A DNA stretch of 64,000 nucleotides from an uncultured Acidobacteriota bacterium (GTDB lineage: Bacteria; Acidobacteriota; CAIWXX01), in assembly GCA_903916735.1 (NCBI GenBank), contig CAIWXX010000076.1, positions 1 to 64,000 on the forward strand, given 5' to 3'. Positions within the stretch are counted from its first letter, which is position 1. Every line of letters begins with the position of its first letter. The translations under genes and the position numbers were made by a program. Shown piece by piece: positions 1-64,000 of this stretch. Below the pieces are notes generated by a model that worked only from the letters and a program-made list of their open reading frames with translations, was not told where the DNA came from and made no database searches.

Positions 1-190
1 CGTATCTGCCACGCATTCAGCGGCAGCGGGACAGTGAGTGTGGCCGTGGCGCCACCCCGGAATCTAACGTGCGCGACGATGTCGCGATCACGCATCAGAG
101 TGACATCCTCGATGAGGAATGCGAGCATGCGCTTGCGGTCCCGATCCGAGGTCTGAGGATCACTCCAGAGTGTGGGAAAGTCCTGCCTCA
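1..190 (-). pseudogene. C-terminal fragment of a serine recombinase
   Basis: The complementary strand reads, without a stop, a peptide containing 'FPTLWSDP', 'DRKRMLAFLIEDVTL' and 'VRFRGGATATLTVPLP' followed by 'LNAWQ'. This is the usual C-terminal region of large 'recombinase family' serine recombinases. The rest of the protein would lie beyond the left edge. Upstream (higher coordinates) the similarity stops near 190 and no catalytic N-terminal domain follows, so it is a remnant or a fused fragment. The family assignment is from memory of the motif, not a search. Confidence 0.5.
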
Positions 191-243
191 CGCGCGATCT
201 GTTCCTTCGTTCGTCGTTTGGGCTTGAAGGGAGATCTTGCCAT

Positions 244-275
244 TTAGTGTCGACATTTCGCGTTTTAGACACTAA
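244..275. repeat. 8-bp inverted repeat next to recombinase remnant
   Basis: TTAGTGTC at 244-251 is repeated as its exact complement GACACTAA at 268-275. The spacing and the neighbouring recombinase wreckage suggest the end of a lost mobile element, but no transposase gene is visible. Apart from this, 191-326 shows no gene. Confidence 0.3.
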
Positions 276-326
276 CCTCTCGTCCCTCTTCCCTCCACTC
301 GTCGAATACCTGATGCTCGCTCCGTT

Positions 327-713
327 TTACGTTTTGGCTTTATTCCCGTAATCGTAGATGTCCAATGCCACGTGCTTCGGATCTTTCGGATCAATCCTCA
401 CCTGTACGACGGCTCCGGGCTGCACTTGAGGAATATCGACTCGCGAGATTCGCAGCTTGGTTTCGGCCTGATAGGCTGGTTTCCCAACAGGTCGAACATC
501 AAGGAGAAATCCGATAACCGGATCGTCGTTGACCGTCATGCCTGTGTCCCAAATTTTCACGATTGTGGCTTCTGCAGGCTCGCCGGTCTCTTGCAGCGTT
601 CTGGCATTCGACACGCCGCTCATCCGATTGGCGATGGCACATCCTCCTGCCGCCAGAGAAATGAGCATTATGAATCCGCTGAAAACGCCCCATTTCCATC
701 TTTTCCTGTTCAT
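327..713 (-). CDS. Small predicted lipoprotein, unknown function
   Basis: A protein of 128 residues if read from the ATG at 713, which has a GAGAGAGAGG ribosome-binding site just upstream. The open frame runs further upstream to 830, but that extension lacks such a site and looks non-coding. The N-terminus is a basic stretch (MNRKRWKW), a hydrophobic segment and a lipobox LAAGGC, so the mature protein is expected to be lipid-anchored at the cysteine. The rest has alternating beta-like segments, including 'VIGFLLDVRPVGKPAY' and 'VQVRIDPKDPKHVAL'. That pattern resembles small bacterial proteins with an OB/SH3-like fold (DUF3592-like), but I cannot assign a role. It stands alone, facing away from the methionine cluster. 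Confidence 0.65.
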   Translation of the reverse strand: MNRKRWKWGVFSGFIMLISLAAGGCAIANRMSGVSNARTLQETGEPAEATIVKIWDTGMTVNDDPVIGFLLDVRPVGKPAYQAETKLRISRVDIPQVQPGAVVQVRIDPKDPKHVALDIYDYGNKAKT

Positions 714-888
714 GGTCAGTCCTCTCTCTCCGATTTTTAATCTTGACATATAAACCATCCTTAAGATTATACTTAACGGATGATTGGAACGCAGGAGTTG
801 AAACAGGGAGTGATGAGAATGATTTCTCATTCGTTACAGTACAACTTCTCTGTGCCTGCGATTCCTTTTCGACGACCGCGTCGTCATT

Positions 889-1003
889 CTTATCAAGAGA
901 GGTGGAGGGACCGGCCCTGTGAAACCTCGGCAACCAGGCTGTCACTACGACATGCGCCAAGGTGCCAATTCCGGCAGACCCACGGTGGGTTCTGGAAGAT
1001 GAG
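889..1003 (+). promoter_or_regulatory. SAM-I riboswitch (S-box leader)
   Basis: All conserved parts of the SAM-I aptamer are present. The P1 strand CTTATC (889-894) pairs with GATGAG (998-1003). Between them lie AGAGAGGTGGAGGGACCGGC, the CCCTGTGAAACCTCGGCAACC region, and AAGGTGCCAATTCCGGCAGA. S-adenosylmethionine binding is known to favour termination in this class. An intrinsic terminator follows at 1028, so expression of the downstream trans-sulfuration gene, and perhaps of the aspartate genes behind it, should fall when SAM is plentiful. Confidence 0.95.
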
Positions 1004-1027
1004 AGAGAAAAGCATTCGCGCTGAAAA

Positions 1028-1068
1028 CCTCTTCAACCGGCACACCCCCGTTGTTGAAGAGGCTTTTC
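1028..1068 (+). terminator. Riboswitch-linked intrinsic terminator
   Basis: CCTCTTCAAC (1028-1037) and GTTGAAGAGG (1053-1062) form a perfect 10-bp stem with a 15-nt loop, followed by CTTTTCATT. It lies 25 nt after the SAM aptamer and is the expected expression platform. The 280 nt between this terminator and the ATG at 1345 hold no gene that I can support. Confidence 0.85.
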
Positions 1069-1344
1069 ATTGCTAAATTTTCTCCATTTTTCCGCGGATC
1101 TCGCGCAAGAACAGGCGTGCCGTGTCTGCCGGGTCGTGCATCATCCCATTGACGACGGCCTTCTCTTCAGGCATGCATGCCGGGGAAAGCATTCCAACTT
1201 CAAGGCAGTAACGCTGCCCGAGAGAGCGCTCCCCTTCCGCCCTCGCCCTTCTTCAAGCCGTCAAACGATCAGACGAATTTTTGCTGATTTCAAGAGCATA
1301 GTGCTTACGTCATTTCCAACGACAACGATCGAGAGGAGATAAAG

Positions 1345-2526
1345 ATGGCAGATCACATTTCGACATTGGCCGTGCATGGCGGCGAAGAGAAAAGCAAACC
1401 ATATGGCGCCGTGACGATGCCGATCATTCAGACGTCGACGTATGCTTTTCCAAATACGGAAGAGGTCCTGAAGTTCGTCGGCATGAAGGAGAGCGGAGGC
1501 CCGCTGCCGCGCGATGAATATGGGCGTTACAGCAATCCAACTCAGAGTGTTGTGGAACGTAAGCTGGCTGCGCTTGATGATGGTGAACGCGCGCTGCTTT
1601 TCGCGAGCGGAATGAACGCCATTACAACGACCCTTCTGGCGCTGCTCTCGAGCGGAGACCATCTGGTGATGATCAACGATTGCTATCACCGGACAAGAGA
1701 CTTCGCCATGGAATTTCTGAAACGCTGGAATATCAGTGTGACACTCGTGCCAAGCGGCCGCCTCGATGCCTTGGATCAGGCTGTTCGCCCCAACACACGT
1801 CTCATCTTCGCCGAATCGCCGACAAATCCATATCTGCGCGTTGTGGATATTGACGGCCTCGTGGAAATCGCGAGGCGACATCGCTTGTTGACGTTCATGG
1901 ATACGACGTTTGCGACTCCGGTGAACCTGCGCCCGATCAAGCTCGGTGTGGATTTGGTGATGCATAGCGCGACGAAATATCTTGGCGGTCATAATGATCT
2001 CTTGGCTGGGGTTGTGATCGGTTCGCAACGAATTCTGGCTGATATTGAAAAAATGCGAGGAATGCTTGGCGGCATGAGCAATCCGAATGATGCCTATCTC
2101 TTGCTGCGCGGACTGAAAACGCTCGATCTTCGGGTCCGCCGGCAAAATGAAAACGGGTTGAGAGTCGCTGAATTTCTTGAAAAACACCCGGCCATTGAGC
2201 GCGTCCATTATCCCGGCCTCCCCAGTCATCCGGATCATGAAACTGCCCGCCGTCAGATGACCGGATTCGGGGGTGTCGTCAGTTTCGAAGTCAAGGGCGA
2301 TTTCGATCGAACCGCGCGCTTTATCGACAGAATCCGCTTGCCCTATATGGGGCCGACGCTGGGAGGTGTTGAAAGCATTATTCAGCAAGTATCGGCCTTT
2401 TTCTCCTTGGACCCAGTGAAGAGGAAAGCGGCCGGCTTCAAGGATAACCTCGTCCGGTACGCACTCGGAATTGAGGATGCTGATGATCTGATCAAGGACC
2501 TGGACCAGGCGCTCCTGGGTTCGTGA
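1345..2526 (+). CDS. Trans-sulfuration PLP enzyme (cystathionine gamma-synthase family)
   Basis: A 393-residue member of the Cys/Met-metabolism PLP-dependent family. It has the family landmarks: YGRYSNPT (59-66) for the phosphate and neighbouring active site, the SGM turn (88-90), D186 in FMDTTFATP for the pyridine nitrogen, and the Schiff-base lysine K211 in HSATKYLGGHND. Family members make or break cystathionine, or cleave methionine or homocysteine, and the sequence alone does not separate these. Its place behind a SAM-I riboswitch and ahead of lysC and asd argues for methionine synthesis (MetB-like, or direct sulfhydrylation). The start has GAGGAGATAAAG before the ATG. Length is normal. 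Confidence 0.93.
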   Translation: MADHISTLAVHGGEEKSKPYGAVTMPIIQTSTYAFPNTEEVLKFVGMKESGGPLPRDEYGRYSNPTQSVVERKLAALDDGERALLFASGMNAITTTLLALLSSGDHLVMINDCYHRTRDFAMEFLKRWNISVTLVPSGRLDALDQAVRPNTRLIFAESPTNPYLRVVDIDGLVEIARRHRLLTFMDTTFATPVNLRPIKLGVDLVMHSATKYLGGHNDLLAGVVIGSQRILADIEKMRGMLGGMSNPNDAYLLLRGLKTLDLRVRRQNENGLRVAEFLEKHPAIERVHYPGLPSHPDHETARRQMTGFGGVVSFEVKGDFDRTARFIDRIRLPYMGPTLGGVESIIQQVSAFFSLDPVKRKAAGFKDNLVRYALGIEDADDLIKDLDQALLGS

Positions 2527-2691
2527 GGAGTTGTTCATGAATGACATCTCGATCGATCCGGAGGCATGTCGATTTCTGTTTCCGGGTTGAATGCGAGTCT
2601 TGGTGGCTGAGCATGGAATGGATGGATCGGGCTCCGGGAACAGGTACGGGAACGGACGACGAACGAGAAACCGACAGAAAGGAAACTCAAA

Positions 2692-4203
2692 ATGATCGTT
2701 CATAAATTTGGTGGAACTTCGGTGGCGAATGCTCAATGCTTTGCCAATGTGGCCACGATCGTCATCGAACAGCAGAAAAAGGGCAGACCGGTCATATCGA
2801 AAATAAAAAACGGCGGTCAATCGAGCGGCCAGAGCGCCCCGCTCGAAGGGGCCATTGTCGTCGTCTCCGCTATGAGCGGCGTGACGGATCTTTTGATTTC
2901 AGGCGCACGCGCCGCGGCTGAAGGAAAGGACACGGTTTGTCGCGAGATCAAAGCGACGTTGCTCAGCAAGCATCTGAACGTCGTCGAGACCCTTCTTGGG
3001 CACAGCCCGGAGAGGCTGGAGGTTGCGGGGCATGTCGAAGATCGACTGCACGATTTGGAACTGCTTTATCGCAGCATTGCCGTTCTCGGGGAGCTGACTC
3101 TGCGCGGATGCGACGCTGTGGCGTCGTTCGGAGAGCAGCTATCGGCAGGCCTCCTGGCGGCGGTCTTGCGGGAAAACGGCGCGCGTGCTCAAGCGTTCAG
3201 CGCCACCGAGCTCATCGTGACCGACAGCAATTTCGGCGCCGCTCGGCCTCGTATGGATGTGACTCACGAGCGCCTGGAACAGCGTGTCCGGCCGTTGCTA
3301 GATCGGAGCGCCATTCCGGTCATTACCGGCTACATCGCCGCTAATGAACAGGGTGTCACAACGACACTCGGCCGCGGCGGCAGCGACTATACAGCAGCCA
3401 TTGTCGGGGCCGGGCTGGGCGCTGATGAAGTTTGGATCTGGACCGATGTCGACGGCATCCTGACAGCCGACCCGAATATCGTTCCCGAGGCAAAGACGCT
3501 GGCGGAGCTTTCCTATAGTGAAGCGGCTGAATTGGCATACTATGGGGCCGATGTACTCCACCCCAAGACAATCCGCCCGGTCACCGAAAGTGGAATCCCT
3601 CTCCGCATTCTCAACACCTTCAGTCCGACAAACCCAGGCACTCTGATCGTCAAAAGCCCGCGACCTGATCGGAAGGTTTCGCCGGCGATCATCTCCACAA
3701 CCGGCCTCACACTCATCGCCGTCGGCACCGAGGATGACAGCTGGACTCTTGCGGATGCCGTCCGCGCTCTGCAGTTGCTGAGCGAAGCTGGAGTGGATGC
3801 GCTGCTTTTTTCACAGTCCTTTTCCGAGCACAGTCTGAATCTGGTGGTCCGCGAACAGAGTCAGGCTCATTGCCTGCATGTGCTCTCACGCGAGTTCGGT
3901 GGCAGCGTTTCCCAATCGGAGAGTGTTCCTTCAAAGAGAAGCCGGACACTCACCAAAAACGGCTATGTTCTCGGCACGAAAGAAAAAGTCGCGACGATCT
4001 CCGTGGTCGGGGTTCCCGGGTGGGATGAGACGGGCATCATTTCACATGCATTTGCCGCGCTCGGGAAGTGTCGCACTCGAGTCATCGCCGTCGCGCAATC
4101 GGGCACCGAGTATGCCGTCTCTTTCTGTATTCCTGAAGATCACGTCGAAGAGACGGTCCGGTTTCTCCATCGCGAGCTGGGTCTGGAGGGGCAACATGGA
4201 TAG
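2692..4203 (+). CDS. lysC: Aspartokinase
   Basis: Aspartate kinase of 503 residues, catalysing the first step of the aspartate family pathway (lysine, threonine, methionine). KFGGTSV at the N-terminus is the ATP/aspartate-binding signature. VVVSAMSGVTDLL and GRGGSDYTAA follow, and a C-terminal third of ACT-type regulatory domains includes 'TISVVGVPGWDETGIISHAF'. About 20 extra residues (KGRPVISKIKNGGQSSGQS) sit between the first helix and VVVSAMSG, where most family members are shorter. The start has GAAAGGA upstream. The stop overlaps the asd start by 8 nt, so the two are translationally coupled. The ACT region implies feedback control by an amino acid. Confidence 0.96.
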   Translation: MIVHKFGGTSVANAQCFANVATIVIEQQKKGRPVISKIKNGGQSSGQSAPLEGAIVVVSAMSGVTDLLISGARAAAEGKDTVCREIKATLLSKHLNVVETLLGHSPERLEVAGHVEDRLHDLELLYRSIAVLGELTLRGCDAVASFGEQLSAGLLAAVLRENGARAQAFSATELIVTDSNFGAARPRMDVTHERLEQRVRPLLDRSAIPVITGYIAANEQGVTTTLGRGGSDYTAAIVGAGLGADEVWIWTDVDGILTADPNIVPEAKTLAELSYSEAAELAYYGADVLHPKTIRPVTESGIPLRILNTFSPTNPGTLIVKSPRPDRKVSPAIISTTGLTLIAVGTEDDSWTLADAVRALQLLSEAGVDALLFSQSFSEHSLNLVVREQSQAHCLHVLSREFGGSVSQSESVPSKRSRTLTKNGYVLGTKEKVATISVVGVPGWDETGIISHAFAALGKCRTRVIAVAQSGTEYAVSFCIPEDHVEETVRFLHRELGLEGQHG

Positions 4204-5245
4204 GATACCCGTCGGTATTCTCGGTGCCACAGGCACGGTCGGCCAGCGTTTCGCCCAGCTTCTGGCGGATCACCCATGGTTCGAGGTGACGGCTCTGGCG
4301 GCATCCGATCAATCGGTCGGGAAACGATATATCGATGCGCGGCAATGGCTGCTGCCGACGCCGATTCCGAAAGGCGTTCGAGATCTCGTCGTGCAGCCCG
4401 TCGAACCGCCCCTCGATGCGCGTCTCGTCTTTTCGGCGCTTCCATGGAATATCGCCGGGCCGGTCGAAGAACGATTCGCCGCCGCAGGATATGCCGTATG
4501 TTCCAACGCCGCTTCGCATCGACTGGAGAGGGATGTGCCGCTGCTCATTCCTGAGGTCAACGCCGATCATGCGGCCCTCATCGAAAAGCAGCGTGAACGG
4601 CACCAAGGGCGTGGATTCATCGTCACCAACGCCAACTGCTCAAGCACTCAGCTGGTCCTCGCCCTCAAGCCGCTCCATGATCGTTTCGGCCTGCGCAAGG
4701 TCGCGGTGATCACGATGCAGGCCATCTCTGGAGCGGGCTACCCGGGGATCGCGGCCCTGGATATCCTGGACAACATCATCCCGTTCATCGCGGGTGAAGA
4801 GGAGAAGATGCAACGCGAGCCGCTCAAGATGCTCGGTCGATTGAACGATGGTGCTGTTTCGGATGCGTCCTTTATCCTGAGTGCTCAATGCAACCGCGTT
4901 CCCGTGCGCGATGGACATACCGAATGCGTCTCTGTTGAGTTCGAGAAGAAGGCGTCGCCGGAGGAAGTCATGGAGGCCCTCGAATCCTTTCAGCCATCGG
5001 CCGATATTGCGCACTTGCCCAGCACGCCGGCCCCGCCAATCATCGTCCACTGCGATCCCGATCGCCCTCAGCCGGTGCGCGATCGTGACGCCGGTCACGG
5101 TATGGCTGTCACTGTCGGGCGTGTCCGGCCATGTCCTCTCTTCGATGTGAAATTCGTCGTTCTTGGGCACAACACTGTGCGAGGAGCTGCTGGAGGAGCG
5201 ATTCACAACGCAGAACTACTCGTTTTGCAAAAATGGGTCTCATAA
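4196..5245 (+). CDS. asd: Aspartate-semialdehyde dehydrogenase
   Basis: A 349-residue enzyme reducing aspartyl phosphate to aspartate semialdehyde with NADPH. GILGATGTVGQRF (7-19) is the Rossmann nucleotide loop, C148 in TNANCSSTQ is the catalytic cysteine, and H241 in VRDGHTECV is the general base. The sequence pattern is that of the archaeal/fungal-type branch rather than the enterobacterial one. I chose the ATG at 4196 because the Rossmann loop starts right after it; the open frame continues upstream inside lysC but makes no sense there. It directly follows lysC with an 8-nt overlap, as one metabolic unit. Confidence 0.96.
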   Translation: MDRIPVGILGATGTVGQRFAQLLADHPWFEVTALAASDQSVGKRYIDARQWLLPTPIPKGVRDLVVQPVEPPLDARLVFSALPWNIAGPVEERFAAAGYAVCSNAASHRLERDVPLLIPEVNADHAALIEKQRERHQGRGFIVTNANCSSTQLVLALKPLHDRFGLRKVAVITMQAISGAGYPGIAALDILDNIIPFIAGEEEKMQREPLKMLGRLNDGAVSDASFILSAQCNRVPVRDGHTECVSVEFEKKASPEEVMEALESFQPSADIAHLPSTPAPPIIVHCDPDRPQPVRDRDAGHGMAVTVGRVRPCPLFDVKFVVLGHNTVRGAAGGAIHNAELLVLQKWVS

Positions 5246-5281
5246 GCCGAATGAATGAATCTGTCCGAAAGTGAAGGGATT

Positions 5282-6421
5282 ATGTCGTATCAAAGCCATG
5301 GACTGACATCGATGCGCGAATTCTTCGGCGATTTCGTCATCTATCGAAACCTGGTTCCGGCCGATCGCCGTTTGGCGGCGGGAAATGAATTGAGTCTCGA
5401 GCTGGGATTGACCGGCGGTCCGCCGCCTCGTAAGGCGGAAAATGAATACGGGTTGATCGTCGCCGAAATGCTTCGACAGGCGCGGAAGCTGGATTTCCCA
5501 AAAACAATGGTGAAACGGCTTGTCTATATCGGAGATACGCACATGAATGATGGCACGGCATTCCGGAACATCTGCCTGGCCGGCAGCTGGCCGGGATGGG
5601 CCTTCATCGGGCAAGAGGATATGTCGATGCCTCGCCACGTGGTCTATGACGAGCCCTTTGTATTGGCCAACCGATGGTCGGCGCTCAGTGAATTTCTCAG
5701 TTTTCTCGATGAGAAAGGATTCGTTCGTGACGAAGAGACCGTGGTCGTCATCGATGTCGACAAGACGGCCATCGGCGCCAAAGGGCGCAATGACGGGGTC
5801 ATCGATGATGTGCGTGTTGAGAGTGCCAAGCGCACGGTGGCCGATGTGCTCGGCACGGGATTCAATGAGGAGATCTTTCGGGCGGCCTACAGCGAATTGA
5901 AGCAGGCGCCCTACCATTTGTTCACGGCCGATAATCAGGACTATCTGGCCTACATCTGCCTGATCCTCGGCGCCGGGATCTTCACTCTCGATCAGCTGAT
6001 CCGCGAGATCAGAAGTAACCGGATCACGGGATTCGTGCCGTTCATCACGCTTGTACAGAACCGGCGCGAGGAGCTCGGCGCCTCCGGATTGACGACGGTT
6101 CATGATGATGTCTGGAGCCGTGTGCAGAGGGGCGATCCAACACCGTTCAAGTTATTCCGTTACATCGAGTATCAGGCGACGATTTCTCGATTCGGCGATA
6201 TGCCGGGGGAGACCGTTGAGGAGATCCTTCGACAGCGGATTGTGATTACACAGGAAGTCAGGGACATCGCGATGGAGATGCGGCGTCGAGGCGCGCTCAT
6301 TTTCGGCGTGTCGGATAAACCCGATGAAGCGGCTTTTCCGCTCGATGCCAACACCGGCCTGAAGCCACTCCACCGAGCCGAATCGCTGGCAGTAGGGGAA
6401 TTCTGTGGCAATATGAGCTAG
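5282..6421 (+). CDS. Unknown HAD-like protein in the aspartate/methionine cluster
   Basis: A 379-residue protein starting at the ATG preceded by GTGAAGGGATT. I do not recognise a named family. It contains VVVIDVDKTAIGAKGR (about 154-169). The DxDxT spacing (D158, D160, T162) matches motif I of HAD-superfamily phosphotransferases, and IFGVSDKPDEAAF near the C-terminus would suit a late HAD motif. IGDTHMNDGTAF (83-94) resembles another acidic, metal-type loop. No signal peptide or membrane span is seen, so it should be cytoplasmic. It begins 36 nt after asd on the same strand and is probably co-transcribed, which hints at a metabolic role, but the substrate is not predictable. Confidence 0.8.
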   Translation: MSYQSHGLTSMREFFGDFVIYRNLVPADRRLAAGNELSLELGLTGGPPPRKAENEYGLIVAEMLRQARKLDFPKTMVKRLVYIGDTHMNDGTAFRNICLAGSWPGWAFIGQEDMSMPRHVVYDEPFVLANRWSALSEFLSFLDEKGFVRDEETVVVIDVDKTAIGAKGRNDGVIDDVRVESAKRTVADVLGTGFNEEIFRAAYSELKQAPYHLFTADNQDYLAYICLILGAGIFTLDQLIREIRSNRITGFVPFITLVQNRREELGASGLTTVHDDVWSRVQRGDPTPFKLFRYIEYQATISRFGDMPGETVEEILRQRIVITQEVRDIAMEMRRRGALIFGVSDKPDEAAFPLDANTGLKPLHRAESLAVGEFCGNMS

Positions 6422-6469
6422 AGAGAGCGACAAGGGAGCCTCCGTCACTCATCGCGTCGCGGGGGATGC

Positions 6470-9451
6470 CTATGTGGTGGCTGATTTCTTTCGTTTTTTC
6501 CGGAGCGGGGGTTTTCCCGGTTCAGATTGACGCATTGGTTGAGCTCCGCTGTCACACACGCCGGCGCTCACGCAGGTGCGGACAGTGGAGATGAGGCGCT
6601 CCACCGGGCCGCCCTTTGTCAGACAGGCGACGGCGCCCGCGCGGCGCATCGCGGCCGCCATTTCATCTTCCTCATGCATCGAAAGCCCAATGACGCAAAC
6701 CTTCGGCATCTCTGCAATGATCCGCCGAGTGGCATCAAGGCCGTTCGTCCTCGGCATACTCACATCCATGAGCACGACATCGGGATGGGCGTTTCGCGTC
6801 AGTTCCACCGCCTCCTCGCCATCGCATGCTTCGCCGACGATCTCGATGTCAGGTTGTTCCTGCAACACACGGGCGAGTTCCTGGCGCATCACAGGATGAT
6901 CATCGGCAAGGAGGACACGGATTTTTCGACAGGATAGGGGTTCGACTCCCTGAACGCTTGCAGTGATGCTTCCTGATTGAGGCGGCAGGGCTGCATCTGC
7001 CGGCGCTTCAACGACCGGCGAAACCATGCCTGCCGGCGCGATCAGGATGGATCGATTGACCTCTGATGCGCCGGCCTCAAGCTCTTCGATCTCTATCCCC
7101 TTGCCCTCGGCGGTGGCGAGGCCGAACTTCGCTGCGACCAGGAGTTGTTGCAGATGGTCGTGAAGCACCTTGGCCAGACGTTGACGTACACGCTGTTCCA
7201 CCTGCCCCAGCTCAGTCGCCAACGCCTGTAACTGCACTGCGCGGTCTTCGGCGATTAGGCGAGCGTGGTCACGTTCAACCTGCGCTCGAAGTGCCGTGAT
7301 TCCAAAAGCCAAATTGTCGGCCAGTTCCGCCAGAAGCGCCGCTTGTACCGCACCAAAAGCTTCCGGTTCAGTGGAATAGATCGTCAATGCGCCGAACGCC
7401 TGCTGAGCCGATTTTAATGGCAGTGCAATTGATGACCGGTATCCACAACTCAAGGCCTCGTCTCGCCAAGGCAAGAGCTCGGGTTCTTTTGGGAAGTTCT
7501 GACAGGCGCGCACCTCTGCCAAACGGATGCATACGCCTGTCGGACTCTGATCGTCCTTCTTGTCAGCCGAAGTGAAGTGGATGGCACTGAGATAGCCATC
7601 CTCCGCCCCGACCCACGCCATCGGTTTGACAGTCCCGACATCATCATTCTGAGCATACCCGACCCATACCATCCGGAAGCCCCCTTGGTTGTGCAGAATC
7701 CGGCAGATCTCACGGACAAGCTGAATCTCATCAGTGACACGCACCAGCACCTGGCTGCATTCGTTGATCATCCGCAGCGTCTGGTTGGCCCTCTGCAGCT
7801 CGGTCGTACGCTCGTGAACTTTCATGTCCAGCTCATCATGAGCTTTCCTGAGTGCTGCCTCAGCGCGTTTGAGCTCATCGATATCGCTGACCGCCCCGAA
7901 CCACCTGACAATATTCCCATCGTCATCGCGAACGGCGCGAGCGCGACCGATGAACCAGCGGTAATCCCCATCGGATCTTCGCAAACGATATTCAATCTCA
8001 AACTGCTCGCCTGTTCGCACCGATTCCATCCAGCGCGCTACCGTGCGATCACGGTCTTCGGGATGGATGATCACGGCCCATCCGAAGCCTTCGCCTGAGT
8101 CGGGAGGCATGCCACTGAACTCGCCAAACCGCGCATTCAGATAGTCGACGGATCCGTCAGGGCTCGTCATGAAGAGTATCTCAGGGACGGTTTCAGCCAT
8201 CGCGCGGAAACGTTCCTCGCTCTCCCGCAGCGACTGCTCGGCCTGCTTATGTTCGGTCAAATCACGAGCGCAGACGGCCACACCGATCACGTGCCCGGTT
8301 GCATCCCAAATCGGATTGTGTGAGATTTCATAATGGCGCCGTGTTTGAGATTCTTCACCGTAATATGATCTTACCGTCACGCACTCGCCTGCAAGCGCCC
8401 GGTCCAGATTCCCCTGCGCCTTGAGGCGGTCTTCCGGATTGGTGTGATAATCGAGCATGTTCCGCCCAATTTCGATCTCGGCACCAAAGAAAATCTTCAT
8501 GGCCTCAGCGTGGTGCGAGTTGAAGCTGATGTAGCAATAAGAGCGGTCGACCGAGAAAACTGGCCAGATCGAGCTCTCGATGATCGCCTCCAGCACCGCT
8601 CGCTGCTGCGTCAGTTTCGCTTCGGCCTGCTGACGTTTGGTGATATCAACGGCGATGTATGAGAACCGGCGATTCCCTGTTGGTCCTGCGTCAAGGCAAC
8701 CGACCGTGGGACAGAGCCACTTGCCTGCTCCTTCGTCGTAATACTCGAAACTCACAGGCTGGTGGCTGATTTGGCTCTCCTCGAAGTGCCTGACCCACAT
8801 GCGCACAGTTTCTTCGGGAACACCGATCGCCGACGCACGCCGGCCATGCAGCGACTCGATGGTACTCCCGAAAAATGCTGCTGCAGCAGCGTTGGCTGAG
8901 ATATGAAGAATGTCCTCGTCGACAACTTCCACGATCCCCCGCATCACGCCCGGGCCGTCACAAAAGCCGCGGAGAACTGCATTATGTTCCAGCAACTCTT
9001 CTTCTCGTAGCGCCTGATCCGGAATCTCCCTCGCGGTGCCGACCCATTTGATGATGCGGCCGTTGCGATCCTTGATTGGAATGGCGCGGCCCCGGAACCA
9101 ATGATACTGACCGTCATGGCGGCGGTAGCGGAGATCAGCCTCAAATGGCTCGCTCTTCTGTGCCGTTTGCGCCCATTTTTCATGCATCGCCGCCACATCA
9201 TCGGGATGATTGACCGCCTGCCAGCCCTGTTCGTTCAATTGTTCGATTGTCAGACCGGTGTACTCCTGCCAGCGTGAGTTCACAAAGTCGGTTCGGCCAT
9301 CAGGGTCACTGGACCACACCATATCGGGCAGTTGATTCAGGATGGCATGCAGGGTGTCGATGTGCAATGTTGGTTGCAGGAAGAGCTCGAGCTCGGCGAT
9401 GCGAGCATAAGCGCTGCGGAGTTCTTTTGCGGTCCGTACGGCGTCGGACAT
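6470..9451 (-). CDS. Multi-PAS/GAF sensor with DHp helix and REC domain but no ATPase domain
   Basis: A 993-residue soluble sensor. Four PAS domains fall near 35-145, 165-275, 290-400 and 412-530. A coiled linker comes next, then a GAF domain (about 570-720) and a HisKA_3-like helix with the phospho-accepting H764 in LAKVLHDHLQQLLVA. A receiver domain begins at about 844: acidic pair D850/D851, phospho-acceptor D896 in VVLMDVSMP, K946 in CLTKGG. Between the DHp helix (ending about 777) and the receiver there are only about 65 residues, mostly low-complexity, so the HATPase_c domain normally present is missing. It ends in a basic tail with no LuxR-type DNA-binding domain. The start is preceded by GAGGGGAAGT. 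Confidence 0.9.
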   Translation of the reverse strand: MSDAVRTAKELRSAYARIAELELFLQPTLHIDTLHAILNQLPDMVWSSDPDGRTDFVNSRWQEYTGLTIEQLNEQGWQAVNHPDDVAAMHEKWAQTAQKSEPFEADLRYRRHDGQYHWFRGRAIPIKDRNGRIIKWVGTAREIPDQALREEELLEHNAVLRGFCDGPGVMRGIVEVVDEDILHISANAAAAAFFGSTIESLHGRRASAIGVPEETVRMWVRHFEESQISHQPVSFEYYDEGAGKWLCPTVGCLDAGPTGNRRFSYIAVDITKRQQAEAKLTQQRAVLEAIIESSIWPVFSVDRSYCYISFNSHHAEAMKIFFGAEIEIGRNMLDYHTNPEDRLKAQGNLDRALAGECVTVRSYYGEESQTRRHYEISHNPIWDATGHVIGVAVCARDLTEHKQAEQSLRESEERFRAMAETVPEILFMTSPDGSVDYLNARFGEFSGMPPDSGEGFGWAVIIHPEDRDRTVARWMESVRTGEQFEIEYRLRRSDGDYRWFIGRARAVRDDDGNIVRWFGAVSDIDELKRAEAALRKAHDELDMKVHERTTELQRANQTLRMINECSQVLVRVTDEIQLVREICRILHNQGGFRMVWVGYAQNDDVGTVKPMAWVGAEDGYLSAIHFTSADKKDDQSPTGVCIRLAEVRACQNFPKEPELLPWRDEALSCGYRSSIALPLKSAQQAFGALTIYSTEPEAFGAVQAALLAELADNLAFGITALRAQVERDHARLIAEDRAVQLQALATELGQVEQRVRQRLAKVLHDHLQQLLVAAKFGLATAEGKGIEIEELEAGASEVNRSILIAPAGMVSPVVEAPADAALPPQSGSITASVQGVEPLSCRKIRVLLADDHPVMRQELARVLQEQPDIEIVGEACDGEEAVELTRNAHPDVVLMDVSMPRTNGLDATRRIIAEMPKVCVIGLSMHEEDEMAAAMRRAGAVACLTKGGPVERLISTVRTCVSAGVCDSGAQPMRQSEPGKPPLRKKRKKSATT

Positions 9452-9942
9452 ACTTCCCCTCTATTCGGATGCCCCTGAGTTGACCGGTCGATTCCGTCGC
9501 GTGGGCTCATCCACGGAATATTTTCTTTTTAACACATGGGATTATAAAATAGACCGATTTGTGCCGCAAATTGATAACGGTTTCTGGAAATCAGATTCAT
9601 CGACGTTCTTTTGCGAATAACGTTTAGGAAAATCTTTCAATGACAACCACGGCCATCAATGAACGCCTCACGAAAAAGGGATACAGGCGCGAGATGCAGG
9701 TTGTCTTGAGCGCCTGCTTTTTCATCCGGCGCGCCGTTTCGTGTTGAGCCGAATAGGCTTCCCACACATCGGCGGCCCAATCATGCGTGATCGTGAGGCG
9801 CTCTTCCGCAGTCCGGGCAGGGGTCTGTCTTTATTGCAGCGGCTGTATTTCCTTTGGATCAAGACTCGGCAACTCCTTTATTGAAGGCCAAGGAATTCAT
9901 CTGCTCACGATAAGCCGGCTCTCAATGAAGGGCCGGGCCTTC
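9452..9942. other. Intergenic region with no supported gene
   Basis: 490 nt between the sensor and the aldehyde oxidoreductase. The leftward strand has one open stretch (roughly 9625-9825) reading 'RLTITHDWAADVWEAYS' and 'QHETARRMKKQALK'. It has no start codon and begins right after a stop, so it may be a gene remnant. Nothing else stands out; the segment 9520-9640 is AT-rich. Confidence 0.4.
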
Positions 9943-11820
9943 TCAAAATTCCAGCAGCGATTCATGTGCGCCTTTATGCATTTCGTACCAGAAGTTTAGT
10001 GATGCCTCGCGCTTGTCGGCATCGAATTGAGCGAGCCAGTCGCGGAGTCGCGGATCATCCTTGTGTTCAACTGCAACTTTACGGCGCAGGAACGAGTGAA
10101 CGATGTCGATCGAGCGTTCTGATTCCCAGAACACGGATGAGTTGCGCGAATGGATCCGGCTCGCGGTGATGGCGATTGATTGTTGAAAGGCATCTTTGCA
10201 ATGGAAGAGTGTTTCGATAATTTCCGGCAGCATTTCTTCAGCCCAAGCTCGATGGAAGCGACACATGCCGAGATTGTCGAGAACGAGTTCGTCCTTGAAA
10301 TGTTCGGCATTGAGGCGCCCGAGTTCGCGAGGAGGGTGGAAGTCGGAGCCGTAGTACATGTAGTACTTGCCCATAATGGACATCGGCGCGAGCGCTCCCG
10401 GAGTCCAGTACTGGTTCGGCACCATCCAGCCTTTGCGCGCAAAGGCGTTGCAGACGAAGAGATCCATGACGCGTCGGCCCTTCCGGCGTGCAAGGTGTCG
10501 CGTGCGCCGGCGTGCGCCTTGTTCGAGATCCAGTGGCTTGAGGGTGCGACTGATGATGCCGTCAAGTATGGCGACCCCGATCGCGGCATTGTGAGCCGAG
10601 TCTTCGGCGATGCGGAATCCTTCGGCTGTGAAGACAGGCTTATCGGGTACGCCCAGTTCGTCCGGCGTGAGAATTCCTGTGTGCAGGCATTCGAGATACC
10701 ATGAAAGAACGCCACCGACCGAGATCGCGTCGAACCCATATTCATCGGCGCGATGATTGAGAGTCTCGGCGGCGCGCTGATCGAAGATGCCGCATTGCGG
10801 GCCCATCGTTTCGTATGGTTCGTAATCCTTTTTGAACTCATCACGCAATTTCTTGCAGACAGCCGAACAGGGTTCGCCGCACGTCCGCTGATGCTTCGGC
10901 TGGATCGTTTCCTCGTTGAATTGCTTAAGGTAATGATCGATGACAAATCGCTTGTGCAGATCGACCCGGTCATTTTCTTCCAGCATCACGCTCGAATAGT
11001 TAAACGAAAACATGGCGCCGCCGAGTGTTGCGAAGTTGACGCCGAGCGTCCCGCCGGTGCCGGCCATCGGATCGAAACGATATTTGGTTGTGGCTTCGAA
11101 ATCCTTTGCCGCAAGCCGCTTCTGGTAACGGCTTTCGAACCACTCGTCTGCAACCTTGCGATCGCGGAAATCGTCGTCTGCGGCTGTCCCGCCGTAGATG
11201 ATGGCGGCGATGCCGTGGTCCTTGAGCATCTTGCTGCCGAATCCTCCACGCCCGGCCCAGGTGTCGGCGGAGGTTAACTTTCCATTTTCAATCGGAAGCG
11301 ACCCGATCGCTCCGAAGTCGGTCTGTTCGGAAGCAGGGCCGACGGCAAGAATGCGTGGCGCGCTTTCATAACGCGATGCATAGTGTTCGAAAATCCAATC
11401 CTGCATGGCGTAGTATCCTCGTCGGCCTGATGGCCATATCCGATGAATGTCGATCGGATCGATGGACACTTCGATTTCTTCGCCGTTTTGCCGGTTGAGG
11501 AACAGAAGCGACGGCCCCTTCGCTCGTCCGACGATCGAGAGCATGTTGATTCCAAGGTTATCGAAAGTCAACGCTGCGCCTCCCATCGACGATATGTAAA
11601 AGCCGCTCCAGCAAGGCGAGAACCCGGTAAAGATCAAGCGATTTGATCCGGGAAAAATTGAGCCCGCGAGCAGGCCGGCACCGATGTTCAGGCTGTTGAA
11701 TCGGCCGGCGAGATGGAGGCCCAAATCCACCGGTCCGAAAAAATCACCGAGCCGATATCGGGCGATACGGTAATACCCGGAGCCGGCATCGACAAAAAGG
11801 ACCTTCTGGTTAATGTCCAT
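9943..11820 (-). CDS. Tungsten-type aldehyde:ferredoxin oxidoreductase
   Basis: A 625-residue member of the AOR family, which oxidises aldehydes to acids with a tungsto- or molybdopterin cofactor and passes electrons to ferredoxin. The [4Fe-4S] ligands are visible as C314, C318 and C322 (CGEPCSAVC) with the distant C520 in DNLGMC. The N-terminal pterin-binding region includes TWAGRGGFGSKML (187-199). Length is typical for the family. The start has AAGGAGACTGAATC upstream. The gene stands alone, divergent from the SGNH gene at 12030, so its substrate cannot be inferred from neighbours. No maturation or cofactor genes are seen in the window. Confidence 0.93.
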   Translation of the reverse strand: MDINQKVLFVDAGSGYYRIARYRLGDFFGPVDLGLHLAGRFNSLNIGAGLLAGSIFPGSNRLIFTGFSPCWSGFYISSMGGAALTFDNLGINMLSIVGRAKGPSLLFLNRQNGEEIEVSIDPIDIHRIWPSGRRGYYAMQDWIFEHYASRYESAPRILAVGPASEQTDFGAIGSLPIENGKLTSADTWAGRGGFGSKMLKDHGIAAIIYGGTAADDDFRDRKVADEWFESRYQKRLAAKDFEATTKYRFDPMAGTGGTLGVNFATLGGAMFSFNYSSVMLEENDRVDLHKRFVIDHYLKQFNEETIQPKHQRTCGEPCSAVCKKLRDEFKKDYEPYETMGPQCGIFDQRAAETLNHRADEYGFDAISVGGVLSWYLECLHTGILTPDELGVPDKPVFTAEGFRIAEDSAHNAAIGVAILDGIISRTLKPLDLEQGARRRTRHLARRKGRRVMDLFVCNAFARKGWMVPNQYWTPGALAPMSIMGKYYMYYGSDFHPPRELGRLNAEHFKDELVLDNLGMCRFHRAWAEEMLPEIIETLFHCKDAFQQSIAITASRIHSRNSSVFWESERSIDIVHSFLRRKVAVEHKDDPRLRDWLAQFDADKREASLNFWYEMHKGAHESLLEF

Positions 11821-12029
11821 GATTCAGTCTCCTTTTTGGTGGGTCACAGGATTGTTCGGATTTTTGGCCGCCTCGGAACGGGTGGAATCGCAGCCTGTGA
11901 CATCATCAAAACTTAGGGCCGCTCGTTCAGGATGTCAAGAGACAGGGACGTTCCATCATTCCGATTATTTGACTTTTCCCCCTGTTTCTAGAAAAGTCGG
12001 ATGGTGACCCGCGGGCCAAGGAGGTTCTG

Positions 12030-13514
12030 TTGAAACTATCTATCCTACGTTTCGCATCTCCAAGGTGGCTCCTGCCGCCTGCATTGACACTGCTTGCGAT
12101 TTCCATTTTGCGACAAGAGACCCCGTCCTCGCCGGGTTCCTCTCATCACAGTGGCGAACTCGTGCTCCTTTTCTTCGCCATTCTTTCCTGGGCCGCTGTC
12201 TGTTGGTGGGTTTCCATTGATGAGAGCCGCTTTTCGCGAATGTACTCCCGCCTCAAAGGCCTGCGGCTGCTGGTGCCCGTCCTGCTGCTTATCGGCGCAT
12301 TGTTTGTGATCGATCTTATGAGCTCGCTGGCCGAAGATCTCGGGAGAGCTCTCCTGGAGCACTTCATCGGCGTCTTGCTCGTTTTCGTCGCTACCGGCAT
12401 TCCAGCAACGCTGGCGTTGTCGAGCAGGTCTCCTGGAGACGTTCTCTCCAAGATCACATTGCTGGTCATCTCCTTTGCAATAGCCCTGACCGGATGTGAG
12501 ATTTTCTTTCGACTTGTCCTTTTACAGAATCAAATGCCTCGAACCGATGCCGATTTCGCAATAACGGTGTCATCGGGATGGCCGAGGCGGATATCGCTCG
12601 AAAAAGGGCCCGGAGTGATCCGGATTCTTGGTCTTGCTGATTCATTCGGCCGAGCCGGCGATCTGGAAAATTATCACTACATCTTAGAGCATCATCTTCG
12701 GGAACAAAGCCCTCGTTTCGAAATCGTCAATTTCTCTGTCGGCGGGTACGATCTTGCGGAAGAACTGACGATTCTGAAGCGATTCGGTCGACGTTACCGA
12801 CCCGATATTGTTCTGCACGGTTTCTTCGTCGGCAACGACTTCTGGATTCCGGATGGGGAGCCATTCGCATTCGGCGGCATTCCTCTGCGGCGTCAAACGG
12901 ATCTTGATTCCTGGAGGCCGAGGCATTTCGTGCTGAGGGAATGGATAGAAGATTTTTTCGTGGCCGGCCAGAGCACATTTCTGACAATTGGCCGAAGAAA
13001 TCAGAGTGCCGTATCCGGCGTCCTTTCTAATGATGAGTTTCTCCGGATTGAACGGCGGAGGATGGCGATCACCAGGGGCGGAATCTCCTATGATGATGAA
13101 ATATGGACAGATGTCAGCCGGCAGCTGGACCAGATTCGCGACGAAGTAAATCGCATGGGTGCAAAATACATGATGGTGATTCATCCGGATCAGTTTCAGG
13201 TCGAGACTTCTCTGTTCAATGAGCTCTGTGAACGGTATCACGCGAATCCTGCCGACTACGATGTGGGGAGGCCACAGAGATTTCTATGGCAATACTGCAA
13301 GTCCAGACAAATCCCTTGCGTCGACCTCTTGCCGGCTTTCAGTCAAAAGGGTCATCACGGCGGTCTCTATCTCCTCCGTGGAACTCATTACAATGCAAAT
13401 GGGAACACTCTGGCCGCGATGACTCTTTTCCAATTTCTGAAAGAGAGCGGGATTGTCACAGGAGAAATGGCGCCACAGCCAAACACGACTTTGCCTGAGG
13501 CCGGTCCTCGGTAA
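12030..13514 (+). CDS. Membrane-anchored SGNH/GDSL-type hydrolase
   Basis: A 494-residue protein with four to five N-terminal membrane segments (about 12-27, 44-60, 79-97, 111-130, 139-163), then a soluble domain. The latter shows SGNH-fold blocks: S205 in GLADSF, a glycine in NFSVGGYD, N269 in FFVGND, and H453 in RGTHYNANGN. Proteins of this layout often de-acetylate or acetylate cell-surface polysaccharides (AlgX/AlgJ-like). No polysaccharide genes are adjacent, so the role is open. The start codon is TTG, chosen because AAGGAGG lies 6 nt upstream and the frame has no better start. It is divergent from the aldehyde oxidoreductase gene. Confidence 0.82.
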   Translation: MKLSILRFASPRWLLPPALTLLAISILRQETPSSPGSSHHSGELVLLFFAILSWAAVCWWVSIDESRFSRMYSRLKGLRLLVPVLLLIGALFVIDLMSSLAEDLGRALLEHFIGVLLVFVATGIPATLALSSRSPGDVLSKITLLVISFAIALTGCEIFFRLVLLQNQMPRTDADFAITVSSGWPRRISLEKGPGVIRILGLADSFGRAGDLENYHYILEHHLREQSPRFEIVNFSVGGYDLAEELTILKRFGRRYRPDIVLHGFFVGNDFWIPDGEPFAFGGIPLRRQTDLDSWRPRHFVLREWIEDFFVAGQSTFLTIGRRNQSAVSGVLSNDEFLRIERRRMAITRGGISYDDEIWTDVSRQLDQIRDEVNRMGAKYMMVIHPDQFQVETSLFNELCERYHANPADYDVGRPQRFLWQYCKSRQIPCVDLLPAFSQKGHHGGLYLLRGTHYNANGNTLAAMTLFQFLKESGIVTGEMAPQPNTTLPEAGPR

Positions 13515-13787
13515 TCTCCCGCTTGTCTTCGATAATGGCCACCTTGATTGTATTGGTATCAGTGGTCACGTCGGCCTCTGCACTCGTCATCCCATCAGCC
13601 ACACCGGCCTCCAATCATCCACCGGATCAGATGTAGCCCAGGCTTTTCAGTCTGTCACTACCTACATCGGTAGTGATGTGCGACATTGTCAATGCCATGT
13701 CGGTGTTCTCTAATGGCAACGTCGAAGTCAAGCCGGTGCTTCATCATATGATCCGGCGGCGAAGTTCTTGCAAACCGGGATGTCGTT

Positions 13788-13845
13788 GTAGACGTGGACA
13801 TGGTCGTGAAAGAATCAATCTGAGTTCGTTGATGTCCACGTCTAC
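13788..13845. repeat. 14-bp perfect inverted repeat
   Basis: GTAGACGTGGACAT at 13788-13801 is mirrored exactly by ATGTCCACGTCTAC at 13832-13845 with a 30-nt loop. It lies in the gene-poor stretch 13515-13900, in which I find no credible coding region. There is no T-run after it, so it is not a standard terminator. Confidence 0.55.
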
Positions 13846-13909
13846 GATCGCACCGCATTAAATTGGCTGTGTTATCTGCCATCAACTGCTCCTGCATAGA
13901 CATTCTGGT

Positions 13910-14356
13910 AAAGTGCCATGTCGCCGATTTTTCTTGAGAACAAGTACAACTTGTTCGCCAAAAATGCAGTGCAGGGGGACACATCTGTCGTACCGTTGGA
14001 CGGCACTTTCGCCCTTCCTGCTCATCCGAAATGTGCGTTCGGCCCGATAAACAGGGTGGATGCTATAGTGGCTGCTGCGAGTCAGAGAAAGCTTAGGCCC
14101 CGCGGATGGACAGAGATCAGATACAGGATTTATGCGCGCAATCGCAACTCCGGCCTCGATGGTCTCGGAGGATGTATGAGATGATGCTCTCATATGCTCC
14201 GGCTTCCCTGCCAAACCGATCGAACTTTTTATTGCAGTACCGGACGATGCCTCCAACATAAAATCCGAACCACAGGTTGCCTGCGTTGTCCTCACGGAAG
14301 GCGGTCGGCAAAAGCTCCGGAACGCCTTCCGGGTATTCTTGAAAAGCGCCGGGCAT
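13910..14356 (-). pseudogene. Remnant of a beta-propeller sensor (two-component regulator propeller)
   Basis: The frame 14117-14356 encodes 'AFREDNAGNLWFGFYVGG' and 'SIISYILRDHRGR', which fit the repeating unit of Reg_prop sensor domains (short repeats with 'D..GNLWFGT..GG..RY'). Further leftward the match continues only in other frames and with stops, so the gene is broken and lacks any membrane or kinase part. The family call is from the repeat pattern alone. Confidence 0.4.
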
Positions 14357-14612
14357 TGACCCTCATCGCTTCTCTTCTGTCGATCCAGGAATTGTTCTTG
14401 GTGGCACGGCCTGCTCGTACTCAATCACCGCAAAGAATTTCCCAATGAATGGGCGGAGTCAATGACGACATCATAATAGTTACCAGCTGCATTGTGGGTC
14501 AAAACCGGCATGGAGGAGTTAACGGGCCATCGTTGCCATCCGCGGCAATCACTTGATGACAGTCAAGCGCAGGATGGGAAACTGATCATCGATCTGATAC
14601 AACTTCTTTTGA

Positions 14613-14852
14613 ATGTCCTACACCTACATCCTGCTCTGTGCCGATGGCACACTCTACACGGGGTGGACGTCTAATTTGATCGCACGACTCAAGGCCCATA
14701 ACAGTGGCCGCGGCGCCAGATACACACGATCTCGCCGGCCGGTTCAGCTGGCATACTCGGAAAGGCACCGCACGAAGTCGGCAGCGATGAAGCGCGAGAT
14801 CGAAATCAAACGAATGACAAGGCGAGAGAAACTGAAACTGGTTTCCGGATGA
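14613..14852 (+). CDS. GIY-YIG nuclease-fold protein (YhbQ/UPF0213 type)
   Basis: A 79-residue protein opening with YTYILLCADGTLYTGWT, the GIY-YIG core strand pair, followed by LIARLKAHNSGRGARYTRSRRP, where the conserved arginine and 'GRGARYT' motif sit. The usual downstream E and N residues are represented in 'SAAMKREIEIKRMTRREK'. Stand-alone proteins of this size are a common bacterial family with possible DNA-nicking activity, biological role uncertain. No strong ribosome-binding site is seen. It lies beside the wreckage of the older island, so it may have been carried in by a mobile element. Confidence 0.8.
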   Translation: MSYTYILLCADGTLYTGWTSNLIARLKAHNSGRGARYTRSRRPVQLAYSERHRTKSAAMKREIEIKRMTRREKLKLVSG

Positions 14853-14993
14853 AATGGCCCGGTTCGTGAAGCTTCCCGGAGCCATTGACCGCGAGAGCTC
14901 ACGAGAGAAATCGAGGCGTCGTCTCGGCGAATGTGATCCCCATCACACGTTCCGGCACAATTCGGTTTTTTAGGTGTATAATGCCTCATACGT

Positions 14994-15248
14994 ATGGAGC
15001 CTAGAAGTTCGTATGTCGTTTCATCTTCGCCTGCCTACTATATGGCTCTCTACGGCAAAGCCATGCGGTGGGCGGATTCCCGGAAGCGAATGGACCTCCT
15101 CGACTACTCGATCATCGATCTCGATACAGCCGGGGTCACTTTTCAGCATGGATCGGAACGCGAGCAAGTTCTATGGATTGTCATCGAGAGCGCGTTGCCG
15201 ATGGACACAAGCCGCTTGCAAAATAGTGAGAGGGGCAGTAGCTGCTGA
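14994..15248 (+). pseudogene. 5' end of an unknown gene cut off by the island remnant
   Basis: TATAAT at 14977-14982 lies 11 nt before an ATG at 14994, so any transcript would be nearly leaderless. The frame reads naturally through 'YYMALYGKAMRWADSRKRM' and 'LLDYSIIDLDTAGVTFQHG' to about residue 75, then runs into the helicase wreckage on the other strand and stops. The abrupt end at the edge of the older island suggests a gene truncated there. I do not recognise the protein. Confidence 0.35.
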
Positions 15249-15965
15249 TCGCCGGCCGGGAGTTTGTACCGATCGAACAGCTCCTCCGCGCGCAGGATCA
15301 GCTCAGTGAAGTCGTCGGGCTTGTTGAGCGAGTAGAGAATCTCATTGCGAGTCACAGTGATGATCGGTGCTCCCGCGATACGGCTTTTCACTTCGATGAA
15401 CCGCAGTTTGCCGGTGCCGGGGATGCGGCTTTCGATGTCGTATCCGAGTTTTTCGAGCTTGCGATCTGTCGGCTCGAAGCCGAGTCTGCGTTCGATCTCC
15501 ATGATGATGGTGCGGGCCAAAGCGGCGAAATCCGGGCTTCGAGCTTCAGTTCTTCGAGCCGTTTCTGCAGCCGTCCCTGCAAATTATCGGCACGTTTGCG
15601 TGCCTCGCCAGAGTTGAGCTTGGCGCCTATCTTCCCGGCCTGTTCCTGGAGCTTGAGCTCCTCAGCGCTGTGATCTGGTGAGGCAGCGGGCCGAAGATTG
15701 AGGTATGCACGGCAAGTACTGGGTCGAACAAAGGCGGAGGAGCGCGCCATCCCCCGTCTAAGCTCCACGGCCGGCCTTGCTCGGCCAGCTCAAGGCGCAT
15801 CTCATCGTGGCGCTACAACAATTCGTTCGCGACCTTGCCGGCAGGCGTCTTGTAGGTGAGCTCCAGTGCCTCGGAGCCGAACCACTGCACACCAACAACG
15901 GTGACCAGGCAGTCCGGGAGAATGCCGCGCACTGCTGCGTTGGGTTGCAGGTCTTCGAGTTTCAT
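15232..15965 (-). pseudogene. Ruined SNF2-family helicase with DUF3883 C-terminus
   Basis: Starting at the ATG at 15965, the frame gives the typical N-terminus of a defence-associated helicase: 'MKLEDLQPNAAVRGILPD', then 'VTVVGVQWFGSEALELTYK' and 'AGKVANELL'. It is broken by TAG at 15813-15815 and continues 'RHDEMRLELAEQGRPWS' to 'FDPVLAVHTSIFGPLPHQ'. The helicase motor that should follow is absent. After a jump and frame changes comes the C-terminal region: 'RKRADNLQGRLQKRLEEL', then 'IIMEIERRLGFEPTDRKLE', 'GTGKLRFIEVKSRIAGAP' and 'ITVTRNEILYSLNKPDDF', a DUF3883 domain. So a gene that would be about 1000 codons has lost its middle. It begins 27 nt after the 59-aa gene, as in an operon. Confidence 0.8.
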
Positions 15966-15992
15966 CTGCCGCAGGCCGGGCGTCGGAGAGCT

Positions 15993-16172
15993 TTAGGGTT
16001 TCTTGCGATAAACGTTCAGCCCGACCTTCTCATCACGATCGATGATGGACACGTTGCCCTCGGTTGTCGCAATGATGATCGTCTTGCCCGATGATGATGG
16101 ACCAAATTCCTTGGTCAGGTCCACCGTGATGGTCAAAATGTTGCCCTCGACCTTCATTTCCACATTCTTCAT
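15993..16172 (-). CDS. 59-aa conserved small protein, copy 1
   Basis: An intact 59-residue frame with ATG at 16172 behind GGAG (7-nt spacing). It contains 'LTKEFGPSSSGKTIIIA' and ends 'GLNVYRKKP'. It matches the copy at 33969-34148 in 48 of 59 residues, and the two share upstream DNA as well. It lies 27 nt before the ruined DUF3883 helicase, just as copy 2 lies ahead of the DrmD-like helicase. The acidic, beta-rich, Ser/Gly-rich sequence has no membrane span. Function unknown; its repeated place at the head of SNF2-helicase operons suggests a small partner or regulator. It is the best-preserved part of the older island. Confidence 0.8.
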   Translation of the reverse strand: MKNVEMKVEGNILTITVDLTKEFGPSSSGKTIIIATTEGNVSIIDRDEKVGLNVYRKKP

Positions 16173-16361
16173 GCCGATTCTCCATAGTTCCGTTGCTTTG
16201 ATAAATCAGTCAACTTGAAATCACCTAAAGTGCATTTTGCGCCAGGAGCATCGTTGAAAGCAAATCATCGTCAACGATGTGCGGAATCATCCATCTAGGA
16301 GAGGCTTTCGTACACGGACGTTTAGGGGTTCCACCCGACTCCACTTCTATTTTCATCATAG

Positions 16362-16473
16362 GCGGCGGACAAGATGACGGCCATCTTGGACCCGGAATCT
16401 ACTCGGACTACAGTCAGAACTACTCTGTCAAGCCCCCGGGTCAGAGGGCCGCATGGGAGAGCTAGCCGACTGA
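16362..16473 (+). pseudogene. 3' tail of a second tyrosine integrase gene
   Basis: Reads 'AADKMTAILDPESTRTTVRT' and matches the end of the integrase at 44653 (AADKMTAILKPKSISTTVKT) both in protein and in DNA. A one-base insertion removes the original stop. The remnant touches the left 60-bp repeat exactly where the intact integrase touches the right one. An earlier element with a related integrase was therefore inserted at the same tRNA before the present one. Confidence 0.8.
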
Positions 16474-16530
16474 AAATATTGGCTCCTCAGGAGGGATTCG
16501 AACCCCCAACCCTCCGGTTAACAGCCGGAT
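16471..16530. repeat. Left attachment site: 60-bp direct repeat with tRNA-Asn 3' part
   Basis: Positions 16471-16530 are identical to 44651-44710. Positions 16480-16530 equal the 3' 51 bases of the tRNA-Asn gene (CCA, acceptor 3' strand, T arm, anticodon stem and loop), on the complementary strand. Beyond 16530 the tRNA similarity stops, so this is a displaced 3' end and not a working tRNA. Confidence 0.95.
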
Positions 16531-16556
16531 TGATTTTCGTCCGGCGGTGTCCATGA

Positions 16557-16655
16557 TGTGTAGAATCATCCATCTAGGAAGCACTTTTCATATACCGACA
16601 TCCATGGTTTCCATCCAAGTCCACCTCTACTACTGTCAAAACTACTGTCAAAAAT
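16557..16655. repeat. Another partial copy of the integrase tail region
   Basis: GAATCATCCATCTAGGA occurs at about 16281 and again at about 16564. The second copy is followed by CTACTACTGTCAAAACTACT (about 16625), which also ends the intact integrase gene (about 44592-44617). So just inside the left repeat there is a second, shorter remnant of an integrase end, showing repeated insertion or deletion at this site. Confidence 0.6.
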
Positions 16656-17128
16656 GACAATAGAATTGGCATCGGTTGGACGATCGCTGATGCTAATGTG
16701 AACCAGCTATGGAATTCTTCAAATGCTCTTGGCCGCTCGGTAAGAGGCACTGGCTTTATGAATTGTCATTGGCCGCCGTAATTGAGCCGCCGTGCCGGGG
16801 TCATAATGAGAAACTCTGAGGGATTCATTCGCCTACCGATTTTCAATTGATGCTTATTGATAAATGGAATAAGTGGTGAACCACTCAGATGGATAAAAGC
16901 ATCTGACTTCGAACATGATTAAAATGATAGGTTCATGGCACCATTCATTGAAATCTCTTCCCGACCATTAATTCTCATCCACTCATTGTCTATGTTGACA
17001 GCTATGGTACACCGCACTAAACCCTGACAAAAAGAAATGAACAAAATTGCGAGGATGCGCTACCTGAAGACCAAATCAGACATGATGATGAAACGGAATT
17101 TTGATCGGCTTTCGCGCGGGAGGAAAAC
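16656..17128. other. AT-rich stretch without a gene
   Basis: No frame here has a plausible start, ribosome-binding site or recognisable product. The segment is richer in A and T than the flanking defence genes. Confidence 0.5.
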
Positions 17129-17521
17129 ATGGCCAAGAATAAAGTAGCTGGTGGCCCAGTGTCTCCGGTACGCAGAATCAAGTTGGCTCAGCCAGGAGCA
17201 CAACCGATAAACCCGCGACCGCCAAACCCCACTCCATACTGGACAGGTTCCGTGCCGCCGGCACAGAAAGTGCGACTCAATCAGGGTGTCAACCCCTTGA
17301 TCATCACAAACGAGAAGCTGGTGTGGAACACCTGCGGCGAGGCTGTTATGAACTTTGGCAAGCACGCCTGACGTACGCTCCGCGACATGGCAACGAGCAA
17401 CGACCGGAATTATCTACAGTGGATGCTGGAACAATCCTATTACGCCGATGCAATGAAGACCATACTGCGTGAGGCCCTCGTAGGGCGATTCCCTGTAAAC
17501 CCTGTGCAAACGACACTCTAG
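17129..17521 (+). pseudogene. DUF3820-like protein interrupted by an in-frame TGA
   Basis: The ATG at 17129 has GGGAGGAAAAC upstream. The frame reads a proline-rich N-terminus, then 'KLVWNTCGEAVMNFGKHA', a TGA at about 17369, and, in the same frame, 'RTLRDMATSNDRNYLQWML' and 'YYADAMKTILREALVGRFP'. The joined peptide matches the C-terminal domain of the exonuclease at 35604-36416 (KLVWVGEDAAINFGKYTG, then 'GYLDWILKKDFPEDIKS'). A single changed base explains the stop. TGA ends many intact genes in the window, so it is not read as an amino acid here. The N-terminal part does not look like an exonuclease. Confidence 0.65.
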
Positions 17522-17556
17522 TGGCTCACATTCTTTTACCAAAGAAATCCCTGCAG

Positions 17557-20500
17557 TCAATTCCCTCCGCTGAGCACCTCCACCATCTCGGCGATAACCT
17601 GGACACTGCCTTCATCCTCGCAGTGGAGTTCGATCGGCTCGAAGGCGGGATTGTTCGGCTTCAACATGATTTTCAGGTGGCGCCAAGTGCCATCCTCGGA
17701 GGTTGCCTTCTCGCTTTCGTAACGCTTTACGGTGTAACGCTCACCGGTTTCCGGATCGACCCCGTCGTGCAACTTTACGAGTACCGTTCGACCATGGCGA
17801 AATCCGGTGACGGGCGATGCAAACAAGCAATAGGATCCTTCGGGAATCGCAGGCTCCATTGACTTGCCCACCACCTGTGCGACGAACATACCCTGCCGCA
17901 AACGGTGGTGCGCTTCAATCTCCACCCATTCCCACTCATCGCTTTCGGGTACCGCTTGTGGCTCTCCGAAATACCCAGCAGCTGCCTTCAGCGGGATGAG
18001 CGGAACACACGTGACGTATCGATTTTCCGGACGCGGATGTATTCGCCGCAGTGTTGAATGAACCTTCGAGACAACCTCTTCTACGGCCCGCCCATACCAC
18101 GATGTATCCATCCGCAACGAATCCCGTATGTCATTGACTCCGAGGTAGCCCGCGAGCTTGCGGAAATGCCGTGTCATAGCCGCCTCATCATGGAGGTCGT
18201 TTGCTGCAATCTCGATCACTTCATAGCCTCTATTGCGCAGCCACGTTCGTATGCGCTGGTCTTGTTCAGCGGTGACAGGATTTCCATGGAGATGACCGCT
18301 TAACCCGTCGAGGTAGATGCACACACCCTCGTCCTCCGCATGATGCGACGCACGATAGATGACGTCGGGTGTGGTCGTTCCGATTTCGCGGTCGAGCTTG
18401 ATCTGTTCTCCCCGAGTCCCTTCTTCGAAGCCGGCCGCGAGCAGGAGATGCCGGAGCCGTCGCTCCGCTTCATTCACCGGCTGCGTTCCTTGCGATGGCT
18501 CTTTCGATGGCTGTTTTGCCGGAATCTCATGCGACACCGAAAGCCGCGTCCCCCAGGCATCAATCCTCTCCCTTGCTACCTTCCGATCCAGATGCCTGTG
18601 GTAGTAGCCATTGCGAAATGTTTGCAGACAGTCAACGCACGAAGTGCCGCAGGCCGATGGACATGCATCGACGACTTCACGTGCAACTGCGGCTATCTCC
18701 TCGAAGCGCCCACAGATCTGGTCGAGCAGCCCGGATCCCCCGGGCATCGGATCCCACAGCAAAGCATCTACTTCGTCCCGGTCGACATGCCCGATCACGA
18801 GAATCTGAAGATCCTCCATGTGCATGTCGAGTACACGTGTGGCTGCAAAGCGAAGAGCTTCGAGGACGCTGTAGGCCACCTTCTGATCCGTGCATGCAGG
18901 GAGCGAAAGCGCGTCTGCTACAACGTCAGCATAGAAACCGATTGGAGTGACCTTTCGTCCGCAACGTTCCTGGTGTGACGTCTCGAACTGTTCCCGTTGC
19001 TTCTCCGAAGAGAGAGGCGAGATGCTCTGCCCGCAGACCGTGCATACGGGATAGCCGAATCGGTTAAAGCGATTGATCGCATTCGATGCTCCGATATTGA
19101 CCAGTCGCAGCCTTACTCCGCGACGATGATGCAGGTTCTGCTCACCCCAACGATACGCCCGCCCGCCGTTATGTTGATCACGTTCAACCCCGTACACCGC
19201 GACACCCATCTGAAAACGCAGCTCTTCTTCATCCGAGATATGCGACTGATGAACGAGATCCACATCACAGACGGCAATCGTTTGCAGGACATTGGCCCCG
19301 AGGGAAGCCGGCGTTACACCGATATTCGTCTCCTTGACGGCTTGGTGTTCAGTCGAAATCTCGAACACCGGCGTCTCTGCTCGTTGTTCATCGATGTCAC
19401 GATGGAATCGCCGGGCGACAAAGCGATTTCCGTTGGCGTAAATGAGATTGCCGGGCACATACTCCCGAAGTGCCACACTGGGCGGCCGTGGCAGCGCGAA
19501 CTCTCTTGCCCCTAAACGCCAGAAGGGAATTTCGGCCGTACCCAGCACTGACCCCACTTCAAGCCCATAGCCGGGCAAGAACCCTTCGGCTGAGAGCACG
19601 CCAAAAGTGTTGACATCGTCGTAGCCCTCCGCTTCGTGATGGGTGCGTCGTGCTGTACCCTTGAGGCGCTTAACCAGGGAGTCACATCTTCGGAAGATGG
19701 CTTCGTCCTCCTGATCCAAGTCTCCCTGCTTCTCACGAACCGCATTCAGACGCCTAATTTGTTCCATTGCCCAACGCAGGCGCCGTCCGAGGCGGCCAAT
19801 CACTTCATCTAGGCCATGGACCATCCCGGTGACGTGAGCGCGTAGAGCCTCTGGCCGTGTCACATCTTCGTCAGCCATGGGCCATCCTTGTCGGAATGCT
19901 GTTTCCACATACGCGACCAGATCATCGCAATTCCGATCGACGAGCATTTGGAGCGGTCCAAGATCAAATGGCTTTTCTCGCAGCAAGCCTCCATCAAAGA
20001 GATAGGCCGAGACCCTATCGGGCAAACAGATCCTCAGCGTCTCCTCAATATTCCGCCGTTCCCCCTTAGATCGCGAAGGCTCTCGTGTGTACTGGTGCAG
20101 TCGCGTCATGACCGTCGCATGCACATGCTTGGCGATCATTAAATCATTGCGCAGGTTGAATGCCGGCGGATCGACCCGTCCGGCAAGGAGCTTGAGCGGC
20201 TCAGCGAAGTATGCACGATCGTGCGACACGGGTCGGCAGTAGGTGAGATCCACGGCCATTCTGTGGCGTCGTCCGGCACGTCCGGCTCGCTGCCAGTAGT
20301 TTGCCGGCAGAGGAGGAACATTGCGCATGAGAATCGCGTCGAGTTGGCCGATGTCGACCCCCAATTCGAGAGTGGGTGTGCACACGAACGTGTTTATGGC
20401 GTCAGATTCGCCCTTAAAGAGGTTCTCGAGACGTTCCCGTTCGTCGTGCGGAACCATGGCCGTGTGCTCTTCGGGACGGATCATCGAGTAACCTTGGTCG

Positions 20501-23487
20501 AGTACTTGTAGGTCGTAGTTGTCCGGGTCTTCGCGTACGAACTCGATTGTACCGTTGCAGCGCCAGGCCAGGCAGGTCTGACCGGGAGTCCGCCGTGGAG
20601 ATCGACGGCGGCAGTTCCGGCACCGCCATACGCCATGGTTTTGCTGCAAACGAAGGTGATCGGCGTCGACCTGATAGACCTCGCTGACATTCGGCAACGG
20701 GTTGCCCTTCGAACCCTTCAAGCGCACCGGTTTGAGCAGCCGCTGATCAACAAGGCAATGGAACAGACCTTCCAGAAACTCGTCCGTGTCTATCGCCGGT
20801 ACGCCCCACTTCCTCGCCATCTGATGGATCGTTGTGTCCCCCCTATCGCTCAGCCATTGCGTAATCAACTCGGATTTCTCCATCGGCCCACGACGGAGTT
20901 TAGTGGCAACAGGATTCCCAAGTTGCGGTAAATAGCCCTGCTGTATCTCGGTATCGCCGTCCATCCAGTACCGCGAAAAAATTTCCCAATCAGGATCGTG
21001 CAACACGCGCTTTCTTCGCAAGTAGTCGAGCAGGCATGCAACACCATCTCTGAGGTCTTCGGCAGGCATGCCCAGTCTGTGCGCCTGTTTCTGGATCCAT
21101 GACAGTGCTATGTTGAGGCCCTCGTAGTCGACCTTCATCCGGCCCCACGGTTCCAGACCGATGGACTGACGCGAAGAAAGCGTGACTTCGCGCAGCACCT
21201 GAATCCGCAGGAACTTGCGACGTTCTTTTTCGTGACGCCCTCCGCCACCTTCTTTTCGCACGACCTCCCAGACCTCGGGAACGAGGGCACGTGACAGCGC
21301 TTCTTCCTTTTCGAGAATATCGTCGATGTGCAGTGCGAGATCGCCGATCGAGGCCACCCGCCCGGCGAGTCCTTCGGCCATGAGTCCTCGCAGCCGGAAT
21401 CTCCGTGCATGGTCCTTCATCCAACCGGCTTGAAAAGCCGCATCTTGCCGATTGTCGCAAAACACCAGCAGCCGGCGGCGTTCCGAGTGTTGAACCATGT
21501 CTTGCGCCAGGACGTGAACATCGGCAACATTTGTGGCGCGCACAGGGCGTGCGGGCTCGCGGTATGTACTCCCGATACGTCGTCCATTTGCGCCGCACGA
21601 GAGACAGCTCGTCAGCACGCCCGGATTCTCTTCTTTCTGCCGCACCGCGTATAGGACGACCATCAATCCAGCCGCACCGCAGTGCAAACAGCGTTCCGCA
21701 GCCTTCGGATGGGCTGCGCCGCAGTGTCGACAGAAGTAAAGTGGAGCAATTCGTTCATTGTCCTCGAGATCTTCATCCTCACTCCCACCAGCCACCCGGT
21801 CAAGAAGTACGACTCGATGACCTCCCTGAGTTTCTTCCAGCGGCTCCCAAAACGAACTTTTGCCGCTGGCCTCGCCGCCGCCGGGCACCGCGCCGGTGAA
21901 TTCGAAGTCTTTCAGAAACGCGATGAAGTAGTGCTGTCCACAGGTAGTGCAAGTCGTTATGGGAAAGTGCGCGTGTTGCGGTGCGCCTTCACCCGCTGCG
22001 ATCTCGTCCTCGGCGGCGAGCCACAGTCTTGGCTCGGTTGCGCCTTCCGGAAAACTCACGACGGCGCCGCTGATGCCACGCACGAAGCCGTGAACGACAG
22101 GCCGCAATAGCGGCCTCCCTTCCCACCTGGCAGTGGCGCCGAGCGTGAGCCAACTCAGGATCTCGGCTTCGGTCACCGCTCGTCCGATCTTCTTTCCGAG
22201 CTCCCCGGGCAGCTCGTGGAGCGGACGCGGTGCCGCGAGCACCTCGTTCAGTTGATAGACGATCTCGTTGTGGGACAGGGCTGCGTGAAGTGCTTCGGGC
22301 CAGTCCCCGGGGCCTAGCTCCCCGGCTGCTAAGTCACGATATGCCTCTCGAACCCCAGCGCCATCGTCCACCAGATCGACCACCCGCACGCATTCGTTGA
22401 GTATCAGCGCAGGATCCTTCATGGGCGCGGGCGGCGTAACGCGTTCGCCCGTCCATACCTCAGGCTCATAGGCTTCGCCCACCGTCACTACGGCTTCCTT
22501 GGGAACACCGAAGAAGCGAGATGCGAACTCGCAAGCCGCATCCGGATTATCACGATCAACGATTGTCGCTGAAGTGGCGACGCAGACCGTGCCCTGAGCA
22601 TTTCGCCCGCAGAAGGCTCGCAGCCGCCGGATCAGGCAGGCGGTCTCCGCGCCTTGCGCGCCGGTGAATGTATGTGCCTCATCGAAGACGAGGCAGTCGA
22701 GTCGGGCGTTTGTGAACAGCTCTACGTCACGATGGCGTGTGAGCAAAAGCTCGAGTTGCTTGACGTTGGTGAGCAGGATACGAGGCTGTCGGCCGGGGGT
22801 ACGCATGATATCGCGTGAGCAGACCTCTTCCGGCGGATACACAGTCTCGCTTCGCTTTTCGCGGCGGACTTCAGTCAGTCGTGCCTCATAGGCTGCGTGG
22901 GATGCCCCTGTCGGCAGACGGATGCCCGAGACATCGCACTCATGCTCCGGGGTCTTCCCCACGTACATGCCGAAGGAGATGCCTGTGCCTGCGAGGAGGG
23001 AGCGCAAACGGATGAGTTGATCCTCGGCGAGCGCGTTCATGGGGTAGACGATCACCGCGCTGATTCCCGGCGACGCATTCTCGTCCCGCAGCTCCAGGCA
23101 CTTGCTCACGATCGGGTAGAGGAAGCACTCGGTCTTGCCCGAACCGGTGCCGGTCGAGATGAGCGTCGTGCGGCCGGCGCGGATGGCGCGGATGGCGTCT
23201 TCCTGGTGGCCATAAACACTAATGATTTCAGGCGGGATCCGTCGGCGCAGATGTGGATGAAGCACGCCCTCGTGCACCAGCGTCTCGACCGTTGCACCTT
23301 GGCGAAATGGTCGCGACAGGCTGACATAGGGACCTTTGAGCAAGGGCGATTGCCGCGTCGCGTCGAGCGATAGCAACTGCCGCATCTGCGCAAGCAACCG
23401 CTCGTCGGCAAACGGGTAGGCCGTGAGCTGATAGCGCAGAAAGCTGCGAACAACCTTCTCAGTGAAGACGATTGGATTCAGTGCCAT
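17557..23487 (-). CDS. Giant DEAH helicase with DUF1998, nuclease-like and LexA/UmuD-like domains
   Basis: A protein of 1976 residues. The N-terminal SF2 helicase shows TGTGSGKT (112-119), DEAH (269-272), TSAT (305-308) and QRAGRAGR (1066-1073). Cysteine pairs at 513/516, 586/589, 600/603 and 628/631 look like zinc sites. A DUF1998-type region has C1482/C1485 and C1609, C1613, C1617, C1620. Residues 1680-1780 resemble a Vsr/PD-(D/E)XK-like nuclease (TPDVIY with D1708, CIYLDG with D1727, H1732/H1734, GYEVIEI). The C-terminus is an S24 autoprotease: KSMEPAIPEG with S1876, YTVKRYES with K1921, and an Ala1837-Gly1838 bond in the usual cleavage place. It is related to MrfA and to DISARM DrmA+DrmB. 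It starts 2 nt after the AbiEii stop. Confidence 0.9.
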   Translation of the reverse strand: MALNPIVFTEKVVRSFLRYQLTAYPFADERLLAQMRQLLSLDATRQSPLLKGPYVSLSRPFRQGATVETLVHEGVLHPHLRRRIPPEIISVYGHQEDAIRAIRAGRTTLISTGTGSGKTECFLYPIVSKCLELRDENASPGISAVIVYPMNALAEDQLIRLRSLLAGTGISFGMYVGKTPEHECDVSGIRLPTGASHAAYEARLTEVRREKRSETVYPPEEVCSRDIMRTPGRQPRILLTNVKQLELLLTRHRDVELFTNARLDCLVFDEAHTFTGAQGAETACLIRRLRAFCGRNAQGTVCVATSATIVDRDNPDAACEFASRFFGVPKEAVVTVGEAYEPEVWTGERVTPPAPMKDPALILNECVRVVDLVDDGAGVREAYRDLAAGELGPGDWPEALHAALSHNEIVYQLNEVLAAPRPLHELPGELGKKIGRAVTEAEILSWLTLGATARWEGRPLLRPVVHGFVRGISGAVVSFPEGATEPRLWLAAEDEIAAGEGAPQHAHFPITTCTTCGQHYFIAFLKDFEFTGAVPGGGEASGKSSFWEPLEETQGGHRVVLLDRVAGGSEDEDLEDNERIAPLYFCRHCGAAHPKAAERCLHCGAAGLMVVLYAVRQKEENPGVLTSCLSCGANGRRIGSTYREPARPVRATNVADVHVLAQDMVQHSERRRLLVFCDNRQDAAFQAGWMKDHARRFRLRGLMAEGLAGRVASIGDLALHIDDILEKEEALSRALVPEVWEVVRKEGGGGRHEKERRKFLRIQVLREVTLSSRQSIGLEPWGRMKVDYEGLNIALSWIQKQAHRLGMPAEDLRDGVACLLDYLRRKRVLHDPDWEIFSRYWMDGDTEIQQGYLPQLGNPVATKLRRGPMEKSELITQWLSDRGDTTIHQMARKWGVPAIDTDEFLEGLFHCLVDQRLLKPVRLKGSKGNPLPNVSEVYQVDADHLRLQQNHGVWRCRNCRRRSPRRTPGQTCLAWRCNGTIEFVREDPDNYDLQVLDQGYSMIRPEEHTAMVPHDERERLENLFKGESDAINTFVCTPTLELGVDIGQLDAILMRNVPPLPANYWQRAGRAGRRHRMAVDLTYCRPVSHDRAYFAEPLKLLAGRVDPPAFNLRNDLMIAKHVHATVMTRLHQYTREPSRSKGERRNIEETLRICLPDRVSAYLFDGGLLREKPFDLGPLQMLVDRNCDDLVAYVETAFRQGWPMADEDVTRPEALRAHVTGMVHGLDEVIGRLGRRLRWAMEQIRRLNAVREKQGDLDQEDEAIFRRCDSLVKRLKGTARRTHHEAEGYDDVNTFGVLSAEGFLPGYGLEVGSVLGTAEIPFWRLGAREFALPRPPSVALREYVPGNLIYANGNRFVARRFHRDIDEQRAETPVFEISTEHQAVKETNIGVTPASLGANVLQTIAVCDVDLVHQSHISDEEELRFQMGVAVYGVERDQHNGGRAYRWGEQNLHHRRGVRLRLVNIGASNAINRFNRFGYPVCTVCGQSISPLSSEKQREQFETSHQERCGRKVTPIGFYADVVADALSLPACTDQKVAYSVLEALRFAATRVLDMHMEDLQILVIGHVDRDEVDALLWDPMPGGSGLLDQICGRFEEIAAVAREVVDACPSACGTSCVDCLQTFRNGYYHRHLDRKVARERIDAWGTRLSVSHEIPAKQPSKEPSQGTQPVNEAERRLRHLLLAAGFEEGTRGEQIKLDREIGTTTPDVIYRASHHAEDEGVCIYLDGLSGHLHGNPVTAEQDQRIRTWLRNRGYEVIEIAANDLHDEAAMTRHFRKLAGYLGVNDIRDSLRMDTSWYGRAVEEVVSKVHSTLRRIHPRPENRYVTCVPLIPLKAAAGYFGEPQAVPESDEWEWVEIEAHHRLRQGMFVAQVVGKSMEPAIPEGSYCLFASPVTGFRHGRTVLVKLHDGVDPETGERYTVKRYESEKATSEDGTWRHLKIMLKPNNPAFEPIELHCEDEGSVQVIAEMVEVLSGGN

Positions 23488-23489
23488 TG

Positions 23490-24500
23490 TCAGCTCTCCC
23501 TTCGGTCGTCACTCAAAACGACTCCATTCAACCTCTTGCCTTGTCGCTTCGCGCGGGCGCGAACATTCTGGATCTTCCATAATATTGCCGGGTGTTCTGC
23601 GACACGCGCAGCGATTATCGAGTCATCGGGAAAGAGCAGCTCGGGCTTCAGCTCACCTTGTTCGATCGCGGCCAGATAAGCCTCCTCGTGCGCATCGAGC
23701 GAGAGCAGCGGTGCCACGGTGGCCCAGACACGATCCAGCATGTCCTCAACCCTGAAGGTCGTGACTCCCGCCAACATGGGAGCAAGTTGCTCCACGAGCG
23801 CCCGTTCAGTCAAGAGACCTGCGAGACGGCTGCGGGTATAGGTGGGAAGCGGATGATCGAGGATAGCAGACAACCCGATGAACCATGCCCTAAACGGGGG
23901 CGACGCTATCACATCAGCTGCTGACTGCGGCAGATGGGTCACATCCCAGACGTCCCGAGCTGCGCCCCGGTCGAGCAGTGCAAGCACTTTTCCAATCAGT
24001 AACTCAACGAGACCGACAGCACAGATCCTAGGTCGATCCAGCTCGCCGGGCTGCCACACAAAAAGTTTTTCCAACTCAACAAGTGGGAGTCGAAAAAGGA
24101 AATTCAAATCCAGCTCGATCCGGTCCTCTTGTCCAAGAACTGATCGATACCTCAGGTACAACTTGCGGCCGGCAAACGCGTCCGCCGAGCGTTGCACGCG
24201 ATAGCCCGCGCGTTTTGCAAGAGCCACGATGGCCTCCTCGACGCGCGGCCGGTCCTCCAGCATCTTCTGCCGATCGAGCTGGCCGATGTAGTTAAAGTCG
24301 AGGTCCACTGAGAGGCGCTGAGGCGGTCCGTAGCAAAGGTTGAGCGCAGTACCACCCTTGAGCGCGAGCACTTCACCCAAGAAGGGATGCCTGGCGACCT
24401 CCCCGGCGAGCTCTCCCAGCCGGACTACCTTTTCCAGGATCACGACTTGGAAGCCGTTGTCTGCGGAACACCGTTCCAGGTATTCAAGACTAACGCTCAT
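23490..24500 (-). CDS. AbiEii/AbiGii-type nucleotidyltransferase toxin
   Basis: A 336-residue protein of the AbiEii toxin family, enzymes with a DNA-polymerase-beta-like nucleotidyltransferase fold that act in type IV toxin-antitoxin and abortive-infection systems. LKGGTALNL (47-55) is the GS-like motif, and D66 and D68 in SVDLDFN are the metal-binding pair. A later helix, 'LIGKVLALLDRGAARDVWDV', fits the family's conserved K...R.RD region. I chose the ATG at 24500, behind AAGGGAG, over the GTG at 24515. It overlaps the AbiEi stop by 11 nt, so the pair is coupled. Its own stop lies 2 nt before the giant helicase, placing the toxin inside the defence operon. Confidence 0.92.
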   Translation of the reverse strand: MSVSLEYLERCSADNGFQVVILEKVVRLGELAGEVARHPFLGEVLALKGGTALNLCYGPPQRLSVDLDFNYIGQLDRQKMLEDRPRVEEAIVALAKRAGYRVQRSADAFAGRKLYLRYRSVLGQEDRIELDLNFLFRLPLVELEKLFVWQPGELDRPRICAVGLVELLIGKVLALLDRGAARDVWDVTHLPQSAADVIASPPFRAWFIGLSAILDHPLPTYTRSRLAGLLTERALVEQLAPMLAGVTTFRVEDMLDRVWATVAPLLSLDAHEEAYLAAIEQGELKPELLFPDDSIIAARVAEHPAILWKIQNVRARAKRQGKRLNGVVLSDDRRES

Positions 24501-25284
24501 TGGGCTCCCTTGCACGAAGCAGTGGTCGCGGCACGATAAGGTTCCAACGCGTCATTAGTGTGCCCCCACGCTCCCCAGGCTCCAGATACTGAGGTGAGCG
24601 CGGCCGGTGACGCGCCAGTGTAGTGAGGAAAGAATCAGGCACGTGGAAAATCCGCTGAAAGCGCTCCAGAAACCAGCCTGTCGCGGCCCAGAGCTTGGCG
24701 AGGCCATGGCGGCGGAGGACTTCTTTGAGGAGGTCGAGATCGATCGTCGTGAAGCCGCTTGCCGAGACCACAAGTTCCTCCAGCCCACCGGCGAGCCCCG
24801 GCCGCAAGAATCCTTCGACCAACGTACGCTCCGGGCCTGTCACTTCGAGCACTCGTCCGCGATGCTCAATCCGTCGTATGCCAAGGCGCCGGAGACTTCC
24901 TTTTCGCATTGTGGCGGGATGATCGAGAAAGCGGATTGTGGCTCCATCCAAGGCAAGAGGCTTTCGTCGTCGAGTCGTGTAGAGGGCGTATTGACTCCAT
25001 ACCGAATGCGCTGCCCCCAGGAGCTCCAGTGCGCTATGGTGTGAGAAGATGCCATCAGGCCGGGTGGCTACGGCGACGAGGAAGGGATCGGGTCGGAACT
25101 GCGATGATGTGCCTGGCGGGACCACCGCATACACGCCGCGGGTTACAAGCCTCAGCCGCCCCATTTCCAAATAATACTTCAGCCGCTCAACCATCCCTGC
25201 ACGTCCGCCTGGCGGAACGAGAGCCCGGGCCGCCTCGTCGAGCGAGAAGACTGGGTGAGTCGCAAAGAATTCAGCGGTTCTCAT
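24490..25284 (-). CDS. AbiEi-type antitoxin and transcriptional regulator
   Basis: A 264-residue protein with the AbiEi layout: an N-terminal winged-helix part (FFATHPVFSLDEAARAL, 'RLKYYLEMGRLRLVTRGVYA') and a C-terminal antitoxin domain with 'FSHHSALELLGAAHSV' and 'VTGPERTLVEGFLRP'. In characterised systems AbiEi binds inverted repeats in its own promoter and represses the operon, and it counters AbiEii. Upstream is a 222-nt gap holding a likely promoter and a palindrome, so abiEi-abiEii and the helicase behind them can be transcribed separately from the methylase part. Confidence 0.9.
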   Translation of the reverse strand: MRTAEFFATHPVFSLDEAARALVPPGGRAGMVERLKYYLEMGRLRLVTRGVYAVVPPGTSSQFRPDPFLVAVATRPDGIFSHHSALELLGAAHSVWSQYALYTTRRRKPLALDGATIRFLDHPATMRKGSLRRLGIRRIEHRGRVLEVTGPERTLVEGFLRPGLAGGLEELVVSASGFTTIDLDLLKEVLRRHGLAKLWAATGWFLERFQRIFHVPDSFLTTLARHRPRSPQYLEPGERGGTLMTRWNLIVPRPLLRAREPNER

Positions 25285-25366
25285 GTTCTGTCTCCTGCTT
25301 CTTCGTTATCCCGCCCAGTGGCCTGCGCATCCGGGGCATTATGGACTTGATATTCTGTGCTTCAAC

Positions 25367-25403
25367 AGGGGATATTTTCCCCTTTTGGAGCACGAAATGT
25401 CAA
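25367..25403 (-). promoter_or_regulatory. Likely AbiEi promoter with palindromic operator
   Basis: On the leftward strand TTGACA (25403-25398) is followed after 18 nt by GAAAAT (25379-25374). The palindrome AGGGGA-5 nt-TCCCCT (25367-25383) overlaps the -10 region. AbiEi proteins are known to repress their own operon through inverted repeats, so this is the best candidate operator. It lies about 83 nt before the AbiEi start. Confidence 0.5.
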
Positions 25404-25506
25404 GTTGATTTGCTTTGCCTATACAGGTAGTCCGAGAATCGATCGCCTTAGTCGCTCTTGCCACTTCGTTCTCTTTCTCCGATCAACTCACCTCAATTTA
25501 GGCAGG

Positions 25507-28500
25507 TCATTCGAAGAGCCTTCCCTGTCTCTCGTTCTTGTTTGGCGGGATCGCGGGCTTGGCTGGGCCTGGTTTCTCGCCGCGCTTCTCGGCTTCGATG
25601 TCGGCGAGGAGCTGGCGGTAGCCGGATTCGCCGAGGAGGTTACGGGCGTGGAGGTGGCACTCGCGCCAGGATTCTTCGGGGGGCTGGGCGAGCTGCCAGT
25701 CATAGAAGCGGGGGCCGAGGCGGCTGGCGACGGGCTGCGGGTGCTTCGCGCGCTCGTCGTGGCCGAGGCCGTAGTCGGCAAGGCGCAACGTTTCGGGCAG
25801 CATCCAGCCCTCGCCGTTGTTCTGATTGAGGAACGCCTCGATGCCCTTCTCGCGGTCGCCGCCGCAGGCACGGATTTTCTCTTCGAGGTCGTGGAAGGCG
25901 ACGAGCGTCAGGACCGTGTGCCGCAACTCGGGATCCTTGTCCTTGTCCACGCGCCAGAAACCGCGGGCGGAAAGGCGAGTGTCCATGTTGGACCGGATTT
26001 TCAAAACAGGCCAGGCGCAACCACCAACAACCCAGTGCAGGTCAGCAAGGCTAAGACCGAACTGGATGGTGGCGATCGCGTCAACAGTGATTATCTTCTC
26101 TAGACGATGATGAGTTGTACGGGACCAATCCCCTCGCCAACCCGCGACATGGTTTGTGGGCGCCACAGAAACGTGATGTTCGATCCATACATGTGCCATC
26201 CTCTGGCTACACCCAGCAAGTGAGCGGACTGGCCATTGCAAACACCTCAACCACCTTGCTACAGGCAATGGCATGTCAGTCATCAAGTGCTGATCGAGGT
26301 GTGTGCCGGTGAGCCGCTGCCGAGCTACAAAGTCGAAAACGAAGGAGTTGATTACTCCACACAGCGCCCATGCTTTTTCTGTGTTCGTCAGAACCAGATT
26401 GGAAGTCATGTGTGGTGTCGGATCACCCATAATAACTGTCCCGATGACAGAGCGAGTGTCCGTATTGCGAGAGATATTGCGGTAGGAAACTTTGGCTGAT
26501 TGCACAACCCGTGTGTGAGCACGCACATCGCGCTCGGAGGTCAGGTACTGTGGGTTCACGAACTTGCACTCAGAATCTCCAGGACTCCATTGGGCGGAAA
26601 GTCCTGAACCGGACAGCCAGTTCTTTGCGGCGAAGTCAAACGCCGAGAAAAGCCTCCCCTCATATAACGGCAGTGCGACATCCTCGACCCTTTCCTCTCG
26701 CACCCAGGCATCCGCCTCGCGGGAGAGGATGACGCCCGCTGGGATGTCCGCCCGTGGGATGGGCAGGGTGTCGTAAGGCGGCTGGGCGCAGCGGCGGTCG
26801 CCTTCGGGGAGCGGCTTCACGTCCAGCTCGGACCACAACTCAGCAATCGGACGCCAGTCGCCTTTGAGCCAGCGACTGTACTCATCAGGGCGATAGCCGT
26901 CGGCTTCCCATTTCGGCCTCGGCGGGAAGAGCTTGGAGTCGCTGGTCATGTTGAAGTCGCCCTGGGCATATTTGATTCCCCAGCCGTCGGGACCTTCGTC
27001 GCCAAGGAGCACGGAGTTGGCATAGATTTTTTCTAGGATTTCAAGGTCGCGCTGTGACTGGATCTCGAGGATGGCTTTCGAGCGCGGGCTGAAGCGTTCG
27101 ACCTGTGCTCGTGTGTATAGTGTCGCCAGCTCCTCGGCACGCTCCCAGTCTTCGAGCTTGCGGCGCATGAATGCCGTACGGATAGCCTCGGTCTTGCCGC
27201 CCTTCTCGATGATTACTGGGTTGAACTTGAAGCGACTGTCGATTTCAAAAACCTTGTCTCGATTCTCGAAGCCGAAGAGCCACTCCCATCGGCAGCGATC
27301 AAGGAAGAGCTGCCTGAGACCTCCAGTTCCGTGGTCGGAATAGAGGCCAGATGGCACGATAAAGCCTAGGCGCCCGTTCGTTCGCAAAAGAGCGTGGGCC
27401 TGTTCCAGGAATAGCTTGTACGTGTAGGCCTTACCCTCACCTCGATGACGGAAGGGGTGCTCCGACGATGCATAGCCCTTGGTCTTTCCACGCGCGGAGC
27501 GCCACCGGCTGTGCAGCCTTTCATTCTCATTGCCACGCGCGATCGCAAAGCGGTCAGTGTTGTTTTCCGCGTCGTTCGGATCACCAAAGGGTGCGGCGCC
27601 GAACTTCATCCAGTTCGAATCGTTCGCAAAACCGGCGGAATATTCGAGCCACTCGCGCTCGATTCTTGTCTGGTTGAAGTACTCGGATTGGTAACGCAAG
27701 GCTTCCTGCTTTCCATAGGAGCGATAAAGTGGGTCAATATTCGAAAAGAATTCCTTTGAGCTCGGCTGGAGCGTCTCCCACGGCGGGTTGCCGAGGATCG
27801 CGTCGAAGCCGGAGCCGGCGGCGCGGAAGACGTCGGGGAACTCGAGTTCCCAGTGGAAAAATCTCTTGCCAGTTGCTATGCGCTCGGCAATCGCGCGGGT
27901 CTGCTCTGGTGTCGTGGCCAGTGTCGTCGGCAGCGGGGCGCGCTGCAACTCATCGGCAGGCCAGAACCAGCACGCACACCATAGATCCATCGCCATCTTG
28001 AGCGAGTGATACGCCGTCGAGCCCAGCAGCTCCTCGCGGTAGATTCGCGCGCGCTCGGCACTGTCGTGAACAGGTAGGTCATGCAGGCGTGCAAGCGTTG
28101 CCAGCGCATTGTCGTGTACCATGCCGGCCTTCTCCAGCAAGTCCTCAGAGAATAGGGTGCGCCCCTCCAGAAAACGCCGCAAGTCGGGTGTGAGTGTCTC
28201 CTTAACAAACGCCTTGATCGCCTTGGATCGGGCCTCCGGCTGGAAGTGCACGCCATTAGTGTGGCCCTTGTCGCCGCCCTCGCGATTCTTCCACGCCATC
28301 GCCGGGTAGTGCTGGAATTGATCGAACCACGCACCGACGAGCGCGTTGCCGCACTTCACCTTGTGATCGAGGAATGAGAATGGCAGTGTACGATCCATTG
28401 TCTCGATCCATAGTGATAAGCGGCAAAGCTCGACCGCGAGCGGGTCGAGGTCGACTCCATAAATGCAGCGCTCAACGACATGGCGTCGGAGGACCGCTTT

Positions 28501-30654
28501 CAGGCGAGGTTCGAAAAGTGCGTCGTCGGGCCGGCAGGGCAAAAGCTCCTCGCCTAAGCGCTCTCCGGGAACCGCGGTTGGCTCTGAGGTGCCGGCGAGG
28601 AGCCTCACGACGGCACGCTCGCCTTCCGTCGTGATTCGGCCATGGTGGTAGAGAGAGGCACAGAGTGCATCAGTAAGGAAGCGCAGTGCCGCTACAGGAA
28701 ACGTGCCCGAGCCGCACGCCGGATCGCAAACCTTGAGTGCGAGAATTCCCTCGGGTGCTTTCGGAGTCCACTCGCCAGGCGGGGCCTCACGATTCGGGAT
28801 GCCCTGTGCGGAAGGTGGTGGGTCGTAGGCCAGAGGGCGGAGCGTTCGCTGCACCGTCGGGATGGCGAGTCCCGGACGCGTGTAGAAGGTGCCGGCGCCC
28901 TTGCGGGTTCCACCCCAGCACACGACATACCATTCGCCCGGCAGGATCACCCGGATCACAAGCTGCCGTGCCTTGCGCGAAATGCTTTCTTCATGGGCGA
29001 GTCGTTTTTCAGGCGTCATCTTCCCTTTTGGTTTACGTGACAGTCCACCGACCTGGACAGCACGACGCGCCCAGGTTTCGGCGCGCGTCCGTGTCGTATG
29101 CCGCTCGTCCTCCATGTCTGCTTCGGTTTCTTCCGGTATCTCAGCTTCCGTCTGTTCGGGGACAGACTCATCCTCGCCCGGCTCCTGCTCGACTTCTGGT
29201 TCCTCTTCGACCGTCGACTCGCCCTCTTCGTCCTCCTTGCTGGTGTCCTTCATCTTTTCCAGCAGGCTGGCCAGCGCCCTGTCGTCCATTGCCTCCAGCC
29301 GCGAAAGTGGCAAGGCCGGCTGATTACCGACCGCCAGGAAAATGACGGGATCTCCCGTAGGGGCTGTTTTAAGCTCGAAGTCAAGAAGGCCCTCATAGAG
29401 AATGCCGATATATTCGCTTGAGAGGTCCGAGAAATCGACTGGCACCGGGGACCACGTGCTGGCGCGTCCCTGCCGCAACTTCACCTTTGTGCGGGTCATG
29501 AGCTCCAGCATACGGTGCACGTCTCGGTCCGGCAGAAGCTCTCGATCGAAGCATGCATTCTCGAAAACGGCAAGCGCCCGTGTGAGCGCGTCAGTTGAGG
29601 TTGCGTCGCCTGGAGCGAAAAGCTCGCCACCGTACGCGGGAACAGGCAGCTCCGGATGATGGGATCCATGGTAGACGAGTCTAAAGAGCGCGAGCACACG
29701 CGGCCACGCATTCCATGAGCGGGCAAGACGATGGCCGCCGCGAGCGGCCACCTTCTCCAACTCCTCGAGAAGGCCGGTGAGACCGTAGGCGCCGTGATAA
29801 AGGGTGCTGTCGCGCGGCAGTAGATCACGGGACTCGGCGAAGAGTACTACGACCATCCGCATGACCATGCGGACGGCGGCGCGGTAGATGCAGGCGGGAT
29901 CGACGTCGCTGCACTGTTCCCTGAGCACATCGCCGTGAGCCTGCACGAGCAGTTCGACGGCTTCGCGCACGCGTTCGCCCAGGACGGCTGAAAGCTCGGC
30001 TTGTCCCTTCCGGCTATCGAGAATCGCTTCGAGCAGTGGAGAAAAAACATCCTTCGTGGGCGGCGTCCAGAGCTCGGGCAAAAGCAGAGTTCGCAATGCA
30101 TGCACTTGCGGCGACATCGTACCTTCTTCGAACCACAGTTCCACGTCCCATTCGCACCACGAGTCGAAGTCGAGGCCGGCGAAGCTGAGGCGCCACTGCC
30201 GGCCGTTTGTAAGAACGGCGAGCCGCTCACTCCCCACGCGCAGCCATTGAACAGTCTGGCTTGCGGCCTTTCGGCCACGGCCGATCCCAAGGCGCGTCTC
30301 GGAATCGAAGAAGACAGGAAGAATCGCCCCGTTGATTCCGCGCCAGAGTTGTCGCGGCTTCACCGTCTCACCCGTCACAACGCGTCGGCCCCACTCGGCG
30401 CCCACTTGAGAGCCTCTTTGCCAAGTCCCGTTGGCGCTTGTAAATCCGCAGATTTTCTCAAGTACGAAGCTCACGAAGTCGGGGACACTGGCGGAGTTGT
30501 CGAGAACCATGCTCGCCAGACGCCGCAGCTCATGCTCGCAATAGGCCGGCAACGGTTCCGGAACGTGCATGGCGATTTGGAGCAGGCGAGGAGGATCGAG
30601 CAAGAGACCGCCGTGACGTAGGCGATCCCAGCCGAGCAACGCAGAATCGTTCAT
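25507..30654 (-). CDS. Eco57I-type adenine-N6 methyltransferase of a DISARM-like system
   Basis: A 1715-residue protein with methyltransferase motif I CDPACGSGTF (643-652) and catalytic motif NPPW (956-959), the signature of adenine-N6 methylases of the Eco57I/type IIG kind. About 640 residues precede motif I, including a very acidic segment (about 470-520). About 750 residues follow NPPW and should hold the target-recognition part, as in PglX and DrmMI. I see no PD-(D/E)XK nuclease at the N-terminus, so it is probably a methylase only. In DISARM the methylase marks self DNA. It overlaps the SNF2 helicase by 4 nt (ATGA), so the two are coupled. Confidence 0.9.
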   Translation of the reverse strand: MNDSALLGWDRLRHGGLLLDPPRLLQIAMHVPEPLPAYCEHELRRLASMVLDNSASVPDFVSFVLEKICGFTSANGTWQRGSQVGAEWGRRVVTGETVKPRQLWRGINGAILPVFFDSETRLGIGRGRKAASQTVQWLRVGSERLAVLTNGRQWRLSFAGLDFDSWCEWDVELWFEEGTMSPQVHALRTLLLPELWTPPTKDVFSPLLEAILDSRKGQAELSAVLGERVREAVELLVQAHGDVLREQCSDVDPACIYRAAVRMVMRMVVVLFAESRDLLPRDSTLYHGAYGLTGLLEELEKVAARGGHRLARSWNAWPRVLALFRLVYHGSHHPELPVPAYGGELFAPGDATSTDALTRALAVFENACFDRELLPDRDVHRMLELMTRTKVKLRQGRASTWSPVPVDFSDLSSEYIGILYEGLLDFELKTAPTGDPVIFLAVGNQPALPLSRLEAMDDRALASLLEKMKDTSKEDEEGESTVEEEPEVEQEPGEDESVPEQTEAEIPEETEADMEDERHTTRTRAETWARRAVQVGGLSRKPKGKMTPEKRLAHEESISRKARQLVIRVILPGEWYVVCWGGTRKGAGTFYTRPGLAIPTVQRTLRPLAYDPPPSAQGIPNREAPPGEWTPKAPEGILALKVCDPACGSGTFPVAALRFLTDALCASLYHHGRITTEGERAVVRLLAGTSEPTAVPGERLGEELLPCRPDDALFEPRLKAVLRRHVVERCIYGVDLDPLAVELCRLSLWIETMDRTLPFSFLDHKVKCGNALVGAWFDQFQHYPAMAWKNREGGDKGHTNGVHFQPEARSKAIKAFVKETLTPDLRRFLEGRTLFSEDLLEKAGMVHDNALATLARLHDLPVHDSAERARIYREELLGSTAYHSLKMAMDLWCACWFWPADELQRAPLPTTLATTPEQTRAIAERIATGKRFFHWELEFPDVFRAAGSGFDAILGNPPWETLQPSSKEFFSNIDPLYRSYGKQEALRYQSEYFNQTRIEREWLEYSAGFANDSNWMKFGAAPFGDPNDAENNTDRFAIARGNENERLHSRWRSARGKTKGYASSEHPFRHRGEGKAYTYKLFLEQAHALLRTNGRLGFIVPSGLYSDHGTGGLRQLFLDRCRWEWLFGFENRDKVFEIDSRFKFNPVIIEKGGKTEAIRTAFMRRKLEDWERAEELATLYTRAQVERFSPRSKAILEIQSQRDLEILEKIYANSVLLGDEGPDGWGIKYAQGDFNMTSDSKLFPPRPKWEADGYRPDEYSRWLKGDWRPIAELWSELDVKPLPEGDRRCAQPPYDTLPIPRADIPAGVILSREADAWVREERVEDVALPLYEGRLFSAFDFAAKNWLSGSGLSAQWSPGDSECKFVNPQYLTSERDVRAHTRVVQSAKVSYRNISRNTDTRSVIGTVIMGDPTPHMTSNLVLTNTEKAWALCGVINSFVFDFVARQRLTGTHLDQHLMTDMPLPVARWLRCLQWPVRSLAGCSQRMAHVWIEHHVSVAPTNHVAGWRGDWSRTTHHRLEKIITVDAIATIQFGLSLADLHWVVGGCAWPVLKIRSNMDTRLSARGFWRVDKDKDPELRHTVLTLVAFHDLEEKIRACGGDREKGIEAFLNQNNGEGWMLPETLRLADYGLGHDERAKHPQPVASRLGPRFYDWQLAQPPEESWRECHLHARNLLGESGYRQLLADIEAEKRGEKPGPAKPAIPPNKNERQGRLFE

Positions 30655-33600
30655 TTCACATCTCGCGGAAGACGTACCTCGATTGAGACAGGGAATACTT
30701 GAGCAGGCGCGGACATGGCATGCCGCTTAGGTAGCAAATGCTTCAGGATGCGTTCGCGCTCGCGTTCAAGTTGGGCACGCACTTCTTCGTAGTGGCGTGT
30801 GCGCCGAGCGATTTCCTCCTGCTTCTCCTCAATCGAGCGGTCAATTTCATCCAGTCGCGCTTCCTCGTCGAAGAGGAGTCCCTGCTGACGCTCCGCTTTC
30901 AGATTTACGATCTCGCGCTCGAGCTTGGCGAGAGTATTCTCGGTGATCAGGCTGGATACCTCGCCCTGGCGGCGCCGATAGCGTTCCTCCTCGCGTTTGC
31001 GGGCCTGGATACAGGCGCTTTCGAGCTCGCGTTGAAGTGAGGTGTTGAGCTGTTGGACGTCTTTCACCAGAAACCGCTTCAACTCCGGCATGACCTCATC
31101 GAGTAGTTCGCAGGCGTGTGTGTGGATGACGGGGTCGTGGGTGACGAGAGCGCCCCGCAATCCAGCAGCAGGACTATGCGGAAGTGGCCGGCCGAGCGCA
31201 CATTTCTGGATTGGAAACACCAATGTGTGCACCCAATGATGAAATGTCTCTCGCAAGTCATTCACGGCGAGCTCCTCGACACTGAGCAAAATAAGGGCGT
31301 CGACGCCGGGCGGGACATCACCGAGACGCACGGTCCAGCGCGATACCTCCTCACCGCTGCCCGGGAAGCGTCGCCGCGCGAGCGCGGAAAGCGCCCGTTG
31401 CAGCATCGGATGGGAAAGGTGCATGAGTAACACGTCTGGGCGAGGAGAGAAGATGCGCCTGCCGCCTATATCATCGATGAACGACTCAGGGCTAAAAGCG
31501 AGACGAGCGACGGGGCCGCGGACGCCGCGGCTGGTGTTGCGCCGAAGTGAATCGTCGATGACCTCGCTCCAACCGGGAAGCGCAGGATTCAGGATCTTCC
31601 ATGTATGAGCGGCCGCTGAAGAATCGACGAGCTGTGGGCGACCGGCATGGACCGCCATTCCGGCTTCGAGGGTGTCGCGCAGGGAGGCTGGATCGAGGTC
31701 CAACTCGGCTGCAAGCGCATCCAGTTGATCACTGCCGGCGCGTCCATCGGCGCCGCTCGCCGTCATGTCATCAGCCTCGATCGCGGCGCGGCCACGCGCG
31801 GCGGCTACTCGTGCATCGAGATCGGCCTTTACCACTGCCAGGCTTTCACCCTCCACCAACCGACGGTGGGCGGCCTCGTCGAACAGTTCGTTGGCGGAGC
31901 CAAGGTCCTCACGGATTTCATCGGCTTTGCGGATCACATGAGCCAAGAAATCGAGGTCCTGGTCCTGAGCTGCAACAAAGTGATAGACCGTGACGTCACG
32001 GGCTTGGCCGTGGCGGTCTAGGCGTCCGTTGCGCTGTTCGAGCTTTGAAGGGTTCCACGGGCAATCGAAGTGCAGCAGGTAGCGGGCGGTTTTCTGGAGG
32101 TTCAGGCCTTCGCTGGCGGCGTCCGTCGCAAGCAGGATGCGCACGGGGTTGGCCGGGTCATTGAATGCCTGCTTCACCAGGTCGCGTTCAATCTCGTCCA
32201 TGCCGCCGAAGAGTGTGAGGATGCGATCGGGCTCGAAGCGTTCGCGCAGGCGGCGGATGAGATAATCAAGAGTCGTTTTGTATTCGGTGAAGACGACGAG
32301 ACGTTCATCGTCACGCCACTTGCCATGAGAACAGATGAGCCTGTCGATCAAGGCGAGCAACGCATCGAACCGCGCGTCGGTTGATGGGTTCTGGGAGGGG
32401 AGATCGTCACGTGAGAGGTCCAACCGCAGGCCGGCAATCGCCTCTTCGATGCTGGAGATCTCACTCCTGATGTCCTGCGCGATGGGCTTCAACCAAGCGC
32501 CAACCACACTGGAGGCCGTGGCTTCCCGCGACTGTGCTTCGCGATCATCCGCCGTCTCGCGTTCGAGATTTCGTCGCACGGCGTCGACGGCCGACTCGTC
32601 GGCTGAGGGCTCCTCCGTGAGTCCTGTCTTACACCGGCGCCACGATTCGGCGAAGGCGAGCGGACAACTCAGCAGACGCTTGCCAAGGATCTCGATGGCG
32701 AAGTTGCCGGCACGCCGGCGGTTCTTTCCACTGCCGGCGAACAGCTTTCGAATTCCTGTACGAAGAGCGTCGAAAGCGGAGCTTACAGCAATCTCTTGGG
32801 GCGAAAGCTGGAGGAGGAGTGCCTGGGGACGATGGCGGGTGCAGAACTTGGGTGGACTCGTGCGTGCATTGATATCGCGTTTCAGGCGTCGCAGCACGAC
32901 CTGCTGAATGCGGTCCTTCTCTGCGGGCCTGATAGCATCGGTTTGACTGAAGCGTACAGGGTCGAGGATTTCGAGCAACCCGGTGAAACAGCGCGTGTGG
33001 CCATTGTGTGGCGTCGCGCTCAAGAATAGTCGGTGCTCGAATTGAGGTGTGACCAGGCGAAGCATCCGGCAGAGGTCACTATCATCACCGAACGCTGAAG
33101 GCATCAGGTTGTGGCACTCGTCCACGATGAGGAGATCCCACGGCAGGTGCGGAGATCCTTCAGGGGTGCGGCAGGCCGCGAGGAACTGCTCAAGGACATC
33201 GTCCTGACGGAGATAGTGGTACGACGCGATGATTCGGCTGAAGGAGCGCCAAGGATTGGCGTCCATCCCGAGGCGACGATGCAGAGATTGGGTCTCGGCT
33301 CGATCCACAAGGTCGAAACGCAGCGAGAACTTCTCCCATAGTTCGTCGCGCTGCCATTGGAGCCGAAGTGAAGCAGGCGTCAGGATGAGCACGCGCTGGA
33401 TACGCCGTCGCAGCAAGAGTTCGGTGAGAATCAGCCCCGCTTCGATTGTCTTGCCGAGGCCGACGTCGTCAGCGATGAGCAGGTTGATCCGCGGCATCCG
33501 TAGTGCCTTGAGAAGTGGTACGAGCTGGAAATCTTCGATCTGAAGCGCGCCGTGGAATGGGCTCGATATTGGCAGGCGATCGAGCGGCCCTTCACCGTCG

Positions 33601-33911
33601 GGGTCCAGGAAAGGCATTCCCGCAGTCCAACGGGCCGCGCGAAGTAGCGCGTCAAAGTCCTCGGTAGGCATAGGAGCACCGCGGGTTGCGTCGGGCAAGG
33701 CGGTCGGTTCGAGCAGAGTCCGGCGTGGTTCCAGTTCCCAGAGAAGCCGTTCTTCCTCAGGGAGCTGGTCGTCTTTGTACTGGATATGAACAAGGTGCAA
33801 CCGACCACTGTCGCCATCAAACGGCTCAACCCCTGAGATGATGCCGCGGCGGTTGCGGACTGTCGCGAACATCCCGGGACGAGGCACTGGATTGCAGTGA
33901 GCAGTATTCAT
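30651..33911 (-). CDS. drmD: DrmD-like SNF2-family helicase
   Basis: A 1086-residue SNF2/HepA-like ATPase. Walker A is DDVGLGKT (148-155), the Walker B box is DECH (264-267), motif III is SATPHNGH, and the C-terminal helicase lobe has ATDAASEGLNLQ and QRNGRLDRHGQ. The last 130 residues form a charged coiled coil ('KREEERYRRRQGEVSS', 'EARLDEIDRSIEEKQEEI'). The pattern and length match the SNF2 component of class 1 DISARM. It lies 57 nt after the 59-aa gene and overlaps the methylase by 4 nt. In such systems the helicase is thought to act on incoming DNA. It is intact, unlike its DUF3883 relative at 15.2-16.0 kb. Confidence 0.9.
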   Translation of the reverse strand: MNTAHCNPVPRPGMFATVRNRRGIISGVEPFDGDSGRLHLVHIQYKDDQLPEEERLLWELEPRRTLLEPTALPDATRGAPMPTEDFDALLRAARWTAGMPFLDPDGEGPLDRLPISSPFHGALQIEDFQLVPLLKALRMPRINLLIADDVGLGKTIEAGLILTELLLRRRIQRVLILTPASLRLQWQRDELWEKFSLRFDLVDRAETQSLHRRLGMDANPWRSFSRIIASYHYLRQDDVLEQFLAACRTPEGSPHLPWDLLIVDECHNLMPSAFGDDSDLCRMLRLVTPQFEHRLFLSATPHNGHTRCFTGLLEILDPVRFSQTDAIRPAEKDRIQQVVLRRLKRDINARTSPPKFCTRHRPQALLLQLSPQEIAVSSAFDALRTGIRKLFAGSGKNRRRAGNFAIEILGKRLLSCPLAFAESWRRCKTGLTEEPSADESAVDAVRRNLERETADDREAQSREATASSVVGAWLKPIAQDIRSEISSIEEAIAGLRLDLSRDDLPSQNPSTDARFDALLALIDRLICSHGKWRDDERLVVFTEYKTTLDYLIRRLRERFEPDRILTLFGGMDEIERDLVKQAFNDPANPVRILLATDAASEGLNLQKTARYLLHFDCPWNPSKLEQRNGRLDRHGQARDVTVYHFVAAQDQDLDFLAHVIRKADEIREDLGSANELFDEAAHRRLVEGESLAVVKADLDARVAAARGRAAIEADDMTASGADGRAGSDQLDALAAELDLDPASLRDTLEAGMAVHAGRPQLVDSSAAAHTWKILNPALPGWSEVIDDSLRRNTSRGVRGPVARLAFSPESFIDDIGGRRIFSPRPDVLLMHLSHPMLQRALSALARRRFPGSGEEVSRWTVRLGDVPPGVDALILLSVEELAVNDLRETFHHWVHTLVFPIQKCALGRPLPHSPAAGLRGALVTHDPVIHTHACELLDEVMPELKRFLVKDVQQLNTSLQRELESACIQARKREEERYRRRQGEVSSLITENTLAKLEREIVNLKAERQQGLLFDEEARLDEIDRSIEEKQEEIARRTRHYEEVRAQLERERERILKHLLPKRHAMSAPAQVFPVSIEVRLPRDVK

Positions 33912-33968
33912 TTTATCCGGATCGGCCGTACACGTTTACTTTCAGATAGGTTGTCCATGATGAGAGCT

Positions 33969-34148
33969 TCAGGGTTTCTTGCGATAAATGTTCAGTCCGA
34001 TTTTCTCGTCACGATCGGGGATGGACACGTAGCCTTCGGTAGACGCGATTATGATCGTCTTGCCCGATGATGACGGGCCGAACTCCTTGGTCAAGCCCAC
34101 CTTGATGGTCAAGATGTAATCCTCGGCCTTCATTTTCACGTTCTTCAT
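33969..34148 (-). CDS. 59-aa conserved small protein, copy 2, first gene of the defence operon
   Basis: A 59-residue frame with ATG at 34148 behind GGAG (8-nt spacing). It contains 'LTKEFGPSSSGKTIIIA' and 'GLNIYRKKP', and 48 of 59 residues equal those of copy 1 at 15993-16172. It is the first gene of the leftward operon, 57 nt before the DrmD-like helicase. The central block and C-terminus are best conserved; differences cluster near residues 5-18. There is no helix-turn-helix or zinc motif, and it looks like a small beta-sheet protein. It is too short for many gene finders and may be overlooked in related islands. Confidence 0.82.
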   Translation of the reverse strand: MKNVKMKAEDYILTIKVGLTKEFGPSSSGKTIIIASTEGYVSIPDRDEKIGLNIYRKKP

Positions 34149-34435
34149 GCAGGTTCTCCGTAGTTCTATCGCCTCAATTAACTAGTCGATCTGAAATCAC
34201 CTGATGTGCATTTTGCGTCAGAAGTATTGTTGAAGGCAAATCATTCGGAGTTGCAGTGGTTATGATCCCCACCCGTTGAGGAGTACCATGCCCCCTATGC
34301 CATGCCTCGCTGCACGGATTGAGGAGTGTGTTTATTAAAAGAAGCCATCGATCTATTTTATATAAAGTTGTGGTATGCTTGCGAAATCGCATTAATGCGA
34401 AAACGCACATATGCGATTTTGCGAAAGAGGAAATA
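34149..34435. promoter_or_regulatory. Divergent control region between the defence operon and parA
   Basis: No gene is visible. The part next to the 59-aa gene (34149-34245) resembles 16173-16265 ahead of copy 1. Shared blocks are TGAAATCACCT and GTGCATTTTGCG (read on the plus strand), so a promoter or leader was duplicated together with the gene. The part next to parA is AT-rich (ATTTTATATAAAGTTG) and runs into the repeated GCGA/TCGC motifs at 34379-34425. Confidence 0.5.
34379..34425. repeat. Palindromic GCGAAA/CGCAT motif block at the parA start
   Basis: AAATCGCAT (34384-34392) and ATGCGATTT (34411-34419) are inverted repeats. Between and around them lie more GCGAAA and CGCA units, including CGCATTAATGCGAAAACGCA (34388-34407). 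It ends about 10 nt before the GTG start of parA. Such blocks are typical operators or centromere (parS-like) sites bound by ribbon-helix-helix partition proteins. Confidence 0.6.
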
Positions 34436-35207
34436 GTGGGACAGATTCTGGCATTCGCTATGCAAAAAGGGGGTGTTGACAGGACGACGACAGTTTTGAA
34501 CCTGGGCGTCGCGCTGGCCACAGGTGGTGCGAAGGTTCTTCTACTCGACATCGACCCACAATCGAATCTGACACGGGGATTGGGGATCGATCCCGATGAG
34601 GTTGAATTCGCCATTTACGAGGTTCTTCTCAATCCAGAAAAAGGCATCGAGTTTGCGATACAAAGCTTACGTGGGGAAGGCTAAAGTTGATTTGGTTCCA
34701 TCGACACTGAATTTGGCTGGTGCCGAAATGGAACTTGCAGGGAAGGTTGGCCGTGAAATGCTGCTTCGCGAGGCGATCGCTCCGGTATGCCGAAAATATG
34801 ATTTCATTCTGATTGATCCACTGCCTTCACTTGGCCTGTTCACCTTGAACGCGCTCGCCGCGGCTGACTCGGTCGTTGTGCCGCTTCAGACGCGTGCATA
34901 CGCGTTCAAGGCGATGCCCAAACTGGAAGCGACGATCAACCTGGTTCGGAAGCTCAATCCCGGTCTTTCCATTGGCGGCATCGTGTGTACTCTTTCAGAT
35001 CGTCGTACGAATTTCAGCCAGGTCGTTGAACAACAGATTCGGACAAAGTATGAGGATCTTGTTTTCCAGACGGTTATCCTTATGAGTGTCAAACTGGCCA
35101 AATCACCGGCATCTGGAACGCCGATATCAATATACGCACCCGACAGCGCGGGTGATAAAGCGTATGCGGCCCTTGCGGAAGAAGTGGAGGGACATTATGG
35201 TAGATAA
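34436..35207 (+). pseudogene. Broken ParA-type partition ATPase
   Basis: The frame starts at a GTG (34436) behind AGAGGA. It reads GQILAFAMQKGGVDRTTT and LLLDIDPQSNLTRGLG, the ParA deviant Walker A region and the DxDPQ motif. The Walker A of ParA is normally KGGxGKTT; here it is KGGVDRTT, so the essential lysine has become arginine and its glycine aspartate. Near 34655-34690 the frame shifts by one base: 'FAIQSLRGEG' then stop, while the rest ('KVDLVPSTLNLAGAEMELAG', 'FILIDPLPSLGLFTLNAL') is in another frame to 35207. Both changes would abolish function. Confidence 0.85.
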
Positions 35208-35607
35208 GGATAAGCTGGCTAACTTGCTCAATGGAGGCACTATTCGGCGTGGTCAGGGCGTACGTCTTTCAACTGACGTCGGTCCGGAAGGCGGCACGTC
35301 GCAACTCGTTAGCTCAAACACAGCGGCTGGGGCGATAGGCCTCGATACTACGATTTCACAAAAACGCGAAAATACGAAATCGCATTCTCGCAATAGTGCG
35401 AATTCACACAAACGCATTATTGCGAAAACGCATAAAAACGGAACTACAATTTCGCAGAATCATCCACTTAAGAGGGTGAACCGCGGATACATGCTACGGG
35501 AAGACTTGATAAGGGAGCTCAAGATGATTGCCGCTAGGGATGGCCGGAATCTGTACGAAGTTATGGAAGAAGCCCTTGAGAAATATTTGAAAGCGCAGAC
35601 CCAATGA
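35197..35607 (+). CDS. Ribbon-helix-helix partition-type DNA-binding protein
   Basis: A 136-residue protein; the ATG at 35197 has GGAGGG upstream and overlaps the parA stop. The C-terminal 40 residues, 'YMLREDLIRELKMIAARDG' then 'NLYEVMEEALEKYLKA', fit a ribbon-helix-helix fold, as in small ParB/ParG-like partners of ParA. The middle is an odd Ser/Lys/Thr-rich stretch in which TTISQ occurs twice; it is encoded by the repeated GCGAAA/CGCAT DNA motifs, so the gene seems to carry binding sites inside itself. The frame is intact although its ParA partner is not. Confidence 0.72.
   Translation: MVDKDKLANLLNGGTIRRGQGVRLSTDVGPEGGTSQLVSSNTAAGAIGLDTTISQKRENTKSHSRNSANSHKRIIAKTHKNGTTISQNHPLKRVNRGYMLREDLIRELKMIAARDGRNLYEVMEEALEKYLKAQTQ
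35360..35460. repeat. Iteron-like motifs inside the ribbon-helix-helix gene
   Basis: CGCATTATTGCGAAAACGCA (35413-35432) differs from the parA promoter 20-mer (34388-34407) at a single base. Around it are further units: AACGCGAAAATACGAAATCG, CTCGCAATAGTGCGAA and AATTTCGCAG. The same DNA words occur in two places of one partition locus, which suggests a centromere or long-range operator. Confidence 0.65.
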
Positions 35608-36416
35608 AGCTCAGCCTTGAACGTCCCATCGCTTTCCTGGATATCGAGGCCACCGGCGTCATCGTCGGGAAGGATCGCATCATCGATTTGGCCATGATCA
35701 AAGTTCACCCGGATGGCCAGGAAGAGAAGCACTACTGGCGAGTGAATCCGGAAATGCCCATCTCTCTGGAAGCCACCGCCGTCCACGGCATTACGGACAA
35801 GGACGTTCAGGGTAAGCCTGCGTTCAGGGACGTCGCCAAAGAGATCGCTATGGTCCTAAAAGACTGCGATCTGGGCGGCTTCGGGATCGTTCGATTCGAT
35901 GTGCCGATGCTCTCGGCTGAATTCATCCGCGCCGGCGTCGAGTTCCCGGTGAAGGAAAAACGACTTGTTGATGCCTTGGTGATTTTCCATCAGAAGGAAC
36001 GGCGGGATCTGCGAGCTGCTGTGAAGTTCTATCTCAGGAAGGATTTCACCAATGCACATGATGCTATGGCAGACACAGATGCCTCGTTGAGGGTGTTCCA
36101 GGCGCAGCTCGATCGTTACCCTGACCTGCCATTCGATGTCGATGGCATCGACCTGCTCTGCAATCCGCGAGATCCCAATTGGATTGATCAAGCTGGCAAG
36201 CTCGTGTGGGTAGGGGAGGACGCAGCAATCAACTTCGGGAAGTACACAGGAAACCCCCTCCGAGAACTCATCAGAGATGATCCCGGTTATCTTGACTGGA
36301 TCCTAAAAAAGGATTTCCCGGAAGACATCAAATCAGTAGTACGGGATGCCCGGGCTGGCAGGTTCCTCACCCGGCCGTCCTCCAACAACTCCAATGATGA
36401 TGAGCTGCCGTTTTAA
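35604..36416 (+). CDS. DnaQ-like 3'-5' exonuclease with DUF3820 domain
   Basis: A 270-residue protein overlapping the preceding gene by 4 nt (ATGA). The N-terminal 170 residues are a DEDDh exonuclease: D13 and E15 in FLDIEATG, a middle aspartate in GFGIVRFDVPML, and H and D in HDAMADTDA. The C-terminal 70 residues ('AINFGKYTGNPLRELI', 'GYLDWILKKDFPEDIKS') are a DUF3820 domain, also found as a broken copy at 17129-17521. It probably trims DNA or RNA 3' ends. It is co-transcribed with the partition genes of the element. The same frame stays open for 37 codons after the stop, without a start. Confidence 0.88.
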   Translation: MKLSLERPIAFLDIEATGVIVGKDRIIDLAMIKVHPDGQEEKHYWRVNPEMPISLEATAVHGITDKDVQGKPAFRDVAKEIAMVLKDCDLGGFGIVRFDVPMLSAEFIRAGVEFPVKEKRLVDALVIFHQKERRDLRAAVKFYLRKDFTNAHDAMADTDASLRVFQAQLDRYPDLPFDVDGIDLLCNPRDPNWIDQAGKLVWVGEDAAINFGKYTGNPLRELIRDDPGYLDWILKKDFPEDIKSVVRDARAGRFLTRPSSNNSNDDELPF

Positions 36417-36532
36417 GTAAAGGATCATGGGGCACGAGCTGTTTTTCTTGAGATCCGGGCTGAGAGCCAAGCTGACGCGGAGGGTGCTGTCCGCGACCTT
36501 AAAGAGGCTTTCGGGAGGCGAATCGAGAGAAC

Positions 36533-37048
36533 ATGAGTCTTATAGTAGTAGATGTCGAATCAGACGGGCCGATCCCTGGGACCGATGAATATTCCATGAT
36601 CGCCGTTGGTGCGGCTATTGTCGACGGAAAATTCGACAAGACTTTCCGAGCATTGCTCCGCCCGATCTCTGATAAATGGGTACCCGAGGCTCTAGCCATT
36701 TCCGGTTATAGCCGGGAACAGACGCTTGCATTTGAAGACCCTGAGGGCGTGATGCGGAAATTCGCGACATGGGTCACGGATGTATCGCAGGACAGGCCGG
36801 TTTTCATCAGTGATAACCTCGCCTTTGATTGGATGTTCACCTGCTGGTATTTTCACCATTTCACCAGTAACAACCCATTCGGGTTTTCGGGTCGTCGGAT
36901 CGGAGACATTTGGGCCGGCATGAGATTGAATATGAGGACAAACTGGAGGCACTTGAGAGAAACCAAACACTCTCATGATACACTCGACGATGCCAAAGGC
37001 AATGCCGAGGCAATGTGGAAAATGCATTTGATGGGAGTCAAGTTATAA
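36533..37048 (+). CDS. Second DnaQ/RNase T-like exonuclease
   Basis: A 171-residue protein with exonuclease landmarks: D7 and E9 in VVDVESDG, an aspartate in FISDNLAFDWMF, and H and D in SHDTLDDAKGNAE. It is a compact single-domain enzyme and lacks the DUF3820 tail of its neighbour. The overall pattern is closer to exoribonuclease-like members of the fold (Rv2179c type) than to DnaQ proofreading subunits, but the substrate is uncertain. GGGAGG and GAGAGA lie upstream of the ATG. It belongs to the rightward gene run of the element. Confidence 0.82.
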   Translation: MSLIVVDVESDGPIPGTDEYSMIAVGAAIVDGKFDKTFRALLRPISDKWVPEALAISGYSREQTLAFEDPEGVMRKFATWVTDVSQDRPVFISDNLAFDWMFTCWYFHHFTSNNPFGFSGRRIGDIWAGMRLNMRTNWRHLRETKHSHDTLDDAKGNAEAMWKMHLMGVKL

Positions 37049-37134
37049 TGTATGTAGAATCATTTGATCCCCTCCATTGCCCCTGGTGATACGAATGTTG
37101 GGATTACCCCCTATTCATGGAAGGATGAGACGAA

Positions 37135-37467
37135 ATGACAGATCAATGCAGCCATTCAATTCAACTATTCCGGCTCCCGCACGCTTCTAAAGGACTGATA
37201 TTCATGAAGTTGTGTCGTAAATATTTAAACACTAACAAGTGGACGGTCGTCAAACACATCATAGGAGGCGGGACCGCCATTTGCATCGAACCCAAGGAAA
37301 GCTTTGATTGGATCGGTTCAAAAAAGTTATTCCTTGTCCCCTACACGTCCGAAGGACAGGCATTCATGAAATTATGCCACAAGTACCTGAACAAACAGCA
37401 TTGGATGTTTGACAAATACAGGCGAGTAGACGGCACCGCCGTTTATCCACGCGAACGCCGCGGTTAG
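37135..37467 (+). CDS. Small protein made of two tandem 43-residue repeats, unknown
   Basis: A 110-residue protein of two similar halves. The first contains 'LFRLPHASKGLIFMKLCRKY', then 'GGGTAI'; the second 'LFLVPYTSEGQAFMKLCHKY', then 'VDGTAV'. FMKLC.KYLN is kept in both. The DNA halves have diverged while the protein motif stayed, which argues for a translated gene. The ATG at 37135 has GGAAGGATGAGACGA upstream. No known family is recognised, and no signal peptide or membrane span is seen. It follows the exonuclease on the same strand within the element. Confidence 0.6.
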   Translation: MTDQCSHSIQLFRLPHASKGLIFMKLCRKYLNTNKWTVVKHIIGGGTAICIEPKESFDWIGSKKLFLVPYTSEGQAFMKLCHKYLNKQHWMFDKYRRVDGTAVYPRERRG

Positions 37468-37489
37468 GCAGATCACTGATCAGTCAATC

Positions 37490-37765
37490 TTGCCTAGCAT
37501 TACAAAGAACGATACTCATGCAGACTTGCGCCGGACAGCCATTCAGAAGCTTGACGACCTAATGGCGCTGGCAGATATCGCAAATAGCGACACTGACGAA
37601 GCAGTGCGCTTCACCGCTGTTCGGCGGATTGAAGATGGGCGCCTTGACGCCGCTAAGCACATTACAGATCAGTCGGTATTGCTCGGCATCGCGGAAAACG
37701 ACTCTGACGAAAGCGTGCGCGATTATGCCCGGCAGCGCCTCTATATAATGCGTGTGTTCAGATGA
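37490..37765 (+). CDS. HEAT-like repeat protein, probably truncated at its 5' end
   Basis: The frame encodes helical repeats of about 25 residues: 'DDLMALADIANSDTDEAVRF', 'TAVRRIEDGRLDAAKHI', then 'DQSVLLGIAENDSDESVRD'. The first possible start is TTG at 37490, but the repeat pattern clearly extends further upstream in the same frame ('AAVRQITDQSILPSITKND', from about 37456). The gene has therefore probably lost its real beginning, or starts at a poor codon. Related proteins are usually longer. It may be a remnant; partner and role unknown. Confidence 0.5.
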   Translation: MPSITKNDTHADLRRTAIQKLDDLMALADIANSDTDEAVRFTAVRRIEDGRLDAAKHITDQSVLLGIAENDSDESVRDYARQRLYIMRVFR

Positions 37766-38112
37766 GCCCCCTCCGATGAGTGCATCCGGTGTGAGCGCAT
37801 TATAAGTTGGGGAGATGGCAGGCAAGTTCTTAGCAGAGTGATAAAGAATAACTCGGGCGCGGTCTGGATGGCTCAGGTTTGATTTTGTTGGCTGAGGTAG
37901 GGGATTAGAGCATCCCCCGTTTCGTATTGGCCTCTAGCTCCTTGAACCGCCTGCCTGATCTCTCGCGCATATTTCGAGAGCAGCGAACAGGTCGCAAGTT
38001 CACCTGCCGATCTATCACACATGAATAAAAGGCCGACTCGATATCTTTGTCAAAATGTAAGTACTGATTGAATTACACTTGTACTACTCATCGCCGACCG
38101 ATACCGTTGCTG
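37766..38112. other. Gap without a gene inside the element
   Basis: No frame has both a start and a recognisable product. Similarity to the ERCC4 copy resumes only at 38113. Confidence 0.4.
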
Positions 38113-38310
38113 TCACAGATCATCGAAAATCCCCTCAACCACGACGGCCGCCAGGTCGAAGAATTGCGGCCTGTGAAGCTCATGTTTGAATCGCTCCCAA
38201 TTGCTCCCCATGAGGCAGGCAATCAAATCGTCGAGCTCCTTCCGTTCGATTGCCAGGCGATCGGTGACGCCCATCAAGCTGTAGTCGCCTTCCGGTAATG
38301 CCGAACGCAC
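38113..38310 (-). pseudogene. Fragment of an ERCC4-type nuclease, copy 1
   Basis: Reads 'ALPEGDYSLMGVTDRLAIER' then 'KELDDLIACLMGSNWERF', which equals the middle of copy 2 at 39067-39568 and of ERCC4-fold nucleases (the usual ERKSLDDL motif). The N-terminal part with the DTRE active-site strand is missing and the frame ends early. The missing N-terminus is where the orphan CRISPR repeat begins, 18 nt upstream. Confidence 0.7.
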
Positions 38311-38327
38311 CTGTCATTCGCATGCAG

Positions 38328-38359
38328 GTCGCGCCCCATGCGGGCGCGTGGATTGAAAC
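38328..38359 (+). CRISPR. Orphan CRISPR repeat of type I-C pattern
   Basis: A 32-nt sequence that begins GTCGCGCCCC, has the dyad GCGCCC...GGGCGC, and ends GCGTGGATTGAAAC. This is the standard form of type I-C repeats. I find no second copy in the window and no cas gene nearby, so it is a single repeat, not an array. It lies inside the element between the ERCC4 fragment and a small gene. Confidence 0.75.
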
Positions 38360-38484
38360 CTCATAACATCTGTTATGCGACGCTATTCTACTTTTCTCTT
38401 TATAATTCAATAATATACGACTGATGATAACGGAACTTGACACGCAAGGCAATCCGGTCGATATTCTACATAGAGGGTTTGAAA

Positions 38485-38670
38485 ATGCCACAGCAAGAAC
38501 AGATCGAGGACTCCAGCAAAACATCAACCTCGCAGACACAGCCGTCACAGCTAAAAAGCTGGCTGCAAGAACAGGGTGTGAAAGTTCGGTCAATTTCAAT
38601 GCACCTGAACAATTGGCGGGAAATCGCGGAGGATATCAAGCGGAACCTGGAGCAGGGCAAGAAGCCCTAA
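38485..38670 (+). CDS. 61-aa hypothetical protein
   Basis: The ATG at 38485 has GAGGG upstream at good distance. The polar, Gln/Ser-rich N-terminus is followed by a helical part ('LKSWLQEQGVKVRSIS', 'NNWREIAEDIKRNLEQG'). No family recognised. Support is the ribosome-binding site and protein-like composition only. Confidence 0.4.
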   Translation: MPQQEQIEDSSKTSTSQTQPSQLKSWLQEQGVKVRSISMHLNNWREIAEDIKRNLEQGKKP

Positions 38671-38729
38671 CCTCTTCGCCCTCTTCCGGTCCGATCCTCG
38701 CACGTCAACGCTGTGTCTATCTCTTATTA

Positions 38730-39017
38730 TTAACATTTATTCCGGCTATGCTCTTTCAACCATGTCCCGGCTCGGCGTTCAATCTCGGCGTTGTTACGAG
38801 ATGCGGCTGCCTGTTGTCTCGCTATCGTCGTCATCCTGTCGGCGAGCGGGATTTCCCGCCGTTGTAAAAATTCAGTGATGTGTTCATTGCTGAGTAAGTA
38901 TCGACGCTCACATTTGTAGGCTTGCAGCTTGCCTGCGATGATGTATCGAAGAACAGCCTTCGGGCTCATTCGCAATTGGTTGGCTGCTTCGCTTACGAGT
39001 AGGAGCGTTGTGCTCAT
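38730..39017 (-). CDS. Excisionase-like helix-turn-helix protein
   Basis: A 95-residue protein from the ATG at 39017. 'LLLVSEAANQLRMSPKAVLRYIIAGKLQ' spans the winged helix-turn-helix of the excisionase/MerR-like family, followed by 'CERRYLLSNEHITEFLQRRE'. Such small proteins direct excision or regulate element genes. The open frame extends upstream to 39152, but that part lies in the ERCC4 wreckage. It is the second of two such genes in the element (the other at 42217). Confidence 0.65.
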   Translation of the reverse strand: MSTTLLLVSEAANQLRMSPKAVLRYIIAGKLQAYKCERRYLLSNEHITEFLQRREIPLADRMTTIARQQAAASRNNAEIERRAGTWLKEHSRNKC

Positions 39018-39066
39018 CAGCCTATCGCCTCTTCTTCCATACTCGACGCACCAGGATGCCCCAGGA

Positions 39067-39568
39067 TCAACGATTCGCTGCTCGGCAATGTTTACTATGG
39101 CCTTTTTCGGAACGTCGTAGCGCCTTGAATCGCATTTCAATTTCGCGAGCATATTTTGCGAGTATGCTGTATGTCACGAGCTCGCCGCCCTGACGATCGT
39201 CTGCGAAGACGAACGGCAGTCGGTATCTCGTCATGAAGGCGAGCACAGATTGAGTCACGCTCCGCGGGTTCATCTCCGAGCGGTAACGGCCCGCTATTAA
39301 GTCGGCAAGCGAGCACTCGCAAACGACACAGGCGAAGTCATAACCTCTTAACCTGGAGAGCTCCCTTTCGAATCGCTCCCGGTTGTCGCCCATCAGGCAA
39401 TCAAATCGTCGAGCTCCTTCCGTTCGATTGCCACTCGATTGGTGAAGCCCATCAAGCTGAGTCGCCTGCCGGTAATGCCGCATGCTCCACGATCATGGGA
39501 TAGCTCGAGACGGTATTGGGTGCATGCTCGCGTGTGTCCACAATGATCGGGAGAGGTTGATTCATCAT
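39067..39568 (-). pseudogene. ERCC4-type nuclease gene with two frameshifts, copy 2
   Basis: From the ATG at 39568 the frame reads 'MMNQPLPIIVDTREHAPN', with the DTRE active-site strand, then 'SYPMIVEHAALPAGD'. A one-base deletion after GGCGACT shifts the frame relative to copy 1 (GGCGACTACAGC). A four-base deletion follows at ATTGCCTGATGGGC (copy 1 has ATTGCCTGCCTCATGGGG). The rest ('RERFERELSRLRGYDFACVV', 'AFMTRYRLPFVFADDRQGG') is intact in a third frame. The start overlaps the stop of the gene at 39565-40047, so it was part of the replication operon. Confidence 0.8.
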
Positions 39569-40047
39569 TTTTTCAATGCCATCAATGCGAGCGCGACACG
39601 CTCCCGGCACGCATCACATTGCACAACAGCACGCACCAACGTGTCGCGTATTCGTATCCATTCCGGGTTCTGGAGTAGGTTTGCGCCGTTCACATTGACG
39701 TTGGTTTCATTCTTCAACTCGCCGGCCATCTTCGCTTGGAGTTCGATGATTCGCGTCAACTCATGAATCGCACTGAGCGCCGTCCGCAAATCGCCACTCT
39801 TCATAGCATCTCGCTTGATTCGCTGTGCATCAGAGGCCAGCTCCTGTATCTTCGCCACCAATCGGCTGGAGATGTCGCCCTCGGCCTGCTCAATTGCCTG
39901 CCGGATGTGCTCACGATGTCGAGCCACGCTGCTCTTGCTGAGTCCGTATTGCCCCGCTATGGCTCGGTCACTGATTCCGACAACCATTTTCGAGTCGATA
40001 TCAAGACGGCTATTATGGGAGCATATTCCGCACCTTCGCCCACTCAT
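39565..40047 (-). CDS. Phage-type DNA-binding protein (terminase-small-subunit-like)
   Basis: A 160-residue protein with an N-terminal CGICSH motif (possible zinc ligand set with later residues) and a helix-turn-helix 'DRAIAGQYGLSKSSVARHRE'. A helical stretch, 'SGDLRTALSAIHELTRIIEL', follows. Genes of this kind are common in prophages and satellites, where they are often labelled terminase small subunit or hypothetical DNA-binding. Here no large terminase is present, so a regulatory or replication role is as likely. AAGGGG precedes the ATG at good distance. It sits between the RepA-like gene and the ERCC4 gene. Confidence 0.65.
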   Translation of the reverse strand: MSGRRCGICSHNSRLDIDSKMVVGISDRAIAGQYGLSKSSVARHREHIRQAIEQAEGDISSRLVAKIQELASDAQRIKRDAMKSGDLRTALSAIHELTRIIELQAKMAGELKNETNVNVNGANLLQNPEWIRIRDTLVRAVVQCDACRERVALALMALKK

Positions 40048-40095
40048 CTGTCATCCCCTTCGATCCCAAGCGAGGGTTCATTTCGAAACCTAAAT

Positions 40096-41196
40096 TCAAA
40101 GGCGGCCAACCTTGGCAATATGGCCATCTTTGACTTTTTGGAGCACATCACTTTCAGCAAAAGGCATCTCCAAAGACCAACGCCATGGAACCCCCGGACC
40201 GCCATTTTTAAAACTCTTGACTCCTAATCTCTTCTTAGCTCGGCGAAGGGTCCGATCTGAAATCCCATTCGCTCGGGCTTGCTTCAGGATCTCAAATTGG
40301 GATATTCCACCTGATGAGAGAATCTCACGGAGGAAGGACATCGCTTCTTCTGTCGCGGAACGATCCTCTGAGTCTGGAATCTGGAGTAAATCCGCAGCCG
40401 TGTGGTCAGTTTGATCTCCCCATTCAATAAAAGCGACTCCCGAAGATGTTGTTTTTACTGTGTAGAAAATCGCTTTAGGCATCTCACACAAATTACATTT
40501 CGTTGCCGTTAATATGCGACGTTGTTCCTCGGAGTCCTCCGGGTCTAGCGCTGCCAGCAACCCGGATCGAGAAGCAGCAATGATACCGATCGAACCACCT
40601 CCTCGATACAGTGGATTACCGCCACTATTCTTATTTAGGTGGCGAATAAGTAGGACTGCTACTTGTTCGCTCTGGGCCATCTCAACTAATCCATTGAGAG
40701 CAGCTCGAACATCCGCATCAACATGACTATCAGCTCCACCTAGATGAGCCATTATTGGATCAATTACTACGAGACATGCTTGCGTGGACTTAATAGCCTC
40801 ATGAATTGCCGCTACATCATGCACATTGGGCGGACGTAGCTCATTTGTGTCAATATTTTTTAACCCCTTCAGAATGACGACTCGTGAAGGATCTCCGCCT
40901 GCGGCATCGAAACGTGGACGAATTGTGTCCGCCGGATCATCTTCACCACATAAATAGACGACCCCCCCAGAAACACCATTAGATCCGTCCGGCATTGATC
41001 GCCCGGTAGTAATCCGTGCGCCTATATCCAGCGACAGAAGTGATTTGGCTACACCTGGATCGCCGTCCAACATCGTCAATTTCCCTCGGGGAATTCGATG
41101 CTGCCATATCCATTGAATAGAGATGGGGCATACATCAGCTAAACTCAGAATCACCGGTGTCATTTTTCCGGCTTTTCTTGATGTGGGCTTTGCCAT
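40096..41196 (-). CDS. RepA-like AAA/RecA-fold ATPase
   Basis: A 366-residue replication-type ATPase. 'GKLTMLDGDPGVAKSLLSL' holds the Walker A loop (GDPGVAKS). 'LVVIDPIMAHLGG' is the Walker B strand and 'VAVLLIRHLNK' the sensor strand. The C-terminal part looks like a winged helix (ISQFEILKQARANGISDRTL). It belongs to the hexameric RepA/RecA-like ATPases carried next to PrimPol genes in satellites and integrative elements, where it probably unwinds or remodels replication origins. Its start lies inside the end of the PrimPol frame. It is intact, although the PrimPol gene ahead of it has a stop. Confidence 0.82.
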   Translation of the reverse strand: MAKPTSRKAGKMTPVILSLADVCPISIQWIWQHRIPRGKLTMLDGDPGVAKSLLSLDIGARITTGRSMPDGSNGVSGGVVYLCGEDDPADTIRPRFDAAGGDPSRVVILKGLKNIDTNELRPPNVHDVAAIHEAIKSTQACLVVIDPIMAHLGGADSHVDADVRAALNGLVEMAQSEQVAVLLIRHLNKNSGGNPLYRGGGSIGIIAASRSGLLAALDPEDSEEQRRILTATKCNLCEMPKAIFYTVKTTSSGVAFIEWGDQTDHTAADLLQIPDSEDRSATEEAMSFLREILSSGGISQFEILKQARANGISDRTLRRAKKRLGVKSFKNGGPGVPWRWSLEMPFAESDVLQKVKDGHIAKVGRL

Positions 41197-42053
41197 GGGT
41201 TACGCTTAGTCTGGGCGAAGGCAGAACTAAGGCTCTTGTATGCATCGGAGGTGGTGTAAGGCTCAACGTCGCCTTTTGTGTTTGTCGACGGACAACCCCG
41301 AACATATTCCAGCATGACGGCTCGGGATTCTTCCTGAGTAAAACCGTTGTCACGCAATTGAAGTGCCAATTGAAAGCCGGAGTTGTTTCGGCCACTCCCA
41401 GGTATTGCATCCAAGGCTTTCTTTAGAAGGACATTTGCCAGCTCACCACGACCGTTTCCAGGTAGGTTCTAACACCCGACCTTTACTTTTGAATCTTGAC
41501 TGCGTGATTTTAGAAATTCCACAAAATCGGCCGGCAGAAGATTAAAGTTTTCAAGATGAGGTTCACGCAGCCATTGATATATGCCTTTCTGATTTCTACC
41601 GGTGAAAATCGCATAACCTCCGTCACCCTTGACATCTAGTCCTGGGAACCGTTTCCCCATATCCTGATCGCTCTTCCGGTTCAAAGTCGGCACACGAAAA
41701 CCCGGATGTTTGAAATAAACGTGGTATCCTCCCGAGCCGGTAAGAACATGCGGATCGATCCCGAGTCGGTGCATTGTCTCGATGCCTTCGGGCCCGTCAA
41801 AATCGATCACGATAAGCCCTGAAATTTCTCCTGTAATCACTCCCCAACACGAGGGGGTGAGTTTTTTCCATGCACGCAACTGCTCTGAGTCGGGCCGTAT
41901 CTCCTGGTATATTTTCCAAGCAAAAAACGGCTTTTTATTCGCATGACATGGAATCACGCTCCATTGCATCGACAAAGCCTGCTCCATAGATGGATTGATT
42001 GAATGATTCATCTTGTGATCCGGTAGTGGTGTGAGTAAAATGCTGTGGTCCAT
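41160..42053 (-). pseudogene. Bifunctional primase/polymerase gene with in-frame TAG
   Basis: From the ATG at 42053 the frame encodes a PrimPol domain: 'WGVITGEISGLIVIDFDGPE' with the DxD metal motif, and 'LTGSGGYHVYFKHPGF' with the SxH-type motif. A TAG at 41469-41471 stops it at residue 194. In the same frame the protein then continues 'NLPGNGRGELANVLL', 'IPGSGRNNSGFQLALQLRDN' and 'VMLEYVRGCPS' to 41160, which is the normal C-terminal part of such primases. A nonsense mutation is the simplest reading. The N-terminal product could still be made, and the 3' part has an ATG at 41414. Confidence 0.75.
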
Positions 42054-42216
42054 AGGATTCTCGTTTCCAAGGGCTCGCCGCTGTCAACGGTGAGCCTTTC
42101 TTGTTTATCTGGATTCTGTTTGCGGCTCTCTTGCTTCATCCGGCTCGACAAAACCGAATAGTCTTCGACGAAGGAAACTACTAAGGCTCAGGCGCTCTTT
42201 CTCGGCGCGGGCCAGT

Positions 42217-42462
42217 CTATTTCTGATGTTTCACCCTGTGAATCACTGGTTCATCCGCATTCATACGATCAGCGATCCATCGTCGTAGTGCATCTAGGGG
42301 GATGCGCACGCATCGTCGACCGAGCCGAACGCACGGCATTTCTCCTGATCCCAAGAGAGCATAGGCTTGGCTTCTTGACACGCCAAGAAAGCGCCCAACT
42401 TCCTCCACTCGCAAGAGGCGGGTTTCCTCGTTATGGTCCATCGCTTGTGATCTTTCCATTTC
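42217..42462 (-). CDS. AlpA/excisionase-like DNA-binding protein
   Basis: An 81-residue protein; I chose the ATG at 42462 because GGAAGG lies 6 nt upstream. 'LLRVEEVGRFLGVSRSQAYA' then 'SGEMPCVRLGRRCVRIPLDA' is the classic winged helix-turn-helix of AlpA/excisionase proteins. It stands at the head of the leftward replication block and close to the integrase, so it likely controls excision or the operon. A possible hairpin (42069-42099) lies between it and the PrimPol gene. Confidence 0.8.
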   Translation of the reverse strand, partial: EMERSQAMDHNEETRLLRVEEVGRFLGVSRSQAYALLGSGEMPCVRLGRRCVRIPLDALRRWIADRMNADEPVIHRVKHQK

Positions 42463-42555
42463 GATCCTTCCTTTCATGAATCAAATTCCATTCCGGTCCA
42501 CGATGTAACTATCGTTCCAAACCGTCCTGTGATGTGATAGTATATCGGGGACATA

Positions 42556-43467
42556 TTGGGGAATTCGTCATTGCCTCCTACTTACAAAGTCCTTAGAGAC
42601 CGAAAAAGCGAAAGCTCAATCGGGTTATTCGCTAATGGCTACCCTGTTCCTTATTCTGACGACATGCGGATCGAGGGAGACGAGCTCCTATACAAGATTC
42701 CTGTCACACAAGTAGCTTTAATGGGAAAATTAGCAGGCATAGATATTGAATGTAGTATTTCGGAACTCATGGAGCTGACTCGATTCGTCAGACCTCAGGA
42801 TGTGAATTTTCAGGGTTTCTTGCAATTCAAGGAAAATTCAACTAAATCAAGAATTCTCGCATTCGCGAAAAAGTATGGACCCCTTGGCTTTTGCCAACAC
42901 GGACTCCCTCCAATGCACTTAATGTGTTGTTACTGCCAACCCAAGATAGAAAATGGATGGATTCGTGAGCCTATAGATGCATGGCAGAAGGTGGCAGAGC
43001 AGTTCTCCTATCTTAAAGAATTATCTCTTAGAACCCAGAAGGGGCAGCAAGCGTTGTGGAAAGAATGGGTTTCACTCTTCAGGGGATCTCCAATTCAATT
43101 TCCGTTTCCGCAAATGCCCGAAGCACGTCGCGCCCGCAAATTCGATCGGAGGCTATTGGGCACTGTTTTAGGAGCCGCCTTGTTCACAAGCGGACTTAAA
43201 CTCTCAGTCCAACCTCTCTATAGCTTTGGCGATTCCAAAGACACAGGAATTCACAGGTTGTGCATCCAGCCATCTTCGCTCTACGATGCCCTCCTGCTTA
43301 GGTTGATCTCCGTTTTTACTGACTCATGGATTGCCTTCTGCCCAAGCTGCGGCAATGAATTTAGGAAGGCCCATGGTAAGCAGATTTGGTGCTCCGATAC
43401 GTGCCGCTTTCGCGAAACCAAGCGAAGGAAGAGAGAGAATGAGAAAAGCAAGACGCGGCAATCGTGA
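42556..43467 (+). CDS. Zinc-finger protein of unknown role next to the integrase
   Basis: A 303-residue protein, TTG start without a clear ribosome-binding site, so the start is uncertain. A CxxC-type pair occurs mid-protein (MHLMCCYCQPK). The C-terminus 'IAFCPSCGNEFRKAHGKQ' then 'WCSDTCRFRETKRRKR' is a CGNR-like zinc finger that probably binds nucleic acid. It overlaps the integrase start by 29 nt and must be co-expressed with it. Genes of this type are frequent beside integrases of tRNA-targeted elements. The function is not known to me. Confidence 0.68.
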   Translation: MGNSSLPPTYKVLRDRKSESSIGLFANGYPVPYSDDMRIEGDELLYKIPVTQVALMGKLAGIDIECSISELMELTRFVRPQDVNFQGFLQFKENSTKSRILAFAKKYGPLGFCQHGLPPMHLMCCYCQPKIENGWIREPIDAWQKVAEQFSYLKELSLRTQKGQQALWKEWVSLFRGSPIQFPFPQMPEARRARKFDRRLLGTVLGAALFTSGLKLSVQPLYSFGDSKDTGIHRLCIQPSSLYDALLLRLISVFTDSWIAFCPSCGNEFRKAHGKQIWCSDTCRFRETKRRKRENEKSKTRQS

Positions 43468-44653
43468 AGGATCTATTTATCGTCGCAAGTCCGACGGCCG
43501 GTGGTGCGCATCGATCACAACTGGTTGGCGTGCCGGCAAGCGGACGAGTAAAACGTTCTATGGTGAGACACGCGAAGAAGTAGCGGAGAAGCTTGTTAAG
43601 GGACTTCGCGACCGCCATCAAGGGCTACCACTGGCGGCAGAGAGAGATTCTCTTGCTCAATTCCTTCTTCATTGGCTTGAACACACGGCTAAGCCTACGG
43701 TCCGACCCAAGACCTTCGTCGATTACGAGATCAATGCCCGTCTGCACATCAACCCGGTGATTGGGCATGTAAGGCTGGCGAGGCTCACCGCTCAGCATAT
43801 CCAGACACTCATTCAAGAGAATCTCTCCACCGGGCTCCATCCGAAGACTGTGAGGAATGTTCACGCAACCCTGAGAGCAGCTCTCAACAATGCAGTCCGA
43901 TTCAATCTCATTGTGCGGAATCCTGCCGAGCTCGTTGATGCCCCGCGTGTGCCGCACAGCGAGACTAAATTTTTTACGCCGGAGCAATCGCGAGAGTTTC
44001 TTCGAGCTTGTGCTGGCCACCGACTTGAAGCCCTCTTCACAGCGTGTCTTTCCTTGGGGCTGAGGATCGGAGAGGCGCTGGGGCTGATGTGGGATGCTGT
44101 GGCTCTTGAAAAACGGCGTCTTGTGGTCTTGCAGGCGTTGCAGCGAGTCAAGGGGAACGGTCTTCAACTGGTTGAACCCAAGTCGGCTCGCAGCAGAAGG
44201 ACTGTCGCACTACCTGAGCAAGCGATCCGTGCTTTGAAGGCACATCGCCGGAGACAACAAAGGGAAAGAATCATAGCAGGCAGCAGATGGCGTGAGATCG
44301 GCCTGGTATTCACGACGACGATCGGCACACCACTGGATGCGCGGGCTGTTCATCGCCAGTATCGGGAGATACTCTCGAAAACAAACCTCCCAAAACTCCG
44401 ACTCCATGACCTTCGGCATACCGCAGCGACTTTGCTATTGGCTCAGGGAGTCCACCCGCGTGTGGTGATGGACCTTCTGGGTCACTCGCAGATCAGTCTG
44501 ACGTTGAATACCTACTCGCATGTGATTCCTGCTCTGCGGAGCGAAGCAGCGGATAAGATGACGGCCATCCTGAAGCCCAAATCGATTTCGACTACTGTCA
44601 AAACTACTGTCAAATCCGGGGTGGGGAGCCATCATGGAGAGCTAACTAATTGA
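43439..44653 (+). CDS. Tyrosine recombinase (integrase) of the island
   Basis: A 404-residue phage-type integrase. The catalytic set is visible: R209 in LGLRIGEALGL, K248 (EPKSARSRR), H323 and R326 in LHDLRHTAA, H349 in LLGHS, and the nucleophile Y359 in NTYSHV. A SAM-like N-terminal DNA-binding domain ('SLAQFLLHWLEHTAKPTVRP') precedes it. The ATG at 43439 behind GGAAGAGAGAGA is preferred over the upstream open frame. Its 3' end reaches into the 60-bp repeat next to the tRNA-Asn. The frame is intact, so excision may still be possible. Confidence 0.95.
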   Translation: MRKARRGNREGSIYRRKSDGRWCASITTGWRAGKRTSKTFYGETREEVAEKLVKGLRDRHQGLPLAAERDSLAQFLLHWLEHTAKPTVRPKTFVDYEINARLHINPVIGHVRLARLTAQHIQTLIQENLSTGLHPKTVRNVHATLRAALNNAVRFNLIVRNPAELVDAPRVPHSETKFFTPEQSREFLRACAGHRLEALFTACLSLGLRIGEALGLMWDAVALEKRRLVVLQALQRVKGNGLQLVEPKSARSRRTVALPEQAIRALKAHRRRQQRERIIAGSRWREIGLVFTTTIGTPLDARAVHRQYREILSKTNLPKLRLHDLRHTAATLLLAQGVHPRVVMDLLGHSQISLTLNTYSHVIPALRSEAADKMTAILKPKSISTTVKTTVKSGVGSHHGELTN

Positions 44654-44710
44654 AAATATTGGCTCCTCAGGAGGGATTCGAACCCCCAACCCTCCGGTTA
44701 ACAGCCGGAT
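44651..44710. repeat. Right attachment site: 60-bp direct repeat inside tRNA-Asn
   Basis: Identical over 60 bp to 16471-16530. It starts in the integrase stop region and covers the 3' 51 bases of the tRNA-Asn gene. Confidence 0.95.
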
Positions 44711-44734
44711 GCTCTACCGTTGAGCTACTGAGGA
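44660..44734 (-). tRNA. tRNA-Asn(GTT)
   Basis: A complete cloverleaf on the complementary strand: acceptor TCCTCAG/CTGAGGA, discriminator G, encoded CCA, T loop GTTCGAA, anticodon GTT at 44702-44700 within CTGTTAA. Its 3' part is supplied by the inserted element, which keeps the gene functional. Confidence 0.97.
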
Positions 44735-45560
44735 GTAGTCTCGTCCAGCGGCGCGCGCGAATATAACAAATGGATGCAGTTGTGTCAAAAGCAAAGGCGA
44801 GAGTGGATGGCCCCGAAGTTCGCGGCAGATAATCCGGCTGACTGTAGCGACGACATCTTCATAAAGCGCGGTGCAGTTTTTTCTAATGGAGTGATTGTGC
44901 TCCGCGTTTACTCAATGCCTGATCGACAAGGGATCAGAGTGCGGCGGGGCTGGCCGTGGCGTAGAGATCGAGCCTGCGCCGCAGTGAATGTCGATGGCGA
45001 GGCTGTCGTGGGTACGATTGTGGAATCCACAGGCTGTCTCCTTCACCATTTGGATCTTGAGGCACTCGGCCGGCCGCTCGCATCGCGTCCCAGACGCCGA
45101 TTCCCGCCCGCCAATGAACACAGATACTTCGTGGCTGGATCTGTGTTGATCTACGTGCATCCGTGCTTTGTATTGTGGATTTGTCATGGAGGTCGCGAGT
45201 GGAATATGACGGAGAATCTTTGGGCCATGACGTTGGTACGCATCATGTATGCCCGGGAAACTTTTTTCACTCGCGTGCGTACAGGTGACTATATGGGGCT
45301 TTGTGTCGAAACCGGCAACTGCGCCGGAAGTGATGCTTTTTTCTGGTCTCGGAATAATTGCAAATGGAGCGATCGTGCTTCGCCTATGGACGATGCCAGG
45401 AGAATAGGAAGGCAGGAATCTTGTCGAGCCGGCTCGACAAATTCGGACGGCTTGCTCTTTCCGGAGAAACGACGCTGTGGGTTCACGGCCCCCCACCCCC
45501 CGCCCGCTGCGCAGAAATCGCGTATGATATAGATAATTTCGCAACAAGGAGGATTCAATT
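44735..45560. other. Intergenic region right of the island
   Basis: No convincing gene in 825 nt. A long rightward open frame (44774-45532) has no recognisable motif, and its start has no ribosome-binding site. Two similar words, AATGGAGTGATTGTGCT (about 44886) and AATGGAGCGATCGTGCT (about 45363), suggest an old duplication. TATGATAT before 45540 is a possible -10 for the peptidase gene. Confidence 0.4.
45421..45440. promoter_or_regulatory. Perfect 20-bp palindrome upstream of the peptidase gene
   Basis: TTGTCGAGCCGGCTCGACAA is its own complement over all 20 bases. The half-word TTGTCGAGAC recurs at 45561, exactly at the TTG start of the peptidase. It may be an operator; no regulator gene is adjacent. 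Confidence 0.4.
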
Positions 45561-47702
45561 TTGTCGAGACTCACACTCAATTTTCTTCTGATGACGGCAG
45601 TGCTTGTGACCGTCATGTACCTGCCGGCTGCGGCGCAGAGCCCGGCCGGAGCCACGCAGGATAACCCGTTTTTCGGTCCCTTCAACACACCCTACGACAC
45701 GCCGGCCTTCAACCGCATTCAAATCGGCCATTACCTGCCTGCGGTTCAGGAGGGCGTCAAACAACAACAGGCCGAAATCGATGCAATTGTGAACAACGCC
45801 CAGCCTGCGACGTTCCAGAATACGGTGGAGGCTCTGGACAGATCAGGCCAGTTCCTGAGCAGAGTGAACGGCGTTTTCTTTGAACTGCTGGCTGCGCTGA
45901 CCGGCCCCGACATGGAAGCCGCCGCCAAACAGATCACGCCGCTTTTATCGGCTCACAACGACAACATCATCCTCAACGAAAAGCTCTTCGCTCGTGTGAA
46001 AGCGATCTATGACCAGAGAGCGACTCTGAAGTTGACCGGGGAACAGCTCTATCTGCTGGAGACGACCTATCGCGGTTTTGTGCGAGGCGGCGCGCTGCTG
46101 GATGAAAAACAGAAAACCCGGCTGCGCGATATCAATCAAAACGATGCGCTGTCCGAGCTGAAATACGGCGACAATGTGTTGAAGGAAACCAACGACTCCT
46201 ACATCGTGATCGATAACAAAGCCGATCTGGCCGGCCTGCCTGAGGGCGTGATCGCGATCGGCGAAGAAACAGCCAAGTCGATGAATATGCCAGGCAAATG
46301 GGTTTACACAACACAGCGACCCAGCTGGACGCCCTTTTTGCAATATTCCAGCAACCGGAAGCTGAGGGAAGCGCTATACACAGCATATTTCATGCGCGGC
46401 GATCGAGACAACGACCTGGACACCAAGGCTCTCTTGCAGAAAATCATCTCCTTGCGCGATGAACGCTGCAAGATGCTCGGATATCCGACACCGGCTCACT
46501 TCTACCTCGATGACCGAATGGCCAAGACCCCCGACACGGTCAACACCTTCCTGATGCGCCTCTGGAAACCGGCACTCGATCGGGCGAAAAACGAACGAGC
46601 GGAAATGCAGGCCATTATCGGTCGCGAAAACGGCGGCTTCAAGCTCGCTTCCTGGGACTGGTTGTATTACGCGGAAAAACTGCGTAAGGAAAAATATGAT
46701 CTTGATGATTCCGTGCTGCGCCCCTATTTCCAGCTGGAAAATGTCAGAAAGGGCATCTTCACACTGGCTGGAAAACTGTACGGCGTGACCTTCACTGAAC
46801 GCAAGGACATTCCCATTTTTCATCCCGATGTGACGGTATACGAGGTCAAGGAAGCCGATGGCCGCCTGCTGGGTATCCTGTACATGGATTGTTACCCGCG
46901 TGATTCCAAACGCGGCGGTGCATGGTCAGGTGGATTCCGCTCTGCTTCTTACCAGGATGGCAAGCGAGTGATCCCATTCGCGACCATGATCTGTAACCTC
47001 ACCAAGCCAACTGCCGATGCTCCGTCGCTTCTCAGCATTGATGAAGTGTCAACGCTGTTCCACGAATTCGGCCATGCCCTGAATTCGCTCTTCGCCAACG
47101 GCGCCTACCGCGGCTACAATGTTCCGCAGGATGCCGTCGAGCTGCCGTCGCAAATCATGGAAAACTGGACGCTGGAGCCGGAGATGCTCAAGCTCTACGC
47201 CACACACTACAAGACGGGCGAGGTGATCCCGGCCGCTCTGGTTGAAAAACTCAAAAACAGCAGCCTCTTCAATCAGGGATTCGAGACCGTCGAATATCTG
47301 GCCGCCTGCTTCCTCGATATGGATTGGCATACGCTGGATTCGGCGCTCGATCACAACGTGACGCTGTTTGAAGAAAAGGCGATGAACGACATAAACCTCA
47401 TTCCTGAAATTCTGCCGCGATATCGTTCCACTTACTTCACTCACATCATGGGCGGTTACCCGGCCGGCTATTACAGCTACATCTGGGCGGGAGTCCTCGA
47501 TGCCGATGCTTTTGAAGCCTTCAAGGAAACATCGCTGTTCGATCATAAAACAGCCGACTCCTTCAGGAAAAACATCCTGGAGAAACTGGGCACCGAAGAT
47601 GCGATGACTCTCTACAAACGCTTCCGCGGACGCGAGCCTAAAGTTGAACCGCTGTTGAAAAAGCGCGGCTTGTTGTCGGACACGGCAAAAACCTCGTCTT
47701 AA
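45561..47702 (+). CDS. M3-family metallopeptidase (dipeptidyl carboxypeptidase-like)
   Basis: A 713-residue zinc peptidase with an N-terminal signal peptide ('LNFLLMTAVLVTVMYL', cleavage near AAAQS), so it is exported. The zinc site HEFGHAL follows 'SLLSIDEVSTLF', with the third ligand glutamate in 'QIMENWTLEPEML' about 25 residues later. The sequence order matches the Dcp/oligopeptidase A group, which trims oligopeptides. The start is TTG, supported by AAGGAGG 8 nt upstream. It is a single gene closed by a strong hairpin. Confidence 0.93.
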   Translation: MSRLTLNFLLMTAVLVTVMYLPAAAQSPAGATQDNPFFGPFNTPYDTPAFNRIQIGHYLPAVQEGVKQQQAEIDAIVNNAQPATFQNTVEALDRSGQFLSRVNGVFFELLAALTGPDMEAAAKQITPLLSAHNDNIILNEKLFARVKAIYDQRATLKLTGEQLYLLETTYRGFVRGGALLDEKQKTRLRDINQNDALSELKYGDNVLKETNDSYIVIDNKADLAGLPEGVIAIGEETAKSMNMPGKWVYTTQRPSWTPFLQYSSNRKLREALYTAYFMRGDRDNDLDTKALLQKIISLRDERCKMLGYPTPAHFYLDDRMAKTPDTVNTFLMRLWKPALDRAKNERAEMQAIIGRENGGFKLASWDWLYYAEKLRKEKYDLDDSVLRPYFQLENVRKGIFTLAGKLYGVTFTERKDIPIFHPDVTVYEVKEADGRLLGILYMDCYPRDSKRGGAWSGGFRSASYQDGKRVIPFATMICNLTKPTADAPSLLSIDEVSTLFHEFGHALNSLFANGAYRGYNVPQDAVELPSQIMENWTLEPEMLKLYATHYKTGEVIPAALVEKLKNSSLFNQGFETVEYLAACFLDMDWHTLDSALDHNVTLFEEKAMNDINLIPEILPRYRSTYFTHIMGGYPAGYYSYIWAGVLDADAFEAFKETSLFDHKTADSFRKNILEKLGTEDAMTLYKRFRGREPKVEPLLKKRGLLSDTAKTSS

Positions 47703-47715
47703 TCACAGTCAACAA

Positions 47716-47748
47716 GAAGCCCGGTGATATGCCGAATCACCGGGCTTC
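47716..47748. terminator. 13-bp hairpin after the M3 peptidase gene
   Basis: GAAGCCCGGTGAT (47716-47728) pairs perfectly with ATCACCGGGCTTC (47736-47748), with a 7-nt loop. It lies 14 nt after the stop. No long T-run follows, but the stem is strong and it separates two convergent units. Confidence 0.75.
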
Positions 47749-47759
47749 CATCTTCACTT

Positions 47760-48141
47760 CCCCGCCACTAAAGTGTGAAAGGCGGAAATGCCGGCGCCGG
47801 AGGTTTCGGTGAGCGAAAGCGCTTCCAACCGCCGCGCTCGCTTCCTGCCCCTGATTCGGAGGAAGCGTGTAGAGCCGCCCCTGGCGTTGCAGCGAAATTT
47901 CCTTGGCATCAGCCACGCGAGCGAACACCATCGCCCGGTAGGCGTCGATGACCTTGGATTCTGGAAGGTCGGGCATCCAGCGAGGCTCGATGATGATCCC
48001 GTTTTCATCAAGGATGCGTAGCTTCTGCTCCTTGAGGGGATCGAAAGAAGTAAAGGGCGATTCCGCGCCGATTGATGATGCGTCGACATAGATTCCGGGT
48101 TCGATGGGTGTCTCATCCACCTTATCCGCTCCCTCAAACAA
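47760..48141 (-). pseudogene. 5' remnant of pyruvate dehydrogenase E1 alpha (pdhA-like)
   Basis: Reads 'KLRILDENGIIIEPRWMPDL', 'YRAMVFARVADAKEISLQRQ' and 'GRLYTLPPNQGQEASAAVGS', the conserved N-terminal region of the E1 alpha subunit of pyruvate/branched-chain dehydrogenases. After 'GSAFA' the match is lost and the frame ends in the peptidase terminator. The thiamine-diphosphate motif that should follow is absent. It is the first third of a deleted gene. Confidence 0.8.
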
Positions 48142-48296
48142 GTGTTTATTAATTTTAGAATGAAAGAGAGAGAGGCGTAAGGATCAGGGTCATGGCCGGG
48201 CACTCCGACGATGCCGCGTGTGTTCCGGTTCGCGGTTTATGCGAACACGGCTTTTGGCCGCAGCCGCGTCGGGTTCATGCTGGAGGTTGTGGATTC

Positions 48297-49520
48297 CTAT
48301 TCATACCCGAGTGCTCGAATTGGATCCAGGCCGGCCGCGCGATAGGCAGGATACGCTCCTGAGATGAGGCCGACGGCCACCGAAACGCCCGTCGATAGAA
48401 CAATCGATCCGACGGTGACAATCGTCGGCCATCCGGCGTAAGCCGCGACCACGCGAGCAATACCGATGCCGGTGACGACTCCCGCCAGCCCTCCGATCAT
48501 GCTGATCGCGAAAGCCTCTATCAGAAACTGGTCCCGGATCTCGCGGCGACGGGCGCCTATCGCCATTCTGATCCCGATCTCTCGAGTTCGTTCGAAAACA
48601 TTGGCCATCATGATGTTCATAATTCCAATGCCGCCCACAAGAAGGCTGATTCCGGCAATCGACCCCATGACGATGCTGAAGAGTCGTTGCGTCTGGCGGC
48701 TCTGTTCGAGAAGTTGCTCGGGGACCACGATTTCATAGTCCTCTGCGCCCCCATGGATTCGATCGATGAGGTTCTGCATCACGGCGGCGGTTGCCATGGG
48801 AGGTGTGTGTTCATCGAGCTCCACCACGAGCTCATCAAAGGGGGATTCGAGCGGGTCTCGATCAAATTTGCGTGCTGCAGTCGTCACGGGGAGATAAATC
48901 TCGCGAGTCGTTGATGCAACTTTCTTGTCGGTAGGCACGCGACCCGCGCCTTCCAGCACACCGACGACTTCCAACCAGACATCATTGACCTTGAGATCTT
49001 GCCCCACTGCCGGTCCATAGCCGAAGAGACTCCGGCGAATTGCCGGCCCGATAACGCATGTCTGTGCATGTTCTTTTTCATCAAGCTCATCAAGGAGGCG
49101 TCCTTCTGCAACAGGTGCCGGCCAGTTGTAATCCCGGCATGACACGCCGAAAACCCGGCCGTCGGCTTTGCTTCCTGCGGCGATGATTTTATAGGCTTTG
49201 ATCTCCAATCGAGCCGTTACATGCATGACACCCGGGATTGATTCCTTGATCGCCTGCACATCGCGCCCACAGATACCCGGTGATTTCTTCCGGATGGCTT
49301 GAAGTTCATCCGGTTTCATCTCCTTCGATCGTAACATGATGTTGCGAATGCCCATGCGCTCGATGAGATCGAGTGCCTGGCGTTCGGCGCCGGCACCGAT
49401 TGAGAGCATGGCGACAACGGCCCCGACACCAAAAATCATGCCGAGCATGGTGAGGGATGAGCGGAGTTTGTGCGCCGCCAGATTGTTGGTGGCGGTGCGT
49501 ATGGCGTCGCTGAGAATCAT
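48297..49520 (-). CDS. MacB-type ABC transporter permease
   Basis: A 407-residue MacB/FtsX-family membrane protein: an N-terminal membrane helix ('SSLTMLGMIFGVGAVVAML'), a periplasmic MacB_PCD-type domain, and three C-terminal helices. The FtsX signature lies near 'VFERTREIGIRMAIGARRRE'. Such permeases do not move substrates across the inner membrane; with their ATPase they drive export from the periplasm through an adaptor and a TolC-like channel. It is the last gene of a four-gene operon, overlapping the adaptor before it by 4 nt. Neither a MacB-type ATPase domain nor a separate ATPase gene is seen. Confidence 0.9.
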   Translation of the reverse strand: MILSDAIRTATNNLAAHKLRSSLTMLGMIFGVGAVVAMLSIGAGAERQALDLIERMGIRNIMLRSKEMKPDELQAIRKKSPGICGRDVQAIKESIPGVMHVTARLEIKAYKIIAAGSKADGRVFGVSCRDYNWPAPVAEGRLLDELDEKEHAQTCVIGPAIRRSLFGYGPAVGQDLKVNDVWLEVVGVLEGAGRVPTDKKVASTTREIYLPVTTAARKFDRDPLESPFDELVVELDEHTPPMATAAVMQNLIDRIHGGAEDYEIVVPEQLLEQSRQTQRLFSIVMGSIAGISLLVGGIGIMNIMMANVFERTREIGIRMAIGARRREIRDQFLIEAFAISMIGGLAGVVTGIGIARVVAAYAGWPTIVTVGSIVLSTGVSVAVGLISGAYPAYRAAGLDPIRALGYE

Positions 49521-50806
49521 GGCGTTTTCGGGCCTTTCCCATCGATCTGTGAAGCCGGCTGCGTCCCGATTTTTATGGGCGATGTCTTTTCCATGAGAGG
49601 CCGAGTCGGATCTCTGAGAGCAATCATATCGCCATCATATAATCCCTTCTCAATGACAACACGACCCAGGGCCATGGCGCCGATTGTGATTGCGATTGAA
49701 TCAAAGTGCATTCCGTTACGCCGATAGACCACCATCTTTCCATCTTTTTCAAAGAGAGCCGCGCGTGGAATGGCGATGCAGTTGGTCCTCTTGTCGAGCA
49801 CAATCGTGGCCAGAACGCGTTGACCTGGCTTCATGAGCACTTTGTCAGTTAGTTCAAGCCGCAAAGTGGCGGTGAAGTATTGGACCGGTACTAGACGCAC
49901 ACGGGGCCTGGCGAGCTTATCCACTTTTTTGACAAGAGCCTTATAGATCTTCTCGGGGTGTGCCTCGATGGTCACCGTCGCCGTTCGGCCCACGGCCAAC
50001 CCTCCGGCATCGGCCTCGATCACAAACACCTCTGCCTCCATCTCGTCAACTATCGGTATCTGCGCGATCGGCTCCCCAGGCCACTCAATGTCTCCCGTCC
50101 GAGTCACATTGCCCCGCCAGTCCCTATCGAGGACGAAAACCCCGTCGTTCGGCGCGGTGACATCGAGTGAATGCAATCCTGTTTCCGCTAATTGCGTTAT
50201 CAAATCGGCCTGACGGCGCTCGATTTCCAGAAGTCCCAGGTCTGCAGAGAAAAGCTTGTCACGGATTTTGACGACCGCATCTGCATTTTCCTTTCGATGC
50301 GTCGCCAGTTTTTCATCAACCTCAGATTCGATGACCTGGTTTCGAGAGAAGAGAAGTTGATCGGTGTTCTGAAATTGCCGTGCATACTCCAATTCATTGC
50401 CGGCGATCGCAGCATCACGATGAAGGTTATGATTGGTCCCCATTGCCTCTGCCTTTTTGCCGGCAATTCTTGACTCGGCCCTGGCACGCAATGTTCTTCC
50501 ATCAGTGAGGTTTTTTTGCATGTCGGACGGATCAAAGCGAACAACGACTTCTCCCTTATGCACGACCGAGCCGTCGGGCGCCAGCCACGCGATCTTCGTC
50601 GGCCCCTGCAATTGTGTCGGCGCACCAATGGTTGCGGCCGCCGCGGCTTTGAGATAGCCGTCTGCCTGGACGGTTCTGACGAATGTGGTTCGTTGCACTT
50701 TCACACAAGGGATATCATCGCGTCGATTTATCCGGAGAACGACGGAGACAGCCAGCGCTGCGAGGAATGCTGGGATGGCGACGCCGACAATCATCCGTTT
50801 GCTCAT
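49517..50806 (-). CDS. HlyD-family periplasmic adaptor, third in operon
   Basis: A 429-residue membrane-fusion protein: an N-terminal anchor ('MIVGVAIPAFLAALAVSVVL'), a split lipoyl/barrel region ('APTQLQGPTKIAWLAPDG', 'VHKGEVVVRFDPSDMQKNL'), an alpha hairpin (about 100-215), and beta-barrel parts toward the C-terminus. Adaptors of this type join MacB-like permeases to outer-membrane channels. It is clearly paralogous in layout to the two genes before it. It overlaps both neighbours by 4 nt (ATGA). Confidence 0.88.
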   Translation of the reverse strand: MSKRMIVGVAIPAFLAALAVSVVLRINRRDDIPCVKVQRTTFVRTVQADGYLKAAAAATIGAPTQLQGPTKIAWLAPDGSVVHKGEVVVRFDPSDMQKNLTDGRTLRARAESRIAGKKAEAMGTNHNLHRDAAIAGNELEYARQFQNTDQLLFSRNQVIESEVDEKLATHRKENADAVVKIRDKLFSADLGLLEIERRQADLITQLAETGLHSLDVTAPNDGVFVLDRDWRGNVTRTGDIEWPGEPIAQIPIVDEMEAEVFVIEADAGGLAVGRTATVTIEAHPEKIYKALVKKVDKLARPRVRLVPVQYFTATLRLELTDKVLMKPGQRVLATIVLDKRTNCIAIPRAALFEKDGKMVVYRRNGMHFDSIAITIGAMALGRVVIEKGLYDGDMIALRDPTRPLMEKTSPIKIGTQPASQIDGKGPKTP

Positions 50807-52038
50807 AGGCCGCTTTCTTTCTGCGCGCCGAGCTCCCGCCGTGCGATTCGATCTCCCTCCCGAAGCCCCTCCAGTACCTCGATGGATTCCTCGGTGCGTT
50901 TTCCGGGCGAAATGGCGACATTCTTGATCCCAAAAAGCGAATGACGATAGACGATTGGCTTCTGCTGAATGAGGAAGACCGCTTCGGAAGGAATGACGAG
51001 CGTATGAGGGGACAACACTATTTGGATTTTACCGCGGAATCGCATTCCCGGCCGCATGCGGACCGGATCGGTCTTGTCGAGATCGAGTTGTACGCGAAAG
51101 ATTTTCAGTGGCAGAGGGCCCTTCTGCATCTGTACGGTCTTGCCGATTGATTTGACCGAGCCTGTAAACTCATCATCCGGGTATGCGTCCAGACGGATGG
51201 CGACTTGTTGCCCGGCCGCGACGACGCCGCCATCAACTTCGTCCACTTCTCCATCAGCCATCATCCGACTTAGATCCGGGATTTCAATGGGCTTCTCAAG
51301 CCCCCAGCAGGAATCTCCTACCTTCTTTTTTTCGCCACGCCAGTTGGTCACATAGACGACAGTTCCATCTCTGGGAGATGTAACCGTCATCCGTTCAATA
51401 TCCCGTGTGATCTCTTTCACCTTGCTATCAGCGTAGAGGTGCTCTTTTCGGAGAGCGGCGAGCGCCGCATCATCGGACGCTTGTGACGCTCTACTCTGTT
51501 TCTTGAGGTGCTCTACTTCAAGGCCGGCGACATCGCGATCGAGCCTTGATCGCTGCAGCTCCGCACCGGCGACGAGATCGTCCGGCACATCCGCCTTGAG
51601 TGAAGCCTTTCTGAATGTGGCCTCAGCTTCCGCCAGTTGTAGCTCCTCCTGCCGGCGGCGCAAGGTGTTGTCAGCTTCCCTCTGCTCAATCTTCTCATTT
51701 GCCGAATCCCGCTCTGCGATCTTTTCATCAAGGCGGCTTTGCAGATCACTTGTATCGAACCTCAACACCGCCTGCCCCTTCTTCACATCCTCACCTTCGC
51801 CTGCCAAGTACGAGATCTTATAATCCCATGACTCGGAAAGCTGCGGCGGGCCCAACCAGCTGCTGTTAACCGCTCTCAGCGTGCCCGTCACATCAATCCC
51901 AAGGGCGAGATCCCGGCGGACAACTCTGACCCAATCGCCATCATCCTTCTCGCTTCGAAGCCATAAGGCTGCTCCGGCAAGGATGAAGATAGCGGCAGCG
52001 GCTTTGAGAGATCTGCTGACGGACGAAATTTTTTTCAT
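50803..52038 (-). CDS. HlyD-family periplasmic adaptor, second in operon
   Basis: A 411-residue adaptor with an N-terminal anchor ('LKAAAAIFILAGAALWLRSE'), lipoyl half-motif ('GEGEDVKKGQAVLRFDTSDL'), a long charged hairpin (about 95-190) and beta-barrel domains ending in 'MRPGMRFRGKIQIVLSPHTL'. It overlaps the genes on both sides by 4 nt, so all four genes are translated from one message. Similar motifs (KSDPDKMRPGM / KTDPVRMRPGM) link it to the first adaptor. Confidence 0.88.
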   Translation of the reverse strand: MKKISSVSRSLKAAAAIFILAGAALWLRSEKDDGDWVRVVRRDLALGIDVTGTLRAVNSSWLGPPQLSESWDYKISYLAGEGEDVKKGQAVLRFDTSDLQSRLDEKIAERDSANEKIEQREADNTLRRRQEELQLAEAEATFRKASLKADVPDDLVAGAELQRSRLDRDVAGLEVEHLKKQSRASQASDDAALAALRKEHLYADSKVKEITRDIERMTVTSPRDGTVVYVTNWRGEKKKVGDSCWGLEKPIEIPDLSRMMADGEVDEVDGGVVAAGQQVAIRLDAYPDDEFTGSVKSIGKTVQMQKGPLPLKIFRVQLDLDKTDPVRMRPGMRFRGKIQIVLSPHTLVIPSEAVFLIQQKPIVYRHSLFGIKNVAISPGKRTEESIEVLEGLREGDRIARRELGAQKESGL

Positions 52039-53237
52039 TTCGCGGCTCGCAACCTGAGACCATCAGTCACGTCGGATTCGATAACGCACGTCTGAGCGTT
52101 GCACGGGCCCAAGCGCACTTCGATGTCTTTCCCATCCTCCAGCAGGAGCAATGGAGGATAGTGGGCTGGATCTATGGATTTTCTTGGCGCGACAAGAACA
52201 TGGCTCATGTGGTTTGATTGGATTTCGACTTTCACGGACATTCCGGGGCGCATTTTGTCCGGATCTGACTTGTCAAGATCAATTCGCACATTGAAGGCCC
52301 GTCTCAGTGATTGCGCTGAAACCTCCTGAGCCACGGGCGTAATCGTTTTGACGACTCCATGGATGTGCATATCGGGAAATGTGTCGAGAGTACATAAGGC
52401 GGGCATCCCTGCCTTGATCTTTCCATCGTCCACATCGCTGAGCCAGGCTTCCACGTTCATCGAAGAAATGTCGGGGATCTGCATGATGTGGAATCCGACA
52501 TAGACGGAGTCTCCGACTTCGAATTTTCTCTGTAACCAACGGTTCTCGGAAATCACCAGGATGCCGGCGCACGGAGCACGGACGGTCATCGCGTTGATCG
52601 CTCCTTGGGATATCTCAATATCGCTCTTAGCTTTTTGGATTGCAATCCGGCATTCCTCGATTTCAGCCTCTGTCATTTTCTCCGCTGTCGCCAGATCTTC
52701 GGCTGCCTTGTCGCCGGACGTAAGAGCCCGCTTGTACGCCAGTTGATACTCCTGGAATTTCTGTCGGGAGAGGAGCTCTTCAGGGATAGACGTATCCATC
52801 CGGGCTTTTTCCAGATCCACACTCTTCTGTTCGACCAGGAATTTTTTCTCTGATACTGTGGCTGCTGCCGCGTATTCCTTTTGCTCCAATTCCGCTTCGG
52901 CTTTGACAAGAGCCAGGCGTTTGGCATCCATATCGCCGATCAGTGACGTTGTATCGAGTTCCAGCACTTTTTGTCCGGCGGCCACCTCGGCGCCGTCCTC
53001 CACCATCCATTTGATGGTCGTTTCCTCACCCCGAACATTAGGAACGGTAATGTATTCGGCGCGAGCGGCATGCAGCTCACCGGTCAGGACAAGCCGTGTG
53101 GTCACATCGGCTCGATGTACCATCAACTCAGCCTTGTCGTCCGGCGATGGAGTCTGTGTCCTGCCGCGGCCGATGCATCCTATTGGGAGAAGGCAGCTTG
53201 CCAAGTAACATCCGATGAGCAATGTTCTTGTTTGCAT
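52035..53237 (-). CDS. HlyD-family periplasmic adaptor lipoprotein, first in operon
   Basis: A 400-residue adaptor from the ATG at 53237; a TTG immediately before it is less likely. The N-terminus ends in a lipobox LPIGC, so this copy should be lipid-anchored, unlike the two others. Lipoyl half-motif 'VEDGAEVAAGQKVLELDTTS', alpha hairpin about 90-195, beta-barrel ending 'DLDKSDPDKMRPGMSVKV'. It begins the operon; no clear ribosome-binding site is seen and the upstream 340 nt must hold the promoter. Confidence 0.88.
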   Translation of the reverse strand: MQTRTLLIGCYLASCLLPIGCIGRGRTQTPSPDDKAELMVHRADVTTRLVLTGELHAARAEYITVPNVRGEETTIKWMVEDGAEVAAGQKVLELDTTSLIGDMDAKRLALVKAEAELEQKEYAAAATVSEKKFLVEQKSVDLEKARMDTSIPEELLSRQKFQEYQLAYKRALTSGDKAAEDLATAEKMTEAEIEECRIAIQKAKSDIEISQGAINAMTVRAPCAGILVISENRWLQRKFEVGDSVYVGFHIMQIPDISSMNVEAWLSDVDDGKIKAGMPALCTLDTFPDMHIHGVVKTITPVAQEVSAQSLRRAFNVRIDLDKSDPDKMRPGMSVKVEIQSNHMSHVLVAPRKSIDPAHYPPLLLLEDGKDIEVRLGPCNAQTCVIESDVTDGLRLRAAK

Positions 53238-53578
53238 CAAATTAATTTTCTACAATCATATGCAAACCGCGATTTTCGATTGACATAAAGCCAGATCATC
53301 ATATCTCGGAGAGTTCTTCATTTTCAAAGTATCAAAGAAAAGCCTTATACATGGCAAGATCTCTGCCGCGCATATCGCGGACGTAGACGAAAGGGAATCA
53401 AACCGGATTATGTCAACATCGAGCCGGTGCCTCATCAAGAATTTTTGAATTGGTGACGTCTCAGAAAAGTACAAAGCTAAAAGGAAAACCACAAGCAAAA
53501 CGCTTCCAGAAATTTTTACTTTTTACTCTTACTTCTCAAAATCAGCGCATGATCATCGACTTTGACATGGCCTTATCT
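53238..53578. other. Intergenic region between adaptor operon and gamma-glutamyltransferase
   Basis: No supported gene. The leftward open frame 53256-53498 lacks any recognisable motif. Confidence 0.4.
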
Positions 53579-55255
53579 TCAGTATCCGGATGCTTTGCCG
53601 TACCCGCGGGAATCACTGCCGCCGAGCCAGACTTTTTCAACGGGGTCAAACCAGATGGCTTGCGCATTTCCCCATGTTGAATCGGACACGACTATTTTGT
53701 GCCCGATCTTCTCCAGGGCCGCAATTCCATCTGCGGTCAAACAGGTTTTCTCGACCTTGATCTGATCTGGGAGATACTGATGATGGAATCTCGGGAGGTC
53801 AACCGCCTCTTGAGGATTGAATCCATAGTCAATGATGTTCAACAGAACCTGAATCACAGTTGTCGGTATTGTGGACCCACCCGGTGATCCGACAACTCCC
53901 AGCAGGCGCCCATCCTTCACAACAATCGTCGGCGTCATCGAGCTCAACATGCGTTTGCCGGGCTGTATGGAGTTGGCCTCGGAGCCGACGAGCCCGTACA
54001 TGTTGGGATGACCCGGCTGTGCGGAAAAATCATCCATCTCGTTGTTCAGGAGCATGCCTGCCGCCATCCGGCCGCAGCCGTATCTCCCATTCAGCGTATA
54101 GGTTGTCGCGACGGCATTGCCTTCTGCATCCACGACACAGTAATGAGTGGTCTCGGTGGATTCCGGTATCATGTCCGAGATTTCTGAGCTGAGCGTGGCA
54201 TGCTGAGGGTCGATTGAGCGGCTGAGTTTTTCGGCGTATTCTTTCGAGATGAGCTGGGTCATATCGAACTTCACGAAATCAGGGTCTCCGAGAAATTTTG
54301 CACGGTCGCGAAATGCTCGCCGCATGGCTTCGGCGGTGAAATGAACGGCGCGCGATGAGTGGAATCCCATGGCCGCGATATCTTCTTTTTCGATCATGTT
54401 GAGCACCTGAGCAAGGATGATTCCACCGGAGCTCGGTGGAGGCATGGACCAGAGTTCGTGCCCGCGGTAGGTGATGTGTACGGGATCGCGCCAGATGGGG
54501 GAGTAGGATCCGAGGTCCTTAAGCGTGATGAGGCCCCCGCCCGCCTGAACGGCCTGCACGATTTCATGAGCGATTCTACCATTGTAGAAAATCGACGGCC
54601 CGTTTTTCTGGATGGCTTCCAGAGTCGCCGCCAATGCCGGTTGCCTGAATATTTCGTCTTCCGTGAAATATTTCCCATCACGGAAAAAGAGCACTTTGGA
54701 TTCGGGAAACTGACCGAGAAGATCTTCGTCTTCGCGAAGAGATGTCATCAGCGAGTAGGGCATCGAGAAACCGTCGGCGGCGAGGCGTCGAGCCGGTTCG
54801 ATGAGTTTCTCGATGGGAAGTCGCCCGAGCTTCCGATGCAGCTCATACAAGCCGGCGAGGGTTCCGGGAACTCCCGCCGCAAGATAGCCTTCTCTCGAAA
54901 GCCGGTCATCAGGCTTCCCACCCGACGTGAGGTACATGTCCCGTGATGCGCCGGCAGGAGCTTTTTCTCGGTAGTCGAGAGCATAGACCTTCCCATCCTT
55001 GGATCTCACGACCGAGAACCCGCCGCCGCCGATATTCCCTGCCTGGGGGAAAGTGACTGCCAGAGCGAAGCCCACGGCAACGGCCGCATCAACTGCGTTG
55101 CCTCCCGCCTGCAGGGTCTCGACGCCGGCTTTCGTGGCGAGGACCTCGGCGCTCGCGACCATCCCGTGAGGCGCGCGAGATGGATGCGGAGAGGCTGCAA
55201 TCAATGGAAATGTGAATGACAGGCAGAGGATGAGTATGAGCGCGATCCTTCTCAT
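53579..55255 (-). CDS. ggt: Gamma-glutamyltransferase
   Basis: A 558-residue exported enzyme with a signal peptide ('RIALILILCLSFTFPLIAAS'). It is made as a precursor that cuts itself before a threonine; that residue is in 'PESTETTHYCVVDAEGNAV', giving a large and a small subunit. Other family marks are 'GGNAVDAAVAVGFALAV', 'NIGGGGFSVV', the substrate-binding loop 'YTLNGRYGCGRMAAG', and 'VVGSPGGSTIPTTVIQVLLN'. It hydrolyses or transfers the gamma-glutamyl group of glutathione in the periplasm. CAGGAGAAAT precedes the ATG. Single gene. Confidence 0.95.
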   Translation of the reverse strand: MRRIALILILCLSFTFPLIAASPHPSRAPHGMVASAEVLATKAGVETLQAGGNAVDAAVAVGFALAVTFPQAGNIGGGGFSVVRSKDGKVYALDYREKAPAGASRDMYLTSGGKPDDRLSREGYLAAGVPGTLAGLYELHRKLGRLPIEKLIEPARRLAADGFSMPYSLMTSLREDEDLLGQFPESKVLFFRDGKYFTEDEIFRQPALAATLEAIQKNGPSIFYNGRIAHEIVQAVQAGGGLITLKDLGSYSPIWRDPVHITYRGHELWSMPPPSSGGIILAQVLNMIEKEDIAAMGFHSSRAVHFTAEAMRRAFRDRAKFLGDPDFVKFDMTQLISKEYAEKLSRSIDPQHATLSSEISDMIPESTETTHYCVVDAEGNAVATTYTLNGRYGCGRMAAGMLLNNEMDDFSAQPGHPNMYGLVGSEANSIQPGKRMLSSMTPTIVVKDGRLLGVVGSPGGSTIPTTVIQVLLNIIDYGFNPQEAVDLPRFHHQYLPDQIKVEKTCLTADGIAALEKIGHKIVVSDSTWGNAQAIWFDPVEKVWLGGSDSRGYGKASGY

Positions 55256-55282
55256 GGGGATTTCTCCTGACGTGTGGGAAGG

Positions 55283-55358
55283 TGGCGCGCCTGACAGGAG
55301 TCGAACCTGCAGCCTACGGCTCCGGAGGCCGGCGCTCTATCCATTGAGCTACAGGCGC
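55283..55358 (-). tRNA. tRNA-Arg(CCG)
   Basis: Complete cloverleaf on the complementary strand: acceptor GCGCCTG/CAGGCGC, discriminator G, encoded CCA, D arm GCTC/GAGC, T loop GTTCGAC, anticodon loop CTCCGGA with CCG. One end pair of the anticodon stem is mismatched. Confidence 0.95.
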
Positions 55359-55694
55359 ACAGTTTCGCACTATATCGAAATGGAGAAATCAAGGCAAATC
55401 TCTCTCATTCGGCAGCAAGACTTTTGCTGACGCGTACGTCGTCGTCAACGAAAACGTGGTTGCGGACGAATCAAGAGGAGTTCGTCCAGCCGTCGCCGCC
55501 ACTGCACTCTTGATCGTCGATCGATCATTCGCCTCGGCTGCGCTCCACCCACTCCAACAAGGCTTTCATTTTTCCTTAATACGACTGTGACGTTATCGTG
55601 CCTCAGAGCTGAGGCCTACGATATTGCCTGCCCACTGTATCGAACCGGTCAGTTTGATCAGACTGTGGACTTGGAATTGTCCATTGCGAACAGA

Positions 55695-56426
55695 TCACGT
55701 CCGATTGAGAACTCGCAGATAGAGCTTTTCCAGCTCCCTCACATTATTCTCGACGCTGTACTTCTTGCTTTCTTCGAGGGCTTTCTGGGAAAGCCTGCGG
55801 GCGAGATCCTGATTCTTCAGCAAGTCGATGACTTTTTCCGCCAGGGCGGCTGGATTGGCGGCTGGAACCAGAAGGGCATGCACTCCGTCTTGTGCCACTT
55901 CGCGGATACCGCCGACGCTTGTCGACACAATCGTATTGCCTGCGCGGCCATCGCTTCCACCAGAGCCAGCGGGAATCCTTCAGTGAGCGACGGCAACTGC
56001 TGTTTTCTTTCGAAGAGGCCAATCGGCGGCATATTGGTGCGGCTGGACGTTCAGGATGGCGTGTTCATGCATGACCGCAGGAAGGCCCAATCTGGTCGCG
56101 GCTATGCGGCCGAAATTAGCTGAGCTGTAGCCGTGCAGATGAAGGATATCGGCGTTTTCACGTTTGGCGAGTTCTTCAGTGGCAGTGATGTTGCCGGGAG
56201 AAAATTTCCCTTTGCCGAGATAGAAAACCCGGCACCCTTGATCCTGCATCCATTGACCAGCGGGCTCGGGCTGCCTTAATCCGCAATAAACCATCTCGAA
56301 CTGACCAGCGTCGAAACGCGGGTTCCATTGTGCAAAAAGCCTCGTGCAGCTACTCGGATTTATTCCGTCCATCGAAAACTTGTCGATGACGTGTAAAACC
56401 TTGATGGTGCCGGGTGCGTGTGCCAC
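55695..56426 (-). pseudogene. GT4-type glycosyltransferase with its middle deleted
   Basis: The 5' part (56426 to about 56000) gives an N-terminal Rossmann half: 'TIKVLHVIDKFSMDGINPSS', 'NADILHLHGYSSANFGRIAA', 'GLPAVMHEHAILNVQP'. The 3' part, in other frames, gives the donor-sugar end: 'SLTEGFPLALVEAMAA', 'VSTSVGGIREVAQDGVHALL' and 'LARRLSQKALEESKKYS'. About 150 residues between them are missing and the frame is broken, so no active enzyme can result. Confidence 0.82.
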
Positions 56427-56516
56427 GGAAAACTCCTTGGAATTTGCCGGTTCCCAGTTCCCGGTTCATTATTGAGGGCGCTATCTTTATTCGGGCCTTT
56501 TCGATTTCCTGTTTTC

Positions 56517-57737
56517 TTATTCGAGCGCTTTCCCTCGAGTTTCGGGAATCCAGATCCACATGATGGCGGCAAGAAGAAATGCGACAGCCGTGATTGACAG
56601 GGCGGCAGGGAATCCATGGGACTGTGCCAGCGAGCCGACGGCGAAGGGCGCCACGGCGCTGGCGATGCGCCCGATATTGTACGTGAACCCTTGTGCGGCG
56701 GCACGGATCTCAGTTGGATAAATCTCGGCGGTGATCGCGCCGAATCCGGTGAAGTAACCTGTTGCGAAGAACGCAGTGAAAGGGCCCAGGACAAGCAAGA
56801 CCACGGGATTTTTCGTTGCGACGTAGGCTGTGATGAGAGCTGCCGCGAGAATGAGATAAAGCACATATGAACGCCGGCGTCCAACGCTGTCACTCATGAA
56901 GCCGAATGTCACATATCCGAACCACATGCCGACCTGCATTGCGATCACCAGCCCCGACATAACAGAGGTGGTCAAACCAACTCCGCCCTGCGCCGTCGGG
57001 AGTGAGAGGTACGCAGGTATCCATTGGTTGAATCCCCACCATGCGAACATCGTGCAGGCATTCATGATTGTGATCGTGACTGTCAGAGACGCCAAAGGTC
57101 CCCGAAAGATATCTCGAAAACGCGTTTGACTCTGTTTCGCATCCATTTGGCGCTGCCGCCATATCTCGGGCTCCTTCACGGTTCGCTGAATCCATAGCGT
57201 GACGAACGCTGGAATCATTCCAACGAAGAAGACGACGCGCCATCCCCAGCGAGGAAGAATGATCGCAGTCACGATGGCTGCGGCGGCATATCCGACCGCC
57301 CAGGCGCTCTGCACAAACCCGAGAGCTTTGCCTCGATGTTGAGCGGGCCAGGTTTCTGAAACGAGCGAAGCGCCGCTGGCCCATTCGCCGCCCATGCCGA
57401 GCCCAAGCAGCATGCGGAAAAGGATCAGTTGGGTGACGGATTGAGCGAGTCCGCAGGCGCCGGTGAAAATTGAATAAATCAGGATGCTGCCCATCAGAGC
57501 GCGTGTGCGACCGTAGCGGTCGGCGATGATGCCAAAAATCATACCGCCGGCGGCTGATGCCACAAGCATCAGCGACGCCACAATGCCGGCCTGGCCTTTG
57601 GTCAGGTTGAGATCCTTCATGACGGCCACGAGGACCAGCGCGTAGAGCATGACGTCGAAAGCGTCGAGCATCCAGCCGAAGAAGGCTGCAATCAGCGCTC
57701 GCCTCGCTTCAGGAGTCCCTTCACGCCACCAGTTCAT
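56517..57737 (-). CDS. MFS transporter (organic/aromatic acid type)
   Basis: A 406-residue major facilitator with 12 predicted membrane segments. The inter-helix motifs are clear: 'GIIADRYGRTRALMGS' (loop 2-3) and 'GFMSDSVGRRRSYVLY' (loop 8-9). FGWMLDAFDVMLYALVLV in helix 1 and 'RMLLGLGMGGEWASGASLV' are typical of the proton symporters for aromatic and carboxylic acids. It lies downstream of the hydantoinase pair on the same strand with a 227-nt gap, so it may import their substrate, but this is inference. Confidence 0.9.
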   Translation of the reverse strand: MNWWREGTPEARRALIAAFFGWMLDAFDVMLYALVLVAVMKDLNLTKGQAGIVASLMLVASAAGGMIFGIIADRYGRTRALMGSILIYSIFTGACGLAQSVTQLILFRMLLGLGMGGEWASGASLVSETWPAQHRGKALGFVQSAWAVGYAAAAIVTAIILPRWGWRVVFFVGMIPAFVTLWIQRTVKEPEIWRQRQMDAKQSQTRFRDIFRGPLASLTVTITIMNACTMFAWWGFNQWIPAYLSLPTAQGGVGLTTSVMSGLVIAMQVGMWFGYVTFGFMSDSVGRRRSYVLYLILAAALITAYVATKNPVVLLVLGPFTAFFATGYFTGFGAITAEIYPTEIRAAAQGFTYNIGRIASAVAPFAVGSLAQSHGFPAALSITAVAFLLAAIMWIWIPETRGKALE

Positions 57738-57964
57738 GAATGTAAAAAGTCAAAAGGAAAAAAGAAAAAGCTGAGTTTTTGAAACAAAAGAGATACAGAT
57801 GAAGAAGGCTCTGAGAATGAAGATTTGTGCTGATCCATAATCATCTGCCGCTTTCTTCAATGATGTCAGGGTGTATTTTCTTAAACAAACATAGTGGACG
57901 CCCGCCGTTAATCATTTTCGCCGTTTTTACGAGACTCATTCTTTTGCCTTTTTATCTTTTCCTT

Positions 57965-59533
57965 TTATTTAGCTTGCCCGTAGCCGCCACCGCCGGGCGT
58001 TTCGATTCTCAGCCGATCGCCGGGGCGTATCTTGAGCCGCGCTTTGCCAGGCACTTCTTCAACAATGTTGTCGCGGACGATGGTGTTGCGGCCGCAGCGC
58101 CCGGGCTCGCCTCCCTGTGCTCCATAGGGCCTCCCGATTCGCCTCTCCGACAAAATCGTCACCTCAGTGTCGGCCAGCACTTCGTACTCGCGGAGTATCC
58201 CTTCGCCGCCCGGAAATTCGCCACAACCCCCGCTGTCGCTGCGCAGCCCGTAATGTCGGATCCTCACGGGCAGGTAGTTTTCGATGGCTTCGACGGGAGT
58301 ATTGCGAGTGTTGGTCATATGCGTATGCACGCCGCTGATGCCGGCCAGCCCGTTTCGTCCGCCCATCCCGCCGGCGATTGTCTCGTAGTAGGCGAACCGC
58401 TTTCCGTTGCGCGGGTCGATACCGCCGAGCGTGACATTGTTCATCGTCCCCTGGCTTGCGGCAGGGAGGAGTTGCGGGAGGGCTTTGCCGAGCGCACCGA
58501 AGACGACGTCGGTGATTCTCTGTGAGGTTTCGACGTTGCCGCCGGCCACTGCCGCAGGCCGACGAGCGTTGACGATGGATCCCTCGGGAGCGATGACGCA
58601 GATAGCCCGCGAGATGCCGGCGTTGTATGGCACATCTTCCTGAACCAGGCAGCGGAAAGCGTAGAGCGTCGCCGAGAGAGTGATGGCGTAGTTTGCATTG
58701 ACCCCGCCCATGACTTGGCTGTCACTGCCGGCGAAATCGACTTCGGCTGAATCTCCGTTGATACGGATTGCCGCTTTAATGTGAATCGGCCCCGTTCCGA
58801 ATCCATCATCATCGAGAGCGTCTTCGAAGAAATATTCCCCATCGGGCATCTGCCGAATCGTGGAGCGCATGACACGTTCACTGAAGTCCTGCAATTCAGC
58901 GGCCAAATTGGCGACCCGCTTTGGCCCATATTTCTCGACCACTTGTCGCAAACGCGTTTCGCCGACACGATTGGCTGCGATCTGTGCCGTGATGTCCCCT
59001 TCGCGTTCGTCGGGTGTGCGCACATTCGCGAGAATAAACGCCATGACATCCGGCACTATCTCACCTCGCCGCACCAACTTCACGGGTGGGATGATCAATC
59101 CCTCCTGATAAATTTCCTGAGCAATCGGCATTGATCCCGGGCTGATGCCACCGACATCAGAATGATGCGCGCGATTGGCGACATAGAAAGCCGGCACGCG
59201 ACTCCGTCCGAGAAACATCGCACTGACGAGCGTGATATCCGGAAGGTGTGTGCCGCCTCGAAATGGATCGTTGAGCACGACCATATCACCCGGCTCTATT
59301 GTGGTATGTTCGATGGCGGCCTTGACGGAAAGTGGCATGGCGCCGAGATGCACCGGAAGATGATCCCCTTGAGCGATCGTTTCGCCGTGAGCGTCATAGA
59401 CGGCACAGGAGTAGTCGAGCCGCTCCTTGATGTTCGGGGAGAATGCGGTTCGGCATAGAGTCACACCCATCTCTTCGGCGATCGAGACGAAGATGTTTTT
59501 GAAAATCTCAAGCTCGATCGGATTCTTAGCCAT
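57965..59533 (-). CDS. hyuB: Hydantoinase/oxoprolinase subunit B
   Basis: A 522-residue HyuB-family protein. Landmarks are 'LCRTAFSPNIKERLDYSCAV', 'GDMVVLNDPFRGGTHLPDI', 'VANRAHHSDVGGISPGSMP' and the glycine-rich end 'GDRLRIETPGGGGYG'. With HyuA it forms an ATP-dependent enzyme that opens hydantoin, 5-oxoproline or related rings, or carboxylates acetone-like substrates; the exact substrate cannot be read from sequence. The start overlaps the hyuA stop by 8 nt, so subunits are made together. Confidence 0.93.
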   Translation of the reverse strand: MAKNPIELEIFKNIFVSIAEEMGVTLCRTAFSPNIKERLDYSCAVYDAHGETIAQGDHLPVHLGAMPLSVKAAIEHTTIEPGDMVVLNDPFRGGTHLPDITLVSAMFLGRSRVPAFYVANRAHHSDVGGISPGSMPIAQEIYQEGLIIPPVKLVRRGEIVPDVMAFILANVRTPDEREGDITAQIAANRVGETRLRQVVEKYGPKRVANLAAELQDFSERVMRSTIRQMPDGEYFFEDALDDDGFGTGPIHIKAAIRINGDSAEVDFAGSDSQVMGGVNANYAITLSATLYAFRCLVQEDVPYNAGISRAICVIAPEGSIVNARRPAAVAGGNVETSQRITDVVFGALGKALPQLLPAASQGTMNNVTLGGIDPRNGKRFAYYETIAGGMGGRNGLAGISGVHTHMTNTRNTPVEAIENYLPVRIRHYGLRSDSGGCGEFPGGEGILREYEVLADTEVTILSERRIGRPYGAQGGEPGRCGRNTIVRDNIVEEVPGKARLKIRPGDRLRIETPGGGGYGQAK

Positions 59534-61523
59534 GATTCTTCCTGCTCCTCAATTCGCCGGTTCTTGTGGCGATGATGTTTCCGAATTCATCGATCCTGAA
59601 CCGGAAATTCGGCGGGATGACAGTCGTGGCTTCAGCGCCGGCGATGATGGCCGGTCCTGTGCCTTCGGCTCCCGGTTCGAGTGCATCCCAGCGAAGGAAC
59701 GCCGTTGGAAAGCGGCGACGGTTGAAGTAGGCGTGTCTCATATCCTCTGAAAAGATCTGTGAAACGGCCTTGCCTGGCAATCTCGGAAGCTCCGGCTTTG
59801 ATGTCAGGCCGATGGCCTTGACGCGAAGATTGACGATTTCGGTTGCGCGGCGTGGATTCGCGTATCCATAAAGCCTGGCATGATGCGTGTCAAATTCTTC
59901 CCGATAAGAGGGCTCGTATGGGACTGTGATCTCATAGGACTGGCCGATATATCGAACATCCAGCGATTGCTCGATGCCGATATGGTCATCGTCAAACCCC
60001 TCGCGTTGCAGGTCCTGTGTGGCCTGGCTGACGAGCGGAGCGTACAACTGATCCAGTTCTTCTCCGCTCACCGCTCCAACCGGGCGCAGGATACTCATCG
60101 AAAAATCTTTGGTGACGTCGGCGAGGAGCGTCCCGAGAGCCGAAAGAACTCCGGCATCTTTCGGCGCGATGACGGTTGAGATATCGAGTTTTTCGGCGAT
60201 CTCGCATGCGTGCATGCCGCCGGCGCCGCCGAAAGCCAATAGCGCGAAGTCGCGTGGATCGAATCCGCGTTGAACCGAAACGACCCGGATGGCGCGTTCC
60301 ATGTTGGCATTCGCGATGCGGATGATTCCTTCGGCCAGAGCGAGGTCGCTCATGCCGAGCTTTGCGGCGAATTCGCGTGTCGCTGCCTTCGTTCGTTCCA
60401 TATCGAGGGGCATGCGTCCGCCGAGGAAGTAAGATGGATCCAGGCGTCCGAGAATCAGGTTGGCATCCGTCACCGTCAGTTCCGTGCCCTTTCCATAGCA
60501 GACCGGGCCTGGATCGGCACCGGCGCTCCGCGGGCCGACCTTCAGCGCGCCACCCGTATCGACATATGTGATGGACCCTCCGCCGGCCCCGACCGTGTGG
60601 ATATCGATGATCGGCAGGCGCATCGGAAAATCGCCCACGGTGGATTCGGTCGTCACGCCGATCGCGCCATCAATCAGGCTCACGTCGGTCGATGTTCCGC
60701 CCATGTCGAAGCTGATGATTCTGCTGAATCCGGCAGCCTCGGCGACGGCGCGAGCGCCGACGACTCCCGCAGCCGGACCACTGAGAATCGTCTGCACGGC
60801 GGATGCTTTTGCAGCGCTCGCCGAAATAGACCCGCCGTTGCTCTGCATGATGCGCAGCCGGCTGCCGCTGCCGAGTTTGGTTTCGAGGGTTCCGAGGTAG
60901 CGCGCCATGAGGGGTGTCACGTAGGCGTTGAGCACCGTCGTACTCCAGCGTTCGAATTCGCGATATTCTCGCAAGACGCGGTGCGAGGATGAAACGACGA
61001 GCCCTGCATCGGAGAGGCATTTCTCGACCAGTTCCTCGGAGGATGAATTCCGGTAGGAGTGAAGGAGACAGACAGCGACTGCATCGACTCGGCGCTCTTT
61101 CAACTCCGCAGCCAGCCGCTCAATCTCGGCACGGTCGATGGGAATCAGGATATCGCCTTCAGCCGTCATCCGCTCGCGGATGCCGAATGTCAGAGCCGGT
61201 TCGACGAGTGGCCGGCGATCTTCGACCATGATGTTATACAGCTCGCGGCGCGTCTGCCGGCCGATGCGCAGGACATCTTCGAATCCACCTGTCGTGACTA
61301 GGGCGACACAGGCTCCGCGACGTTCCAGAACGGCGTTCGTGGCGACTGTGGATCCGTGAGCCACATCAGAGACATCGCGTCTCCCGGCAAGTTCAAGGAT
61401 GCCTTGCAGAATGGCACGCGACGGATCATCGGGCGTGGATCTTACCTTGTGGACCCGAATTCGGCCTTCGTCAAGCATCACGAGGTCGGTGAATGTTCCG
61501 CCGGTATCGACTCCGATTCGCAC
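59526..61523 (-). CDS. hyuA: Hydantoinase/oxoprolinase subunit A
   Basis: A 665-residue HyuA-family protein with the ASKHA-type ATP-binding start 'MRIGVDTGGTFTDLVML', 'DVAHGSTVATNAVLERRGA', 'IISFDMGGTSTDVSLIDG' and 'ALLAFGGAGGMHACEIAEKL'. The start is GTG with AAGGAG 6 nt upstream. It supplies ATP-driven activation of the ring substrate for HyuB. Gene order hyuA-hyuB-MFS suggests a small catabolic unit. Confidence 0.93.
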   Translation of the reverse strand: MRIGVDTGGTFTDLVMLDEGRIRVHKVRSTPDDPSRAILQGILELAGRRDVSDVAHGSTVATNAVLERRGACVALVTTGGFEDVLRIGRQTRRELYNIMVEDRRPLVEPALTFGIRERMTAEGDILIPIDRAEIERLAAELKERRVDAVAVCLLHSYRNSSSEELVEKCLSDAGLVVSSSHRVLREYREFERWSTTVLNAYVTPLMARYLGTLETKLGSGSRLRIMQSNGGSISASAAKASAVQTILSGPAAGVVGARAVAEAAGFSRIISFDMGGTSTDVSLIDGAIGVTTESTVGDFPMRLPIIDIHTVGAGGGSITYVDTGGALKVGPRSAGADPGPVCYGKGTELTVTDANLILGRLDPSYFLGGRMPLDMERTKAATREFAAKLGMSDLALAEGIIRIANANMERAIRVVSVQRGFDPRDFALLAFGGAGGMHACEIAEKLDISTVIAPKDAGVLSALGTLLADVTKDFSMSILRPVGAVSGEELDQLYAPLVSQATQDLQREGFDDDHIGIEQSLDVRYIGQSYEITVPYEPSYREEFDTHHARLYGYANPRRATEIVNLRVKAIGLTSKPELPRLPGKAVSQIFSEDMRHAYFNRRRFPTAFLRWDALEPGAEGTGPAIIAGAEATTVIPPNFRFRIDEFGNIIATRTGELRSRKNHG

Positions 61524-61623
61524 GTCCTACTCCTTTTCCAACCCCAAAGGCGCTTGAGACGAATCGCCATCATACGAGTCAGCGGCGTTAGCCGGCCGGT
61601 GAGAAGGCGTCCGGAAGAAACGC

Positions 61624-62217
61624 CTACAGCATGTCCTCGTCTGTGATTCCCGTTATGATCAGCATCATTGTCGTGTTGCCGACCCTGAATTCAGAATGGT
61701 TTTCCAGCGGGTGCAGCTTGATCTTGACCCCATCGACATATGTTCCATTGGTCGAATTCAAGTCTCGTATGATGCATCTGTCGGAGAAGACCTCAAGAGC
61801 CGCATGCTGACGGGATACTTCCATGTCATTGACGACTATATCCGTGTTGGCGCGTCCCAGAACCATGCGCGGCTTGTCGATTTGATAAATTTTCCCTTGA
61901 CTGTTTCCCTGAATGATTGCCAGTGAGAGCTTCTTATCATGAGGTAGCTCAAGGATTCCTTCGTTCATCTGAGAGAAAATATTTTCTCTCCCTTCCTTCA
62001 TATCCGTGGTTTCCTCGGCGTGCGGGAAAATATCCTTGGGCGCTTCGGCGAAAGATTTCTCTGAGGGCTTGGATGCCGCTTCACTTTCAACTTCAGGATT
62101 CCTGACTTCAAAAATATGAGCGCATTTTGGGCATTTGATTTTCTTTGTCGGCCGTCCGGCGAATTTCGACTCGTCCAGCCTGTACTTTGTTTGGCACTGC
62201 GTACACTGAATAATCAT
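61624..62217 (-). CDS. Zinc-ribbon (MJ0042-type) plus FHA-domain protein
   Basis: A 197-residue protein. The N-terminus has C5, C8, C29 and C32 (CTQCQTKYRLDE and KIKCPKCAHIFEV), the MJ0042-type zinc ribbon common in Acidobacteriota and deltaproteobacteria. A polar linker (40-90) leads to an FHA domain (about 95-190) with 'RMVLGRANTDIVVNDMEVSR' and 'QHAALEVFSD', 'DLNSTNGTYVDG': the phosphothreonine-binding loops. It probably binds a phosphorylated partner. No kinase gene is adjacent. It lies 100 nt upstream of hyuA on the same strand. Confidence 0.92.
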   Translation of the reverse strand: MIIQCTQCQTKYRLDESKFAGRPTKKIKCPKCAHIFEVRNPEVESEAASKPSEKSFAEAPKDIFPHAEETTDMKEGRENIFSQMNEGILELPHDKKLSLAIIQGNSQGKIYQIDKPRMVLGRANTDIVVNDMEVSRQHAALEVFSDRCIIRDLNSTNGTYVDGVKIKLHPLENHSEFRVGNTTMMLIITGITDEDML

Positions 62218-63935
62218 GAATCTACCACTAGAATATACCTCAAGCGTTGAGGCCGACGCAATACCCCCTTTTCATTTCCTCCGATCCGCGCGCAATCGTC
62301 TTATCTCTCAAATTCGCACCAATAAATCCGTTCCAGTGCCCGCTTCCATTCCCGTATCGATTTGGTACACCCTAACCTGGCGCGGAGCCAGAACCAAAGA
62401 CGGATGCCGCATCACAGAGCGACTCCAGACCTCTCAGGAAGTCAGGAAGGGAGGAATGCAGGAACGGAAGGCGGGTGTGCCGGCAATGGATTTATATTTC
62501 AAAAAGCAGTGGGTTCATAAGCCATTCCTTTCTTCCTGCGAGGAATTCACGATTCTGCCTGATCACAACTTTTGCCATTTTGTGCACAGATTTCACCGAT
62601 CAGATACTATGTTGGTTTTTGGAAACGGGAGCCGGCTCGGGCACGAGCAGAAATATGGATGAGATCAAATTGCCTTTCGTTCCCAATTTGCGAGTTTGAG
62701 CAATACAGGCATTACCGCTGATGGCCGGTGCCTCCGCTCGGTGATTCATATCCTCGGATCTGGGTTTTTTCTCTGCCCGTCGCTCAGCATCTCGTCATAC
62801 TGAAATCCCCATCGGGAACCCCGCGTACATTCCCGCGCCGGCTCGGGATCCGATTTGGTGGCATCACCCGGCGAAAAATAAATCCGGTTTTTGTCCTTCC
62901 ACGAAACAAGAATTTGCCTTCTCGCGAAACCTTTTTGACGGAAGGAAGTATCGATATCGAAAAATGGCGAGGGATTTGGCGTTCGAGATGGTTGAATGCG
63001 GGGTGGAGGTCTCTGCACGCCGCAGGATTAGCCGGGCGACGCTTATTCTGAGGGTTGCTTATTGCTTTTTCAGCGAGAAAGCCCATCAGTGGCCCAGGGG
63101 CAAAGTCAGATGAATCGATCGGGGTATGAGAATAAAGTTCGTGGCACGGTGAGCTTCGCGGCTGGAAATCAGTTTTCTCCAGAGAGCGGGCGGGCCTTTT
63201 CAATGTTGCATCTATTTCTAGTTGGCTTATCAGAAATACAAAAACAAACCCCACCCCTAATTATTCTTATCGGCAAAATGTCAAATTTCATTAGTCTATC
63301 CACCAATAACTCATTTTTTTCCTAAAACAAATTTTCATGACCCTGGTTCAGATGAACAAACGTGATGAATGTCACAATTTTAGGGACGAAACGCCAATAT
63401 GCTGGGACAAATGGAAACGAATTCTCGAAGTTGAAATACTTGCTTTTGTAAGCCTATGCCGCCAGAAAAAAATGGATGGCGGGAGATCAAAGATTGTTCT
63501 GAAAAATAAGGAATTTTTATCCAACAAATGATTTTCATAGCTTAGGATTTTTCATTATTACTCATCTGAATTTACGGATTATTTAATTGAGGTTCTAATG
63601 ACGCTAATCATTCACGACCATAAAGCCTATCAGTGGGACAGGCAGGAGTGGCTCCTTTCTGGACTGATTGGGACTAAATAGTGGGCGCTCTTTCTATGGG
63701 GATTTTTGCGTACTTGTTTCTTGTCTTCATACGACGCGAGATGCGTATTTTCGAGGTTCGGATCCCATGTTTTGGTCATCGCGCATTTTCCGCGTCAATT
63801 TCTATTGCGGGGAATTTTGAAACCAAGTGAGTGAGTCAAGACTGGCCAATCGAGAGACGAATTGCGCTGGGTGGGAGAGCCATTTTCGCAGTCGCCCGCT
63901 TTTGACAGAACTTGAATACAACGGAGTGTAGATTA
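62218..63935. other. 1.7-kb region with no supported gene
   Basis: Several open frames of 60-150 codons exist on both strands but none has a recognisable motif, a good ribosome-binding site or biased codon use. The right half (63200-63700) is AT-rich compared with neighbours. A large promoter region or a decayed gene is possible. Confidence 0.5.
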
Positions 63936-64000
63936 ATGATGAAAAATGTCATCTCTCCAGGCGTTGATTGCAGCACACTCGTCGACCTGCTTCGTTCAAG
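63936..64000 (+). CDS. Start of a gene cut by the window edge
   Basis: ATGATG at 63936 has GGAG about 10 nt upstream, and the frame stays open to the end: 'MMKNVISPGVDCSTLVDLLR'. 'STLVDLLR' is how many fatty-acyl-AMP ligases begin, which makes such an enzyme a weak guess. Only 21 codons are visible. Confidence 0.35.
   Translation, partial: MMKNVISPGVDCSTLVDLLRS

Follow-up and report, generated by a model that had tools for sequence, protein, structure and literature searches.

ARMADA is a newly described anti-phage system composed of the BrxHII-like protein ArmA, the PglX-like protein ArmB, and ArmC, a Druantia-like YprA helicase that carries a Vsr-type nuclease at its C-terminus; type II members add ArmD (RelE-GajB) after ArmC (Bell et al. 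2025, PMC12458937). The system has been reported on tRNA-integrated elements, and the defence provided by ARMADA II of Escherichia coli is direct and non-abortive (PMC12458937). Defence by E. coli ARMADA is abolished by mutations in the Walker A/B motifs of ArmA and ArmC and in the NPPW motif of ArmB, and the main text of the same report contains no mention of AbiE, S24, or LexA (PMC12458937). BREX loci contain embedded back-up effectors in the form of varied toxin–antitoxin or nuclease modules (GmrSD, HNH, PIN, HEPN, OLD, and Schlafen) (PMC12839542). Here, we describe an ARMADA-like operon within the window, i.e. the whole 64,000-nt stretch of DNA that was analyzed.

An ARMADA-like operon on an integrative element

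The six leftward open reading frames of a previous sequence-only reading were all found on the minus strand (Table 1), and their joints were as it described: armA and armB overlap by 4 nt (30651–30654), 222 nt separate armB from abiEi, abiEi and abiEii overlap by 11 nt, and armC follows abiEii after 2 nt. The 11-nt overlap holds with the ATG at 24500, the start of homologues; with the mechanical GTG start it is 26 nt. The domain calls of that reading were borne out by Pfam, PADLOC, and NCBIfam, which gave SNF2, Eco57I/PglX-like methylase, AbiEi, AbiEii, and DEAD/Helicase_C/MZB (DUF1998) helicase. Its 59-aa protein was dropped as an operon component, as family profiles and tblastn against the ARMADA relative loci searched gave nothing. 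The C-terminal Peptidase_S24 domain of ArmC and the boundaries of the element were absent from it.

Table 1. Positions of the operon genes, ArmC domains, candidate promoter, and carrier element in the window
Feature	Position	Strand	Properties and evidence
Element left end	16471–16530	.	60-bp perfect direct repeat of tRNA-Asn end; exact repeat of 44651–44710
armC-like gene	17557–23487	-	1976 aa; Pfam; PADLOC DruE3 343 bits; Walker A GTGSGKT 113–119, DEAH 269
LexA-like S24 tail of ArmC	17560–18021	-	residues 1823–1976; PF00717; predicted scissile bond A1837/G1838, Ser1876, Lys1921
Vsr-like PD-(D/E)xK nuclease region of ArmC	18118–18480	-	about residues 1670–1790; position; conserved E/D/D/H/D residues
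DUF1998 / MrfA zinc-binding domain of ArmC	18625–18861	-	residues 1543–1621; Pfam PF09369 30.4 bits (cut-off 24.2)
abiEii, putative nucleotidyltransferase toxin	23490–24500	-	336 aa from ATG 24500 (starts of homologues); Pfam AbiEii 93 bits, PADLOC 269 bits
abiEi, putative antitoxin/regulator	24490–25284	-	264 aa; PADLOC AbiEi 211 bits
Likely abiE promoter/operator	25345–25405	-	promoter-like site TTGACA 25403 ... GAAAAT 25374 in 28-nt inverted repeat
armB-like gene	25507–30654	-	1715 aa; PglX/Eco57I-type adenine methylase; PACGSG 645, NPPW 956
armA-like gene	30651–33911	-	1086 aa; BrxHII/DrmD-type SNF2 helicase; GLGKT 151, DECH 264
59-aa ORF	33969–34148	-	not supported as component; family and ARMADA-locus searches blank
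AAA_25 ATPase (RepA-like)	40096–41196	-	Pfam 100 bits
Prim-Pol primase	41469–42053	-	Pfam 78.6 bits
AlpA-like excisionase/regulator	42217–42477	-	Pfam HTH_17, Phage_AlpA
Tyrosine integrase adjoining tRNA-Asn	43331–44653	+	Pfam Phage_integrase 84.9 bits
Element right end	44651–44710	.	60-bp repeat reaching into tRNA-Asn gene (44660–44734)

ArmA matched the DrmD model of PADLOC (661 bits) and DISARM_DrmD of NCBIfam (670 bits, cut-off 610), and, as a DrmD/BrxHII-type helicase, it has Walker A and DECH motifs. ArmB, with SAM and NPPW motifs, matched the type IIG model of PADLOC at 1398 bits versus 418 bits for DrmMI. ArmC is a Druantia-like YprA/DruE-type helicase with CxxC motifs and DUF1998 (MZB), followed by the Vsr-like nuclease region and, directly after it, the S24 tail. 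The best PDB match of the Vsr-like region was weak (3r3p, a mobile-intron protein; E = 0.035). The best PADLOC model for ArmC was DruE3 (343 bits), and DISARM DrmA scored 47 bits. ArmC of E. coli ARMADA II, taken from a plasmid armA-B-C-D cluster (L138), showed the same PADLOC fingerprint (DruE3, 348.5 bits). The Walker A/B motifs of ArmA and ArmC and the NPPW motif of ArmB are all present in the operon. No ORF for a RelE-GajB protein (ArmD) was found from armC to the end of the element. A typing tree of ArmC was built with the E. coli type II protein, type I-like proteins of Paraburkholderia and Deinococcus, and one haloarchaeal sample. This tree, in which E. coli sits on a very long branch, set the clade of the present ArmC apart from the samples of types I and II and gave no type assignment. 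Because the ArmC fingerprint, the gene architecture, and the defence-essential motifs match those of ARMADA, the operon is ARMADA-like (armA-armB-armC). It shares with types I and II the kinds of ArmA, ArmB, and ArmC, the DUF1998 domain, the PADLOC fingerprint, a tRNA-integrated carrier, and probably the C-terminal Vsr-like region, and it differs from them in lacking ArmD, in its separate ArmC clade, and in having a slot for cargo at the armB–armC junction and a LexA-like tail. As in Druantia type III (DruH-DruE), there is a helicase, here with DruE3 as its best model, but DruH is absent and ArmA and ArmB are present.

A 28-kb integrative element inserted in tRNA-Asn carries the operon as cargo; its ends and its integration and replication genes are listed in Table 1. 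A ParA-like AAA_31 fragment and two DEDDh-type exonuclease genes (34596–37048) also lie within the element, divergent from the operon.

A recurrent cargo slot between armB and armC

ArmC relatives were gathered by searches of whole genomes, plasmids, and viral contigs, and the armB–armC junction was visible in 14 loci of this ArmC clade, for which distances were taken from ORF boundaries. Unrelated cargo of 719–14,788 nt fills 12 of the 14 junctions, and the other two are empty; the counts are given without a p-value because related loci are not independent. The slot is 2019 nt long with AbiE in the present operon, 719 nt with a small protein and PIN in a Synechocystis plasmid, 4175 nt with a methylase and a GmrSD_N protein in G115, and 14,788 nt with a C5 methylase, a type II restriction enzyme, a reverse transcriptase, and others in G183. 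It contains HepT, an MntA-like partner, and an OLD-like ATPase in G175 (7726 nt), a close HepT homologue (judged by eye) in G326 (6122 nt), GmrSD and a P-loop NTPase in G218 (4439 nt), DRT1 in G257 (8224 nt), a reverse transcriptase-like protein and a ParE-like toxin in G259 (8568 nt), a CBASS cyclase and 4TM effector in G261 (11,320 nt), and DUF932 and HNH proteins in viral contig L184 (3868 nt); in G268 it spans 11,095 nt. The empty junctions measure 15 nt (G219) and 18 nt (G647). By comparison, armA–armB is tight in 9 of 11 cases (overlap or about 10 nt at most), G175 and G326 being the exceptions (about 0.7 kb). Inserts at this armB–armC junction are also seen in ARMADA loci that are more distant (Schlafen-AlbA, AAA_14/DUF4143, and XRE-ImmA with a PIN-like protein); the junction of the E. 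coli type II locus is empty. Because the same gap repeatedly holds other toxin–antitoxin or defence genes, the position is a recurrent slot for swappable small defence or toxin–antitoxin modules, not a site of random insertion. Like the auxiliary or back-up effectors of BREX, these are varied modules inside a core operon (PMC12839542), but here the operon is ARMADA, the junction is a single fixed one, and AbiE, CBASS, and DRT1 are included.

Several of these loci have features of their own. The operon of the Synechocystis sp. B12 plasmid (L013) is split into many ORFs and carries an IS701 insertion, reflecting decay or sequencing errors; its PIN-domain toxin gene still lies between armB and armC despite the broken operon. 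L184 (IMG/VR, 102 kb, classed as viral) has armA-armB, four cargo genes including the HNH and DUF932 genes, and an armC without the S24 tail. Minus-strand ORFs of 1242 aa (L041, 13586–17314) and 1325 aa (L069, 13746–17723) lie beside hepT in the slot; the former gave no match to Pfam or PADLOC, and each could be either a genuine gene or a shadow ORF of GC-rich sequence.

The sequence-only reading described the AbiE pair as built into the operon. The recurrent position agrees with this description, but relatives carrying other cargo or none rule out AbiE as a fixed part. That reading had also held that the pair would be a chance insertion if AbiE occurred elsewhere and the core was conserved without it. 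Both situations were largely found, as the same AbiE subfamily stands alone in four genomes (L014–L017) and ARMADA cores occur without AbiE; a chance insertion is nevertheless not indicated, since the slot recurs. A scan of the genome contigs for AbiEii returned only four loci. On a Syntrophus contig (L018), abiEii is followed by armC. This ArmC is about 77% identical to the present one, yet its AbiEii is closer to the stand-alone AbiEii (80%) than to ours (64%), which suggests that AbiE was captured twice, separately, into the same slot. The L018 contig is cut, and its abiEii (L018 1–984) appears frameshifted.

AbiEi and AbiEii form a bicistron, and the nucleotidyltransferase motifs of AbiEii are present. 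In described AbiE systems, AbiEi autoregulates, and the abiE promoter contains inverted repeats (PMC3985639). The only strong promoter/operator in the 222-nt gap is the one ahead of abiEi, where the best minus-strand promoter-like site lies inside the 28-nt inverted repeat. The repeat scored 15.5, compared with at most 8.0 after shuffling, and the four stand-alone abiE loci share its core block. Across the whole region, promoter-like sites are no commoner than expected by chance, so the assignment of a likely abiE promoter/operator is based on position, repeat, and conservation. The AbiE pair lodged in the slot thus appears to be an autonomous module that brings along a promoter and an inverted repeat of its own. 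Because armC starts 2 nt after abiEii, it is probably transcribed from the abiE promoter as well. The pair resembles type IV AbiE toxin–antitoxin systems in its bicistronic order and in the promoter overlapping an inverted repeat (PMC3985639), and differs from them in its location inside a restriction operon with armC within 2 nt downstream.

The LexA-like tail of ArmC and of other restriction motors

Pfam placed Peptidase_S24 at residues 1834–1968 of ArmC. Searched against the PDB, a profile built from 18 tails hit nothing but LexA chains (best E = 1.5e-5), and the alignment superimposed the cleavage site, the serine, and the lysine on those of LexA. With an AlphaFold2 model of the tail (pLDDT 84.7) as the query, C-terminal domains of LexA, lambda CI, and UmuD were matched among the top 38 Foldseek hits, and solved LexA–RecA complexes were also among the matches. 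The Ser and Lys are kept in all 29 tails, and the sequence at the site is [A/V/L/I]AA/[G/S] (the slash marking the bond) in 28 of 28 tails in which it is visible. From the model and the conserved residues, the tail is predicted to have the LexA fold with an intact Ala/Gly site and Ser–Lys dyad, and to cleave itself. It shares fold, site, and dyad with the S24 domains of LexA, UmuD, and CI, but it is the C-terminal tail of DNA-motor restriction enzymes, not of a repressor, and its Ser and Lys lie about 8 residues further apart. The tail is missing from the compact relatives G219 and G647, and therefore is not needed by the core.

Besides ArmC, the tail occurs on HsdR with HSDR_N, HsdR with T1RH-like_C, type ISP enzymes, type III Res, an SF2 helicase encoded in the same genome as the operon, SLFN-g3 helicases, and DUF3037 proteins. 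The dyad and cleavage site are intact in the non-ARMADA carriers, i.e. type I HsdR (L044–L046 and L048), type ISP (L047 and L086), type III Res (L090, L092, and L093), the SLFN-g3 type (L094, L096, L132, and L133), and DUF3037 (L095 and L098). Outside the phylum of the window, SLFN-type helicases from the phylum to which the Syntrophus genome belongs bear the tail, as do viral-contig HsdR and a ResIII-type enzyme. The genome that contains the operon encodes a second S24-tailed protein, a ResIII/Helicase_C helicase of 1054 aa (G000:C168; L043 3002–6166). A stand-alone S24 ORF of the same type on a Halomonas plasmid (L105 6239–6718) has an in-frame stop just upstream and was perhaps severed from a larger carrier.

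At 63–68% (one 57%), the likeness of the present ArmC tail to HsdR tails roughly equals its likeness to the nearest ArmC tails (68–69%) and exceeds that to other ArmC tails (51–57%), although its core is 54–74% like the cores of the compared ArmCs. In the tail tree, one type ISP tail is nested among HsdR tails at a starred branch. A single clade of ArmC tails was not rejected by the tree test (p-AU 0.30), so repeated transfer of the tail into ArmC is not claimed. Literature searches for HsdR or other restriction enzymes bearing S24 or LexA-like domains turned up nothing of relevance, and fusions of LexA-like tails to restriction motors appear to be unreported in the searchable literature.

Proposed function of the operon and its tail

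Here, we propose a mechanism based on the architecture of the operon and on the conserved tail. ArmB (PglX-like) would mark the host DNA, and ArmA (BrxHII/DrmD-like) and ArmC would translocate on unmarked phage DNA and destroy it directly, as in the non-abortive defence of E. coli ARMADA II. The AbiE pair would occupy the slot as an autonomous module, and its autoregulated promoter probably serves armC too. When the tail of ArmC meets a RecA filament, it would cleave itself after Ala1837 and leave a helicase-nuclease with a new C-terminal AAA, which resembles the LexA and ssrA signals for ClpXP. Restriction would thereby be shut off while the host DNA is damaged, and the tail would act as a switch for restriction alleviation that is built into the enzyme and triggered by RecA. 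It is by such C-terminal ends that the LexA fragment and ssrA-tagged proteins are taken by ClpXP. The off direction is favoured because the predicted cleavage leaves AAA on ArmC, and VAA, LAA, or IAA on other carriers, as a ClpXP-type end; the LexA-like protein of 205 aa encoded by the host genome is also counted in its favour. To our knowledge, HsdR of EcoKI has no such tail. In restriction alleviation, E. coli HsdR is removed by ClpXP, and its degron has been sought and not found (PMC4231737). The proposed switch resembles this process in that a restriction motor is controlled during trouble with the host DNA (PMC4231737). The analogy is imperfect because EcoKI alleviation is thought to act per translocating complex, not via general SOS (PMC4231737). 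We have moderate confidence in the explanation as a whole, namely element-borne, ARMADA-like restriction with AbiE in a cargo slot and a LexA-type off-switch tail on ArmC. The wider proposal is put forward tentatively: a portable LexA-type tail may be a common safety switch in which RecA triggers self-removal and leaves [AVLI]AA as a ClpXP signal on ArmC, HsdR, type III Res, type ISP enzymes, and Schlafen-group helicases. This would be a new, built-in form of SOS-linked alleviation, added here to an ARMADA system with a cargo slot.

For the operon itself, the sequence-only reading proposed a DISARM of class 1 whose subunits are fused and into which an AbiE pair is built. The data support an operon for phage defence that has, as in class 1 DISARM, a DrmD-like and a PglX-like protein, and the SNF2 protein scores above the NCBI cut-off for DISARM DrmD. 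DrmD, however, is a family common to ARMADA, the methylase fits the type IIG profile far better than DrmMI, and the helicase is of the Druantia/ARMADA type. The reading also tentatively placed the domains of drmB and drmC inside the giant helicase; the DrmB-type part, DUF1998, is fused there, but neither DrmA nor a separate DrmB is present, and Pfam detected no PLD-nuclease domain (DrmC) in any protein of the operon. The helicase profile and the gene set thus rule against class 1 DISARM, which we regard as highly improbable. The AbiE pair could instead be an integrated back-up effector, with AbiEii stopping growth when a phage inhibits ARMADA and AbiEi coupling the expression of abiE and armC. 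The close spacing of abiEii and armC behind the promoter/operator, the abiEii just ahead of armC in Syntrophus, and the comparable effectors in BREX loci (PMC12839542) are consistent with such coupling. We nevertheless consider it rather unlikely, as the same gap in most relatives holds other cargo or none, the AbiEii identities suggest separate captures, and ARMADA II of E. coli is non-abortive (PMC12458937).

The tail, in turn, could be an on-switch, with RecA-triggered cleavage during infection freeing an auto-inhibited helicase-nuclease. Phage attack can produce single-stranded DNA and RecA filaments, and the position of the tail directly after the nuclease region and its conserved dyad and site would suit such a release. 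The freed enzyme would, however, bear the LexA-like destruction signal [AVLI]AA, as would every carrier with a visible site, and unrelated enzymes would all need the same auto-inhibition; activation is thus unlikely. A tail that no longer cuts and instead serves in dimerisation or RecA docking seems quite improbable. S24 domains do dimerise and bind RecA filaments, as illustrated by the LexA–RecA complexes among the fold matches, but unused catalysis would decay, and practically every tail, whichever of the seven carrier types bears it, keeps the Ser, the Lys, and the Ala/Gly site.

It has long been asked how bacteria keep restriction motors from cutting their own DNA when it is damaged and unmethylated, and the most unexpected result of this study is that several such motors bear a LexA-like tail. 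If the tail works as predicted, a single domain would combine the sensor, the cut, and the destruction signal. From the cargo slot it can be seen how toxin–antitoxin and other defence modules come to lie within a restriction operon, as has been described for BREX, and the slot accounts for the odd placement of AbiE without the need to assume a single designed system.
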